This document shows positions 1 to 64,000 of a stretch of 64,000 nucleotides of DNA, one piece after another. The position numbers and the translations under genes were made by a program. The notes beneath the pieces are model-generated. The model did not search any database. It worked only from the letters and a program-made list of their open reading frames with translations, and was not told the DNA's origin. How positions within the stretch are numbered: position 1 is the first letter of the stretch; every line of letters begins with the position of its first letter. The DNA comes from Diphasiastrum complanatum (lineage: Eukaryota > Streptophyta > Lycopodiopsida > Lycopodiales > Lycopodiaceae). The DNA is taken from contig CM055095.1 in the NCBI GenBank assembly GCA_029204225.1, positions 75,175,594 through 75,239,593 on the forward strand, written 5' to 3'.

Positions 1-1670
1 CATCATAGAAATGATTGAGAATGACAAATATTCAGGGCACTTCATGTCTTTTGTGCTCTTCTCACCTTGAGTAGTTACAATAGCAAGGGAAGAAAGAGAG
101 CTAAGAGATATACAAAATCCATCTCTTAAAAGAGGACAAACACATATAAGGATTATTTTTTTGTTTCTAGTTCAACTTTCTACCTTGCTGCTTGTATTCC
201 GTAATGCTATACGTCACCCTTTCAACTTTGATGTTTGTGGGCTTCTGGGCTGGAGAGCTCTATTGACGGTTAAAACATAATGTGCATGTTTCTCACTTTT
301 GTTAAGTTTTTGTCCAAAATCTGTGTTCTAGATGCGGCATGTGGCGAGGTTGCCTGTGATAGGCTTATTCTTGTTATGGAGGTCGATGGGTTTTAAGTTT
401 TAACTATCTGCTGCTAATTGATATTCTTGCTGTAGATTATGAAAAATCAAGTTGAGGGTGTGTTGCAAGCCCGCAAGTGTTCCAGGGCATATGCAGCAGG
501 AAAATCAGGATCACTTGGGGTACACACAAAGTGTGGGGTTCTTATGTACTAGAGCAAGGTGCCTGGTGCAGTAGTGGATGCCTACATCGTGCAATCAAGA
601 AAAAGACAGTTGGACCTATGCATAAATGGACTCCACATCTAGAGTTAGGTCTGTGCTCACACAATTTGTACTGTGCAACTTGAAAATTGATGCGTGCCAA
701 AGAGGTTACAATGCCGACATCTGGAGGCATAATGGGGCCTGGGAGTCTCTGTCAATGAGTGGGGCTCGTTCATGTTGGTGTTGTGGGTAGCTTGCTAGCC
801 TATGTATTCTTTTTTGCTACACTTAACCAAAACAAATTATGAGTGAATTTTGTGTGTCATTGGTGTTGCGAATGTTCTCATAATGCTTGTGCTTTGACTT
901 GTCCTTCTAGGTACTTCTTGGCAACAATTTGTGTGATTAAGCCCACCACAACAATCTTGGGTGATGCCAGTTTCTATACATATTTCTCTACAGATATGAT
1001 AGACTACCTTTAACATTACTAAAAATTTCAAATTATTGATAACCTTTGTTTGAAGGGTTCTACATTTAAAAGGCATCATTATAGCCATATTTTGTTTGTG
1101 TGCTAAAAGTTTCAAACAAGTGATGCACATACCTTGTGTCAAAGTAAAAAGGCTCTTTCTCATTACGGTGAATTGTTGAAAGTCTTTGCATTTGATGAGG
1201 CCATGCTTATTGTACTTTTGTTCAATACCATCGAAATAGTTGCTACGTTAAGTTGATTAATGAATGCGTTACTCTTATTGTACATATTTTGTTGCTAAGA
1301 AGGTGATTTTGGTCTAGGTGGAATGGCTTCATGTACAAATTGTGAAATTTGCAATGTTGCAACGTTGTATATCACGAGTCCTTTTCTCACAGGATGGTGA
1401 TTGGCTTTTGGGTGTTCCACTTTTGTTGATATTGTGGAACTAGATAAGGATGTGGTTGACTATGCTCAGATGTTGCATGCTTTTGAATGTTGGTCACATA
1501 GTGGCCTTTTGGCCTTAAATATGTTGCTTTGAAAAAGTCTTGTAAGAAAAAAAGAAATAAAAGTAGATGGGAAGTCAATTCGAAAGTAATGATGTAGAGT
1601 TCCATTGGTTGGCATCTATTTTCTGTCAAAAAAAAAACAAAACTCTCACAAGAAATTCACAAAATGTAAA
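1..1670. other. Intergenic DNA, nothing recognised
   Basis: No reading frame here resembles a known protein, and the open frames are short and unsupported on either strand. At 1682-1693 the sequence TGATACCAATGT reads on the minus strand as ACATTGGTATCA, which resembles a copia primer-binding site (TGGTATCAGA...). A minus-strand LTR could therefore border position 1694, but no matching LTR or coding region was found on that side. I regard the stretch as decayed intergenic or repeat DNA. Confidence 0.5.
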
Positions 1671-1881
1671 ACCTTAGTTCTGATACCAATGTGTGAACCT
1701 CAACAACTAGGTGATTCTAGAGGGTTAGATCTTTAGATTTTTATTTGTTTCCAACCCAATGCCATAAAAATTGTATCTTTCATTTTTCTTTTTGAGGAGT
1801 GACACTTTTTTGAATCCTAAGTTTTTCCATACTATTGGTCTTGAAACTTGTGTTTCAAGAAGGTTCTTTTGCTCCAACAAA

Positions 1882-2450
1882 GATGACCAGCTCTTCACGA
1901 AGTGCTCCAATCTAGTGAGAGACCAACATCTACAAACTATTCCATTCAGAAAGTGAGGATGAAATCACTATTTGTGATCCATGACCTCTATGACATCGTT
2001 CTTGGAGTTGAGGAAGAGCCTCCAACAACTCAATTGAAATACAAGAAGAGGGCTAGATTGGCCTTACATTGTCTAAAGATGAATGTAGGCAATGACCTCT
2101 TGAAAGAGGTAGCTTCTTGTGCCTCATCCAAAGAGGCTTGAGATTCACTAGAGAGCATTTATGAATCCAACAACGCTTCAAGAGTGATTATGCTAAGAAA
2201 TTTGATTTTGCAAAGCATGAGAAGAAGTGATGAGAGTGCACAAGAATATGTGCTTAGAATTAAGTCACTAAACAAAGAGTGAGCTTCTATTGGTGACAAA
2301 ATTCTTGATAATGAACTTGTACAATTTATTCTAAATGGACTTAGAGATGAATACTTCAATTGGTCCAAAGCTTTGCCATTCAAGAGAGCCTACCTTCTAT
2401 TGACAAGTTACATAGTGTGCTTGTGGTCGAGGAGAGTAGAGTCCTACATG
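1882..2450 (+). pseudogene. Ty1/copia gag remnant (UBN2/retrotran_gag type)
   Basis: Translation in two frames gives a typical copia gag N-terminus: the SSERPTSTNYSIQKVRMKSL stretch, a D-x-Y-D-I-V-L-G-V-E-E-E-P segment, then KYKKRARLALHCLKMNV and, after an in-frame stop, the SDESAQEYVLRIKSL and ELVQFILNGLRDEY motifs. At least two stops and one frameshift near the start make it non-functional. It is clearly related to the gag half of the intact minus-strand element at 22057-24624, so it belongs to the same broad copia family. Similarity fades after the ESR segment near 2450, where unrelated sequence begins. Seen: motifs and stops. Inferred: truncated relic. Confidence 0.8.
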
Positions 2451-2570
2451 TAAAGACTAGGATGAGTTTCCCTTATCTTTGCAAGATGGAGATGCGCGAA
2501 AATTTTGCGACAGTTTGCAACAGTTCAAAAAGTTTAACTTGTGCAGTTCAAAAAGTTCAATTGTTTTTAA

Positions 2571-2732
2571 CACCTTCGTTTTTTCACGTTTTCCTGAAAA
2601 ATGCAAAGAGAGAATAATTTTCGAAGGTCATCTATTTTCATGAGTTACACTGTTTTAAAGAGACTTTTGCCTTTTTAAGGGCACCTTCGCCTTTTTCGCA
2701 AAATTTCGAAGAGAGAAAAAAAAGCCGAAGGT
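2571..2732. repeat. Two tandem imperfect hairpins, CACCTTCG...CGAAGGTC
   Basis: Two related units occur at 2571-2628 and 2682-2732. Each begins with CACCTTCG followed by a T-rich arm and ends with an A-rich arm followed by CGAAGGTC, so each can fold on itself; both have GAGAGAA in the loop. They lie between the gag relic upstream and the probable LTR of the next copia element. Function unknown. Confidence 0.55.
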
Positions 2733-2829
2733 CGTCGTCTACTTTGAACGAAGGACGTTCCCAACCACTTCCCAAAGTTGTGAAGTGAGAGAATTTGCGA
2801 CGCCCTCGTCCACGTCAACATTCCCTATG

Positions 2830-3481
2830 GGTTGACAGTATACACTATGTATAGTTGTCACAGAAGCTATGTACTTCCAAGTACAACGACTTATCTAATT
2901 AGGTGACAATCATTTATTGTAGTTAATACATGGATGAAATCTATAAATAGATCATCTCAGCACAGATTACATGAGACGCTCCGTCTATAAGACGTATTAT
3001 TTGAGCCTCCTAGTTACGCCGTCATTCTGTTTTGTAACTGCCATTATTGTGCTTCAGTGTAATATAGCAGCAATACGTTTTTTACTGTGTATAACGTAGA
3101 TGAATGCTTATTAAAATTTGAATGCACTCTATCGTTGTTTGATCGCGCACTCTAATCAGAACACGGACGTTTACGACTCCTCAGCTTCTGATCAAACGAT
3201 GGCTATCTTTGACGCATGAGAAACTCGCGATATCATACTGGTCTTTCCATCCATTTGAGAACTAAACTTCACATTGAATTCATTTTTTTAGTAGTACCAC
3301 ACACACACCATTTCTAATATCTTTGGTGGATTGTACTCTCGTTTTTTAGTATGAATTAATTTTTAAGATCTTGTTGGGCAATTAAGAATACTTTAAGCTG
3401 TGATTGTATTTTTCATAAGCTTACGGGAGAGTTGTTCCGCAATATTCCCGTTCGTGTTCTTCTATCTCCCTTGCCCCATCA
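2830..3481 (+). repeat. Probable 5' LTR of copia element (start approximate)
   Basis: The right edge is set by a primer-binding-site-like sequence, TTGGTATCAAAGC, at 3484-3496, just after a CA dinucleotide at 3480-3481. A TATA-like CTATAAATAG lies at 2939-2948, at a sensible distance from the 3' edge for a retroelement promoter. The left edge was not fixed because no intact partner LTR exists in the window. A 23-bp piece of this LTR (3425-3447) is repeated with one mismatch at 5144-5166, at the point where the element's coding region breaks off. Confidence 0.5.
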
Positions 3482-3548
3482 GATTGGTATCAAAGCATAG
3501 CTCACATAAACTGAGGGATTAAGTGTGTTCTTGTATTACTAATTAGTA

Positions 3549-5143
3549 TGTCTCATATAGGTAACTCTTCGTCATCATCTAACGAGGCTAGAATCATTGA
3601 CAAGTTCAATGGTTCTAACTTCTACATCTGGAAGTTAAAACTCCGGATGATGATTGATAGATAGAGATCTTTGGGATGTAGTAGAAGGTGCTGACCTGAA
3701 ACCAAAAAATGGTGATCAAGCAAAGGCATGGAAGATCAAAGATCAAAAGGCCTTAGCATGTATCACACTTAATCTGGCCGACTCCCAAATATCCCATGTT
3801 ACCACATGCAAAACCTCTAAGGATGCATTAGTTTTGTTATGAAATCTCTATGAGACTCGTGATGTAACCACTAGATTACATCTTAGAAGGAAGTTCTTTA
3901 CTCTTAGCATGTCTGATTCACTTCTCACTTCTCACATCAACAGCTTCAAGTCTTTATTGGATCAGTTATCACCTGTAGGATGTTCTATTCAAGATGATGA
4001 TGCCGTCATGACCTTGTTTTCTTCTCTTCCAAAGTCGTATGAACACTTTGTGGTGATGATCTCCACACAACCCGACCTCACTTTTCAAAAGGTGATCGAT
4101 TATCTTCTTCAAGAAGAAATGCGGAGAAAGACTAGCAGCCTGTCTATCAAAGACAAATCCATGGCTCTATGCACCAAGAAGAAAGACTACTCCAAGGGCA
4201 AGAATCAAGTGCAGCAGCAACAACAGAAGCTTTACACTCAAGGTGAGAGTAGTGGATCGCGAAAGAAGTCTTTCTGCAGATATTGCAAGAGAGCCAATCA
4301 CGACATCAAGAAGTGTCGTATCCGGATCTACAACGAGACAAAGAAGCAACAACAGTAGCAACCAGACTCCTCCAACACGACGGAATTCAAGGAGCAAGAT
4401 ACACACTTGTTAATGACTTACAACAACAACAACGAAGACTGTGATAGCTGGTACCTGGACAACGACGCTACCCAACACATGACCTCTTGCAAGGAATGGT
4501 TTACCGAGTATGCAGCTTACAGCAGAGATCAATTCATCTACCTCGGAGATTCAAGCACCATACGCGTTGAAGAAAAAGGGACAGTCAAGATCACATTCAA
4601 CAACAATCTATCCATTTGTGTTCCCAACGTCCTTCATGTTCCTCAGCTATCAAAGACCCTGTTATCAGTCTCTAAGATAACTGATGAGGGCTACACTGTT
4701 ACTTTCTCATCTGAGCAGTGTACAATATTCGAGGAAGATACTACTCTAACCACATGCACTAGAGTAGGAAATCTTTATGTACTCTCTAATTCAGTTGCAT
4801 TGGCTAGCATCTCTCATGAAAATGTAAACGATAATGCTATTTTGTGGCATAGTCGATTTGGACACGTGAATACAATATCACTTTCCTATATGCGTTGTAA
4901 TAACTTAGTTGATGGATTGTATTTCCCTTCTTCATTAGATAGGAAATCTTTCTTTTGTGAATCATGCGTCTATGTGGTCCAATGCCAACTCCGTCCTTAG
5001 GAGATGCAATCTATTTTATCACTTTCATAGAGGCACTCCGAACTGATGGTGGCGGCGAATACCTCTGTAACGAGATGTCCGACTACATGGCTGAGCATGA
5101 CATTAGAAGACAGTTCACCACTTCCTATTCACCTGAACAGAAC
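3549..5143 (+). pseudogene. Ty1/copia gag-protease-integrase remnant
   Basis: In order: a gag start with SNEARIIDKFNGSNFYIWKL, a frameshift near 3655, the UBN2-like gag body (3660-4130), a zinc knuckle CRYCKRANHDIKKC (about 4278-4319, CX2CX4HX4C), a protease-like region (4450-4520), the pre-integrase HSRFGHVN region (about 4845) with C-x2-C, and integrase pieces GDAIYFITFI and LRTDGGGEY. The protease reads D-N-D-A where copia proteases have D-S-G-A, so the active site is lost. About 45 residues of the integrase core are missing between YFITFI and ALRTDGGGEY. There are several in-frame stops, and everything from mid-integrase through RT and RNase H is absent. A dead, internally deleted element. 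Confidence 0.85.
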
Positions 5144-5266
5144 GGGAGAGTTGTTCTGCAATATTCTTGCTCTCTTCTCCGTTCGACAATTGCTTGGGTA
5201 GAGGATCAGCAAGGTTCTACAAGATGCATGCCGGATTGTGAGCCCTAGCAGGTTGGACCAAAAGCG

Positions 5267-5640
5267 CTTTGCCCTAGCTGTCTAGGATATCATCCAATGC
5301 CGATATGAGCTTGGGAGGAAAAAAGGGGAGTTCCACCAAAACTAATACCTCCATCTGAGAAGTGTCATCAATGGAGAAGCTATTAGTGTACCTCTTGACG
5401 TAGAAAGGGTTCTCTCCAAAGAGGTAAGGCCCGATTGCTAGAATTGCATTCACATCTTGGGTGCTACCTATGGTAAAGAGAAAAAGAACCTTAGCCACAC
5501 TTGACATTATACGGACCCCACTGGAGATCTCCAAGTTGACCCCAACCGCATAGGTGCTTTGCCCATGAAGTAAGTGACAACAATAGTGTTATCCAACAAG
5601 GAAAGACAATCACCAAAGAGAGTAGGGTTAAGTTCGAAGG
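5267..5640 (-). pseudogene. DUF4283-like fragment (LINE ORF1 / zinc-knuckle protein type)
   Basis: The minus strand encodes an open frame (5534 to 5274) with the segments ILAIGPYLFGENPFYVKRYT and QMEVLVLVELPFFPPKLISA followed by LDDILDS. This order, GP-W/Y-x-F-x2-x-PF-Y-x3-R followed by V-x-V-x-LP-x-P, is what I know from the DUF4283 domain found at the N-terminus of plant LINE ORF1 and related zinc-knuckle proteins. Upstream (to about 5640) a second frame continues the domain with a TYFMGKAP segment, implying a frameshift. No zinc knuckle, endonuclease or reverse transcriptase follows, so it is an isolated piece. Family assignment is from motif memory and is moderate. Confidence 0.5.
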
Positions 5641-6233
5641 AACGAACCTTCAAACCAGCTGGCGCATGAGGGGAATCATGTCCTCAAGCAAATCTATAAT
5701 CTGAGTCGCTTTCTACATGAGTGGAAGTAACTCTGAATGCTGAGGAGCGTACACCATAGCTTGGTCGACAAGAAGATGGTAGGCTTGCTGAATACAATAG
5801 TGAGGCTGCTGCTCCTCCCACTACAACAGAGCAGGGACTACTGAGCTCTGGCCCTGAGCTCTAGCCCGCCTTGCTGACCTCCTGTTGAGCAGTGGTAGGA
5901 AGAGATGGGAGGGTAGACACACTGTAAAGTTTTCTCAAGGGGGAGCTGACCAGGGCAGAAAACATGTGGGCCCACTGAAAACGTAGGAGTGGCTACCAAG
6001 GGGAGAAAAATAGCAGCAGCAAGAGGGAAAAAGGATGCAGCTTGTAAGGCAAGACAGGAAGTGTCAGTCGATAGAATGCAAGATGAAATCGAAGCACCAA
6101 GGGAAAAGGAAGGGCTGAAGCAGGAGCGCACACCTCAGGAATATTAGTGAACGACGAAGAGAGATCAGAGGAAGCAAAGGAGAAAAGTGTGGAAGAAACG
6201 TGGGGAGTCCGACCAGGTCACTCTTCTTGTTTA

Positions 6234-6269
6234 TTACAAATTCTTCCCCTCTTCAAGAGGCAACACCCC
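6234..6269 (+). repeat. Short repeat with CTCTTCAAGAGG palindrome, copy 1
   Basis: ATTACAAATTCTTCCCCTCT and the following TCAAGAGGCAACACCC recur almost exactly at 6743-6778, with a weaker third copy near 6654-6690. Each contains the hairpin-forming palindrome CCTCTTCAAGAGG. The three copies bracket the larger direct duplication described at 6275-7232. Confidence 0.55.
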
Positions 6270-6274
6270 CATGT

Positions 6275-6606
6275 GAGACTCTTCATGATCATCCACCAAT
6301 TCCAATGGGGAATTTATTTCAGTAATAAAAGAACAATTGAAGGGAGTTTTGACACACTTGCGAAGTAGGGACCAGTGGAAGGCAAAACAAATTCTCATGT
6401 GGGTCAATAGCTACTTATACGCCATTGCGTTGATGTGTTTAAGAATTTCAAATAGGCTTGATCAATAACATGATGATATTTTTTGGTCTCGTGATAAAAA
6501 TCAAATGGTGAATCAAGTTTGTCGCCAATGATAAGGTAGTTTCCTCATATAGGAAAATTGTATTAGAGATGTGTAATTTGTTGTTTATAATGAACCTTGA
6601 TGTTGA
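6275..6606 (+). repeat. Direct duplication, left copy (about 330 bp)
   Basis: This block, from a TGAGACTCTTCATGATCATC stretch through GTATTAGAGATGTGTAATTT, is repeated with roughly 85-90% identity (eye estimate) at 6905-7232. No coding capacity is evident. The spacing of about 300 bp between copies and the lack of a primer-binding site do not fit a standard LTR pair, although a very small non-autonomous LTR element cannot be excluded. Confidence 0.6.
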
Positions 6607-6904
6607 TTGTTTAATCTAACCCTAGCTATAAGTTGGGGTATTCCTATTTAAGCCTTACAAATTCCTCCCTTCCTCAAGAGGCATCATTAGGTAGTCTAAT
6701 TATGACCTTAATTACAAATAAATGTCTTCTTGTTTTACATATTACAAATTCTTCCCCTCTTCAAGAGGCAACACCCTTGCATCAGGATCTTGGATCTTCA
6801 AGAGAGGATTTAAGCTTGCAAGTAGCTCTCCTATGGCATCGTCCTTTTGTAGGATAAAAAATTCCCATTGTCCATAAGAGTTTGTGAACCACCTCAACTC
6901 AATG

Positions 6905-7232
6905 AGACTCTTTATTATCATCCACCAAATCCAATAAGGAATTTATTTCGGTAATTAAAAAAACGATTGAAGGAGTTTTGACACACTTGCGAAGTAGGGA
7001 CGAGTGGAAGACAACAAATTCTCATGTGGGTCAATAGATTGAATTTGTAAGCCATTGATTTGATGTGTTAAAGAATTTCAAATAGGCTAATCAATAACAT
7101 GGTGATATTTTTTTGTCCCTTGATAAAAATCAAGTGGTGAATCAAGTGTGTCGCCAAGGATAAGGTAGTTTCTCCACATAGGAAATTTTTATTAGAGATG
7201 TGGACTTTATTGTTTACAATGAAGCTTGTTGT
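6905..7232 (+). repeat. Direct duplication, right copy (about 330 bp)
   Basis: Partner of 6275-6606. It shares the GAAGGAGTTTTGACACACTT, ATTCTCATGTGGGTCAATAG and GAATTTCAAATAGGCT stretches, with scattered substitutions and small indels, so the duplication is not recent. Confidence 0.6.
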
Positions 7233-7239
7233 CATAGAT

Positions 7240-9680
7240 TTTGATTGTTTCTAGCCATTCAATGTAGGTGATGTGAAGTTGAACATTGGCTACTTGACCA
7301 CCTTGCTAGATATGTTGTAAAAGCTCTTAAATTGCTTCAACTTTGAAGTCTTATAGAGCAAGCTTAATGAGGTTGCAAAGTTTTGATTATCGTTGATCGT
7401 AAAGTGGAAGTATGCGTTTTAGGGAGATGCATTGATAAAGTAGTTGTAGGAAAGTTGCACCATTGTAGCAAATCATCTTGGTATTTTGTTCAAACATCAT
7501 GAATACATAACATCTTCAGAAATCTTGTGTGCTCCATTTGTCATGGTAAGCAATAGACAAGGCCAATTTAGTGCTTGGACAAAGTTATAAATAAGATGTG
7601 CTTCATGACATGTAATTAGCACTTGTGATAATGTACGATAAAGGATGTTGACATCCAAATAACTACATGATAGTTTTGATGCAAAGACTTATGAGATGGT
7701 GACTCATGGGTCTTGTTGCTTTACTAAAATAAACAAAAAAGACCACAAAATCAATGCGCTTTTGACTATGAGAAGCTCATCAAATAATCTACACTAACAT
7801 ATTAGGGAAAAAAAGGTCAATTAGTCTCCTTATTACATGTTGGATTTTCACCTAACTTGAGATGAGAAGAGCCCTATTGTACATACAAGCCATCATTTCA
7901 TAGTGAGGAGATACAATTTTTGGAGCAAATTGGCAATCTTGAGTTTCCTCTACATTTGTCTTGTGTTTTGTGAATGTTTTGCAAACTAAACTTAATTACA
8001 CTTAATCTTTTATAGTAGGTTGTACCACACACGTGGGGTCAAAATTCTGATCAATGCTTTTGATTGCTCTTGATTGTTGGATCCAATATTGCTTTTCTAG
8101 ATCACGATTTTGTGACTAGTTTTGCAATAGATATGAATAATCACACGTAACACAAGCCAGTGTACACATCATTGCTGGTCCAGAGAAAGTCTATAACAAG
8201 CTTTTCTTTCCGCAACAAAATCTTTGTCAACTTATTAGGTTCAAAGTTTGCCAGTCTCCTCATGTGAGTATGGCTAGGTCACCTTGAATTTGCCTCCATT
8301 TTGATTAACTTTCATTCAACATTTGCACCAAGCGAGGGGTGTGTTTGATAGTTCCCCTCCACTTACAAAATCAGCTAACCGGTCTTAGAGTAGAGTTCTC
8401 AGCTTCAAAAGCCTTTCCAACACTTTGCTTTTCATTAGCTAGGATTATGGCTTGATCTAACTTGTTGCCAATCTCTGAAGAGGATTCTAGTCTTTTCCCT
8501 TTGAGAGGAAAAATCCAACTGATACTGGATATCACCCATGCTCAGTGAGTTTCAGTTCCGACGATAGCCATCCCAAATGAAGACCAACTGCTCCATATAA
8601 GATCTCCCCTGAAATTGCCCTTTCCAACTTTTGACTTTCTGCTTGCGTCTGGTGGGCGTCGTCGCAAATGAAACTAACCCAAGAAATAGGCTAGCCATCC
8701 ATCCATTGCAAACATTGAGTCGTTTCGTTGTCGTCCACGTGCGAGTACTTGAACTGCGAATCTGCCCCACAGATTCTACAGTTCTCTTTGTTTGATGGTG
8801 TTAGCCTTCAAAAGAAAGGTTCCTTCTCGAGTCATTAGCTCCTTGTATCACAAGCAATCATGCAAACTAGGCAAAGCACGAGTACTAAGACTCACCACGA
8901 ATACATGCAAGCAAGACACTCAGGCATGTTTACTAACATGTAACAAAGACAAGGTCCCTCTTTGAGATAGTCTTGCCAAAGGACCTTTGTCTGGCCACAT
9001 ACAGATCGATCACAAAATCAGCCCACAGAGAACACCCCTCCAATTATATGTGCTTTCACCATTAAGCAGTACATTGTCTCAATCATGCCACACCAAATCT
9101 GGTCGATAGCCCTTATAGCTAAATGATCGGTAGCTATCCCGCACTGGCAACTAACCACTTGTGCTTTACACCCGAATTCGAACAACATCTCTATATCAAT
9201 GGTTAACCCGTACAGTTCGAATGTGTCGCCCCGCACCCCACAAGGCACAGACCATGCTTTCACCTATCTAGGCAACACTTTATCTCATCTGTCCTATATG
9301 TGCAGACAGTGCCAGACCCGAACCGCGGGAACTGGCCGTGCTTGCACCTCGAGGGCAGCACTTTGACTCGTCAAGTCCCCCGTTCTGTCGACCACCCCGA
9401 CCGTGGACACACCCATGCTTACATTGTAGGCAGCACCTTGCACAACAGTTGTCCTGAGAACCCCAAACAATGGCCATCCCCGTGAGATCCGCACAGCTGA
9501 CCGGCCAGTCGGCTCTGATATCACATGTAGCGCAGACATCCCAAAGGGAGCCGGGAACCACGACTCAGCTTCCCAGCCTTCAACTCTTGTCATCCAAACC
9601 GACTTGACATACACGCAGCCAACTTGCCAACAACGATCAAACCTAACCAACTTGAAGTTTCGAAACCAACATTGAGATCT
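7240..9680. other. Intergenic DNA without recognisable genes
   Basis: I see no protein family here on either strand. Composition changes from AT-rich (7.2-8.9 kb) to clearly more GC-rich at about 9.0-9.6 kb, where open frames lengthen simply because stops are rarer. At 9511-9523 the minus strand reads TGTGATATCAGAG, a weak match to a tRNA-Met primer-binding site, so part of the GC-rich block may be an old LTR. Not supported further. Confidence 0.4.
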
Positions 9681-9683
9681 AAC

Positions 9684-9769
9684 CTGGCGCCATGCCAAAT
9701 GCTTGGCCAACTTTTGTCTTTCAATTGTTTGTTGATCTTTGTGCACTTGAAGAGCTTTTGCAGCATCCA
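9684..9769 (-). pseudogene. Possible orphan exon, unidentified
   Basis: On the minus strand a TTTTCAG acceptor is followed by 86 bases ending at CAG|GTTAGA, a good splice donor. The frame gives a 28-residue helical, charged peptide that begins DAAKALQVHKDQQTIERQ and ends KLAKHLAWRQ. Its amino-acid composition looks like real coding sequence and not noise, but I recognise no family. No neighbouring exon could be identified, so it may be a gene fragment carried or left by transposons. Confidence 0.3.
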
Positions 9770-10414
9770 CTGAAAATACAATGAATATATTTAATAGGAT
9801 AAAGATATCATAATGTTATTAAAATATATCGTAACTTAGATTCATTTAAAAACAAAAAGTATTAAAATCAATGACAAACTTGATTAATTTTTATCTTTCT
9901 CATCATTGGTTTTTGCAAGTTGTTTTGCAAACTTTAACAACTCGCAAGTGGAGCATACTGTCATTCGTGATTCTTTACCAATCCAAAATCTCTTTTTCGA
10001 ATTCTAAGAAAATATGAGTAACTCAAATAGGAAAGATTTTTTGTTTTGGCAAACTCTTTGTACATAAAAAATATCTCTAATTTTGTAAAATTATCTAGCA
10101 AGTGAAAATACAAAAAATTAGGCAATTTTTATCCATGCACATCTATAAAATGCTTTAGCCAAATAGTTGCATTCAAACATCTGGAGAAATAGTTCAACCC
10201 TATAAGGATCCCTATAATGTTGGGTCTTTTTGAGGTAGTGCATGCATTCGTTGAAGACGTGAGTTTTTGATTACATGAACTGCTTTGTAAGCTTTGCGAC
10301 AAATGTCCAAAGCATTTGTTATAGGGTTTGCGGATCCCAAGGCAACCCTAACCCTAGTTAATAGGTGAGAGAGATTTGGCACCCTGCGTGTGTAAGTCTG
10401 AGATTGGTGATTGA

Positions 10415-10807
10415 GTGTATCTTAGAATCCCTAAGGACTCTAAGACACTTCGAACAGGGAAATGTTCGAAGTTATCTCCATGTTTTAGCAGTCCTTTCAA
10501 AGTTCTTAACAAGATTGGTAAGGCTGCTTATAGACTAGAACCCCTTGTTGGAACTAAGGTTCGTCCTATATTCCATGTTAGTCTTTTAAAGGAACGTCTT
10601 GGTGGGAAAGATGACCTGATTCCCACAGATGATCTAGTTCTATTGGAGGATTTGCTTGCTTTTGTACCCATGGATACTCATCGACATCAGCTGAGAAATC
10701 GTTTGATTTCTGAACATCTGATTCGTTGGAAATGTAAGTCAGATGATGAGGACACTTGGGAGAAGGAGGATGATTTAAGACTTAGATTTCCTGGTTTTTT
10801 TCCATAG
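10415..10807 (+). pseudogene. Ty3/gypsy polyprotein C-terminus with chromodomain
   Basis: The frame encodes the end of a chromovirus integrase: KVLNKIGKAAYRLEPLVGTK, then VRPIFHVSLLKER (the F-K-V-x2-K-I-G-x-x-A-Y-R-L ... P-V-F-H-V-S-x-L-K signature), followed after a spacer by ISEHLIRWKCKSDDEDTWEK and a DDLRLRFPGF tail, which is a chromodomain (E-x-L-I-R-W-K-x3-x-D-x-T-W-E). The stop at 10805-10807 is followed by a G-run (10822-10830) that fits a polypurine tract and then by TGTTATTT, a plausible 3' LTR start. Nothing upstream of about 10400 matches the rest of the polyprotein, so only the 3' end remains. Confidence 0.85.
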
Positions 10808-10821
10808 AAGGAAGTTTTTAT

Positions 10822-10830
10822 GGGGGGGGG
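10822..10830 (+). other. Polypurine tract of gypsy element
   Basis: A run of nine G directly precedes TGTTATTTACC at 10832, 15 bases after the stop of the chromodomain frame. This is the expected position for plus-strand priming at the 3' LTR edge. The LTR's far end could not be placed. Confidence 0.5.
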
Positions 10831-11512
10831 ATGTTATTTACCATAATAGTACGCCCTTCAGTGATGGCCTCGTTGAACGTCCTCAAAATATCTGGGCCTT
10901 GTTATTGATGGCATGAATCAGAAGAAAACCAATGGGATTTCGAGTTTCAAAAATCACTTGTTCTCTTGAAATTTTCTTTCCTTTGTGATTATGATGGTTT
11001 TATGAAGTTTGCAAAAAGAAACTTGTAGTGCTTTATTAAAAATATGCATTTTTTGGCTTTTTTTACAAAATAAAATTTAGAGATTTATTAAAAAAATCCA
11101 TGATTTTGGCCTAAAACTAGGACCATTAAAAAACACCAAAAAAGATTACTCTTTTTCAGGTCAAAGTCCCAAAACCAATGTCATCGTGTTGGAAGCATGA
11201 AAGAACCCATTTACTATTATTCTATGTATTTTTTTCACGTCGTATTTTCATCTTGATATGTAATATTGATGTTCATTCCAAATACAATATCATCAAATAA
11301 CCATTGGTCTCACAAATCAATATCATGTTCTTTATAAATTTCTCAAACTTATCAAATCTACTCACCAATTAAAAGAAAGTGTAATTAAATGAAAATCGGC
11401 TACTTTGTCTCTTTTACGAAGAACATAATCAGTGAAATTGTATAAATATCATAGAAGAAAACAAAAAGATACTACATGATTTCTTTTTTACTACATCAAT
11501 TTCAACATGGAT

Positions 11513-11795
11513 TGTTACAGACCTACCAGTTGGTAAGAATATCATTTCTTGCAAATGGGTTTATCGAATCAAGTACAAAGACTATAATTTGGTTGATCGA
11601 TGGAAGGCAAGATTAGTCACCAGAGCATTCTCCCAAATCTCGAATGTTGAAGCTTTCAATCCCATGGTCAAACATCGTCGATCAGACTTTTACTTTCATT
11701 TGCAACAGTGGCAGATTTAGAGATTCACTAGATGGATGTGCAAATTGCATTTTTACATGGAGTTATCGAAGAAGACATTCCCATGTATGGGAATA
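11513..11795 (+). pseudogene. Ty1/copia reverse-transcriptase fragment
   Basis: One frame reads VTDLPVGKNIISCKWVYRIK, then a DRWKARLVTRAFSQISNVEA segment with FNPMVKHRR, matching the start of copia RT (W-x-L-V-x-P-x-G-x3-I-x3-W-V-Y-K-x-K ... R-x-K-A-R-L-V-A-x-G-F-x-Q). A frameshift then leads to a MDVQIAFLHGVIEEDI segment, equivalent to the M-D-V-K-T-A-F-L-x-G-x-L-x-E-E motif. The catalytic YVDD region and everything after it are missing. A short dead relic with no flanking LTR recognised. Confidence 0.75.
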
Positions 11796-11899
11796 GAATT
11801 GAAGTTTAGTGGGAAAGACGAAGCCCGAAACCAACAAGCACATTGCGTCATGGTCCACCATGGCACCCATGGGCCCACCAAAATGAGTGAAATCTCTTA

Positions 11900-13180
11900 A
11901 AAACTCTTCATTTAGATTGGGCAAAACCTCATTATTACACAATCCTTGGCACGTTAGTCTAGATTCCTATGCAACTCCAACTAGATTGGGCTTAATTAGT
12001 AGCATGTTGTATTGGGGCCATAAATTGAGGAATCATTACCATCAACATCAGATCTAATTCTTCTATATGCATGCATGTGTGTGTGCATATAATGTGGTAA
12101 TTGAAATAGATGGAGGTTAATCATAGATGAACCTCTGTTAGAGACCAAGTGAAAGCTTAAAATCCATAGACGTTTCGATGCATGAACAATATTCTTACCC
12201 TCTCAATTAAGAGGTGGAGGGAAGAAAACTTAGTCCTCCACCTAGTTGCACCTAGTATGAGACCACCACTTTAGTTGGCATTTAGCTCCATCCAATTGAC
12301 GATCGAGACCCAACCAAGCAAAAGATCTTCCTTTTTTCTCGAAATTCTTGAAAGAAAAAACAAGAGAAGATCTTTTCCAATATGCTTAAAAGAAAGACCA
12401 ATAAAAGATCTTCATGCTTTAAAAAGAATCATCCACAAGATTTGATTGAGCTATCGATGCCTTGAGGTTCTATGCCCTAGTGCTAAATAGGTAAAAGTCA
12501 ATGGGTGTACAAGGGAGAGACACGTTTCTCTGTCACGTCATGGTGACGGTTGCAGGGTGTTGAAATTTGACATTTGATGTAACGTCTTGATTGACATGAC
12601 ATCTTTGGTAGAGTCGATGACCGTCAATTTGAATTTCCCATCAAAATGTAAACCACTTTTTCAATTCCAAAATAAAGCTAAAATAAAGTCATTCATCATA
12701 GCTTCATTTGAAGAGTGAGTGGTTGTGCCTTCACTTTATTCTTCAACATTCTCCAATCTAGTACCCACCACCAGCAATAGTACTCATAAAAAAGTCTCAA
12801 ACTAACCTTATGAAAAACCCACAAAACTATTATCGAATCAATAAAAGGTTAGAATAAAACCTTATAACCTAAGATTTATAACTAAAACGAGTTGATTTTG
12901 AGCCATATAAAAGACCTAAAAATCTAAAATGAAGCAGTAAAAAATGAATTTCAACAATTGGGCTGTCTGTATTTGTAAATTTTTTGTGAGCACTCATGGC
13001 CAGCAGTTTTTCAGATCTCCAGTCAAAATGGGAAGCTGAAGTCCGTGGATGGTGACATTAGGAATAATTTTCTTGCCTTGAAGGATGGGTTTTGACGTTC
13101 CCAACTCCCCCGTCAAATTTCAACAAAGGAGCACTCTTCTCGGCTGCTGCTGCTCCTGTTTTTGTTTTTTGGTTTGCGAT
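11900..13180. other. Intergenic DNA upstream of the DUF688 gene
   Basis: No coding signal, RNA gene or repeat family recognised. The last few hundred bases before the (GA)n tract may hold the promoter of the DUF688 gene, but I could not point to a convincing core promoter. Confidence 0.4.
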
Positions 13181-13196
13181 TGCTGGAATGCTCTGT

Positions 13197-13216
13197 TTTC
13201 TTTGACGTTGTTTCAT

Positions 13217-13253
<37 letters not shown>

Positions 13254-13270
13254 CTTTGACGTTGTTTTAT

Positions 13271-13317
<47 letters not shown>
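13197..13317 (+). repeat. Two (GA)n tracts in a duplicated 50-60-bp unit
   Basis: TTTGACGTTGTTTCATGGTT followed by a (GA)n run occurs twice back to back (13200-13248 and 13255-13314, the second reading TTTTATGG). The duplicated anchor shows that the compound tract arose by unit duplication as well as slippage. It lies about 500 bp upstream of the DUF688 start codon, in what could be promoter or 5' leader. The open frames across it (RERERE or SLSLSL) are artefacts of the repeat. Confidence 0.8.
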
Positions 13318-13321
<4 letters not shown>

Positions 13322-13813
13322 AGGAATGGGGTAATTGGAGGATTGTGGAGAAAAGAATCTTTTGGGCTGTACTACCGTTCCAATTTCCGGCTGTCCATGT
13401 GTCCATGTGTGAAGAATTAGTTTGGATTAGTTTTGATGAACTAGTAGCTTGGATATTTGTTCTTGTTGCTCGTGGGAAATCATGCGGTTTCATTTAAATG
13501 TCCAGATTCCATATCCCAGTTATATTGGGCATATTCTAAACTATCTTCCTGAATGTGAGATTTTCTGTTTCCAAGTTATAGACATGATTTGTCTGGATTT
13601 TGATATATAGTATACGTTGGGTATGTTTCGCACCTTAGTTGTGGAGTTAAGCATGGAAAGGTTGCTCCAAAGCAATGAATAGTAGAAAGCAAATTGATGA
13701 ATATAGCTCGCTGCCCACTAAAATCTCATGCCATGCTATATTGCTGATTAGAAACTGCAGAAGTTTGGAACAGTGGTGAATAGAGTATCTTCACAAGGGA
13801 ATTGGTCGTCACG

Positions 13814-15328
13814 ATGATGATGGATGAACAGTCAAAAGCTGCAAAAGTTATGGAGAGTGGGCTGGAGCTACTACAGCTGCTGCCAGCCATTCCTTTTGAA
13901 TGGGAAGGTCCAAGCGCGACAATGAGGCAGGGAGGAATTTTGTGCATGGTTCTCTCCCGAGTAGAGCTGGCAAGCTTAGATTTGGCTCATTTGCAGCTGT
14001 TCCCTTCCAATACCTCCACTGCCTCCTTAGATGCTGTTATAAACTCCTCAACGCAGATGAGCTCATACTGCACGAACATCTTACCTGTTTTCAAGACCAA
14101 GGCAGTTTTGGATGTTGAGCAAGCTCAATCTTCTGAAATTGCCTCACTTCTTCGAGCCAGGAGTAGTTGTAGATCAACGATCAAAGTCATGTCAATGGAT
14201 GAGATCGCCCTCAACGACCATCTATCTGGAAGATCTAGATATTCTGAATTACAAGAGCTGGATAAGTGGGAGATGAAGCAACCTCTTGACGGCACAGGAA
14301 TGATCCCGAAGGAAACAAAGTCATCGCCGATATTAGAAGCCAAGCATCACTGGGAGGGGACTGACGAAGCTAAGTTTCTCCTTCATGTGATGCCATGGGA
14401 GCTCGCTCCTCTTACTCCCTTGATGCCTTTCAAAACTTCAGCGGCAGTTCCTTTCAAATGGGAGGATGTGCCAGGCAAACCAAAGCCCGTGGCCGTAGCT
14501 CCCGGGCCGAATCCTCGTCTTCAGCTTCCTCCTCGCCTGTATACCAGGCCAATTCATGTATCTCTTCCTAATAACAATCGACATAGTAAAGCAAAGCACA
14601 TTTTCCATTACATTCTACCATGGCGCCGTCCTGGCAAAGCCACAAAATCAAGTGTACAGGAATGGGACGATAACACATTGTCAGCAAGCGCCAATTCTCA
14701 ATTAGGGGCCTTATCCCCCTTAAGTATCCTCCAAGGCTTCGATACTCAAAGCCAAGCTTCATCTACTTCCCCAGATATTTGTCCAACTTCCGATAATCGC
14801 TTGAAAGACCTGGCTTGCACTGCATACCGTGAATTTTCTTTCAGAGGAATCTCCGGGGATCCGCCATCCTCATCTCGGAGCAATCTCATCACTGCCTCAT
14901 GCTCTCCTTTCAAAAACTTTGGGCCTGTCCATGAAACGAAGGGCTTTCGCCATCTCCACTCGGCAGTTGAGAAAATCAAAGAAGCAGTAAGATTGTGGAA
15001 GGGAAGCAAAATTCTTGGCAGACGAAAGGACAGATCATCCGTGGACTTCGATGGCGCTGAGGTCTGGTCCCCTAAGTTAGCCAGGCATTATCAAAGGTCT
15101 GAACATGAGACAGAATTTAGTGATGAACTTCAATACAACTGGAAGGATCAAAATCTGGATGGAGATGAAGCCACCAGCTTTGATAACAAATTCGAGCAAC
15201 CTCCAAAGAAGTTCAGTGCAGATCAGACGATAGGCTCACCAAGGTGGTCTATTTCTGATTCAATAGCTGCCACCACACATCCCACAGGCAGCTTGAGCAG
15301 GAGAAAGAAGAGGAGTCTTTGTCTATAA
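13814..15328 (+). CDS. DUF688-family protein (plant-specific), intact single exon
   Basis: The open frame runs 504 codons from ATG 13814; the next ATGs are at 13817 and 13820, and an in-frame TAG lies about 30 bp upstream. The family hallmark AVPFKWEDVPGKPKP is at about residues 210-224, preceded by WELAPLTPLMPFKTS. A degenerate second copy of the motif, LLPAIPFEWEG, sits near residues 23-33. The rest is Ser/Pro-rich and low in predicted order, with a basic C-terminus (SRRKKRSLCL). Known: plant DUF688 proteins are of uncharacterised function, and the F-K-W-E-x2-P-G-K-P motif defines them. Seen: no signal peptide and no membrane span. No intron is needed inside the frame, although a 5' leader intron is possible. 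It stands alone among transposon relics with no neighbour that suggests a role. Confidence 0.85.
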   Translation: MMMDEQSKAAKVMESGLELLQLLPAIPFEWEGPSATMRQGGILCMVLSRVELASLDLAHLQLFPSNTSTASLDAVINSSTQMSSYCTNILPVFKTKAVLDVEQAQSSEIASLLRARSSCRSTIKVMSMDEIALNDHLSGRSRYSELQELDKWEMKQPLDGTGMIPKETKSSPILEAKHHWEGTDEAKFLLHVMPWELAPLTPLMPFKTSAAVPFKWEDVPGKPKPVAVAPGPNPRLQLPPRLYTRPIHVSLPNNNRHSKAKHIFHYILPWRRPGKATKSSVQEWDDNTLSASANSQLGALSPLSILQGFDTQSQASSTSPDICPTSDNRLKDLACTAYREFSFRGISGDPPSSSRSNLITASCSPFKNFGPVHETKGFRHLHSAVEKIKEAVRLWKGSKILGRRKDRSSVDFDGAEVWSPKLARHYQRSEHETEFSDELQYNWKDQNLDGDEATSFDNKFEQPPKKFSADQTIGSPRWSISDSIAATTHPTGSLSRRKKRSLCL

Positions 15329-17400
15329 GATGCAAAGAAGCTATTTTTTCGTACGTCGTAACTTGTGAGTTAGAAGTCAACTCTTGTTACCTGCTAAGAC
15401 TTCTCTGTCCACCACGTATCTGTGCCTTTGAATATATAACTTGATCCTTTCTTGCTTTCTAGAAAAACTCACTGTTAAAGTTGTCTGGCCTCTCCCTGTA
15501 CTAGATCAGTAACTCTTCTGTAAGCATACAGCAGTGCTGTAAAATCTCCTCTCTAATCTACATCGCTTGCTTCTGATTCCTGAATGCAATAGTGGATACT
15601 CGAGTTTCAGTTACCATTAGAGCTAGCTCATGATTAATGTTGAGGTTTTTTCTGGAGTATAAGCTTCTAAACGGTTGGGTGGATTTGATTAAAACAGGTG
15701 CAAATATATAAGAAGCCACTCAAAGTGAATTCTTCATTGTGTGAGACAAGTTCTGCAAATCCATCTGATCCTTAATCCAGGGACTGAACCACTTGAGCAA
15801 AGTCCCATTGTCTATATCTTGCGGAGGATGATGATGAGTCTTTCTAATTAGCATATTCAATCCTAATCTTCTTGGAGATCACCTAGGATATCTTACATTT
15901 TTTTAACCAGTTTTGTATGTATTTTAGTTTTTGCTTCTTGTTGCTTTATATGTATCTAGAACTTAGCTGCCTTCAAAATCCTACAGGTCAACTCTTGGAG
16001 GCTAGAATCCAAGTACCAGACTTTGCAATTATTACTGTATGCAAAATTTAATGGAAATCAAACTAGTTTGGCCATAAATGTAGCTTTATAATGTGTAATG
16101 CTCCATCTGCATCTTCTTCCTATGGGGAACACATTGATGTGATTGAGTTGGAACATGAATGTCTTACACAATATTTTCATTGTTTAGATATAGCCTTGTA
16201 GGAGACCTTGTTATAACTTTGATATCCACCCCTTGTTCAAATTTTGAAAAATGCTAAATATATCATGATGCATATATAGCAATAAGAAAAATAATCATTT
16301 AATTGAGATCAATCATTCCTACATCTTATAAAATGCAAGGTCTAAAAAAGTTTCAACTACTAATGGTGAACATGAAATATCCATCATAAGACAACTTATG
16401 TCCAATTTTGGAGGTCAACATCCGTCAATTTTGTTTTGAAACTATTTTTGGAAAGATAACGATTTCATTGTTGGAGATGTTAGTTTTTGGGAGCACTGGC
16501 ATAGAGGGTCTCACGAGAAAAGTAGCTCATACTCTTCTTTTAATAAGTGGCATGTTGGTAAGAGTTCCTCTCTCTTAGCGGTTTGAAGCTAGATTCCGCT
16601 CCAAATCACGAAAGGACTTACTAAAATTGAACATTAAAAAAACATGCAACATTGACTTACAATATTTTGAGCAGTGTTGATTCCAGTTTGAATTGTTTTT
16701 CATAACATAACTATGATAAATACAACATATGGTTTGGAATGGTTGGTTACATAAAAAATTCTATAATAATGTGACTGCATCTTGATGTTTGCATGCTAAG
16801 CATGCTAGAATTAATGTCGATTTAGTATTGAGTGGTGGTGAAATTGTTTATTGAGAGTGGAAATCAATTTTTATTGGTTTTCAATTACTAACATGAAAAG
16901 TCATTAGAACTAAAAATTATGTACATTTTTAAATTGCTCTGATTTTTTAAATCTAGTTAAATTATTGATGTTCTTTCTTAAAAATTGGCTTAAAATAGTG
17001 GAATGGCCTAACCAAGTTTTTAATTTAGTTTGATACGAGGTCACAATTGGTTTTAGTATTGTAAAGATTGTGAGGATTTGCAAATATTGAGCCTGATAAA
17101 CACAGTTTAGTGTATGTATTGTAATGCATGCATGTGAGAGGATGTTCACATGTGTGAAAATAGGCCTAGGGTAGTTAGGACCTAATCATAGGAGTTAGAT
17201 AGGATGTTTGGTCAAGGAAATTTAGAAGCAAACTCCACAAATCATGGAAGTTGGTAGACCTAATGGTTAGGTCAATTTGACAAGAGTAGAAAAACCTAAT
17301 GCTAATTAGGTCCCTAAACACGTGTTGGACCTGCTTCACCGACCATGGAAAGCATCTCCTTTGTACTAAAACTCCAAAAAACATCTGATGCATTTTGAGC
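15329..17400. other. 3' flank of the DUF688 gene and intergenic DNA
   Basis: The first 200-300 bp presumably hold the 3' UTR of the DUF688 gene; I could not fix a polyadenylation site. Beyond about 15.9 kb the sequence is AT-rich and I see no genes, RNA genes or clear repeat family. Confidence 0.45.
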
Positions 17401-17528
17401 CATCTTCAACTAAACAAGAACAAGTCTGACTGAAAATGTGAGCTAAATGCACCTCAATCTGAGCACAGAACTTGTCTCCAAATTTTTTGCACCACAAAAC
17501 CGTATATCCTTGGTTGTACAACTGACAT

Positions 17529-17785
17529 CGATTCAGCGTGCACAGGTACGATTCCTAGTCCTTGACTTGGTTGTCCCCGCGTTGATTCGATATGTATGGA
17601 CAACAGGCAATATCGATTTAGCGTGCACAAGTATGACATCTGGTACTCTAACTAGTTGTCTGCGCATTGAAACGATATATGTACGGACACATGCAATATC
17701 AATTCAACAGGCATATCTACAACCTCTCGGGATATTTTTGGGCTTTCGCACATTGATGAACCGATATTAGTACGGATAAAATGAA
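17529..17785 (+). repeat. Degenerate minisatellite, three units of about 85 bp
   Basis: Units start at 17529 (CGATTCAGCGTGCACAGG), 17614 (CGATTTAGCGTGCACAAG) and 17700 (CAATTCAACAGGCATA). Each ends with a TGATTCGATATG-type, GGACAACAGGCAATAT-type stretch. The third unit is most diverged. No coding meaning is visible. Confidence 0.55.
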
Positions 17786-17995
17786 AACTAAATAGAATAT
17801 CTAATTTTCAGAGACAATATTCTAGATTTCCTAATTTGCCAAGATTTTGAAGTGTGTGATCTTCCAAAAAAACAAAGATAAAAAAGTATGAAGACTCAGA
17901 TTCGATCCCAGACTTGACACAACGAACAATGGCCTATGTAAGAACTTTGCCACTTCTCTGCTACACAAAAGATTTCAACTAGTTTTGCTATTTTG

Positions 17996-17998
<3 letters not shown>

Positions 17999-18044
<46 letters not shown>
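17999..18044. repeat. (AT)n microsatellite, 23 units
   Basis: A perfect AT dinucleotide run of about 46 bp, followed by GTATGTATATGG. It lies shortly before the probable left LTR region of the outer copia-derived element. Confidence 0.95.
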
Positions 18045-18052
<8 letters not shown>

Positions 18053-18822
18053 ATGGCAATTGAGGCCAATTTTCATATTAGATTTAGAGTTTGCTTTTCA
18101 AAATTATATTAGTCTAAAAGCATTTGAATAAACACTTTTGGAAAGTGTGGAAAACTATAGAACACGAGTTTTGGATAGATTCAATTTGAGTAGTAGATAC
18201 ATTGAATCTAGTCACAAAAATAGTAGGGTTTATGGAGGGAAACCAAAGTTTGAATTTAGGTTTGGACCTGTTATAAAAGGATGTAACTCATGGGAAGAGA
18301 AGACATTTTCTCTCTCTTATCTCATTCATACTTATACATGGTTCTCTTGGGTTCTACTATCCATTGGTGCACTATACTTGTGATATCTTGCAATTTTGTG
18401 TGTAGAATGTTCATTAAATGCTATTTCTAGATCCACACGTGTGAAATACAATAGCTTACTATTTTTGTATGGACAACAATACTATTTTATGGTTTGATTG
18501 ATGTTTGATCAAGATCTATTAAAGTATGCATCTCATTCATAGTGTAGATGTTGGTTTTTTCTACGTTGGCAAGATTGGTGAGTTGCTTGTCTTTCTAACC
18601 AAAGATCAAAGGGATATTTGGAGCTTAATGACCTGAATTTCTTCACATGGTATTAGAGCTTGCGTTTTAGGTTATGAAGGAAGCATTCACAATCTATCAA
18701 TGATTTGGAGAAGATATCAATGCTAGAGCATGCTAGATTGGATTCTACACCAAAATCGAGTTTCTTGCATATGTAGATTGGATCTTTTGCAGGTCAAAAC
18801 TCAAAAAAGATCTATAATCTTA

Positions 18823-19356
18823 ATCAATTCCGATTTCACACATTACTTGTTGGATTTGGCCTATTTTTAGTGCATTTGAAAAGCCTAAGTGGCGGCTACA
18901 AGATTGCATATCAAGTTTTAGGCAATTGCATGTAGAAATTGAAATACTCAATTTTTTGAGATTTTGTCAAAACCCTAATTTTGATTGGATCTCTAGATTG
19001 TGAGGTTAGTGAACTTCATTTGAGTGTTTTTCAATCTTAGGAAGTGGCAAGAGTCATTAGATTGAGGATAGAGATCAACATTTCACTATTCTCTATGTTA
19101 ATTTGCTTGGTATAAGTGCTAAAAGAGAATTGACAAGTTTCATATTTTTGTGATTTCTTTTTGAAAACATTTGTTGTTGCTCAAAGGAGTGCTTTGTGCA
19201 TTGAAACAGGTTGAAAGAGGGGATCAGGTCACTGCTACATGGCTACATCAAGTGGAGTCATGTTAGAAGCCAATGATAGGCTTACCTCAAGTAACTATTC
19301 ATTGTGGAAAGTAAGGATCAAATCACTTCTTGAGATGAATGATGTTTTGGATATTG
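18823..19356 (+). repeat. Tandem duplication unit 1 (leader plus gag start of element B)
   Basis: This 534-bp block is followed directly by a second copy at 19357-19898. It contains the last part of the 5' leader and the gag start codon at 19239 with SSGVMLEANDRLTSSNYSLW and KVRIKSLLEMNDVLDI. The junction lies at GATATTGATCAATTCC. Copies differ by scattered substitutions and a few small indels, so the duplication is old. Confidence 0.85.
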
Positions 19357-19898
19357 ATCAATTCCGATTTCACACATTATTTGTTGGATTTGGCCAATTT
19401 TTTGAGAATTGGAAAAGCCTAAGTGGTGGCTACAAGATTGCATATCAAATTTTAGGCAATTGCATGTAGAAATTGAAATAATAAATTTTTCGTGATTTTG
19501 TCAAAACCGTAATTTTGATTGGATCTCTATATTGTGAGGTTACTGAACTTCATTTGAGTGTTTCTCAATCTTAAAAAGTGGCAAGAGTCATTATATTGAA
19601 GATAGATCATAGGTTGATCAACATTTCACAATTCTATGAGGTGATTTGCTTGGTATAAGTGCTAGAGTGAATTGAGAAGTTTCATATCTTTGTCATTTCT
19701 TTTTGAAAACATTTGTTGTTGTTCAAAGGAGTGCTTTGCGCATTGAAACGGGTTGAAAGAGAGGATCAGGTCATTGCTACATGGCTACATCAAGTGGAGT
19801 CATGTTGGAAGCCAATGATAGGCTTACCTCAAGTAACTATTCATTGTGGTAAGTGAGGATCGAATCACTTCCTGAGATGAATGACGTTTTGGATATTG
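19357..19898 (+). repeat. Tandem duplication unit 2 (leader plus gag start of element B)
   Basis: Second copy of 18823-19356, carrying its own gag start (ATG 19781) with the same ANDRLTSSNYSLW peptide but with TGG>TGG-TAA at the SLW|KVR position, so it is broken by a stop. After 19898 the gag reading continues only briefly (VVTLEERPATLS) before unrelated sequence up to about 20105, marking an internal deletion. Confidence 0.8.
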
Positions 19899-20105
19899 TT
19901 GTAACTTTGGAGGAGAGGCCAGCAACACTGTCGAAAATAGGTGAGTAATGGAATAGCGGAAACTTCCTATTTCCAATGCATGACTACACCTATCAAAAAT
20001 TGAATAAAGTAGTAGTGATGGAAATCACGTTCAATCTTTAGCAACTAACTTTTGCTAGATACTAAGTGATTACGTAGCCAAACATAAAGTATTAAATTCT
20101 CAGAC

Positions 20106-21111
20106 AATTTTTATTAGTACAAGGTGCATGTGTATTTTCCATCATGCAAAACTTTATGGAGTTATGGAGCTATTGGAAGGATTGCACTATATGGACTCTT
20201 GTTGAACTATAAGCCTAAGGTTGTGTACCTTAGTGTTCATGAAGATGTGGTTTCTTGGAAGGAAAGAATGATGGAAATCCAAGCTTATGGATCATGGTTG
20301 GATATGCTTATCCACCAAGGAAGGCTACATAGCCTTTACACTCTCTATGTTGAAGGTGTTTGAGAATGGAGATGTTATTGTTTTTCATAAAGATCTAGTT
20401 TCAATCTTGGAAGGGACCGATAGCACATCATCTTATGATGCATCACAAGTCATTGCTATGGTGAGTAATCAAATTGTGATGGGGTCGAGGTTTGAGGAGG
20501 AATATCCTCAACATGCATGTCCAAAGAGATCTTCATCATTGAACAAGGCCGAGTCCTTCTTGTTATTATATTATGGAAAAGAAAGGATAAGTAAAGGTGG
20601 TTTTCATTCTATTCTACTCACCTATGGTTCTCTTTCTTTGATTGATGATATATCTTGCTTAGTTGAGATTTGCTTATCTTAAAGATCAAATAGGACTATT
20701 CTAGTTTTGTATGAAGTCTTTAGTTTGGAATTAATTCTTGTCATTGGTGACTTGGTTATGTTTCCAAAACATCTAGAAAGCAAGATATTGTATCATCATT
20801 TGTATGCTCTTAAACTGAGTAAGAGCAAGAATGAGTTTAGTACTCATAGTTTGAAAAAAAGAGTTTTTTCATGTTTTGAGGCATATTGTGAACTTCTTTT
20901 GAGAGTAAGTGAAACATCCAATATGACACTTACATCCTTAAGAAAGTATTGAGCCTCAATGAGTTCAAGTTTGAGTATGGTTTGAAGATTAGATCCATTT
21001 TGAATACAGTTCATAGTATTTGGACTGATAAAGCTAGCATGCTTAATCTTGAATATTGCTCATGGTATAATCTTGATCTATATGATCTTTGTGATCATGA
21101 TGAGGCTTGGA
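20106..21111 (+). pseudogene. Element B: integrase tail plus uncharacterised C-terminal region (left part)
   Basis: Three overlapping frames continue one ancestral protein. First LWSYGAIGRIALYGLLLNYK with PKV, matching the integrase C-terminal part and its deletion junction in element A (LRSIGALEVIAPYEVLFKMK). Then, in another frame, GYIAFTLSMLKVFENGDVIV with FHKD, equivalent to A's FSVFTLSISNVIVNRDVILH. Then SKILYHHLYALKLSKSKNEF, VFSCFEAYCELLLRVSE, KIRSILNTVHSIWTDKA and LDLYDLCDHDEAW, which align with the same order of motifs in A. One base lost near 20921 shifts the frame, and several stops are present. The segment ends exactly where element A is inserted. Confidence 0.75.
21107..21111 (+). 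other. Target-site duplication of element A (left copy, TTGGA)
   Basis: TTGGA immediately left of the LTR start (21112) is repeated immediately right of the LTR end at 26229-26233. Five base pairs is the usual copia target duplication. Joining the flanks restores B's sequence as GAGGC-TTGGA-GGCCTC. Confidence 0.9.
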
Positions 21112-21931
21112 TGTTGAATTTCACACGTGTGGATTGTCCACTACATGTACTTGTGATCTCCTAAGGTGTGTAGATGCACCAAGATCAAGACTAGATTGAG
21201 ATTCAAGATCTATCTTTGATTCTATGGCAAAAACACACTACTACATGCATTCAATCACTTCCAACTCTCACTCACACGTGTGGGAAGTGTTCCAAAAGTA
21301 TTCTAAGTAAAAACAAGCTGCTCTCCTCGGGTAGAGAGAGAAAAACCATCAAGAGCTCTCGGGTAGAGAGAGAAAGCTAGAAATTCAATGACACTCAAAA
21401 TCCACTCAATCTCAAAATCAATTAGATCCAAAAGGAGGAGTACAATGATACTAATAGATTCATGAGCTACCACTATGCTTAACTATGATTGGATCACACT
21501 TTGCCACCTCTTAATCCTATTGGACCCTTGATCCATGCACCTCTAAATTCTATTGGACTATATTCAAGCACACCTCAATTTTCTATTGGACCTCACAAGG
21601 TTCCACCTCTAAATCCTATTGGACCTCTTAAGCTTCATCAAACAAAAGCATGACACTTGTCTACACTCTAATTGGCACAAGTTTGGCTCTATTTTGGCTT
21701 AATATTGGCATTACAAGTGGAAATGGATAATTTGCCATCTATGCCAAATTTGACCCTATCAACATCCTACACCTAAATGCTTGACTATGAAATTCTATGA
21801 GACCCCTATATCAAACATTTTGATTTACTTTACAATTCTCCACACGTGGGAACATCCTCCACACATGTGAGATTCACTTACAAACTTCTATCATAAAAAA
21901 TGCCAAGCTAGATTTTTGCCAATTTCTCACA
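21112..21931 (-). repeat. 3' LTR of element A (820 bp)
   Basis: In window orientation it starts TGTTGAATTTCACACGTGTG and ends GCCAATTTCTCACA, with TG...CA termini. It has three CACGTG G-boxes (21124, 21275, 21843), an ACATGT variant near 21858, and four copies of CTATTGGA (CCAAT boxes on the element's own strand) between about 21517 and 21624. Polyadenylation and promoter positions were not resolved. Confidence 0.92.
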
Positions 21932-21940
21932 CTCCTCCTC
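21932..21940 (-). other. Polypurine tract of element A
   Basis: CTCCTCCTC on + (GAGGAGGAG on the element strand) directly abuts the 3' LTR, as required for plus-strand priming. Confidence 0.85.
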
Positions 21941-22042
21941 AAAAAATAGCTTGGAAAGGTACTAGATCACTTGAGAAGTTTGTAAATCTTTTTGAGTGGA
22001 TCCTTTGGTAGGCATAGAAGTGAAGATCAGCCAAGGGATCCA

Positions 22043-22234
22043 TTATAGCAGCACCCTCACCATATCCATGATAAGATCTCTTTGGTAGAGATCTCTTGCC
22101 AATGCCTTTGAAGAGTGCTCCACCAATATGCCACTATTATCATGGACTTCCTCCATGCTTGATGATGATATTTGCCTTGAAAGTTCCACTTGCATGATGG
22201 ATGCACCATAAATAGAGAAATCTGAGGCTTCCAA
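22043..22234 (-). CDS. Short overlapping tail frame, conserved between elements A and B
   Basis: This frame lies at -1 relative to the 855-codon frame and begins in the GAGGCTTGGAAGCCTC hairpin. It reads LEASDFSIYGASIMQVELSR and, near the end, SSKALARDLYQRDLIMDMV. Element B has the same frame after the nested insertion at 26229-26423, with LEASDF and FYQRDLIVDLVSMLL. In contrast, B has a stop after 13 codons in the frame used by A's long ORF. The conserved frame is therefore this one. It has no ATG at the start, and a TGA lies two codons upstream in both copies, so expression would need a frameshift, or an ancestral copy in which the frames were joined. The SSKALARDLYQR piece faintly recalls the end of copia RNase H (ADIxTKALxR...), but this is weak. 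Confidence 0.5.
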   Translation of the reverse strand: MEASDFSIYGASIMQVELSRQISSSSMEEVHDNSGILVEHSSKALARDLYQRDLIMDMVRVLL

Positions 22235-24624
22235 GCCTCATAAGGATCATGGAGATCAAGATCATAAGATGTGAAACAATGATGATTATCAAGATTATGC
22301 TTTCTAGCTTGACTAGTCCACATACAATGAACTATATCCATGATGGATCTAATCTTGATATCAAAGACTATCTTGATCTTTTTTAGGCTAGTTACTCTCT
22401 CAAGGATGTAAGTGTCCACTTTGGATGCTTCACTTAATCTCAAGAGGAGTTTACAATTTGCCTCAAAACATGTGAAAACATGATTTTCAAAAAAGTGAGT
22501 ACCAAGCTCAATCTTGTTCTTACTAGAACCAAGAGTATACTTTTGACAATACAATATCTTGCTTTCAAAAAGTATTGGAAACACATCTAAGTCAATAATG
22601 ACAAGAAACATGTCCATACCATAAGCATCATACAAAACTAGTATAGCTTTTCTTGAACTTTGAGATCCAAAAAATTCAATGAAGCAAGATAGCATTTCAA
22701 GCAAAGGAAGAGAAGCATATATGAATGTGTTGTAGTAGATACAACATGAAAGATGCCCCTCTTTGCCATGTAAGGTGAGCCATAAAGACTCGGCCATGCA
22801 TCTTGAAGATCTTCTTGAAATCATATGAAGAAGAAACTCCTCCTCACACATTGGCCCCATCATAACTTGAATACCTTCAAAAAGGATAACTTGTGATGCT
22901 TCTTGAGAAGCCTTGATCTCGGCCACTTCCAAGATTGAATCTTCATGCAATATGACATCTCTATTCACGATCACATTTGAAATAGAGAGTGTAAAGACAC
23001 TAAAGGTCTCATTGATGGATGAGTATCCAATCATGATCCATGAGCTTGGATCATCCTTCCTTCTTGTTTCCAAGGGAATATGTGCAAAGCTAGCACTACC
23101 AAGTTCACTAAGGTGATCAACCTTAGGCTTCATCTTGAATAAAACTTCATATGGTGCTATTACTTCAAGAGCTCCAATACTCCTCAAAGCTTTGATCTTC
23201 AATGAGAATTTCTTCTCAACATATGCTTTGAATAATAAGGAATAATCATACACCATAATACTTGAAGAGAGAAGATATGTGCATCTTGTGTGATCCTCCT
23301 CCTTTGAAATATTGGAAATATAAGAAACATCAAGAGAGTTTGCACTCTCACTTGGATCCAATTTGTAGATGCCTTCAAATCTTGATCCATATGCAAGGAT
23401 CTCACCATCCTTCTTAATCACACAATTGTCAATATTGAAATTGACATCAAAGCCACTATCAAGAAGTTGGCCAACACTTAAGATGTTCTTTGTAAGCTTT
23501 GGGACAAAAAGAACATTGTTGATAAAGAGATCTTTAGAAGATGCAAGCTTCAAGGGAATAATCCCTACTCCTTCAATATTGCACTCATGCTTACTTGCAA
23601 AGTATATGGTCTTCTTGACTCCATCATAAGGCATAATAGATGAAAAAAAGTGCTTGGAGCCACACATATGTGAAGATGCTCCACTATCAATATACCATGA
23701 GTCATCCTTGTTGAAGGTGGAAGAGGAGAAGCTTGATGCCATAAGAGAGCCTTCTCCATCACTTGCAATATAGTCTTCTTTCTCATTGGTGATGTTGGGT
23801 TGATTGAGTTGATTCTTCTTCTTGAAGCAATTGGTGGCATAATGGCCTTTCTTGCCACAATAAAAGCACTTGATCATCTTCTTCTTGAGATTTGAATTAG
23901 AAGCATGAGAGGTATCCTCCTCCTCTCCATCTTGGTCTTTGTCATTAGAGAAGTGATGGTGTTGCTTCTTACTCCTCTCTTTGTGCTTGGCAAATAGAAC
24001 TTTGCCATAATCATGATTGAGTGATAGCTTGTCCATCCTCAAGAGTTTGTACTCTTGTCTTGATTCTTCAGAAATAAGCACACTTTGAAGGGCCTCCAAA
24101 CTTGGTAGCTCCTCCTTAATAGCATAGGATTGGACAAGGTTGTCATATTCATCTCTCAAGCCATTGAGAATGACTTGGACTAGCTCACTTTGATTGATTG
24201 AGTCACCAATACATGCAAGCTCCCTATGAATATCCTTGACTCCCAAAACATAATTAGATGCACTCTCATCACTCTTTTGACTACTTTGAAATATTTGATT
24301 TCTAAGAGTGAGGAGCCTAGAGGTGTTCTTAGCCTCATAGATGGACTTGAGACAATCCCAAGCTTCCTTGGATGTAGAACAATCACCAATCTCCCTCAAT
24401 ATCTCATTAGAGACATTCATCTTAATGTAGTGGAGAGCCATCCTAGCTCTCTTCTTATATTTTTGTACTTCTTGAAGGACTTGAGGCTCCTCCTCAATCC
24501 CAAGTACAATGTCCATCACATCTTGGAGTATCAAGATGGACTCCATCCTCAACTTCCATATTGAATAATTGGAAGTAGACAATCTCTCACTTGGTTGCAA
24601 CAAGTATGAACTCATTGAAGTCAT
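22057..24624 (-). CDS. Element A polyprotein: gag, zinc knuckle, protease, integrase tail, uncharacterised C-terminal region
   Basis: An uninterrupted 855-codon frame from ATG 24624. Residues 1-210 are a UBN2-type gag (STSNYSIWKLRMESI; YKKRARMALHYIKMNV; ELVQVILNGLRDEYDNL). A CFYCGKKGHYATNC zinc knuckle is at 253-266. A protease with an intact DSGASSHM site is at 313-320, followed by NVLFVPKLTKNILSVGQLLD. The pre-integrase zinc finger and the DDE core are missing: FKAYVEKKFSLKIKALRS (about 465-482) is joined directly to IGALEVIAPYEVLFKMKPKV and the integrase C-terminal part (to about 565). Residues about 570-800 match no family I know, with motifs FESKILYCQKYTLGSSKNKI, VFTCFEANCKLLLRLSE, KIRSIMDIVHCMWTSQARKH and YDLDLHDPYEAW. 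There is no YVDD and no RNase H. The last 55 residues (after EAW) are in a frame not shared with element B and are probably not ancestral. Confidence 0.88.
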   Translation of the reverse strand: MTSMSSYLLQPSERLSTSNYSIWKLRMESILILQDVMDIVLGIEEEPQVLQEVQKYKKRARMALHYIKMNVSNEILREIGDCSTSKEAWDCLKSIYEAKNTSRLLTLRNQIFQSSQKSDESASNYVLGVKDIHRELACIGDSINQSELVQVILNGLRDEYDNLVQSYAIKEELPSLEALQSVLISEESRQEYKLLRMDKLSLNHDYGKVLFAKHKERSKKQHHHFSNDKDQDGEEEDTSHASNSNLKKKMIKCFYCGKKGHYATNCFKKKNQLNQPNITNEKEDYIASDGEGSLMASSFSSSTFNKDDSWYIDSGASSHMCGSKHFFSSIMPYDGVKKTIYFASKHECNIEGVGIIPLKLASSKDLFINNVLFVPKLTKNILSVGQLLDSGFDVNFNIDNCVIKKDGEILAYGSRFEGIYKLDPSESANSLDVSYISNISKEEDHTRCTYLLSSSIMVYDYSLLFKAYVEKKFSLKIKALRSIGALEVIAPYEVLFKMKPKVDHLSELGSASFAHIPLETRRKDDPSSWIMIGYSSINETFSVFTLSISNVIVNRDVILHEDSILEVAEIKASQEASQVILFEGIQVMMGPMCEEEFLLHMISRRSSRCMAESLWLTLHGKEGHLSCCIYYNTFIYASLPLLEMLSCFIEFFGSQSSRKAILVLYDAYGMDMFLVIIDLDVFPILFESKILYCQKYTLGSSKNKIELGTHFFENHVFTCFEANCKLLLRLSEASKVDTYILERVTSLKKIKIVFDIKIRSIMDIVHCMWTSQARKHNLDNHHCFTSYDLDLHDPYEAWKPQISLFMVHPSCKWNFQGKYHHQAWRKSMIIVAYWWSTLQRHWQEISTKEILSWIW

Positions 24625-25396
24625 GTAAAGTGGAGATAAATAAAAGTGATGAACAAAAAATGTTGCTTCTCTCTCACTATAGGATCCAATAATGGTGTGC
24701 TACCATCTCCTATGCAAGATCTTGCAACAAACTGTGAGATGATTCTCACTAGCTATCTCAATCTCTCCAAAACTAGATCTACTTCACATCAAATGATGGA
24801 GTATGGGAAAAGTTAGGATCAAACACTCTTAGCACGTGTGAAATACACTAAGAAACCAAATTTGACTCAAATACAATGATATTGCATGAAACAAAATGGC
24901 TAAGATCTCAAAACAGTGCCTAGATCACATATAGATGAGATTGGTAAGCATTCAACTGTGATTTTGGATCAAACAAGCAATCTTTTGACCAAACCAAATG
25001 TGTCCACCCAGGTCTAGGTGCCCTACCTAACCCTCTTCAAAAGCTTATAACTTTTGATTGGCTCAACCAAATGGAATGAAACTGATTGCATCAGAAACTA
25101 GACAAAAATAGCTTCAAAACAAGCTATACAATCAATTTTACGGAAGCATTAGTTCTAGCAAGATTTTTGGATCAAACATGAAAGAGAACTCCCAAACTGA
25201 AATTGGATGTTCCTCACACGTGTCTGAGCACCTGATTCCGTACAGTACCAGGTCAGACCCAATCAATGTCCTTTTGATCTCTTTTGATCCAAAATTGAAC
25301 AAGATAGCTAGGAAAATGGGCCTTGACAATTTCTAGCTCAAGATTGATGAATAGTTTTCACTCAAATGGATCAAAATGCATGGTAACCTTAGGTAG

Positions 25397-25408
25397 GCTC
25401 TGATACCA
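25397..25408 (-). other. tRNA primer-binding site of element A
   Basis: GCTCTGATACCA on + is TGGTATCAGAGC on the element strand, the standard plant copia site complementary to the 3' end of initiator tRNA-Met. It touches the 5' LTR edge at 25409 with no spacer. Confidence 0.92.
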
Positions 25409-26228
25409 TGTTGAATTTCACACGTGTGGATTGTCCACTACATGTACTTGTGATCTCCTAAGGTGTGTAGATGCACCAAGATCAAGACTAGATTAAGATT
25501 CAAGATCTATCTTTGATTCTATGGCAAAAACACACTACTACATGCATTCAATCACTTCCAACTCTCACTCACACGTGTGGGAAGTGTTCCAAAAGTATTC
25601 TAAGTAAAAACAAGCTGCTCTCCTAGGGTAGAGAGAGAAAAACCATCAAGAGCTCTCGGGTAGAGAGAGAAAGCTAGAAATTCAATGACACTCAAAATCC
25701 ACTCAATCTCAAAATCAATTAGATCCAAAAGGAGGAGTACAATGATACTAATAGATTCATGAGCTACCACTATGCTTAACTATGATTGGATCACACTTTG
25801 CCACCTCTTAATCCTATTGGACCATTGATCTATGCACCTCTAAATTCTATTGGACTATATTCAAGCACACCTCAATTTTCTATTGGACCTCACAAGGTTC
25901 CACCTCTAAATCCTATTGGACCTCTTAAGATTCATCAAACAAAAGCATGACACTTGTCTACACTCTAATTGGCACAAGTTTGGCTCTATTTTGGCTCAAT
26001 ATTGGCATTACAAGTGGAAATGGATAATTTGCCATCTATGCCAAATTTGACCCTATCAACATCCTACACCTAAATGCTTGACTATGAAATTCTATGAGAC
26101 CCCTATATCAAACATTTTGATTTACTTTACAATTCTCCACACGTGGGAACATCCTCCACACATGTGAGATTCACTTACAAACTTCTATCATAAAAAATAC
26201 CAAGCTAGATTTTTGCCAATTTCTCACA
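25409..26228 (-). repeat. 5' LTR of element A (820 bp)
   Basis: Same length as the partner at 21112-21931, with only about seven substitutions seen (for example CTCCTAGGG against CTCCTCGGG, and GATTAAGATT against GATTGAGATT). Carries the same G-boxes and CCAAT-box cluster; as the 5' LTR on the minus strand it is the copy that would drive transcription. Confidence 0.92.
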
Positions 26229-26423
26229 TTGGAGGCCTCGGATTTTTCAGATTATTATGTAGCCAATTTCATGCATGTGGAGTTCTCAAATCCGAAATCA
26301 GGATCAAGCAGGGAGGAGGCATATCGATATAGTGGCAGATTGGTGGAATACTTTTCAAAGGCATTTGGAAAAATTTTCTATCAAAGAGATCTTATCGTGG
26401 ATTTGGTAAGCATGCTGCTATGA
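26229..26423 (+). pseudogene. Element B: right part of the C-terminal tail after the nested insertion
   Basis: Begins with the right TTGGA target duplication and continues B's tail: LEASDFSDYYVANFMHVEFS, a SSREEAYRYSGRLVEYFSKA segment, then FYQRDLIVDLVSMLL and a stop. It is the counterpart of element A's short tail frame at 22043-22234. Joined with 21111 it restores a continuous B sequence. Confidence 0.75.
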
Positions 26424-26516
26424 TGGATTCTTTGGATCTTCACTTCAAATACAAAACAAAGAATCCACACACAAAGGATCTTCATCAACATCAGATAGAT
26501 ATATTTTAAGGAGGAG

Positions 26517-27300
26517 TGTGAAGAATTGTAAAACATATCTATCTTACATAGAAATAGGGCAAGTTTGAGTTAGGTAGATCAAGTTCCAATGAAATGCATA
26601 AAGTCTAGTTAGTCTAGTTAGTCTAGTATGACATGCAACAATGTTCACAAAATCTAGTATGACATGCAACAATGTTCATAATGTCTAGATTGATGTAGAT
26701 TTACATATAGAATTGGTCAAATATGGCCTTGTAGGAACTCGAGCCAGCATAAATGCATTGTGTCCTAAGTTTTTATTGAGACATGCATTGCATGCAAATA
26801 CTCTATTGGACACATGCAAGTAGAATTGTAGGTTCATAGTTGAGAAATTGACATTTGGAGAAAGTAGGTAGAAGTTAGGCGCAATTTCTGCATGCAAGGT
26901 GTTAGGTGTCAATATGGTAGTAGTTTACACTTGAATAGGTGTAGGAAATGCATTGAATGCTAGTAGTACCACGAATTTATGCTCTCCTATATATGTAGAT
27001 ATGGTTCTCATTCATTTCTAATGATGAATCAAGCTTTGGTAAGGTCATAATGTCAAAATTGGATCTCATGCTATTTTGCCTATTTTTTATATTCTCTCTC
27101 TGACTCAAGATTTGTGTCTTCTTCATACATTATTTTGCTTGTGTACTTTTTTTATTTGTGAGGAATTAATGTAGCTTTGATCTGTAGCATTCTAGATTGT
27201 GCTCTGGCCTTAGATCTGTTGCTAGATTGTAGTATTACTTTGCAGGTGATCTGTGTGCCACCATAAAGCATGGTAAAGATCATTCACACTTTTGAAAATA
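26517..27300 (+). repeat. Probable 3' LTR of element B (right end uncertain)
   Basis: Starts TGTGAAGAATTG right after the GAGGAG polypurine tract at 26511. The first bases resemble the start of element A's LTR on its own strand (TGTGAGAAATTG). Contains short internal repeats at about 26605-26690: CTAGTTAGT three times, then TCTAGTATGACATGCAACAA with TGTTCA twice. No matching left LTR was found. Confidence 0.45.
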
Positions 27301-27331
27301 AGCATGTAGCTTATGTTCCCAATCACATCTG

Positions 27332-27676
27332 CTAGCTTTGACTATTTTCGTAATGGCTACACAAAATCTTATTGGATGATTCCGTCTGTTCATTACCTCG
27401 TGGATAATATGACGTGCTAAATCGATGGATCACAAAGAATTCTTCCAATAGAACTTTGATGGTTTCATTGACAAAATGGCTTCCACAATTACTGACTCTC
27501 TCAACCAGGCATCCGAAGCGCATGATGATATGTTCGTATAGAAATTTGACATTAGTCCTAGCATCAGCCACTCTTACTGCCTTGGCTTCTACCCATTTGG
27601 TTAGATAATCTGTAGCCACAATAATATATCGGACTTGTGAACTTTTTGCTGCTGGGCGGATGGGACCAGAGGTCAA
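27332..27676 (-). pseudogene. Ty3/gypsy integrase core fragment
   Basis: The open frame encodes GPIRPAAKSSQVRYIIVATD with YLTKWVEAKAV, then IIMRFGCLVERVSNCGSHFV with N, then STSYYPRGNEQTESSNK. This is the gypsy integrase D...D...E region. The second catalytic position reads S-N-C-G where S-D-x-G is expected, so the acidic residue is lost. The third motif (N-x-Q-x-E) is retained. No LTR, RT or zinc finger is attached. Confidence 0.85.
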
Positions 27677-27772
27677 GTTTTGAGCTTTCTCAAGTCCCTA
27701 GGTAGTGGGCTAGATTTGAGTCACTTCTATTTTGCATCTATTTTTTGTGATCAAGCTCTTGATTAGGAAGAG

Positions 27773-28880
27773 ATGGCTTCCATAAGTGCATATCTCTTAG
27801 ATCCAAATGATAGATTAAATGTTTCAAATTACTCTATTTGGAAGCTGAGAATGGAGTCCATACTTGTTTTTTTTACAAGACTTAATGGACATAGTGAATG
27901 GTGAAGAGGATGAGCTTATTCATCGTCAAGAATCTACTTGATATAAGAAGAGGTGCAAGATTGTCCTACATTGTATCAAGATGAATGTGTACATGACATA
28001 ATTCTAAGTGGTGATAGCATTGTTGGCATAAAGAAAACCAAGAAAGATCTATCTTTAGAGTTTAAGACGGTCAATCTTGGTCAACTTCACTTCATATTGG
28101 GCATAGAAGCACTTAAAGGTCAAGATTTCATCTTCATTAGTCAATCTAAGTATGCTCAAAGTTTTCTCAATAGATTTCAAATGCAAGATTGCAAGCATGT
28201 AGAAACACCAATGGAGCAAGATGTAAAAGTGCTCAATAAAGATGATGAAGGATCCTTCATGGACATCACTCTTTATTGGCAAATTATAGGCTAATTGATG
28301 TGGATTAACATTATTAAACCTGATTTATGCTTTATTGTATGTAGGCTTAGTCAATACATGCAAGATCCATTGATCATACATTGGAAAAGTGCAAAAAGGA
28401 TCTTGAGATCTCCTCGGGCACTCTCAATCATGGAATTTTCTATAGAGTCCCGGGATTGTATGCATATAATGACTCAAATTTTGCAGGTGACAAGAGGGAT
28501 CGAAAGTCCACAAGTGCCTATGCAACATTATTGGCGAAGGGGTTGTTTCTTGGTTGTCAAAAAAACAAGAGACTATCTCACTCTCTTCTATCGAGGCCCG
28601 AGTATAAAGCTTTGACAACAACAACCAAAGAGCTACTTTGGATCAATAGGCTACTAATGAAGCTGAAGGCCATCAATTTAGATGTTGTTCCAGGTCAAAG
28701 CATATTGAGATCTCTCATCATTTTTTGAAAGAAAAGGTGCAATTTAATGAAGTGTCTTTGGAGCATGTGGCAAGTAATAATTGTGTTATTGATACTCTCA
28801 TTAAACCACTTCAAAGACCTACATTTATCAAGCTAAGATCAACCCTTGGGTTGATAAGCAAATCTATGCTACCTACAAAC
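27773..28880 (+). pseudogene. Ty1/copia internal-deletion derivative: gag start joined to RT/RNase H
   Basis: Starts with ATG and SISAYLLDPNDRLNVSNYSI plus WKLRMESIL, close to element A's gag. After about 60 codons of gag (YKKRCKIVLHCIKMNV) it jumps into the RT at H-D-I-I-L-S-G-D-S, so the YVDD catalytic box is cut at the junction. It then runs through VNLGQLHFILGIEALKGQDF, SQSKYAQSFLNRFQMQDCKH, a RLSQYMQDPLIIHWKSAKRI segment and the RNase H YNDSNFAGDKRDRKSTSAYA region with PEYKALTTTTKELLWI. Several stops and frameshifts. Followed by GAGGAGGAG (28888-28896) and a probable 3' LTR. Confidence 0.85.
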
Positions 28881-28896
28881 TAGTTGTGAGGAGGAG

Positions 28897-29440
28897 TGTT
28901 AGAATTTACATAAGCTAGTTTATAAATTCCACTTGGAAATTATGATTTGGTCATGATGTGGAATGTCACATGTGCCAACTAGGTTAGGATATTATCAATA
29001 ATGATTATTCTAAGCCTAAAATTGTTGTGAAACCTTTGGAATGATGCCAAAATGTACATAGATAAGCTAGAGATTTTGTAGGAGCTAAAAATAGCATTTT
29101 TTTCCCATGTTGAAGGATCTTAAGATCTCAACCCCCAATTAGGGTGGATTTTATGACATAACAAGTTAGATGTTAGGTTTAGGTCATGAATGGATTAGAG
29201 GTAACCCTAAACCCTCATATCCGAAGCAATTATGTATATATTCATGTGGAATTTCCCAAGCAATTTGATGAAAATACAAGATCTTGCTTCATGACTAGTT
29301 TTTGTCTATATTTTAAGTATTGATTGCTATTATCATTTGGTTTCTTGTAAAGATTCAATTTATTTAAAGGTGCTGATATTGTACTCAAGTATGAGCAAGT
29401 CGTACAGTCATACATGTGGAGCCTTTTACACTTTTTGGAG
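28897..29440 (+). repeat. Probable 3' LTR of the deleted copia element (right end uncertain)
   Basis: TGTTAGAATTTACATAAGCT begins directly after the polypurine tract GAGGAGGAG. A TATA-like TATGTATATATTC lies at about 29230. The far end was not defined because no second copy is present. Confidence 0.45.
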
Positions 29441-29825
29441 CCAGAGAATGGAGTTCAAGCCAAGATAAGCTAGAAATCAATAGATTGTTTCGAGTTCTAG
29501 CTTTAGATTGGATCTTAATTAGGTGCTTTCTCTGTCATTTCTAAGATCTATTGGAATTAATTTGCTGTTATTTCAACTCTTGCCTCAATGAAGTAGCCAA
29601 TATTAGCAAAGGGGCAAGGGCCTCCCCATAAATAAAAAGGCACCTCTTATACTCAATTTTCTATGCTTAATAGAGAGGAGGAGACCTACTCGAGCATCCT
29701 CATCTGCTTTGCTTTTATTTCTCATACTCTTTTGAATGTTTGCTACTTCTTAATGCTTTCCATTGTTCATTGTTTATGATTAATTGTTGCTGTTTTCATT
29801 AGAATAAAAGTAGTAGCGTGTGAGC

Positions 29826-29828
<3 letters not shown>

Positions 29829-29875
<47 letters not shown>
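29829..29875. repeat. (CT)n microsatellite
   Basis: A TC dinucleotide run of about 46 bp, ending TCTCTTCC. Nothing else is recognised between 29.45 and 30.0 kb. Confidence 0.95.
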
Positions 29876-29878
<3 letters not shown>

Positions 29879-30054
29879 TTTACTTTAATGAATTGTGGTG
29901 TAAATAGAGATAGATTGGACGAGTAGTGTTAAAGTTAAAGAGTTAGGTGGATAGGAAGTCATCTAGGTCAAGGAGAATCCAAAATATGTACAGATAAGAG
30001 ATCTGTTCCTTGAATCAGGATGGATATGATTTTTGTTGTTATAAAAAATCTGCT

Positions 30055-30160
30055 AAGAGATATTGTGAATCAAGATGTATGTGGCCTCCACTTCATAAAG
30101 ATACTGAAAAGCATATTCAGCTTTGTGATGTGTGTGCTCACCTTCTATCTCTACACCCTA
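30055..30160 (+). pseudogene. Ty3/gypsy integrase zinc-finger (H2C2) scrap
   Basis: The frame reads CMWPPLHKDTEKHIQLCDVC, the end of the gypsy integrase zinc-binding domain (Y-W-P-x-x-x-x-D-x4-x-x-x-C-x-x-C). Only about 30 residues are recognisable; the core domain does not follow. Too short to assign a lineage. Confidence 0.6.
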
Positions 30161-30522
30161 CAATGTTGACACATGTCATAAAGTGTAGAAGTAGGGAAAG
30201 TCGATGAAGTTTATAATTTCAAACGCTCCATTCTATCCTATGGTACATGAAATTCACCAAAGATTATCTAAACAGGTACAGTCATTTTATAGTTTCAATT
30301 ATATTGATTCTTCAAAATGCTTATAAAAACTTTTAAGCTCAGACTTTTGAGGATTTGTACTTGCTTCCGATCCATGCAACGCGTGTCACCATTATGTCTA
30401 AATATTTTCAACTTCTATCCAGATTAAAAAATAGATATTATGGTCTTCAAAGGGGTGAGGCATCTAATGAATATAATTGAGGCTCTTGAATCTAATAGCT
30501 CTTCAAGTTCTGATGCGGAGGC

Positions 30523-30870
30523 TTGAGTAGAACACCAAGCACACCCTCAACATCTTCGACAAACAAGAAACACATAGTAGAAAAAGTTTTGAATAGAATT
30601 CATATATTTCACGATGGACCAAAAATGGATGAAAATATTAAAGATAAATTTAATATTTTAGTGCATATTCTTTATGATCCTACTAAAAAAAAAATTGAAT
30701 CTACTTACTACAATGAATATCTAAAATTTATTAATAAAAAAATTGATGTCCTCAATGGTTACTTTTTTCTATCTATTCCAAAAATTAATCATATGATACG
30801 AATTCATAATTTTTCCTATAAAATACTTAAGAAAAGGAACATATGTCATAGTTGATGGTGGGCTCGATCT
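30523..30870 (+). pseudogene. Unidentified AT-rich open frame, perhaps continued by a frameshift
   Basis: The frame of 110 codons has no good start codon; its body reads KDKFNILVHILYDPTKKKIE, then YYNEYLKFINKKIDVLNGYF and IPKINHMIRIHNFS. A second frame picks up near 30820 with KGTYVIVDGGLDLAVILNKS. Together they look more like decayed protein-coding sequence than random AT-rich DNA, but I recognise no family. It lies downstream of gypsy scraps in gene-free sequence. Confidence 0.25.
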
Positions 30871-30899
30871 TGCTGTAATACTCAACAAGTCAAAATTCA

Positions 30900-33700
30900 A
30901 AAAACGAAATTTTTATCTTCACTAATCTGTCTATAAAGCAAAAGCTCTACAATGAATGTGTGTTTAATCTTCTAAAAAGTACAAAATTTCAATTGCAAAA
31001 ACATTTGAGATTCCTTATGTTTTTAAGTAAGTATTTTATCAAATTTTATTTGTTGCAATGTGAATTTTATGCTAATAACATATCAAAAAGGTGATCAACA
31101 ATTGAAATATTTGTTTTGTAATAAGCATTAGAATCTAAATATAATTTCAATGGCCAATATTAATGATGGGCTGGTGAAAACGATGTATAAAGAAGAATTC
31201 TTGTAATTTCTTATTTTTAATAAACAATCAATATTCTTGAAATATTGCCAATTTTGGCCACATTTATTGCCAAACCAATTATTTCTAGATTTTTGAAATG
31301 TTTCATTCAATGTGTGACAAATGTATCTAAATCAAAATTTTATTTAGATAAACTCTTAAATGTACATGACTTAATATTTATTTTTGCTATACATACTCCC
31401 CAACAACAAAATACATTTAATTGTAAGCGATTTACACTCTATAATGCGGAGTTTTTTTTGTGGTATAATTATCAAAAAAAAAATCATTAATGTAAACATC
31501 ATGATTTTATTTATGTTTTAATTTCACGTGTTTGATATCTACACGCAATGATGCGTATAGATAACAAGATACAATCAAACTAAAGCTTACAAAGACATTA
31601 AAATGATAATGATAATATAAAATCAAGAATAAAATAAAGGGCTTTTTCTTCAAATGTCACTATTATGAATCGTAAAAATATTGTACGCTATAATGAGAAG
31701 ATGTTTACTGCTAAAAAATAATTCAAGCTGAAAGAGCACAAACTAAAAAAAAGCAAGTCAACAAAGCCACAAAAAAAATTAAAAAAAGCCTAAGGCTACA
31801 AAAGTAGCATAAATGCAAACCACTATAGTAGAATGAATTTTTTTAGACATCTATTTGTAGAAGAAAAAAATACACAAAGTCATTAGACACAAAACAAATA
31901 TGGTTTGTAAAAAAAGCCCAACTTCGAGCTCATTTTCAATGATATAAAATGGAGAAATTTAATATGATTGTACATGTATCCTCATGTTTTCATAAACTTG
32001 CTTTTGCATTTCATGACTCTTCTATCACCTTAGCCATTGTACATACCTAATCTATGTATTTTGTTACTTGTTCTTGTTCTTTCTATATTTGAAAAAAAAA
32101 AATCTGTCAAATATTGCATAGAAATTTAATTTATTATTATTGACAAACCACTATACAGAATTAAACCAACTAAAATTCATATAGACTTAATATTATTTCT
32201 CATGAACAATGAACCTAGAATAATCAAAAAGCTTGTATTGTAATAGAACAAACTTTGTTTTGATATAATGAAGGCTCCAATCTATTTTCACCTCAATAAC
32301 AATAATACACTTGTCATTATATGTAAGTCAATTTGTTTTTTCATAATATGTCCATTTTGTTCCATGTCTTGATCTAGTAGTATCCATATTGTAACACTCT
32401 TATCTCAGCTTTGATAATTAAAATTAATACTCAACATTTCTCTTTTAATTTTATATCAAAAAAAAAAAGAAATTTTTTTATTCAACAATCTGTCTCCATT
32501 TGATTTATGATCCCAACCTTTGTCCATAAGCTCTAACAATGTATCATCTAAAACAATTCTTACAAATAAATAATATCAATGTTCTATGAACATTTACATT
32601 TAAAAAAAACATCAATAAATATATTCAAAAAACATTTTTGGACCCAAAAAATTTTGTATATAGATAAAGACCTTGCATCAAAATAATTTTGAAACATTGT
32701 TGTCAAAAATAATCCATTCATTATTGTCTAAGCTTAGTAATGGAAATATTTCCAAAGCCACGCATATCAAAAATGTAAAGTGATTCATAGAGTAAATATT
32801 ATGAGTAACTTGTTCTTTTGAAGATATTCCTTTATACTGCAATTTTTCTATATCTAAATGTATGACATCCAATATACCTGCAAGTTAGCAGAAATTCACA
32901 TAAGAATTGTAACTGACACTGGGGAACTGGTTCAAAGAGATGTCGACTGGTAACCCTAGTACATGCGGCATGCAGGCAGATGGTTGTGCACAACTTAGGA
33001 TCTATCACCCAATTGTCAAGAAGGCTACAACACTTTGAAGTAAAATCTTCCTACTGACAACCAAAAAACTGCTTTGACAAGACGCTTAGATCACTTTCAA
33101 GGAAATAATCCTACATACTCACTGTCCACAAAACTCTAGAGCGATTAACAACCATCAACGACAATAAATAGGAAATAATTCTGATGTTTCATGGATAAAG
33201 GTCAAGCAGCAACCTAGAACTTTTTTACATTGATGATGTGTTTATAGTGTGGAGTCTGGACCAACACTACAATATCCCTACTCAATGAAAGTAAACTAAT
33301 TGGAAGGTCTTCAAAAAAGTAAAATCACCAGTAAAATACTAATGCCAAGAAACTTGCATATAACTATGAAACAAAACACAATTCTTGTGTAGAATAAAAA
33401 ACCACTGACCTGGCTTAGAAGTTGGCATTGGGAGAAAGCTGCCGCAACCAAACATTTACAAAGCTGTACAGTTGTGGCTGTTCTGATATTCAGGAATATA
33501 ACTCACCAACTTTGATGACATTTTCATCATATAGGTGGCAGTAGTGCCTCAGTTGCGTGACCACAAGAACCTAAAACCATCCAAAATAGATGTGTCTCCT
33601 TACATGCAACAAAGACTACATTTCAAAATGCTTTCTTATTTTCCAAATAAGGCTTCCTAACCTACATGCCGCATAGGTTCACCGGAATCTACACCATGGA
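30900..33700. other. AT-rich intergenic DNA downstream of the GrpE gene
   Basis: Very AT-rich with many A/T homopolymer runs and no recognisable proteins, RNA genes or LTRs. The part nearest 33.7 kb should contain the 3' UTR of the GrpE gene, which is transcribed leftwards; its polyadenylation site was not identified. Confidence 0.45.
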
Positions 33701-33717
33701 TAACAACCCAGCTCCAG

Positions 33718-36700
33718 CTATTGCTTGTCGTCCTTCACAACAGCAACTTCTGCAGGCCTGATAACTCTATCATGAAGCATGTATCCTGGCTGCAATGACC
33801 AACAATGCATGTTCATGCAACTCCAGGTATATGTGCAACTGGGAAGCATAAATGCTATGTGATGGTAAACAATGCACAACCATGCTCTTGCAAAAGAGCT
33901 GGAAATTATCCTACACTTGCAAAAAACCATGAAACATCATAGATGCTGAAGTTAGCTCGTAGCAAACATGTTGATGAACATACTCATGTGCAAACAATAA
34001 TTTTGTCATTGAGGAAATTAATAGCGCTCAGACCATGCGAATGAATTTGCATGAAAGTAACCCTACCTTAAAAACCACAGCAACCGTGCCAGGCTCCTTT
34101 TCTGGATCTTGCACTTCACATACTGCAAGATGAAAGTTCGGATTGAAGGATTGACCACTAGGCTCAAACTTTACAACACCATACTTTTGAAAAACCTGAG
34201 TACAGAAACCCAGAATGTTGACATAAGACCTTCCGAGAAACACCATCATGTTTCCTGCTTAAGTAAGAAGGCCAACTATGAAGGAAGCTGCGAGGTTAAC
34301 GAATGGTCAATACGAGCACATACTCGGGAATGAAACTGAATGCTAGCGAATCCATGAGCATCCTCAATGAGCAAAATTATGAAATGCAAAAAATATAGTC
34401 TTACTTTGGGTTAGGATCAGTTATGGATATGTAATTAGGGCCTCTATTGCTGTTTTCTGTGTTTCGAGGCTCATTAGAGTTTGGACCCTACAGTACCAAT
34501 AACTAGCTTGCTTCCAATTTAGGTCAATTGGTCACTACTTTAGTTGATTGACAGGGATGCAAATGTGGCCCCAATTATCTTATGGTGACAACGCCTAGCA
34601 GTGAATTTGTACACATGCACCAAATGAAAATGAGCCGTAGTGAAACAATTGTAGCTTGCCCTAACCATAAGGGGACTCCACAGAGTTAAAACAGACTGAT
34701 TTCCCTCTCATTTGGTATGTTGTTATATATAATGCTCTCCTACCACTACATGGTCACGACAAGTGATTTAATCACTGAATGTACAATGTTAGTATCTCCC
34801 AAAAGAAGTGCAGAATCTGAATACTATTCATGAGCAACATCGTTCGCAAACCTCCTTAGTGACAAAATTTACCACAACAAGATAGGCCCCCCTATGGGTG
34901 TCTGCCTCATTGAAGTGTGAATAATAGATGCTCAGGGTGAATTTAACAAAACGCCTTTCTATTTTTCCTTGCAACTACAAAAACCTCATGTGGAGGGGCT
35001 ATAATGTTGATAGCCAGTCCTCTAGAATTACCAACCAACAACTTCATGATTGTAGCCTTGTCCTTCTTCTCTCCTTAAGACAAGTAATCACAACCTTGAT
35101 TACTCTTTATACTCTCCTCAAAACTTATACACTGTTCAAAGCAGCAGAATGTTATGGTATGATTTTCCCGTTCAATTTCGTTAATTGTAATTTGTAACCT
35201 TAATAGAAACCTATTCCGGCCCTTTTTGGTTGGGACGTACTGGGTTGGAGCGTTTTTTTTTTAATCCAAAAAATAAAATAAAAACTTGCATGGATGTTAA
35301 TTTTTTCTTTGTTAAAAAAAAAACAATTTTTCAATTTACTTTTCTGGCCACGTTCCAAAATGGAATACGTTCCATTCTGGAAATGGGCAACTATGATTGT
35401 AATCTACATATAGCAACTTCCATGTCTTCATGTGCCTCATGAATAGCTCTATAAAAGGTGGTAAAAGATTGCATGGTAAGCAGGAACTAGACAGATACTT
35501 CACAACCAGGAACGTACACTAGAGTCTAGAACATAAAGTGCAATCTTCATCAGGTGATGAAAGGGAACACTGTCATGGGAATAGTACAGGGAACCTTGTC
35601 AACAAAATTCTTAGTACCGTTAACTGTGCTTAGCATGCTCATCAGGAAAGCTGATTATGCTTGACAATTCATTCAGCCATACCATATAAGCTAAAAAAAC
35701 AAATTAAAATATTATCCTGTGAATTCAGTAGCGTGATGTTGATTCGACCCATGTACTAATGAAACAATTAAGTCTTTTGATCATGTAAAATACCACTAAT
35801 AATCCTTCCAATTATTACAAACTTACCTTCGAAGGTACTGGCATATGCTTAAAGAAAGTAGATCGAAAGTCACATGCACGGTAAATGCATATACAACTAA
35901 ATGCAATACAAATCTCAAGAATTAAAGCAACATGCCACAATGTGCCGGTGAGTAATGGCAGTTTATTACATGAAATGAAGAAATCTAATATTCAAAACTT
36001 ATTGATTTCGTAACGTCCCAGATTAACATATTTCTAGATAACAAAACTAGGCCGATTTCCACCGTTTCAAATTTCTCAAACTGGCCCACTGTTCATAATA
36101 CTCCATCTACAAGACTTCAAAGATACAGCTCAAGCTTTTAATGTCTTATTATATCACAGAACAAGGACACTTCAAAACTTTCTCCTCATGATAGAAGGAG
36201 AGAAACATAATTTTTTGCGGAAAATGATAAAAATTAGTTTAAAGCAAGCAAGTTTTGCTCTACATTAACAAAGTTCACAATACATGACTCACCTGCAACA
36301 ACTCTTTCTCAGTCATCTTAACACCTTCTAATAAACTTAGAAGAAGTTTTTTAGCTTCTGATAAATCTAATGATTCAGAATTGTGAAAGTTCTCTGGAAC
36401 AGCAGCAGCAGCTCTCCTTAGATCATCTGCGACCAAAAGAAGACTCTTTGCAAAATCCTGCAAACAAAAGGATATACAAGTCTATTTACACAAGCTGCAA
36501 CCAAAAGAATGAACAAGTCCATTTACACAAGACAACACAACTAACTTGTCTAGCACCACTGAGTTCATGAGTGTATGCCGAAGCCAGATGCTTCAGATCA
36601 TAGATGCCAGTTCTGTTTCAGAAGAATGGGAGTTCTAAACACATTCCGAAACGGACCGTGACCCAAAAAATTTTTGTTTCAGAACATAGATGGAATAGTT

Positions 36701-39700
36701 CTGGTTTTTTTGCAAAAAAATTTAAAATTAGTGATAAATAAAGCCAAACACAAAAGCAATGTCTTGCAAGGTGATTGAAATGTGGGATCACAACAAGTTT
36801 GCAGTTGAAATGGGTTCTCCAACACATGTCGCAGGCTCATTGTCAGGTGGGTTCACGAATGAAAAAACGAATTTCCTGATTCAGAGTCGTCACCAATGTG
36901 AAACATATTCATAATCATGGCAACAATTAATGGCTTGGCAGATTAATGAATTGCCAGTTCACAATCTTTTTTCACATTCACAAATCAGTGCAGATTCTGA
37001 ATTCGCAGATCAGTTTTCATGAGTTTTCTTCAAGAGTTCAAAGTAGGCTTGAATGTTATTAAAAATAAAATTTAAATAAATAATAATGATAATAATAAGC
37101 GTAGCTTGTTCCGTACTTACAGACGTACTTACAGAACGCATTCCGTTCCGCACGTACGCAATGGAATGTACCGAAGCAGATTGCTCAGAACGGGTGTCTA
37201 TGTTTCAGATCATGTGAGGCCATATTAAAGCTGACCATTTTTATTTTTGGCCCTAATTTTTAAATTTCACTTTCCCTCCAAATCTGTAGGAAAGCAAAAG
37301 TCAAGTCACCAAGATCTAGTTATCAATCAACACCACAGAAAACAAGAGAGAAGAGGCTGGGCGCCCAACTCTAAGAGAGAGAGAGAGAGAAAACAACAAC
37401 AAGAGCAATGGAGAGCCAAACTGTATCAAATGGAATACACAATGAGCATCTAAGTACTCTACCTGGATGTGACCAAATGCCACCAAACTCTAAGGTTAAC
37501 CACTTACTAAATGTAGGGCACCCCCAAAAGTCAAGATAGGGCCCCTAAACAAAATTAGACCCCTAAGGACCCACGAGTCAGTACATGACCAAAATTGGGT
37601 CCAACTGAACTTAAAGACAAACTTAAGATGGCCTAAATAACTAAATACCCATGGTTACACAAATCTTGACCTTTTGGGTTAACTTTAGCATAGTCATTTA
37701 TTTCTAACACCCTCCTTAAATGACAATGCAAAAACTGAAAACTTCACTATGTAACAAAACCAACACGTCGTATCAAATTTAAAGCTTTGCATAAAGCTTC
37801 AAATCTGACTCTAGGCAACGCCTTAGTGAAGAGGTCCGCAATATTATCCTCCGTAGGACAATATTCAAGTAAAATGTCGCCATCATGAAGTCTCTCCCGA
37901 ACAAACTGATAATAGATCTCGATGTGCTTCGTCCTCGCATGAAAAACAGGATTTCGTGCAATGGCAATAGCACTTTGACTATCACTCAAGATAACAGTGG
38001 CCGAGGGCTCGCCAAACTTCATGTCAACAAGTAGTCTTCTCAGCCATAAACACTCTGTTGTGGCTTAAAATATCGCTCTATATTCTGCCTCACTAGAAGA
38101 AGTAGCAACAGTGGGCTGCTTTTTTTACTTGACTACGAAACTGCAAAATTTCCATAGAAAAAGCGATGTCCACTTGTAGAGCGTCTAGTGTCTTGATCTC
38201 CACCCCAATCCGAGTCACTAAAACCAACCAAACATGCATCATCACAAGCAGGAAAAACCAATCCATGACTTCTTGTTCCTTGAAGATATAAAAAGATCCT
38301 CTTCAACGCTTTCCGGTAAATGAGACAGCCAATAGCTTGACAATATAAAGTAGTGTCAAATGATTCACCATCACCTTGACTACTTAATTTCAGACCTGTC
38401 TCCATAGGTGTAGCAACCGACTTGCAATCTTCCATCTTAAACCGCTTCAAAATCTGCCCAATGTAGCGTTCTTGAGAGATGAAAATTCCAACACCTTCTT
38501 GTACAAATTCAAGACCAAGATAAAAGTGCAATAGGCCTAAATCTGAGGTTTCAAAAACCATACCAAGATCAAGTATTACGGCATCAATCTGCTGCTCATT
38601 ACTTCCCGTAATAATAATATCATCAACATAAAGCAAAATAATGATAATATAATCTGAAGTATGCTTGACATAAAGAGTAGATTCGCTAGGACTATTAATA
38701 AACCCTCGATCACAAAAGTAGGCATGCATCTTTTAATACCACATCCTCGGAGCTTGCTTCAGTCCATAAAGTGCCTTCTTGAGAAGACAAACTTTATCTT
38801 CTTGGCCTTCAACCAAAAAACCAGCAGGTTGTTGAAGGTACACTTCCTCATTGAGATCACCATTGAAGAATGTTGTCTTTATGTCAAGTTGCCGCAAACG
38901 CCAACCAAAGTGGGCAGCCAAAGAGGTTACTACTCTCACGGTAGTCATCCGAGCAGTAGGAGAAAAAGTCTCCTCATAATCAATCCCCTTTTGCTAAGCA
39001 TAGCCTTTGGCAACGAGCCTTGCCTTGTACCTTTCAATGGTACCATCTGCCTTATACTTGATTTTGTATACCCATTTAGAACCAATTGCCTTCTTCCCAT
39101 GAGGAAGATCAACAAGAACCCAAATCTGGTTTTTCATAAGTGAGTCATACTCATCTTGCATCGCATCCTCTCAACATTTTACTCCCTTGGCCTGCTCATA
39201 GAAAACAGGTTCTTCTGCAACATCTCCATGAGATGTAAGAGCAAAATCTGAAAAATCGGCATAGTCCACTGATTTTAGAGGCACGTGTCTTTCCATCATA
39301 AAATGAACTTACTTTGCTGTCCCGCAAAGTCGACAACAGCCACCGTGGGACTGTTTTGGGCTGTCCAAAAGCCATGTCTCTTCTTACAATTTGCTGTCCA
39401 AGATCTTTCGACACCACACTTGGCTGTCCAAGATCTTCCACAACTGGTCCTTGCTGTCCAACAGTTCCTGCAGGCTGATTTTGAGCAACAACGAGCGGTT
39501 TTTTATGAACAATAGGCTCTAAACTTGATGAGGTGTTGGGCAGGTCGAAACTGGTTGATTGCTGCCCCTTATCTCCAACAATAGAAGATGGTACCAAATT
39601 TGGAAAAACTTCAACATTCACACTATGTGGGCTGTCCCCCCCTTCAAGATATGAGTTGGGGCCACATCCAATGAAATCTTTTCATCAAAATGCACATCAC

Positions 39701-42700
39701 GACTAACAATAATCTTATTAGTGCTCAAATTGAACAGCCTATAGCCTTTGCTTTCACTACTATAGCCAACAAAAATGCATTTAACTCCTTTATCTTCAAG
39801 CTTTGTACGAAGTTTATCCGGAACAAAAGCATAAGCCGTACAACCAAAAATGTGAAAGTGAGAGATTGTAGTCTTCTTTCCATACCAAACTTCATAAGGA
39901 GTTAATACTTTCAATGCTTTCGTAGGACAACGATTGCTTATGTTTGCTGCCGTTATAACCGCTTCAGCCCAAAACTTGTGAGGCAGCCCCTTTGCTTTGA
40001 GCATGCAACGGGCCATCTCCATGAGTGTGCGATTCTTTCGCTCGGCAACACCATTTTGTTGAGGCGTATAGGGAGTTGTCATTTGATGTAGAATTCCCTT
40101 TTCTCGAAGAAATGCACCGAATGTATTCGGTGCGTAGGGTCTTCAAAAAATGGCCAAACTAATTTTCCACCATTGCTAGAAAATCTTTGAAACGTTGAAA
40201 AACTTCCGATTTAGCCTTCATGGGATAGATCCATGTAAAACGGGAAAAGTCATCAATAAAAGTCACAAAATAGATGCACTTTCCAATGGATTCGGTCCTC
40301 ATTGGACCACAAACATCACTATGAACCAAATCAAATTTATCAAGAACCCTTAGTAGTTCCATCAATTGGAAAAGGTTTCCTTTGAAACTTTCCAAGTATG
40401 CACCCCTCGCATACATGCCCTTCCGGCTGCTCAATAGTAGGAATGTCTTCTACCATATTAAATGTCTTCAGCTTCTTCAAACTTGCAAAGTTGAGATGCC
40501 CAAACCTTGCGTGCCAAAATTCAGCCAACTCCAATGATTGTGATGTAGAAGCAACAAGACATGTAGAGGGAATTCGTCGCTAAAAGGTATCCATAATGAA
40601 TAAGCCAGCATGCATCGTTCCCGAAACAATAATCAAGAGTGATCTTTTAGGATCCTTGACAAGACACTTATCTTCTTTGAACCCAACAACTAGTCCTCGC
40701 ATCAACATAGTTGAAACCGAAAGAAGATTCTTCTTGATTCCCAGAACATAAAGCACATTCTTAATGTACTTTTCTTCACCATTAGGAAAAATGATGGCTA
40801 CAATTCCAATTCCATGAATAGAATAAGATGCATCATCCGCACATTGTACCTTACTTCCATTTTGCACTTTTACTAATTTAGTAAATGCTTCTTTGCGAGA
40901 AGTCATATGACGAGTAGCACCACTATCAATCACCCATTCAATGGGCTGAAAATCAGCAACTTGCAAAACAAAATCTGAATTCTTCATAGATGTAGTAGTA
41001 CTAGTAAAAGCAATATTAGACACAAAAGCATAGTCTTGGTTGAAGAGATCACCACTAGCTTCAAGCTCTTGTTCCAAAGTAGCAAGTGAAGCACTAGTAT
41101 CAATTCCTTTACTCTCCTCTTTCGCAAGCTTCTTCTTACAATCCTTGATGACGTGCCCATACCTTTTGCAATAATGGCACTTCCCTTTCTTCTTTTGAGT
41201 GTTGACATCTTGACCTCCAACGGGCTTTTGCTCATCCTTGGAAGGAGGCTTCCCCTTTCCTTTTGACTTGCCTTTGCCCTTGCCTTTCGTGATGAAAGCT
41301 TGATCTTGTTGAGTGTCACCCGCAAAGTTTTGCCTCGTTTGCTCCTCTTGAAGAAGCAGCCCAACAAGTTCATCAAAGGAGAGTTGTTGTCCCCTAAGAG
41401 AGATACTCAAAGATGAAACAAATGGAAGATAAGATGAAGGTAATGAGTTGAGAGTAATGGAAACAAATTGAGCATCCTCAATTATCTCATCAATATTGAG
41501 AAGCTCCTCACGAAGATCCTTGATCTTCGTCAAGTGATTGGTCACTTGATCCCCTTCTTGCATCTTCAACAAAGAAAGCTGATTTCTGAGATACACCACT
41601 CTTGCTGGATTTTTGACTCTATACATAGTATAAAGTATATCCCACGCACTTTTAGATGTCTTACAAGACCTAATATGAGGTAAGATAGATCTTTTCACAG
41701 CAAGAGCAACCATAGAATGTGCTTGTGCATCCCTTCTATCCCACTTCTTTTGTTCTTCCGAAGATGATGTTGAAGATAATGATCCACGAGGTGTAGGAGG
41801 TGCCAAAGACGGAGGCCTTTCCTCATCACCATTGACCAAATCCCACAGCCCTTTTGCTATGAGAAGATTCTTCATCATGTAACTCCACAAGGAGTAGTTT
41901 GTGCCATCCAACCGATCTTCACTAAACAAAGAACCGATAGCTTCCGATTCTTTAGCCATTACCTCCAACAAAATTTCAGCTTGTAATAGATAGGAAAGAG
42001 AGCCTTTCCACAACCAAATCTACTAAAAAATTTGCAACAAACAAAGAGCTGAAAGTAGGAGCACAAGGTATCTTTCAATCTGCAACCAAAGTGCCCAGAA
42101 GATAATGGATAGATGGCTGTCTTTCTGCACAAAAAAACCAGCTTCTTGAAAATTAGGTTAGCTTCGATTGAAGCTTACACCGAAACCCAATTAGGAAGCC
42201 AAATAGTGTGATCAACACACACTCCAATAGGCTGTTGAAAGCACCCTACTACTTGCTGAGAATCTGCAAATTTCCAGCCACAAGTTGACCTAACCCTGAA
42301 TAGGGTTTGCTGAATTTTAACGACCTCCTACACAAATGCAAACCTGAAAACAAAAACAGCAAGATAAGGAGACACCACCACCAAAAATCAGTTGCAGATT
42401 TTTGGGCGCCCTCCTCCAAACAAAACTTGCTGAAAACTGGTTGCATAAAAAATAAGATTTGAGATTCTGATTTTTGGGTGCCAAAAATTGCGGCCCCTAA
42501 ACAAAATTAGACCCCTAAGGACCCACAAGTTAGCACATGACCAAAATTGGGTCCAACTGAACTTAAGACAAACTTAAGATGGCCTAAATAACTAGATACC
42601 CATGGTTACACAAATCTCGACCTTTTGGGTCAAAGTAACCTATGGATTAACTTCAGCATAGTCATTTATTTCTAACAACCCATGCATACGTACTAGGTCA

Positions 42701-45700
42701 TGTGACCCAATGAATCATCATAGATTTGAGCATATCTGAGAGCTTGCTCAAGGTTAGTAGGCGAGTTTCTCTGGACCTCTACTTTATATTCATCTTTGAG
42801 GCCACGGACAAATCCCCTAATTTTCTGATAATCATCCATATTTTTAATCTTTGAAATTGCTTCTCGATACTGCGAGATATATTGGATGAGGGATTTATCC
42901 ATTACTGTTCTTTCCCAGGCTTCCCAGGCTCTATCAAGTTCATTTTCTGGTAGAAATTCTCTTAGGAAAGCTTCTTCAAAAGCTTTCCATGACCGGGGAG
43001 TCTACCCAGTCTCCTGGAGATTTAACCACCACTTATAGGCCATAGGCCCTAAGGAAAGACTGGCCTCAATAGCTTGCAAATGGTCAGGGGTCTATTTAAG
43101 AGCATGAATGTTCTTCCATTTGTTGAGGAAGGTTTGTAGAATGTCTGCATTTCTATCCTTCTCTTCCCCATTAAAAGTAGGAGGCTATAAAATCTTTAAA
43201 AACACTGGGGTGACACCGTAGAGTCTCACCCGAAACTGATGGAAGTGGAGAAGGGGATAACTGAGAAGTGGAGGGAAGGCTTCCTTTCGCAGAACTCAAA
43301 ATCAAGCTCTTGAGTTCAGCGAACGAGTCGTCCACACTTGAAATTGGCTAATGCCAAATTCAGTTCATCCACTTCTGTTACCAACAGAAGAAACTGCTCC
43401 TTGGTAACCAGTTCGTCGAGTTCTTCGGCGAACTGTTCCTGTTCTTCCAATTCCATGGGTTCCTTCCCTTTACTGTAAGCCAAGGCTTCTGTTTCAAGTT
43501 CGTCGAAGCCTCTCTCTGGGGGTTGATCAGGTCCCTGAGGAGTGGTCATCTTCGGAACTGAAAGAGAGCTACCTTAACTTCTGAAGGAAAAAAAAGTCTA
43601 AAAGACTGATTTATAACTGTACAAGGGAAAGGAAAGATGACTTAGCTATTTCTGAGGACTATACTTCCAAAGAAATTACGAAGAGGAACCCTCTCAGCTC
43701 TTTTACCCAAGATTTCAGACCTGCTGTTCCGGAAAATCCCCGTTTGTGGCTCCAAAATGGTACCAAGATTTCCGGTTTCTTGAGTAGAGTTGCTCACTGC
43801 TCTGTTTGCAGACGTCGGGCTCCAAAAAACGAGGCAAAGGACCCTAAAAAGTATAAAACTTTCTGAAATTGAAAGCTGCCTACCCTCGCTGATCTGACAG
43901 CATCTGAGTTGGTCCAAAAAAACAAGTTTGAAGCCAAAAAACTATTTCAAATTCTGGATTTTCGATGGCTCGCTGATCTGTGGCAAGAAAATTTGATGCC
44001 CAAACCTCTGAAAATCTTGCAAAACATAAATGAGTTTTGACTCCTTTCTCTTCCCTGTCCAGCGCTGGCCCTGCTACTACTTTTTGCCTTGAAATCCGCT
44101 CAGACTCACAAAGATTTCCTTGGAAAATCAGAAGAAGGTCGCTGATTTCACAGCAATGGATATGCTCACTGCTTACTACACTAATTCCACTCTGAAATCC
44201 GAGAAAGAGGTCCACAAAATCAGAGAGGAAAGCTGATCTAACAGCGCTGAAGCTGTACCAGTGTAATTCTCCTCCAAACTACTGAAAATTCTAGCAAATT
44301 GAGGATTTTAAAGCTGGTCCTACAACGATTTTCCTCCTCTATTCTTTTCTGAGAATCTGAGAAATATTTCCTATCTTCTGATAGCTTTCTCTACTGCTAC
44401 TTCTGAACTCCCTAGAATGGAGATGGCTCTAATACCAGTGTAATAGATCCTAACACCACAATAGGGCAAACACTAACTGATCCACCCAACCTTGCCTACC
44501 CCCTGATATAGAGTAAGCCCCTCCTAGCCCAGTGTGAGGACTGGTAGCATGCAACTGCCAAGTGTCGGCCACGTGTCACTGATGTGGCCGACTGCACGTC
44601 GGGACCCAACTGGGAGCCCTATCCTGCTGACAAGATCCCTAGGCTGTGTTAGGCCCGCCATGGCTATGGACCGTGCTGGGGCACGCTACTCACACTGTCT
44701 TGCCTTGTTGGTCATGTACGCTGGACACAACCCTGACTGTGGTATCTGACCTATCTGTGTTCTCTAGGGTTCGGCACTGGTCACGAGCTCGTAACACCAC
44801 CCGTGCTAGGACCCGCATCTGGGAGTGTGACACCAACAACTGAGGATGTTGATGGTCGCAAGGGCTCTAATGGAGTGGCAGAAGGCCCAGGTGCCCCTGC
44901 ATGTGTGGCAAGCACCTAGTGACTGTCATGGGTAGGTGGTGCTAGCATCCCTCTGTGACTAGGCCCTGCACCTGTATCCCCTCTGAGGCTAGGCCCTCCA
45001 CCTATATCCCCTGCATGGCTAGGCCCAACACCCTGAATCCGTGAGCTCTGCCCTCTCTGCTGGACAAAACTCTGTGCTGGTCTCCATGGCTAGCTGGCTG
45101 ACCCATCATGGCCGTTTGTCTCGTAGCCTCTCTACCTCAACATCTATAATGGAGCTGCATATTGATATACTCATGCCCCGCCAATCGTAACAAATGGGCC
45201 CTGACCCTAGTGAGTGACCCGGTGAACTCTAGACCACAATGGTAGCATCTCCATCTGCGGGCACCTGAACCATGGGACGTAGCCACATCCCCTTGTATGA
45301 GGTCAACCTCAGCCCACACAGGCCCCTGCCAACAACTGGCATGGTGTCGACGTGACCTATCACCTACCGTGATCGCTCAAAGCCCTACAAAACATACACA
45401 AGCCATGCGAAGATTCAGTCCATTGCAAATTAGGGCTAAACTTATGCGAAACAACAAAGATTCACAAATATGGGCTAAACTGATGCGAAGAAGCGAGCAT
45501 GACACACAAAATAAATACAGCTCATTTCAAAAATTAGAGCTAAAAAAGACACCAAAAAGCGACCTTGGCATTAGGGGAACGCTACCCCAAAACGCAATTT
45601 ATTGTCTAATGCAATATGGTATTTAAATTGCAGCAAAAGTGATGGGGGATCTGATGGTAGTTTTACAAAAAAAATCTAAACACTACAAAGACCCTATTTT

Positions 45701-48700
45701 CATCAGAAAATATTAACTATATCAGCCCTATTTCTGCTCAATATTGTGCACACTGTACAATTGGTAGTGAAATTGTTGGAAAGTTAGTGAAATTGCAGGA
45801 GTTCAGGAGAGCCAATTTGGGTATCAATAGAAAGGTTTAAGGTGCCAATATGGGTATCAATCATAGAATTAATGAACCGTTAACGGTTCAGTACGGTTCT
45901 GAGAACCGTACGGTTCTCATAACTTTTATGCAAGAACCGTGTGAACCGTGGAGGTAATTAGTTAATTAATTAATTTTTTTTTTCAGTACACAGGTCTGTG
46001 TGGATTAACAGGTCTGCGTGGATTATCAGGTCTGTGTGGATTAACAGGTCTGTGTGGATTATCAGGTCTGTGTGGATTAACAAGTCTGTGTGGATTATCA
46101 GGTCTGTGTAGATTAACAGGTCTATGTGGATCAGGTCCAAATCTGTGTCCAAATCAGGTCCAAATCTGTCTGTAATGATTTGGTGATTAAATAATTAATT
46201 AATCAATTAATAGATTAAATACTGGAACTGTACCACAGTTCAATGAACCCTGGTACGGTTCCTTCCACGGTTCCCAGGACCCACGATCTAGGAACCGTGT
46301 GTTCTATGGTATCAATAGAAAGGTTATTTCAAAAGCAGTTGATTTCTTGTTAGATCCACACTACATATCCATGGTGTTTCTACTCATTTCAATGATTTTT
46401 CTTCTAGAATATATTCTCGATGATATTTCCAAGGCCGAGTTTAAAAAACCCACTGCAATTCAAGCACAAGGATGGCCCATGGCATTGAAGGGAACCATTA
46501 AGGTTGTTTTTTTCTTGAACTTAAAAAATAGAAAAGTAAAAACGTTCCGGAGCTGACCCCCCGGAACGCGTTCCAGATGCATCTATGATATATTTTGTAT
46601 TATATAAACAAGACATAAATTAATTAATGCTATTTTTTGGCTATAAAAATGAAAAAAATCTAAGTTTTGAAAAAATTTCTAACTATTAAAAACAATCAGA
46701 ACAATGTTATCTAACAAAAATAGGCTCCTTGTAGTGTTTAAAAAAATTTCGAAACACTACCATCAGATCCCCCGTATATTTTTTTGCAAATTGAATACCA
46801 TATTGCAAAACAAAAAAAAGAGTTCCTGAAAGCAAATTCCCAAAACCCATTCCGAGAATGTGTAGTGCAACTCTGATATATAATTATATACACATACATA
46901 GTATATAGATTTGTACTTTCTTTTTTCTCCTGCAAATTAGTGTTAGTACAAATCACATGACAAATTGGCCTAGTTTTTCATGCATTACTGAATATCATTC
47001 CTAGCACTAATTTTTAAGTTTATTTTGTTGCACTAAAAGAGATTTATTTTGAAACAAGGTGATCGATACATCACATTATGCAAGGCATTTACGTCGTTGA
47101 AAACAAAATAAAACAAAGATTGCATCATAGAAGAACTATAAATAATAATAACTTATATGCTCAAACTCACATAGAAGTGACACCTCAGCTTTTATCAAAT
47201 CATCACAATAGGTTAACACTACTGCGACAAAGCAAAAAATGCAGCATGTCCCCTTCTTTTGACACAATAAAAAATCAATGATAAAATTTTTCCCAAAAAT
47301 GCATACATGGGACAACACTCAATTACATGTTCTGTGCACTATGGAATACGATGAAGGGTAAAGTTAAGCTTACTTATGGTCAATTAATGATAAACATGCA
47401 TGAGACTTCTATATTTCAAAATTCCAATCAATGACGTTTTCTTTGTTATTCAGTTAACAGATTCAAAACTTCCCCAAAGCAGTTCTGCCAGGAAAGGGCC
47501 TTCAACCAAGGGCAGAAGGATCGCCCAAGGCCAAAGGCTGTTCCTATGGCGGAACGGCGGAGGAGGCGAACCTTCCCCGACATAAAAACAGTGGTTACTT
47601 TTTTTTACCTTTTGTTTTGTTGTAAATTTTTACTTACACGACCTTTCAGGCGGAAGGTGCACCAACAGAAAAGTTCAAAAATAAATTAATCAAATGCACC
47701 CACTCAAGTGCATGCTTTTTCTTCTTTAAAACAGTAAAGACCGATTCCACGTATTAGGTAATGGCCAATGGGAGGGACATTACCACAGATTATCCGGACC
47801 CTAGCAGCGAGTGGAGGCCACAAACTGGCCAGAACCAGATTATGTGGTAACGGCCCAACCAATTGACCAATACCACATTCTATTGTCATTCACATGGTTT
47901 TTATGTCATTTTTTGGTCTTCTAAGTTTTTGGTATTTCACTTTTTTCTTGTCAAAGTCTAACGTTTCCTTGGGGAGAGTCAGATCTGGAGGTTGGAGCAT
48001 TCTGGACAGCGCAGGTCTGTGTAGCAGGCAGTTTTCAAAAGTTGGGCAAAAGTTTGGGGCCCTCCCTATATTCTGCAAAGTAATATGGGACCCAAGAAGG
48101 CTTAAATATCATGGAATGACATATACGTATTCAATACAGCAGTTGAATAGGACCTGAATGGCAAACTTTTGTAGATTTTCTGCATCTCTTCTTGCCCTCT
48201 CCATTACGTTTTCCACATCCGCATAACACCGTAGCAGCCGGTCCTTCAACTCAGTGAGACTTTTATCTTTCTCTTCAAGTAATGTGCTGCACTCCTCCAC
48301 AGCATCCATCAGTTGCTCATTCTCTCTAACAAGGTGAGCATCACATTTGTCCAATTCTCCAACCCCCTTGTCTGCACTTGCTGCCTCCGTACCCGGCTCG
48401 ACATCGTCCCTGTCGGCAGCCGCCTTCTCTGCAGATATGATCCCTGCCTTCCCTTCTTCCTTGTTGCCTGCGTCTGGTGAAGCTCCAGAAGAGAAATAAC
48501 TCTCTTGCGATACGTGATCTTTCCAGTGAAGCTGGCTCAACACTTGCACACTGCCATACGCAATCCAAAGCTGTAGCAAAACAGCCAGCCACACATACAG
48601 CTGATCAGTCACAATTGGGGGCATTCACACCATATCAAAAGCTATATTTAACTGTTGTCAGTTACACTATACTCCATCATCTTTCCCTAGAGAAAAAAGA

Positions 48701-48930
48701 GATTTTGGTGTCTAATTCTTGATACTCCAACACTCACTGGACAAATAAAGACTTCCAAAGATAAGCATAGACACCTCAGAACGCTTGAGAATAGAAGATC
48801 TTCCTCGGCTACTCTTATTGTTGATGAAGATGTTAGAAAACAGTGTGTTGTTGAGAGGGGGAGGAGTGGAAGCTGCCGAGGAAGCCCTTCGAAGCACCCG
48901 TTTAGCAATTGCTGACAACAAGTGCCTCAT
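33718..48930 (-). CDS. GRPE: GrpE protein homolog, mitochondrial (Mge1-type), five exons
   Basis: Nucleotide-exchange factor for mitochondrial Hsp70 in protein import and folding. Proposed exons on the minus strand: 48930-48775, 48570-48154, 36457-36293, 34195-34067 and 33789-33718 (156, 417, 165, 129, 72 bp). All junctions are phase 0 with GT/AG borders, giving 312 residues. Exon 1 has an Arg/Ser-rich, acid-free start (MRHLLSAIAKRVLRRASSAA) typical of a mitochondrial presequence. Exon 2 holds an acidic linker and the long helix ending MERARRDAENLQKFAIQ. Exon 3 continues DFAKSLLLVADDLRRA. Exons 4-5 carry the GrpE head signature FNPNFHLAV and GYMLHDRVIRPAEVAV. Exons 2-5 are firm; the exon 1/2 junction is the weakest because donor GAG|GTGTCT is mediocre and a better donor (CCA|GTGAGT, 48733) is out of phase. 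The total span is 15.2 kb because of transposon-filled introns. A plastid GrpE is less likely given the presequence. Confidence 0.9.
34196..36292 (-). other. GrpE intron 3
   Basis: About 2.1 kb between exon 3 (donor CAG|GTGAGT) and exon 4 (acceptor TGTACTCAG). I see no coding sequence inside. At about 35.33-35.39 kb it contains a GTTCC/GGAAT-rich segment of the kind that recurs at 36.6, 37.1 and 46.5 kb, possibly one dispersed repeat family. Confidence 0.7.
37540..37709 (-). repeat. 3' LTR of intronic copia element (about 170 bp)
   Basis: Matches 42492-42677 closely (ACAAAATTAGACCCCTAAGG; CAAAATTGGGTCCAACTGAA; TAGTCATTTATTTCTAACA) but lacks about 15 bp present in the other copy near GGGTCAAAGTAACC. 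On the element strand it starts TGTTAGAAATAAATGAC right after an AAGGAGGG polypurine tract (37710-37717). The left edge is approximate and no clear target duplication was found. Confidence 0.75.
37747..41959 (-). pseudogene. Ty1/copia gag-pol of the intronic element, full domain order but broken
   Basis: Gag-protease frame from ATG 41959 to 40580: LFSEDRLDGTNYSLW gag, a GKGKGKSKGKGK basic tract, zinc knuckle CHYCKRYGHVIKDC, and protease VIDSGATRHMT. Then pre-integrase HARFGHLNFASLKKL; integrase SDVCGPMRTESIGKCIYFVT with FIDDFSRF; integrase YTPQQNGVAERKNRTLMEMA (40082-39618); RT start VYKIKYKADGTIERYKARLV and LDIKTTFFNGDLNEEVYLQQ (38948); RT core ILLYVDDIIITGS (38729-38133); RNase H SDSDWGGDQDTRRSTSG; and the end VILSDSQSAIAIARNPVFHA to NIADLFTKALPRVRF (37747). 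Catalytic residues are largely intact, but at least six stops or frameshifts separate the pieces, and part of the integrase-RT linker is scrambled. Not functional. Confidence 0.9.
42492..42677 (-). repeat. 5' LTR of intronic copia element (about 186 bp)
   Basis: Partner of 37540-37709; TGTTAGAAATAAATGACTAT is its start on the element strand (42677 leftwards). No standard TGGTATCAGAGC primer-binding site follows its inner edge, so either another tRNA primes this lineage or the site has decayed. Confidence 0.7.
42680..43549 (-). pseudogene. Ty3/gypsy gag remnant
   Basis: Starts at ATG 43549 with an acidic N-terminus (TTPQGPDQPPERGFDELETE; EQFAEELDELVTKEQFLLL). A stop-containing stretch follows, then the gag core SWKAFEEAFLREFLPENELD, RAWEAWERTVMDKSLIQYIS and IRGFVRGLKDEYKVEVQRNS. 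It is cut off at 42678 by the LTR of the copia element, so that element inserted into or next to the gypsy copy. No pol is present on either side. Confidence 0.8.
44426..44437 (-). other. Primer-binding site of the gypsy element
   Basis: GCTCTAATACCA on + reads TGGTATTAGAGC on the element strand, one mismatch from the initiator tRNA-Met site. It lies one base inside TGTAATAGATCC (44439), the probable 5' LTR edge. The 880-bp stretch between it and the gag ATG is the leader. Confidence 0.75.
44439..45130 (-). repeat. Probable 5' LTR region of the gypsy element (right end unknown)
   Basis: Starts with TGTAATAGATCC at the expected distance from the primer-binding site. It is markedly more GC-rich than its surroundings, with internal repeats such as GGCTAGGCCCTCCACCTATA against CTAGGCCCTGCACCTGTATC (44960-45030). 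A GGCCACGTGTCACTGATGTG stretch includes a CACGTG G-box. No second LTR was found, so the length is unknown. Confidence 0.45.
45137..45319 (-). pseudogene. BED zinc-finger fragment (hAT transposase type)
   Basis: The frame encodes RRWRCYHCGLEFTGSLTRVR with AHLLRLAGHEY. This matches the BED finger pattern W-x-C-x2-C-x3-F-x-G-x2-T-R-x3-H-L, the N-terminal DNA-binding domain of many plant hAT transposases and their domesticated relatives. The frame stops soon after and no RNase-H-like transposase core or dimerisation domain is nearby. A fragment, probably carried here with the surrounding repeats. Confidence 0.6.
45878..46300. repeat. GAACCGT/ACGGTTC inverted-motif insert with 18-bp tandem array
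   Basis: The block is dense in GAACCGT and ACGGTTC at both ends (GAACCGTTAACGGTTC; TACGGTTCTGAGAACCGTAC; CACGGTTCCCAGG). It is flanked by copies of GGTATCAATAGAAAGGTT (about 45817 and 46308), suggesting a smaller insert inside the inverted-repeat element. The core, 45991-46140, holds about seven units of CAGGTCTGTGTGGATTAA, alternating TTAA and TTAT ends, so the true period is 36 bp. Encoded peptides are meaningless repeats. Confidence 0.65.
46409..46505 (+). pseudogene. DEAD-box RNA helicase exon fragment (Q-motif region)
   Basis: After a TTTTTCTTCTAG acceptor-like sequence the frame reads ILDDISKAEFKKPTAIQAQG with WPMALKG. This is the Q-motif segment upstream of motif I in DDX5/RH20-type helicases (G-F-x2-P-T-x-I-Q-x-Q-x-W-P). 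It ends near AAG|GTTGTT, close to a splice donor. Motif I (the Walker A box) does not follow. The aromatic Gly-Phe of the Q motif reads Glu-Phe. An isolated gene scrap within the inverted-repeat unit, on the strand opposite to GrpE. Confidence 0.75.
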
Positions 48931-48939
48931 AATTCAATC

Positions 48940-49000
48940 CCACCCCAGAAACGCACAACCCTTCCGATCCACTCTCTCTGGCGAAGCCCATAAAACCCAA
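48940..49000 (-). promoter_or_regulatory. Possible GrpE promoter-proximal elements (site II, telo-box-like)
   Basis: About 55 bp upstream of the GrpE ATG, AAGCCCATAAAACCC on + reads GGGTTTTATGGGCTT on the gene strand. TGGGCT matches the TGGGCC/T site II element bound by TCP factors, known to be common upstream of plant nuclear genes for mitochondrial proteins, and GGGTTTTA resembles a telo-box. No transcription start was established. Confidence 0.35.
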
Positions 49001-49100
49001 AAGAGAAGACAGTTGGAAATAACAAACGTTAGATGGGAAGGAAGGAAAGGAGAGTGTTCTAGAATTTACCGTGAAGGAAAGGGAAGAAGGCCCTTAGGTG

Positions 49101-49273
49101 TAGGGTAGAGCCCTACTTTAAGGTCTTTACCCTTTATGGCCACGTCCCCAGGACTTAGGTACAAGGTAAAGCCCTACTTTAAGGGCTTTATGCCCCTTCA
49201 GGCAACTGCCCAAGGGCATAGGATAAAGCCTTACTTTGAGGGCTTTACCCTCTTAAGGGCACTGGCCCAAGGC
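49101..49273 (-). repeat. Three tandem units of about 60 bp upstream of GrpE
   Basis: Units begin near 49101, 49164 and 49224. Each contains AAAGCCCTACTTTAAGGGCT with TT (an inverted repeat AAAGCCC...GGGCTTT), a pyrimidine-rich stretch and GCCCAAGG or CCCCAGGAC. They lie 170-340 bp upstream of the GrpE start codon and include GGCCCA (TGGGCC on the gene strand). A (GT)n run follows at 49283-49298. Confidence 0.7.
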
Positions 49274-49299
49274 GTTGACGTTGTGTGTGTGTGTGTGTA

Positions 49300-51105
49300 T
49301 ATTGGTTTGGTTATTGTCTTGCAAGAGAAGCATCGCATTCTGTGCAATTTTGTGGATTTTGTGCACTTTGCAAATTTCACAATCTTGTTTTTGGAGCATT
49401 TACAAGTGTTTTGATGGACACTTTGATTGCTTGAAGTTTTTTGGCAATCTAAGCAATGGATCGCCATTTTGTCAATGGTCTAGATGCATCTAAAATTAGT
49501 CAATGAATTTACTTAATTTTGGACTAAGTAAATGAATGTTTTTGCTGGGCAAATTTCGCCCCACTACATATTGGAATTCATACATGAAAGGCCCTCAATT
49601 TTTCAAGTGGTGTGTCCCCAAGTTTACCCCCAAGTTTGGCCTCCATATTTGCCTCTCTAAACTATTATGTTGATCCAATGAAGAAGCACAACCAACATCC
49701 CTATAGGATAAAACACAAGTCATGAATGGATTTTGGCCCAACATCATGCCATGCTTCTACATGACTAACTTTTGTCTATTTTCACATAACTTTGAAAAAC
49801 AAGCTATTCTAAGGCATGAATTAGATAATGCAAATGGGCCTACTACTCACACGTGGGAACATGCTCCACACATGCGTGATTTACATTTGTACATCAAAAT
49901 GTAACATGATCAAACTAACTTTTGCGTAATTTTCACAAGAATACTATCAAGCCTATTGGTGTTTCCATCTCTGGGCAAAGCTACTTCTCGTTCTTTATGC
50001 GATATTAGTTCTTTAAAATGGATCTTACCTTTGACTAAGATTCTATCACATTAATGGTTGAATTCTCACAAGTTTTCATAGAATTGATATGAGACATCAA
50101 ATATAGTAATTTGATTATGGAACTATACTATGCAATAGGCTTATTGGGTAATCCCTAGAAAATCTAGGAATTATAATGTGAAGATTTATTTGGAATAGTT
50201 TCTAATGAATTAACAACCATGAATTGACTATAGATTATGAGAAAAAATGCAATTGCATGAGGTAGACTCATACAACCTACAACATTTTTTAAACTTGTTA
50301 CCCACTCTCAATTTATAGAGATGAAATTTACTAATCATTGGAGGTTAATAACATAATGTAAAAGCTTTGAATTTGGTTAACTCATTCATTTTGCTAGTTC
50401 AAGAATGCATTTTTTTATCTCCATAAATATTGCTATAAGATATCAACATGATTATTTTCTATAGCTGGATTTGGTTGTAATAGAAATGCCTATATGAGAT
50501 TTAGAAAAACTATTGAAATCATTCTAAATCTCTAGAGAATTTAAAGAAAGATGAAAATAATCTTTTTGGAGGAAGGGCTGGTGGTCTCAGACATCAATAA
50601 TTCCAAAGGGAATTTTTTGTGCGAGAATGATCTAAATGATGATGGTTAGATTTTACTCCTAAGGTAAATACAACAAATAAAAACCGTTGGTCACAAGTAT
50701 TTGTTTATTTTGTGAAATTATGATATATTGATTTGGATCCCAAATTGGTGTGTCATTATTTACAAGATCAGTCACCCTTCAAGCTAAATTTTACTTACTC
50801 AAACCATTGCTTCTTACAAATTTTTGGAATATGAGACATCGGACTGATTTCATATGATTCTTTCCAATGTGGAGTTATTTTCTTGGATGGGATTTTTGTC
50901 ACTCATATTAAAATATCTTATTATAAAAGACAAAGCCTTGATGTGGAACATTCCATTATTGACTTTTATGATTTTCAAATATTTTATGCAATATTGCTTT
51001 TAGACATCTTTGATACAAATTAAGTTAATTAAAGAGAAGGGGAGATAAGGTTGATTCTCTCAAAAAATCCATTTGTAACATAGGATTTTTGAAAGATCCA
51101 AGATA
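49300..51105. other. Intergenic DNA with one LTR scrap
   Basis: AT-rich sequence without recognisable genes. At about 49852-49939, CACACGTGGGAACATGCTCC with ACACATGCGTGAT and a terminal TAATTTTCACA match the last ~90 bp of element A's LTR, so a fragment of that family lies here in the same window orientation. Confidence 0.5.
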
Positions 51106-51110
51106 TGTAC

Positions 51111-51796
51111 TATAGAACACCTCAACAGACAAACCTCGATTCTACCAACAAAGTGCATAGTAGCATTGACAAAGGCTGACAAACGAACTTTTGAAACTCG
51201 AAAGATTCACGAACAATATCTTGTTCAAACTCAAAATTTTTGCGAACAATAAATTGTCGCAAAATATTTTGATTATTGTTCAAACTCGAAAACTGTCAAA
51301 TATCGCAAAACTATCGCAAATAATTTGCGAACAAAAACCATTCGAGTCTAGAAACAGAATGGTTTTTAGTCTGGAACAGAACATTTGTTGAATATCAACT
51401 GTCTTAACGGTTAGATTATTTGTTACAGAAGGAATAAGGCCAAAAAATCTATCTTGTAACAATATAAATACATGTGCACTACTCATTGTAAACACACAAC
51501 AGAACAACAAGGCAACAAGAGATGTATATTGAAGAATCAGAATCAAAATTATAAAAATTCGACTGATCAAAGTTTCTCAACAGATGATTTTATCAATTGT
51601 TTCTAATTGTCTAAAATTGTCTATCACACTCACGCAATATATCTCTTAAATCTGCATGCTTTATTCAATCAATGTAAAAACTGCTCTATTGGTACATAGA
51701 CCAAAATCAGACACGATTGAAGACACTGATATTAGTTTGATTTATTCAAACTTTTATTGTGTTCTTTGAAGGAAAATTCTTAGTAATTTTTCTACA
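51111..51796 (+). repeat. 5' LTR (686 bp) of the 51-55 kb copia element
   Basis: Begins TATAGAACACCTCAACAGAC (the expected TG terminus reads TA) and ends TTTTTCTACA. It holds about 150 bp (roughly 51550-51720) that are absent from the 3' LTR. A TATA-like CAATATAAATACATG lies near 51460-51473. Confidence 0.88.
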
Positions 51797-51880
51797 GTGG
51801 TATCAGAGCACATCCCTCTCAACATCCTTCACACATCCATCCTACAACCATATCTGGAGTTTATTCAGAAGATTAGAAAA

Positions 51881-54490
51881 TGTCTTCGATCAGCAATATT
51901 CAGTCCAAGATCAGTACGATCTTGGATACAAAAGATTCAAATTATTTGATCGGGAAGTTAAAAAGACTTCACTCATACTGAAGGACGAAGGTCTTTGGCA
52001 ATGAGTAGAACCAGTAGAAAAGAAGCCCATTCCTGACAAAGAAGTTCGAGAATGGAGTTTGAAAAATGACAAAGCTATAGCAATTATTGCGTCTTTAGTG
52101 AAGGACAACATAATACTAGATCTTTCATCAACTTCGAACGTGAAAGAATTATGGGAAAAATTGCAAACCAAGAATGAGACTCGATCATGTCCTTGGAAGA
52201 CCAATTAACTTACCTACAATGGGACGACAAAGACCTGACCACTTTCGTACAAAAGATAAAAGATCTGTTTATTTCTTTGCAGAATTCTGATATGGAAAAT
52301 GCGGAAGCTGCAAGGTGTATGATGGCTCATGCGAAAGCACTAAAACAATTGTGGGCGGAAGCAATGGCTACGTCGAATTATCTTCAGAATCGAATTCTGA
52401 AATCTCAAATATCGGATGAAACTCCTCACGAAATATGTTGGAAGTCAAAGCCAAATCTTGCTCATGTTCAAACATTTGGATGTGCAGTTTATATGCACAT
52501 ACAAGACAAATTGAGAAAAAAAACTCAATGAAAAGACAGAACAAGGTTTTCTGGTCGGATTCCAGTTACATTTGTCATATTATCGAGTCTACATACCCGA
52601 AACTGACAAAATAAAAGTTGTTCGAGATGTCAAATTTGATGAGTCAAAGTACATAGCAGATAGTGACTTAGTCGGCTATGAAATTCTCAAGACTTATTAT
52701 GAGTTACCAATGACAGAAGTAAAACAAGCAGATGATGAACGAGAATTATCGGATTCAGAAAGAGTTCAAAATCGAGTACCTGAAAGACTCGAATCACCAG
52801 TTTGAATTCAAGCAAACCAGGTCAAACCCGAAAATGCAGAATTAAATTCGAGACCTATACAACTTGTGAGAAGATCTGAAAGACAAAGAAAATTACCAGT
52901 AAGGTTTGGTCAGGATGTTTCAACAAATATAGCCATCGAATTTTGTGGCTTCATAGACGAACCTCAAACATTCGAGAAAGCCATTGATGGACAAAATAAA
53001 GATCATTGGATTCAAGCAATGGAGGACAAAATGTCATCCATGTATAAGAACAATGTATGGACACTTGCACCTATACCTGATGGAAGAAGACCAGTCAAAT
53101 GCAAGTGGATCTTCAAGATCAAAACAGGTCCTGATGGAGACAACATCAGATAAAAAACAAGGTTGGTTGCGAAAGGTTTTTCACTAAAATATGAGATCGA
53201 CTACACTGATACTTTTTTACCAGTAGTCAAACACACATTAATTCACTTGTTATTTGCTTATGTAGTGGCTTATGATCTCAAAATCCATATTGTGGATGAG
53301 AAAACTGCTTTCTTACATGCAGAATTAGAAGAAAATTTATTCATGGATCAAGCACTTGGTTTTATAAGCCAAGAATATCCAAAATTCGGATGTCACATGG
53401 ATAAAAACATCTATGGTCTGAAACAAGCAGCCAGACAATGGTATAGAAAGAAGATGAAGCACTACGTTTTTTAGGCTTCGAACTTTTATTTGTTGATTCG
53501 AATGTCTATATCAAACATGTCGAAGATGAAATTATCATTCGAGCTGTTTATGTTGACGACACTCTTATCTTCTCAAGAAAAGGTAAGTTAATTTCAGATG
53601 TCAAAAGAGACATTTTTGGAATATTTGAGATCACTGACCTAGGAGAAGCAAAAATCTATCTAGGCTTACAGATCGAAAGAGACTTTGAAGGTGGCAAATT
53701 GTATCTTCACCAACAAAAGTATACTCGAAAAATCATTGAAGACTTCAACATGCTCGAATGCAAAGGTGTGCATACTCCCATGATACTTGAAACAATACTA
53801 AGACAGATTGTCCGCAGACTCTCAAAGAAGAGAAACGAATGGCCAATACACCCTATCGAAGGCTGATTGGATCAGTGTTTTGTCTTGTAGACAACACCAA
53901 ACTTGATATAGCATTTGCAGTATATAGGCTAAGCCAATTTAATCAGAACACAGGATCGTTACATTGGAAGTTAGCAAAAAGAGTAGTACAGTATCTCCAA
54001 GAAACTAAAGACTATGGACTGTGTTATTCAAAGAAAGCTGGATTTCGGATCAAATCTTACAGTGATGCAAGCTGGGCATCCATGAAGAATGATAGCAAAA
54101 GTATTTCAAGAGGTTGTACTCTAGCATCTGGCATAACCATACTTTTTGGATAAGCAAGAAATAAACAGTAGTAGCTCAATCTTCGTGTGTGGCCGAATAT
54201 GTAACAGAAGCTAAGATGGAAACGAGCTGATATGGATCAAACAAATGTTGGAAGGATTTGATAAAACTATTTTTGAATCTTATGTCTTATTAATGGATAA
54301 CACTTCAGCAATCTATCTTACGAAAGATCATGTGTTTCATTCGAAAACGAAGCATATAGCTACCAAGTATCATGTTATTCGGGACTTAGTCGAAAAGAAG
54401 ATACTGAAGACAGTCTTCATACCTACAGAGGGAATGACAGCTGATATCTTTACAAAGCCACTCAGTAAAGCTTTGTTCGAGAAGCAATGA
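51881..54490 (+). pseudogene. Copia gag-(deleted)-integrase tail-RT-RNase H, broken frames
   Basis: Gag pieces: REVKKTSLILKDEGLW, AIAIIASLVKDNIILDLSST and KDLTTFVQKIKDLFISLQ. The gag frame then runs straight into the integrase at AARCMMAHAKALKQLWAEAM with ATSNYLQNR (about 52300), so zinc knuckle, protease and integrase core are gone. Next come FGCAVYMHIQDKLRKK, the RT start WIQAMEDKMSSMYKNNVWTL and PVKCKWIFKIKTG, LVAKGFSLKYEIDYTDTFLP, YGLKQAARQWY, the RT catalytic box YVDDTLIFS (about 53550), ITDLGEAKIYLGLQIER, RNase H SYSDASWASMKNDSKSISRG, and GMTADIFTKPLSKALF to stop. At least seven stops or frameshifts are present. Dead. Confidence 0.9.
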
Positions 54491-54532
54491 AGAAGATTGG
54501 GGTTAATCCAACTGCCCACTTTGAGAGGAAGC

Positions 54533-55086
54533 TGTAGAACACCTCAATAGACCAATCTCGGTTCTACCAACAAAGTGCACATTAGTATTGACAAAGGCTG
54601 ACAAATGAACTTGAAGCTCGAAAGATTCGCGAACAATATCTTGTTGAAGCTCGAAAGATTTGCGAACAATATCTTGTTGAAACTCAAAATATTCGTGAAC
54701 AATAAATTGTCGCGAAATATTTTGAATCTTATTTAAAATAAAAAACTATCAGAGATCGCAAAACTGTCACGAACAATTCGCGAACAAAAACCATTCGAGT
54801 CTGAAAACAGAACGTTTTTGGGTTTAAAAACAGAACGTTTGTTAAATATCAACCATCTTAACAGTTAGATCATTTGTTACAGAAGGAAGAAGGCCAAAAG
54901 ACCTATCCTATAACAATATAAATACATGTGTACTACTCGTTGTAAACACACAACAGAGCAACAAGACAACAAAGAGATGTATACTGAAGAATCAGAATCA
55001 GAATTATAAAAGACACTAATATTAGTTTGATTTATTCAAACTTTCATCATTTTCTTTGAAGGAGAATTCTTAGTATTTTTCTTACA
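54533..55086 (+). repeat. 3' LTR (554 bp) of the 51-55 kb copia element
   Basis: Begins TGTAGAACACC and ends TTTTTCTTACA. It contains a 33-bp tandem repeat of the type GCTCGAAAGATTCGCGAACA with ATATCTTGTTGAA, three units at about 54625-54715; the 5' LTR has fewer units. It lacks the ~150 bp found in the 5' LTR. These length changes show considerable age or recombination despite preserved target duplications. Confidence 0.88.
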
Positions 55087-55091
55087 TGTAC

Positions 55092-57668
55092 ATAAGTGAA
55101 ATATCCAGATATAATAGTTAAGTTTTCTAGGGAATGTGAGCAATAATCTAAAACTAAAAAAAGTTTGAAAATTGATTTATTCATATGCATGGGTAATATA
55201 GAAAAAAATAAACTCTAAGTTACACTAATTAAGTTTACCAGCCACATATTTGTTTTAAATTGGACTAAAATGAGAAAAATGTGGTTTTAACCCTTCATTC
55301 TTAGATGTTTATATGGGTCAGCTTAATCTTAGTTTGTGTACTAGGATATGTATAGGGTTGATTAGGTAAAAAAAAAGGAATTGTTATTAGAAGAGTTTCG
55401 AAAACTCGTGAGAGTTTCAAATATGCTATAAATTTTTTAGAAATAGAGTGTGATGATTGAGTTACATGATTGTTAGTTAGTAGACATGTGACTAACATAT
55501 TATAAATAAGAAAAAAATCTATCAAATATAGATGTATATTTTTAAATACAAAATCATAGTGAGATTATTTTCATATGCACATTCTTGATCTACTATGTAT
55601 TCTTAGTCACTAGATTCATCTGGTATACTTAAATTAGTTGGTGAATATAGACATATGATTGAGTATTGTGTGGAAACATTTTGTAATGTTCATTCAAGGT
55701 TCAAACCTACAACAATACCAAAAAGACACTGTAGAGCCAAACCACTCATCCAAGCAGAAGCTCAAGGCCAAATTTTCCAAGACTTCACTCCCATGCCATG
55801 ATAAATAAATACAAAAGAAAACGAGAACTGGCAATCCAGACTTGTCCTCTAGGATGAATTTGTGTGAGATATATGTAGCCCACCCCAGTGCATGTTGCAT
55901 GCATCCCTAAAATATTTTGAATATTTAATAAATATATTATTGATACGTCTCTCAATGCATGTAAAAACATTATGCACTACTCCATATATTATTGTTGGGA
56001 TGTTTGGGTCTTCACAAGTTTAGTAATTACATTTCTAACCTAGTTCAGAGTGACGAGGTGTAACTAATAAACTCGTACATTGGAGTGTCGAATATGCTTG
56101 TCAAAGATTATTCAAGATCCTCTAAATTGGATATGGACGTAACATTCTTTCTTTTTTAGACATGCTCTCTCCTTGAATCAGAAAAAAAAAAAAATCAGAA
56201 ACTAGTTATGTAATTTTCAACACTTACCCAAAAAATTGTTATTCTTAATTTGATTTCACATATCGAATAAGTACTAAGAGGTAGAACGATTTTGCAATTT
56301 CTTATCCCTGCTTTGACTGATACTAGTCAAGTCTTGAAAACCTCTGTTCTTGTCAATAAAGTATCACTATGACATCATCGATTAGGACACTTGAATCATA
56401 CATCTGTTTCACACATATCATTTTTTATTTTGTATGTTTCATTAATGTATTAAACTTTTAAAGGATGTAATCTATGAGAAAATGATGAATGTAACTAGAT
56501 TTTTTTTTATTCTCATTAAAAAAATTGACAAAAAAATACCTATTATATCAGACACAACAATATTTTAATTCATTCCAAAAAAATTTAACAAAAAAATTCT
56601 ACAAATTATAAATCTTGTTTTTTTAAAAATAAAATATCTCAAAAAAATTGATATTTTTATTATTATGTATAATTTCAAAATATCACAAAATATTGCAATT
56701 GTGGAGTTGGTTAATTATACTATAAACAACTTATAAAAAGTTCTAAAAAATTAAAATATTTGTAACAAACTAGTGTCTCAAAAAAATAAAATAAAAATAA
56801 TTTTTTTTGCTAAAAAATTTGAGGGTTAATTTAATAGTCAATTTTGTTAAAATTGTCACAATTTTAAAAAAATAAAATATGTATGTTAGATTATTGAGAC
56901 GATTTATTTTAGCACATATAATTATTTTACAATATTTTAATGCACTAGTTAAAAACATGTCTTTTTGAGTATAAGCATCTTTGAAAGATAACTAAACATT
57001 TGATCAATTTAATCATGGCTATGGTCCACCAACATAAATTATATATATATTTTTGAATTTTTTTTGTCCACCAACACATGCCAACACAGTTTGATTCTTA
57101 TTTTCTCTTGCAATATTGTGAATTTACAAAAAAAAAAAAAAACTATAAATTTTTTTTCACTAAATTCAAATATTATCTTATATTTAATGGTTATTGTCAA
57201 ATTTGAATAATTTCAAATACTAAAATAGTTGAAAGTTATTTTGGACTTCAAAGTACCATTGAATACAAGTATCACAACCAAATGAATCTAAATATTGTTT
57301 AAATAAATCTAAACAATTTTTTTTCATTTATGTCATCATTGATAAAATTCAGATACTTTGAATACACTCAAAATATTTTTTTAATATTTTACAAGCTTTT
57401 GTCTCTTAACTTTTTGTTTGTTTTTGTGCGCTTGAAGAGTTGTCATAATATCTCGTATACAAAAGATAAAACTAGTTGAAGTAAGATAAAATTATTATTT
57501 TAATATTTTATAACTAACGAGACAAATTTCAAAATACTCAAGATCAAAATCATTTGGCCAATTTTGATGTTTACCTTTGTTGTTTAGAGTTTTTGCAACT
57601 TGTTGAGTAGATTTCAAAAGTTCACAAATAAAATAGACTGTTATTTTTTATGTTTTTTTGGAGTCTTT
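55092..57668. other. AT-rich intergenic DNA
   Basis: Long A/T runs and no recognisable coding sequence, RNA gene or transposon domain on either strand. I see nothing else to annotate here. Confidence 0.5.
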
Positions 57669-58259
57669 TGTTGAGTTCACACGTGTGGATTATCCACAAC
57701 ATGTACTTGTGATATCCTAAGGTGTCAAGACTAGATTGAGATTCAAGATCTATTTTTGATCCAATGGCAAAAACACACTACTACATGCATTCAATCACTT
57801 CCAACTCTCACTCACACATGTGGAAAGTGTTCCAAAAGTAATCTAAGTAAAAACAAGCTGCTCTCCTTGGGTAGAGAGAAAAAATCATCAATAGCTCTCG
57901 GGTAGAGAGAGAAAGCTAGAAAATCACTTACACTCAAAATCCACTCAATCTCAAAATCAATTACATCCAAATGAGGAGTACAATGATACTAGTAGATCCA
58001 CGAGCTACCACTATGCTTAACTATGATTGGACCACACTTTGCCACCTCTTAATCCTATTGGACCATTGATCCATGCACCTCTAAATTCTATTGGACCATT
58101 TTCAAGCAAACCTCAAATTCTATTGGACCACTCATGGTTCCACCTCTAAATCCTATTGGACCTCTTAAACTTTATCAAACAAAAGCATTACACTTGTCTA
58201 CACTCTAATTGGCACGGGTTTGGCCTCCTACTCTATTTTGGCTCAATAGTGGCATTACA
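57669..58259 (-). repeat. Truncated LTR of the element A family
   Basis: In window orientation it starts TGTTGAGTTCACACGTGTGG and follows element A's LTR for about 590 bp (ACACACTACTACATGCATTC; CCTATTGGACC repeats) to TGGCATTACA. There it breaks off, lacking the last ~200 bp. It is more diverged from either A LTR than they are from each other. No internal element sequence is attached, so it is a truncated solo LTR. Confidence 0.88.
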
Positions 58260-58502
58260 TAGAATTTAGATGAAAGATAATTGAGATAGTGAATCTCCTA
58301 TAAGTGCATGGAGATTCATTTAGTTGGTCCCTTAGCATGCACAACTTCTCTTATTTACTTTGCATTCTCCTATTAAATGAGCTACAACTTCCTACTTGTA
58401 ATAAAGTTGGTGACATAGGGGATTTGTTAGATGTTATAATTTAAGACTACAATGTTGTGAGACAAAATGTTGAAATAGAGGAGACAACAACATTGGTTAA
58501 TA

Positions 58503-61500
58503 CTCTTTCGAGAAAATGTCTCAAAATTTTTTCCTAAAGGCTTCGCAAAAATCTCGATGCCTTCGCGAAAATACCTCGAAACGTGAAAAGGCCTAAAATT
58601 TTTTGCGAAAATTTGAAAAAAATCGACGAATCCTTGCAAAGTCTTTAGGAAATTTGCGTGAAATTTTCGCGAAGGCTTCAGTTATATCCGCAACACTGAC
58701 CCTCGAAAAAAAATGCGACACTTGAGGGGTAGGGACAATGTCGCAAAAATTTTGCGAAATTTTTTTGAAGGTTTCGCGAAAATCACTGAAGGCTTTGCGA
58801 GAATTTTGCGATGCCTTGGTGAAAATACCTAGAAACATGAAAATACCTCGAAAATATTTTTTGGAGGGGCAGGCCCTCGAAGAATGCGACACTGAATCTC
58901 AAAACATACCTCAAACCTCGAAAATACCTCGAAATGTATCTCAAAAATACCTCCAAAAATTAAAATCTCCAAAAATTCGTCTCTCCACAAATTGAGACAC
59001 TGACCCTCAAAAGCACCTCCAAATACCTCGAAAAATACCTCAAAATACAAAGCACCTTGAAAATACATTGAAAATACCTTGAAATGTACCTCGAAAATAC
59101 CCTAAAAAAGTCATGTCTTGAGTCTCCAAAAATTCGTCTCTCCACAAATTGACAATGATCCTCGAAAATGTAGAGTCTCCGAAAATTGAGTCTCAACAAT
59201 TTGGAGACTCCAAAAATTCGAGTCTAAAAAAATTCGAGATTAGAGTCTCCGCAACATTTCGTCTCTCCACAAATTGTCTCGAAACATTTTTAGAAATACC
59301 TCGAAAAAATAAGACACTCACCCTCGAAACGTTTCTTGAAATACCTCAAAAAAATGAGACGCACCCTTGAAAGTAATTCGAAATGTACCTCGCAAATACG
59401 TCCAAAAATTCGTGTCTTGAGTCTTACAAAAATTCATCTCTCCACAAATTGACAATGACACTCGAATTGTACCTCAAAAATTGGGTCTCCAAAAATGGAG
59501 TCTCCAAAATTTGGGGACTCCAAAAATTCGAGTCTAGAAAAATTTGGAGTCTCCACAAATTGAATCTCGTAAATTTGGAGACACTTAAAAAATTCGAATT
59601 TCGATATTTAAAAATTTGGTGTCTCAAAAACTGCGAGAGTCAATACCTTGAAAATACCTCGAAACGTTTTTTGAAATACTTTGAAACATTTCTCAAAATA
59701 CCTCAAAAAATTGACACTCACCTTCGAAAAATTGAGACCCTCACCCTAAAAAATAACTTGAAATGTATCTCGAAAATACCTCGAAATGTAAGTCGAAATG
59801 TGTCTCAATTCGTGTCTTGAGTCTCCAAAAATTCGACTCTCCACAAATTGACAATGACCCTCGAAATGTACCTCGAACATTTCAAGTCTCCAAAAAACGA
59901 GTCTCCATAAATTGCGAGTCAATACCTTGAAAATACCTCAAAACGTTCCACAAAATACCTCAAAAAATTGAGACCCTCCCCCTCGAAAGTAACTTGAAAT
60001 GTATCTCAAAATGTTCCTCGAAAATACCCCCAAAAATTCGTGTCTTGAGTCTCCAAAAATTCATCTCTCCACAAACGTGACAATGACCCTCAAAATGAAC
60101 CTTGAAAATGTGGAGTGTCCAAAAATTGAGTCTCAAAAATTTGGAGACTCCAAAAATTTGGGTCTAGAAAAATTCGAGTTTTGAGTCTCCACAACATTTC
60201 GTCTCTCCACAAATTGTCTCGAAACGTTGTTCGAAATACATCAAAAAATTAAGACATTCACCCTCGAAATGTTCCGTGAAATACCTCGAAAAGTTCATCG
60301 AAATACCTCGAAGAATTGAGACACACCCTCGAAAGTAACTCGAAATATACCTCGAGATGACCTTTGAAAATACTCCAGAAATTCAAGTTTCAAGTCTCTC
60401 CACAAATTTCGTCTCTCCACAAATATTGTCTCGAAAATTTGAAGACACTCCAAAAATTCGAGTTTCGAGTTTTGAAAATTTCGTGTCTCAAAAATTGAAA
60501 GAGTCAATACCTTGAAAATGGCTTGAAACGTTCCTCAAAATACCTCGAAAATTGAGACTCTCACCCTTGAAACGTTCCACAAAATACCTCGAAGCATTCC
60601 TCGAATTACCTCAAGAAATTGACACTCACCCTCGAAATACTTCAAAAAATTGAGACACCCCCTCGAAATGTGTCTCAATTCGTGTCTTGAGTCTCCAAAA
60701 ATTCGACTCTCCACAAATTGACAATGACCCTCAAAATGTACCTTGAAAATTTTGAGTCTCCAAAAACTACAAGTCAATAACTTGAAAATACCTCGAAACG
60801 TTTATCGAAATACCTCAAAAAATTGAAACACTCACCTTAAAAAATAACCCAAAATGTACCTTGAAATGTACCTCAAAAATGCCTCCAAAAATTTGTGTCT
60901 TGAGTCTCCTAAAATTCGGCGCTCCACAAATTGACAATGACCTTGGAAATGTACCTCGAAATATTTTGAGTCTCTCCACAAAATTTTGTTTCTCCACAAA
61001 TTGTCTCGAAATTTCACTCCAAAAATTTGAGTCTCGAAAATTTCGAGAGTCAATACGTCGAAACGTTTCTCGAAATACCTCAAAAAATTGAGACACTCAC
61101 CCTCGAAATACCTCAAATAATTAAGACACCCTCGAAACGTTCTTCAAAATACCTTGAAAAATTGATACTCACTCTCGAAATACCTCGAAAAATTGAGACA
61201 CTCACCCTCGAAACGTTCCTCGAAATACCTCGAAACGTTCTTCGAAATACCTCAAAAAATTGATACACTCACCCTAGAAAGTAACTCGAAATGTACCTCG
61301 AAAATACCTCAAAATTTACCTCAAAAATATCTCCAAAAATTTGTGTCTTGAGTCTCCAAAAATTTAGCTCTCCACAAATTTACAATGACCTCGAAATGTA
61401 CCTTGAAAATTTGGAGTCTCCAAAAATTGAGTCTCAAAAATTTGGAGACTCCAAAAATTCGAGTTCAGAAAATTTGTCTCCACAAACTTTCTCTCCTTGA

Positions 61501-61835
61501 ATTGTGTCTCGAAAATTTGGAGACAATCCAAAAAATTCTAGTTTCGAGTCTTGAAAATTTCTTGTCTCCAAAAATTGAAACCTCGAAAATACCTCAAAAA
61601 TATCTCTAAAAATTTGTGTCTTGAGTCTCTAAAAATTCATTTTTCCACTAACTGAGTTTCGACAATTTGTAGTTTCCAAAAATTTAGCCTCGAAAATTTG
61701 GAGACTCCAAAATTTAAGTCTTGAAAAATTTGAGTTTTGAGTCTCGAAGATTTTGAGACTTCAAAAATTGAAATCTCCAAAAATTCGAGTTTTGAGTCTC
61801 AAAAATTCGTCCAATTTGAGTGTGCATTTAGTGCA
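58503..61835. repeat. Satellite-like array with about 11-bp A-tract period and longer composite units
   Basis: Over 3.3 kb the sequence is built from short modules such as CCTCGAAAATA, CCTCGAAACGTT and CTCCAAAAATT, each 10-12 bp with one A-tract. On top lies a longer unit marked by TGTCTTGAGTCTCCAAAAAT with TCGTCTCTCCACAAATTGAC, seen near 59103, 59411, 59811, 60041, 60681, 60897, 61345 and 61617 (spacing about 200-640 bp). Neighbouring units vary in length. The left part (58503-58880) has GCGAAA-rich variants and may be an older or different source. Open frames in all six frames here are by-products of the repeats. Confidence 0.85.
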
Positions 61836-61928
61836 ATTCGTGTCTAGAAAAATTCGATTTTAGACATTTGTGTCTAGAGAAATTCTCTGCGTCGAATCAA
61901 GTGTGAGAAAAATTCTCTGAAATTGAGT

Positions 61929-61929
<1 letters not shown>

Positions 61930-61970
<41 letters not shown>

Positions 61971-61976
61971 TGTGTG
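61930..61976. repeat. (GA)n followed by (TG)n
   Basis: About 39 bp of GA repeats passing into TGTGTGTG, right after the end of the A-tract array; a second TGTGTGTGTGCGCACGTGC run is at about 62005-62025. Confidence 0.9.
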
Positions 61977-62529
61977 TAAATTTTTTGAGATTTTTTGAGA
62001 ATTATGTGTGTGTGTGCGCACGTGCAGATTTGACGAATTTTTTTATAGTTTTTTCATAGCTAGGATTTTTAAGGTTTTAAAATAAAAAATATAGCTGACT
62101 GAATGATCAATTCTTGTGTGTAAAAAAAACTTGAAAATTCAAATTTGATCTTTCTTACAATTATCATGGCTGCCTTATCCATCATGTGAATTTTGAACTG
62201 GTCGGGATCTCGAAATGGATTGAATGCATGAAATTTATCATCACTTATTAATCAGTAGGTATGTAAGGACAATCATCCTAGTTTCGTAGTTTCAACTAGC
62301 TTTGTTTCTGTCAATCAGTGTCCAAGATTCTTACAACGTTCTGAAGATATCGAGACGATAAAGAACAACCATACTATGTATAGGGATCATCTTCTCTAGC
62401 GGAATAATAATGTTTAAGATTGGTGAATATATAATAAATGAAGTTAATACTAAGTTTAGCATAAAAATCCTGGTTATTTATTGCTTCTTGTTGGCTTTTT
62501 TCATATATGTCTTCCAACAACTTTATCAC

Positions 62530-62768
62530 CTACTTGTATTTCGCGTTTCTGTAGGCACTGCCAGCGGATAGAAAATACCATTTAGGAACTCGAGAAGTTT
62601 TTCTTGAATTGCCCTAGTACTTGCATCTCCAATGTATATTAGATCGCAAAAGCGATTCCCGTAATAGTGGTGAGCGAAATGGCGGAACGCTCCCCTACCG
62701 ATGTTTTTGAGAAAATGTGAGTAAACTTCTTCTTTATTTGTAAGTAATCCAATCTTATGGTTCTTCGT
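62530..62768 (-). pseudogene. Unidentified exon-like coding segment
   Basis: On the minus strand one frame reads [60 protein letters not shown] and [10 protein letters not shown]. Composition and residue order look like a folded protein, unlike the AT-repeat peptide upstream of it. It ends near ACAAGTAG|GTGATAAAG, a possible donor, or at the in-frame TGA there. The 5' side runs into the (AT)n tract, so any acceptor would be near 62770. I do not recognise the family. It may be one exon of a gene continuing outside, or a gene fragment. Confidence 0.3.
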
Positions 62769-62775
62769 CGTGGTT

Positions 62776-62912
<137 letters not shown>

Positions 62913-63093
62913 GTGTCCCATTTGTGCCTATGCATGGCCATATACTTTTTCAAAAAAACTAACTAAAATTCTTACGTATATGTATGGAGAGGAGGATGTA
63001 TGCATCCTGCCCCATGCATGCACATTAGTCCCATCCTAATTCAAAATTCAAATATGATTTTCTCGCTCGTTTATTTGTTTGCTCGCTCGTTCG

Positions 63094-63112
63094 CTCTCTC
63101 TCTCTCTCTCTC
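63094..63112. repeat. (CT)n tract
   Basis: CTCTCTCTCTCTCTCTCTC within a pyrimidine-rich, less AT-rich stretch (63.05-63.4 kb). The region could be the 5' leader of a gene reading rightwards, but no supported frame follows. Confidence 0.85.
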
Positions 63113-63119
63113 GTAAGAT

Positions 63120-64000
63120 CCAAGAGCAGGAGCAGGAGGCTCAGATGATCGGCGAAGGAGCTCGGACTCTCAGTTGTGGCATGCATGCGCAGGGTGGATG
63201 GTGCAGTTGTTTGTTGTAACAACAAAGATGATCTAATTCCCTCAGGGACATGGAGAGCATCTTGCCATCCTCTTCTGTTTTTGTGTTGAGGTTTCTGTTC
63301 CTTTAGTGCATCTTCTTGCAAACTCGGAGACAGGAGGAAGGGGGAAGCAAAGCAGAAGAAAAATTGTGGTGCGATCATGCCACTCTCTAAAGCTAAACCA
63401 AAAGCGAAATCAAAATCAGAGTTGGAATCAGGAATGTTGGAGGCGTATATTTTGCAGCAAACCTCTGGGTTTTTGGACGATGATTTTCATTAAAAAAAAA
63501 AACAAGAACAAGAAAAAAAACAAAAGAGTGATGTACCATTTTTAAGGATGCTCAGACATTCTAGCACTTCAGTCCATTTAGACAAATGTTGATTTCATTT
63601 GGTACATAGTCATTTCATTTGGTTTTGAGTATTTTCTTTTGATCCAAACAACAAATATTACGTAGCCATTGCATTTGCTTTTAGTTGTTGTCTGTTGATT
63701 CGAGCAGCAAATAATTCGTAGCCATAGTATTTGCATTTCAGAGTAAGCATTTAGAGTAAGCATGTTTTGACTTTCTTAATGCTATCAGTCTCTCTTTATT
63801 CAATGCCTTAGTTAATAAATTTTTAGTCATTTTTTTGGAGTCAATCGATATTAAGAGGGTTGTTTAGAAGTATTTTGAACACATCAGGCCCTTTTCTGCT
63901 CGCAGATTGAATATTTTCAAATTTGAGTATTCAAATAACACTACAACTAAACCATGGACTAAAGACAAATGCCAACATATACTACTTTGAGTGGGATGAA
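63120..64000. other. Right-end intergenic DNA
   Basis: The base composition is more balanced to about 63.45 kb and then AT-rich. A duplicated GTAGCCAT...TTTGCTTT/TTTGCATT motif is visible near 63660-63740. No protein family or RNA gene is recognised. Confidence 0.4.

Follow-up and report, generated by a model that had tools for sequence, protein, structure and literature searches.

A clubmoss copia Gag-Pro element with a long, open 3′ frame under little apparent amino-acid selection

The element at positions 21112–26228 (minus strand) of the 64,000-nt stretch of Diphasiastrum complanatum DNA analysed here (the window) is a complete and young Ty1/copia LTR retrotransposon, as seen from its LTRs, target-site duplication, primer-binding site (PBS), polypurine tract (PPT) and copia-type gag and protease. 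It is one of many copies in which gag and protease are constrained, a C-terminal tail is shared between families, and stops and frameshifts are depleted, whereas the tail shows no amino-acid constraint against a sister family. With a confidence that falls a little short of even, we read it as a semi-autonomous copia Gag-Pro element that has lost pol and whose 3′ frame would be kept open, under little amino-acid selection, by RNA surveillance.

Anatomy, copies and families

The sequence-only reading had described LTRs with about seven differences, a PBS, a PPT, a 5-bp target-site duplication and a single frame, and this anatomy was confirmed: the 5′ and 3′ LTRs differ at 7 of 820 positions, the duplication is TTGGA and the frame has 855 codons. 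The features of the element and its relatives in the window are as follows.

20147–21111, plus strand: older sister-family element, split by the insertion; covers its integrase remnant and the beginning of the shared tail (70% nucleotide identity)
21107–21111, no strand: target-site duplication TTGGA, left copy, flanking the 3′ LTR side
21112–21931, minus strand: 3′ LTR, 820 bp, TG...CA
21932–21946, minus strand: PPT region, GGAGGAG behind a T-run, abutting the 3′ LTR
21947–22056, minus strand: 3′ leader, after the stop codon, from alignment to the sister family
22057–24624, minus strand: open reading frame, 855 codons and stop, single frame
22060–22761, minus strand: unrecognised tail, residues 622–855 (234 aa), open, amino-acid constraint weak or absent
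22762–22929, minus strand: probable integrase–RT linker, residues 566–621, from alignment to the L053 frame
22930–23298, minus strand: integrase remnant, residues 443–565, core deleted, C-terminal SH3-like part retained
23449–23697, minus strand: protease/Pol_BBD (PF22936), residues 310–392, holding the DSGA motif (Pfam, E 1.5e-23)
23824–23874, minus strand: zinc knuckle zf-CCHC, residues 251–267 (Pfam)
24052–24546, minus strand: gag domain PF14223 (Retrotran_gag_2), residues 27–191 (Pfam, E 5.7e-28)
24625–25396, minus strand: 5′ leader, between PBS and frame
25397–25408, minus strand: PBS, TGGTATCAGAGC, exact match, adjoining the 5′ LTR
25409–26228, minus strand: 5′ LTR, 820 bp, TG...CA
26229–26233, no strand: target-site duplication TTGGA, right copy, flanking the 5′ LTR side
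26234–26515, plus strand: older sister-family element, rest of the tail up to its PPT (75% nucleotide identity)
57669–58259, minus strand: partial LTR of the same family as the element, about 89% identical

The PBS presumably pairs with initiator tRNA-Met; Rfam and tRNA scans of the whole 64-kb window gave no match. Pfam and a copia polyprotein HMM upheld the domain list given earlier (gag, zinc knuckle, DSGA protease and integrase tail, with no RT/RNase H), and neither detected a pre-integrase domain, integrase core, RT or RNase H in the element. The HMM was made from 38 of 58 homologues with copia-type domains; the frame matches it at model positions 10–431 and 629–721 only, and as a control it detected RT/RH in two frameshifted copias elsewhere within the window. 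SH3_retrovirus covers residues 497–563 of the integrase remnant (Pfam, E 2e-10), and beyond residue 563 no Pfam family matched at E up to 1. As no RT, RNase H or integrase core is detectable in it, the element does not qualify as autonomous; it has the make-up of a semi-autonomous Gag-Pro element, its Gag-Pro ORF being intact and RT and integrase missing save for an integrase C-terminal remnant.

The same genome contains an autonomous-type copia, L053 (C1:83916800-83922800), whose complete 1317-codon gag-pol frame has an integrase core, RT and RH and makes visible the integrase-before-RT order of pol, the element itself having no RT. Gag-protease (46% identical), the integrase C-terminus and the linker can be aligned between the two, which differ by the full pol frame of L053, and the PPT/LTR start is 74% identical over 77 nt. 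Because only the LTR start matched, L053 is probably not the direct partner of the element. Residues 566–621 fall into one HSP together with the integrase C-terminus against the L053 ORF (E 2e-18) and are probably the integrase–RT linker; taken alone, they match L053 weakly, 18 of 300 shuffles being equally good. The unrecognised C-terminus of about 230 residues noted earlier thus keeps its length (234 aa) but begins at residue 622, since residues 566–621 are the probable linker.

The element is inserted inside an older relative that carries the same tail, and the tail is common to three families, one of which, the sister family, hosts the present insertion (that older relative is L009, and L010 duplicates it on contig C2108). 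A host gene captured in this copy only, which the sequence-only reading had allowed for, is excluded, since other copies carry the tail. In the sister copy L015 the frame has the same end point, and the family-wide ORF is annotated as the hypothetical protein O6H91_Y561600.

The element has recently multiplied in many copies. Among 20 fetched copies, selected by 3′-part similarity so that tail diversity among them is biased low, 15 retain a frame of 837–862 codons, which corresponds to about 13 of 18 independent copies, as L035/L036 and L029/L045 share target-site duplications and are probably duplicated loci. Two full LTRs are present in 14 of the 20, with a median divergence of 0.43%, a perfect target-site duplication in 12 and identical LTRs in three. 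Of the 131 best gag matches (unplaced duplicate contigs included, 111 on C1–C24; frames counted stop to stop), 70 are open for at least 840 codons, four of these being interrupted by a stop within the gag match, and the longest open frame has 984 codons. No autonomous partner with matching LTRs was found. The numbers from a first look, 1608 to 128419, are of loose candidates and are not copy counts.

Stops, indels and codon change in the 3′ part

The tail contains no in-frame stop, compared with a mean of 17.7 and never fewer than 6 in 2000 dinucleotide shuffles, and no stop is common to more than two of 14 sister-family copies (L011–L028 minus L012, L014, L025 and L026). A neutral simulation gave 5–7 expected stops per lineage and a probability of 0.001–0.004 for none. 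In the frame, almost all widely shared indels have lengths divisible by three, in the majority of copies 3 or 6 nt; those of the sister family comprise 6 nt near codon 564 (16/18 copies), 3 nt near codon 609 (18/18) and 3 nt near codon 810 (14/18). Just past the stop codon, 1-nt gaps against the sister family were seen in all nine alignable copies of the ten tried. In young copies, the 61 first frame breaks fall in codons 300–450 (22), 450–565 (17) and 565–855 (22); per codon they are only somewhat rarer in the tail, so that little maintenance is visible on this time scale.

Against the sister family (16 rows, L009–L028 minus L010, L012, L025 and L026; regions below 60 codons omitted), omega is 0.23 for gag (12 copies) and 0.31 for protease (13 copies), compared with 0.99 for the integrase remnant (13 copies) and 1.00 for the tail (16 copies), the tail having no codon-position bias. 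Purifying selection on gag and protease is therefore evident in this comparison, that on protease being weaker against the third family and among close copies. Tail omega is 1.07 (0.78–1.47) against L015, where a neutral stop-free simulation gave 0.92 (0.66–1.25), and 1.01 (0.70–1.34) between the third and sister families. Codon-position composition, scored against stop-free random DNA, reaches z 5.8 in gag and 2.3 in the integrase remnant and is not clearly above such DNA in three tails (z 0.7–1.5). Inside the decayed sister copies (L011–L028 minus L012, L014, L025, L026 and L027; only pairs with a divergence of 2–30%), gag omega is no lower than that of the tail (0.75 and 0.74). The proposal of the sequence-only reading that the region was kept for a reason agrees with its family-wide presence and an apparently held-open frame, but conservation as a protein sequence did not hold up against the sister family. 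The best reading of these comparisons is that the tail appears to be kept open more than it is conserved as protein.

In the surveillance account that we tentatively favour, the frame would derive from a normal gag-pol frame minus the integrase core and all recognisable RT/RNase H, the integrase C-terminus, linker and 234-residue tail remaining in frame with gag-pro. Gag and protease would come from the element itself, and autonomous relatives would provide the RT and integrase that copy and integrate it in trans. Selection would purge stops and frameshifts from a presumably translated 3′ part and be nearly indifferent to its amino acids. The likeliest reason for this selection would be RNA decay: with a stop anywhere in codons 450–700, about 0.6–1.3 kb of the RNA ahead of the 3′ LTR would go untranslated, and the genomic RNA may then fall to nonsense-mediated decay or to another decay pathway that depends on translation. 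In plants, long 3′ UTRs have been described as a trigger of nonsense-mediated decay (PMC6173133). That the tail is a translated extension merely kept open, with being translated, as an escape from RNA surveillance, as its very function, is possible but doubtful.

Competing accounts of the tail

The tail directly follows the integrase C-terminus and linker, where RT starts in L053, and could be a relic of RT/RNase H or another part of pol that has drifted past recognition, its frame open only through a recent coding past. Spaced RT-like matches looked convincing by eye; aligned locally as DNA to the RT region of L053, three tails scored z 4.3, 1.8 and 4.4 relative to block shuffles; and under a lenient DNA scheme the RT segment was the top real target in five of five tails and exceeded the random-segment maximum in two of them. 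However, the element's own tail scored as highly against L053 gag and integrase as against its RT under the lenient settings, the strict DNA scheme gave no signal, the HMM showed no RT/RH signal in any frame, protein z was −1.0 to 0.0 in four tails, and profile chain alignment (z −0.6 to −1.2) fell below the gag control. A passive relic is moreover predicted to hold the 5–7 stops per lineage given above. The decayed RT/RNase H that the sequence-only reading had set against its own proposal is therefore unsupported by HMM and protein tests and has mixed DNA tests behind it, and we keep it solely as a rival, one that we consider unlikely yet worth carrying. Derivation from the 3′ non-coding spacer of an autonomous element was rejected on L053, the stop codon of which lies about 6 nt ahead of the PPT/LTR match.

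The tail might instead be a real, fast-evolving domain of the Gag-Pro polyprotein that serves in assembly or RNA packaging or interferes with the autonomous partner. Its frame is open in three families and ends at the same point in L015, and against the closest (third) family its omega is 0.64 (0.45–0.93; 8 copies), similar to that of protease in those pairs (single pairs: protease 0.52 and 0.68, tail 0.56 and 0.66, gag 0.26 and 0.11), with a small third-position excess (395/421/485) and an omega of 0.68 (0.49–0.91) inside the third family. The value of 0.64 is not decisive because neutral omega drops to 0.76 in simulation under stronger transition bias; weak protein constraint on the tail is possible. 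The absence of purifying selection, which the sequence-only reading had named as counting against it, is thus found against the sister family and is not clear against the third. Within the window's own family, where changes are few and copies were selected on 3′ similarity, the tail has an omega of 1.05 across 210 pairs and of 0.31 among the 22 most diverged, and the zinc-knuckle/protease region one of 0.90 across the pairs and of 0.72 among the most diverged. Against a protein domain stand the omega of about 1 and the lack of codon-position bias in the 16-copy sister comparison. The tail had no match in Pfam or PDB, and its homologues were confined to a single clubmoss protein and two unnamed short proteins, another search giving none. 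A single-sequence structure model had a mean pLDDT of 35, uninformative by itself, and a fold search from it was dropped. Env-bearing copia elements of the SIRE-like type have an extra ORF with a transmembrane segment after pol; in our four tails, hydropathy peaks did not exceed shuffles (lowest p 0.07), and an env-like membrane segment was rejected. On balance, we regard a protein domain as rather improbable.

Retention of the 3′ part as a cis-acting RNA for packaging, dimerisation or strand transfer, with the open frame secondary, would fit the about equal divergence of tail and 3′ leader (20–30%; the leader is 73–80% identical to that of the sister family across aligned 63–72 nt). This divergence is lower than that of gag synonymous sites (dS about 1.9, far above about 0.36 in the tail) or of the 5′ leader, which matches sister-family leaders at 61% (490 nt) and 67% (about 210 nt) in the two longest stretches and at 80% over 89 nt in a third; the integrase remnant likewise has a dS of merely 0.12–0.18 against the closest family. 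Such a low tail dS counts against the surveillance account, as it would not be expected of an unconstrained spacer of equal age, unless recombination exchanged the 3′ part. An RNA element alone, however, gives no reason to avoid stops and frameshifts. Consensus-fold z-scores in the tail are strong, down to −6.3, but comparable scores occur in individual windows of gag (−6.6) and protease (−11) and on the antisense strand (−9.0), and conserved RNA structure in the tail was dropped as a candidate. We judge this account unlikely. That the common ancestor of the three families captured the tail from a gene or a foreign source is very improbable: homology searches gave no source for it, which leaves room for a foreign origin, but neither Pfam nor PDB matched it, and no host gene turned up in these searches.

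Relation to known elements and significance

The closest parallels are RLG_Sabrina_SA and RLG_WHAM of wheat, described as high-copy, semi-autonomous Gypsy Gag-Pro elements (PMC9744471). Like ours, they are numerous, keep the Gag-Pro ORF intact and lack RT and integrase, and their mobilisation is ascribed to an autonomous partner, as we propose for our element. Ours is copia by gag and protease and so lies outside the Gypsy lineage of RLG_Sabrina and RLG_WHAM proper, and it has an in-frame open tail of several hundred codons that does not feature in their description as given there. In other Sabrina variants, unrelated short ORFs replace Gag-Pro (PMC9744471). The pol-less Athila elements of Arabidopsis carry gag and env ORFs under purifying selection (omega mostly about 0.2–0.4) and form long-lived non-autonomous families with inter-family recombination (PMC2410132). 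Athila and our element are alike in being non-autonomous with gag under purifying selection; Athila, however, is Gypsy and its extra ORF is env-like and selected, whereas in our tail the omega against the sister family is about 1 and membrane segments do not exceed chance expectation. TR-GAG elements are described as LTR elements with a single Gag ORF, among them the copia AT5TE33540 (562 aa), which transposed in ddm1 (PMC8704663). Our element is not one of them, as its frame adds protease, integrase remnant and the 234-aa tail to Gag.

Gag-Pro-only dependants on autonomous partners were thus already known, the cited cases being Gypsy elements of flowering plants as far as these sources describe them, and a copia case in a clubmoss, with three families of one architecture, widens the known range. 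The unusual part is a stretch of about 400 codons, integrase remnant plus tail, that is open with little amino-acid conservation. For annotators, O6H91_Y561600 is a caution that a family-wide open ORF need not be a well conserved protein. The element makes testable the question of whether translation-dependent RNA decay is a selective force on transposon reading frames; if the surveillance account is true, these families would be a natural experiment, in which a conserved gag-protease is joined in many copies to a tail that is free of stops and nearly free of sequence requirements.

Structure of the element and its surroundings

The window (G000:C4:75175594-75239593) lies within a 1.745-Gb genome, and the copia element reported there by the sequence-only reading is borne out on the minus strand: its LTRs are flanked on both sides by TTGGA, and the primer-binding site (PBS) and polypurine tract (PPT) are at the expected places. 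The following features are used below.

25409-26228 and 21112-21931, minus strand: LTRs, 820 bp each, with 7 differing positions
24624 to 22057, minus strand: single 855-codon frame
18648-20146: stretch that probably forms the upstream end of the older element hosting the insertion, with PBS-like TGGTATTAGAGC at 18648
27773-28294: deletion derivative, gag start joined to an RT piece, serving as a probe for gag-pol relatives

The frame is NEVERTHELESS open. Pfam matched copia gag, a zinc knuckle, the protease/beta-barrel and an SH3-like integrase C-terminus, and nothing beyond residue 563. A profile HMM of 38 copia polyproteins aligned to residues 13-453 and 486-576 and nowhere else in the frame, leaving pre-integrase, integrase core, RT and RNase H undetectable with this model. 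The same HMM detects RT/RH in frameshifted copias elsewhere within the window and is therefore able to see decayed copies. Both searches agree with the earlier claim of a C-terminal region lacking recognisable RT/RNase H.

The window element is inserted in an older plus-strand relative, with which it has the integrase remnant (residues 443-565) and tail (residues 622-855) in common at 70-75% nucleotide identity. Downstream of the PBS-like TGGTATTAGAGC, the leader and gag start are tandemly duplicated (18817-19356 and 19351-19898, about 90%).

Other features of the window include a copia at 51110-54972 whose RT and RH are spread over several frames, with LTR-like flanking repeats 85-90% alike and an exact PBS at 51798; a decayed minus-strand copia at 37000-42019 with long gag (40583-42019) and RT (38136-38732) frames; and a degenerate short-repeat array (CCTCGAAAATACC-like) with several overlapping periods at 59069-61762. 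A 514-codon open frame at 13784-15325, with a weak DUF688 match under the curated cut-off, is the best host-gene candidate seen within the window.

Copies of the tail and its origin

The sequence-only reading had allowed for a region found in one copy only; the tail is family-wide, present in the older element and in genome copies. A tail profile search returned 3 database proteins; the top one, O6H91_Y561600 (a Diphasiastrum complanatum hypothetical protein, E 1e-90), is encoded at 100% in contig C4887 of the same assembly; contig C2108 appears to be a duplicate of the window locus. The genome was also searched with the tail as DNA or as protein, and the best 40 of 1608, best 40 of 3577 and best 138 of 25814 first-look candidates were scored. 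Three families are distinguished: the window's own; a sister family, L011-L028, which matches the older element at 89-91%; and a third, L055-L057 and L060-L065, whose protein P0059 shares 61% identity with the tail of the window element.

Among 20 fetched window-family copies, 15 retain an 837-862-codon frame, with length differences that are exactly in-frame indels. Two full LTRs are present in 14/20, and these 14 include 12 with perfect target-site duplications and 3 with identical LTRs (median LTR divergence 0.43%). Counted stop to stop, 70 of the best 131 gag matches have an open stretch of 840 codons or more (60/111 on chromosomes C1-C24), with a stop listed inside the gag match in 4 of the 70. 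The longest frame among the 131 has 984 codons, too short to hold gag-pol.

Searching with the RT fragment of the deletion derivative (28028-28291) led to L053, an autonomous-type copia with a 1317-codon gag-pol frame containing YVDD, whose gag-protease is 46% identical to window residues 1-505. A single HSP (E 2e-18) spans the integrase C-terminus and linker up to residue 621; the linker by itself is weak (18/300 shuffles equally good). No source of residues 622-855 was demonstrated by protein and DNA comparisons with L053, hhalign or profile chain alignment. RT-like spacing in the tail was spotted by eye and then tested: pairwise protein alignment gave z -1.0 to 0.0 for four tails, hhalign found the integrase part alone, and profile chain alignment gave z -0.6 to -1.2. 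DNA tests were mixed. Against block shuffles, z was 4.3, 1.8 and 4.4; under a lenient scheme an RT segment was the top real target for 5/5 tails, exceeding the random-segment maximum in 2/5, with the window tail scoring alike against L053 gag (533), integrase (538) and RT (532); a strict scheme gave no signal. Derivation of the tail from a 3' spacer of L053 is ruled out, because the L053 stop lies ~6 nt before its PPT/LTR match.

Stops, indels and selection

In codons 479-855, no stop is common to more than two of 14 sister copies, and in the third family one stop is common to two of 8. If divergence is assumed to divide into two equal lineages, 5-7 stops are expected neutrally in one lineage (P(0) 0.001-0.004), and 8-11 at the full distance. 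Relative to the window, sister copies carry indels of 6 nt near codon 564 (16/18; 5 nt in L016 and L019), 3 nt near codon 609 (18/18), 3 nt near codon 810 (14/18; 2 nt thereabouts in 3) and 3 nt at codon 558 (6 copies); the remainder (1, 2, 5, 7 and 13 nt, larger in L022) are confined to one or few copies. Immediately past the stop, where overall divergence is similar, 1-nt gaps occur in 9/9 alignable copies.

Pooled Nei-Gojobori dN/dS between window and sister families was 0.23 for gag (12 copies), 0.31 for protease (13), 0.99 for the integrase remnant (13) and 1.00 for the tail (16), with mismatches by codon position of 1362/1181/1273 in the tail and 784/574/1157 in gag. Tail dN/dS was 1.07 [0.78-1.47] against the sister copy L015 (single-pair bootstrap) and 1.01 [0.70-1.34] between third and sister families; neutral stop-free simulation gave 0.92 [0.66-1.25] at kappa 1.6, and tail codon-position composition was not clearly above stop-free random DNA. 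Between families, the tail is thus clearly less constrained than gag, and it is unconstrained against the sister family. Pointing in the opposite direction, tail dN/dS was 0.64 [0.45-0.93] between window and third families (8 copies) and 0.68 [0.49-0.91] inside the third; two single window-third pairs gave 0.56 and 0.66 for tail, 0.52 and 0.68 for protease, and 0.26 and 0.11 for gag. Inside the sister family, tail values were 0.92 [0.61-1.60] (4 copies) and 0.74 (13 copies; gag 0.75, protease 0.46). Within the window's family, where changes are few, tail, protease and gag gave 1.05, 0.90 and 0.18 over 210 pairs and 0.31, 0.72 and 0.15 over the 22 most diverged. The purifying selection that the sequence-only reading had proposed to look for across copies is therefore absent from the tail against the sister family, and weak constraint is possible in part of the tree, as against the third family.

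Two third-family copies, L056 and L057, show mosaic divergence from the window ORF (dS 0.12-0.18 in the integrase remnant, 0.33-0.34 in the tail, 0.75-1.8 in gag), which suggests exchange between families or RNA-level constraint. Among L029-L048, the window-family copies, and the window ORF, a sample picked by the 3' part, gag has 69 variable third positions and the tail 12, which may point to mosaic gags.

A frame apparently kept translatable

Related kinds of element are described: 'semi-autonomous' wheat Gypsy elements with Gag-Pro alone (PMC9744471), pol-less Arabidopsis Athila families in which purifying selection acts on gag and env and recombination occurs (PMC2410132), and TR-GAG elements with one Gag ORF, observed transposing (PMC8704663). 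Literature searches in an open-access library showed no title or abstract dealing with this element of a clubmoss or with retrotransposon frames that stay open but unconstrained.

The tail region may act in cis as RNA, given that divergence is lower in the tail and the 3' leader than at synonymous sites of gag; however, recombination between families would give the same low divergence, and a consensus-fold test did not separate the tail from controls. On the preferred reading, gag and protease are in use, and the 400 codons that follow stay translatable, with little kept as protein. The likeliest reason would be that a stop ahead of the tail leaves a long 3' UTR, described as a trigger of nonsense-mediated decay in plants (PMC6173133, citing Kertesz 2006).
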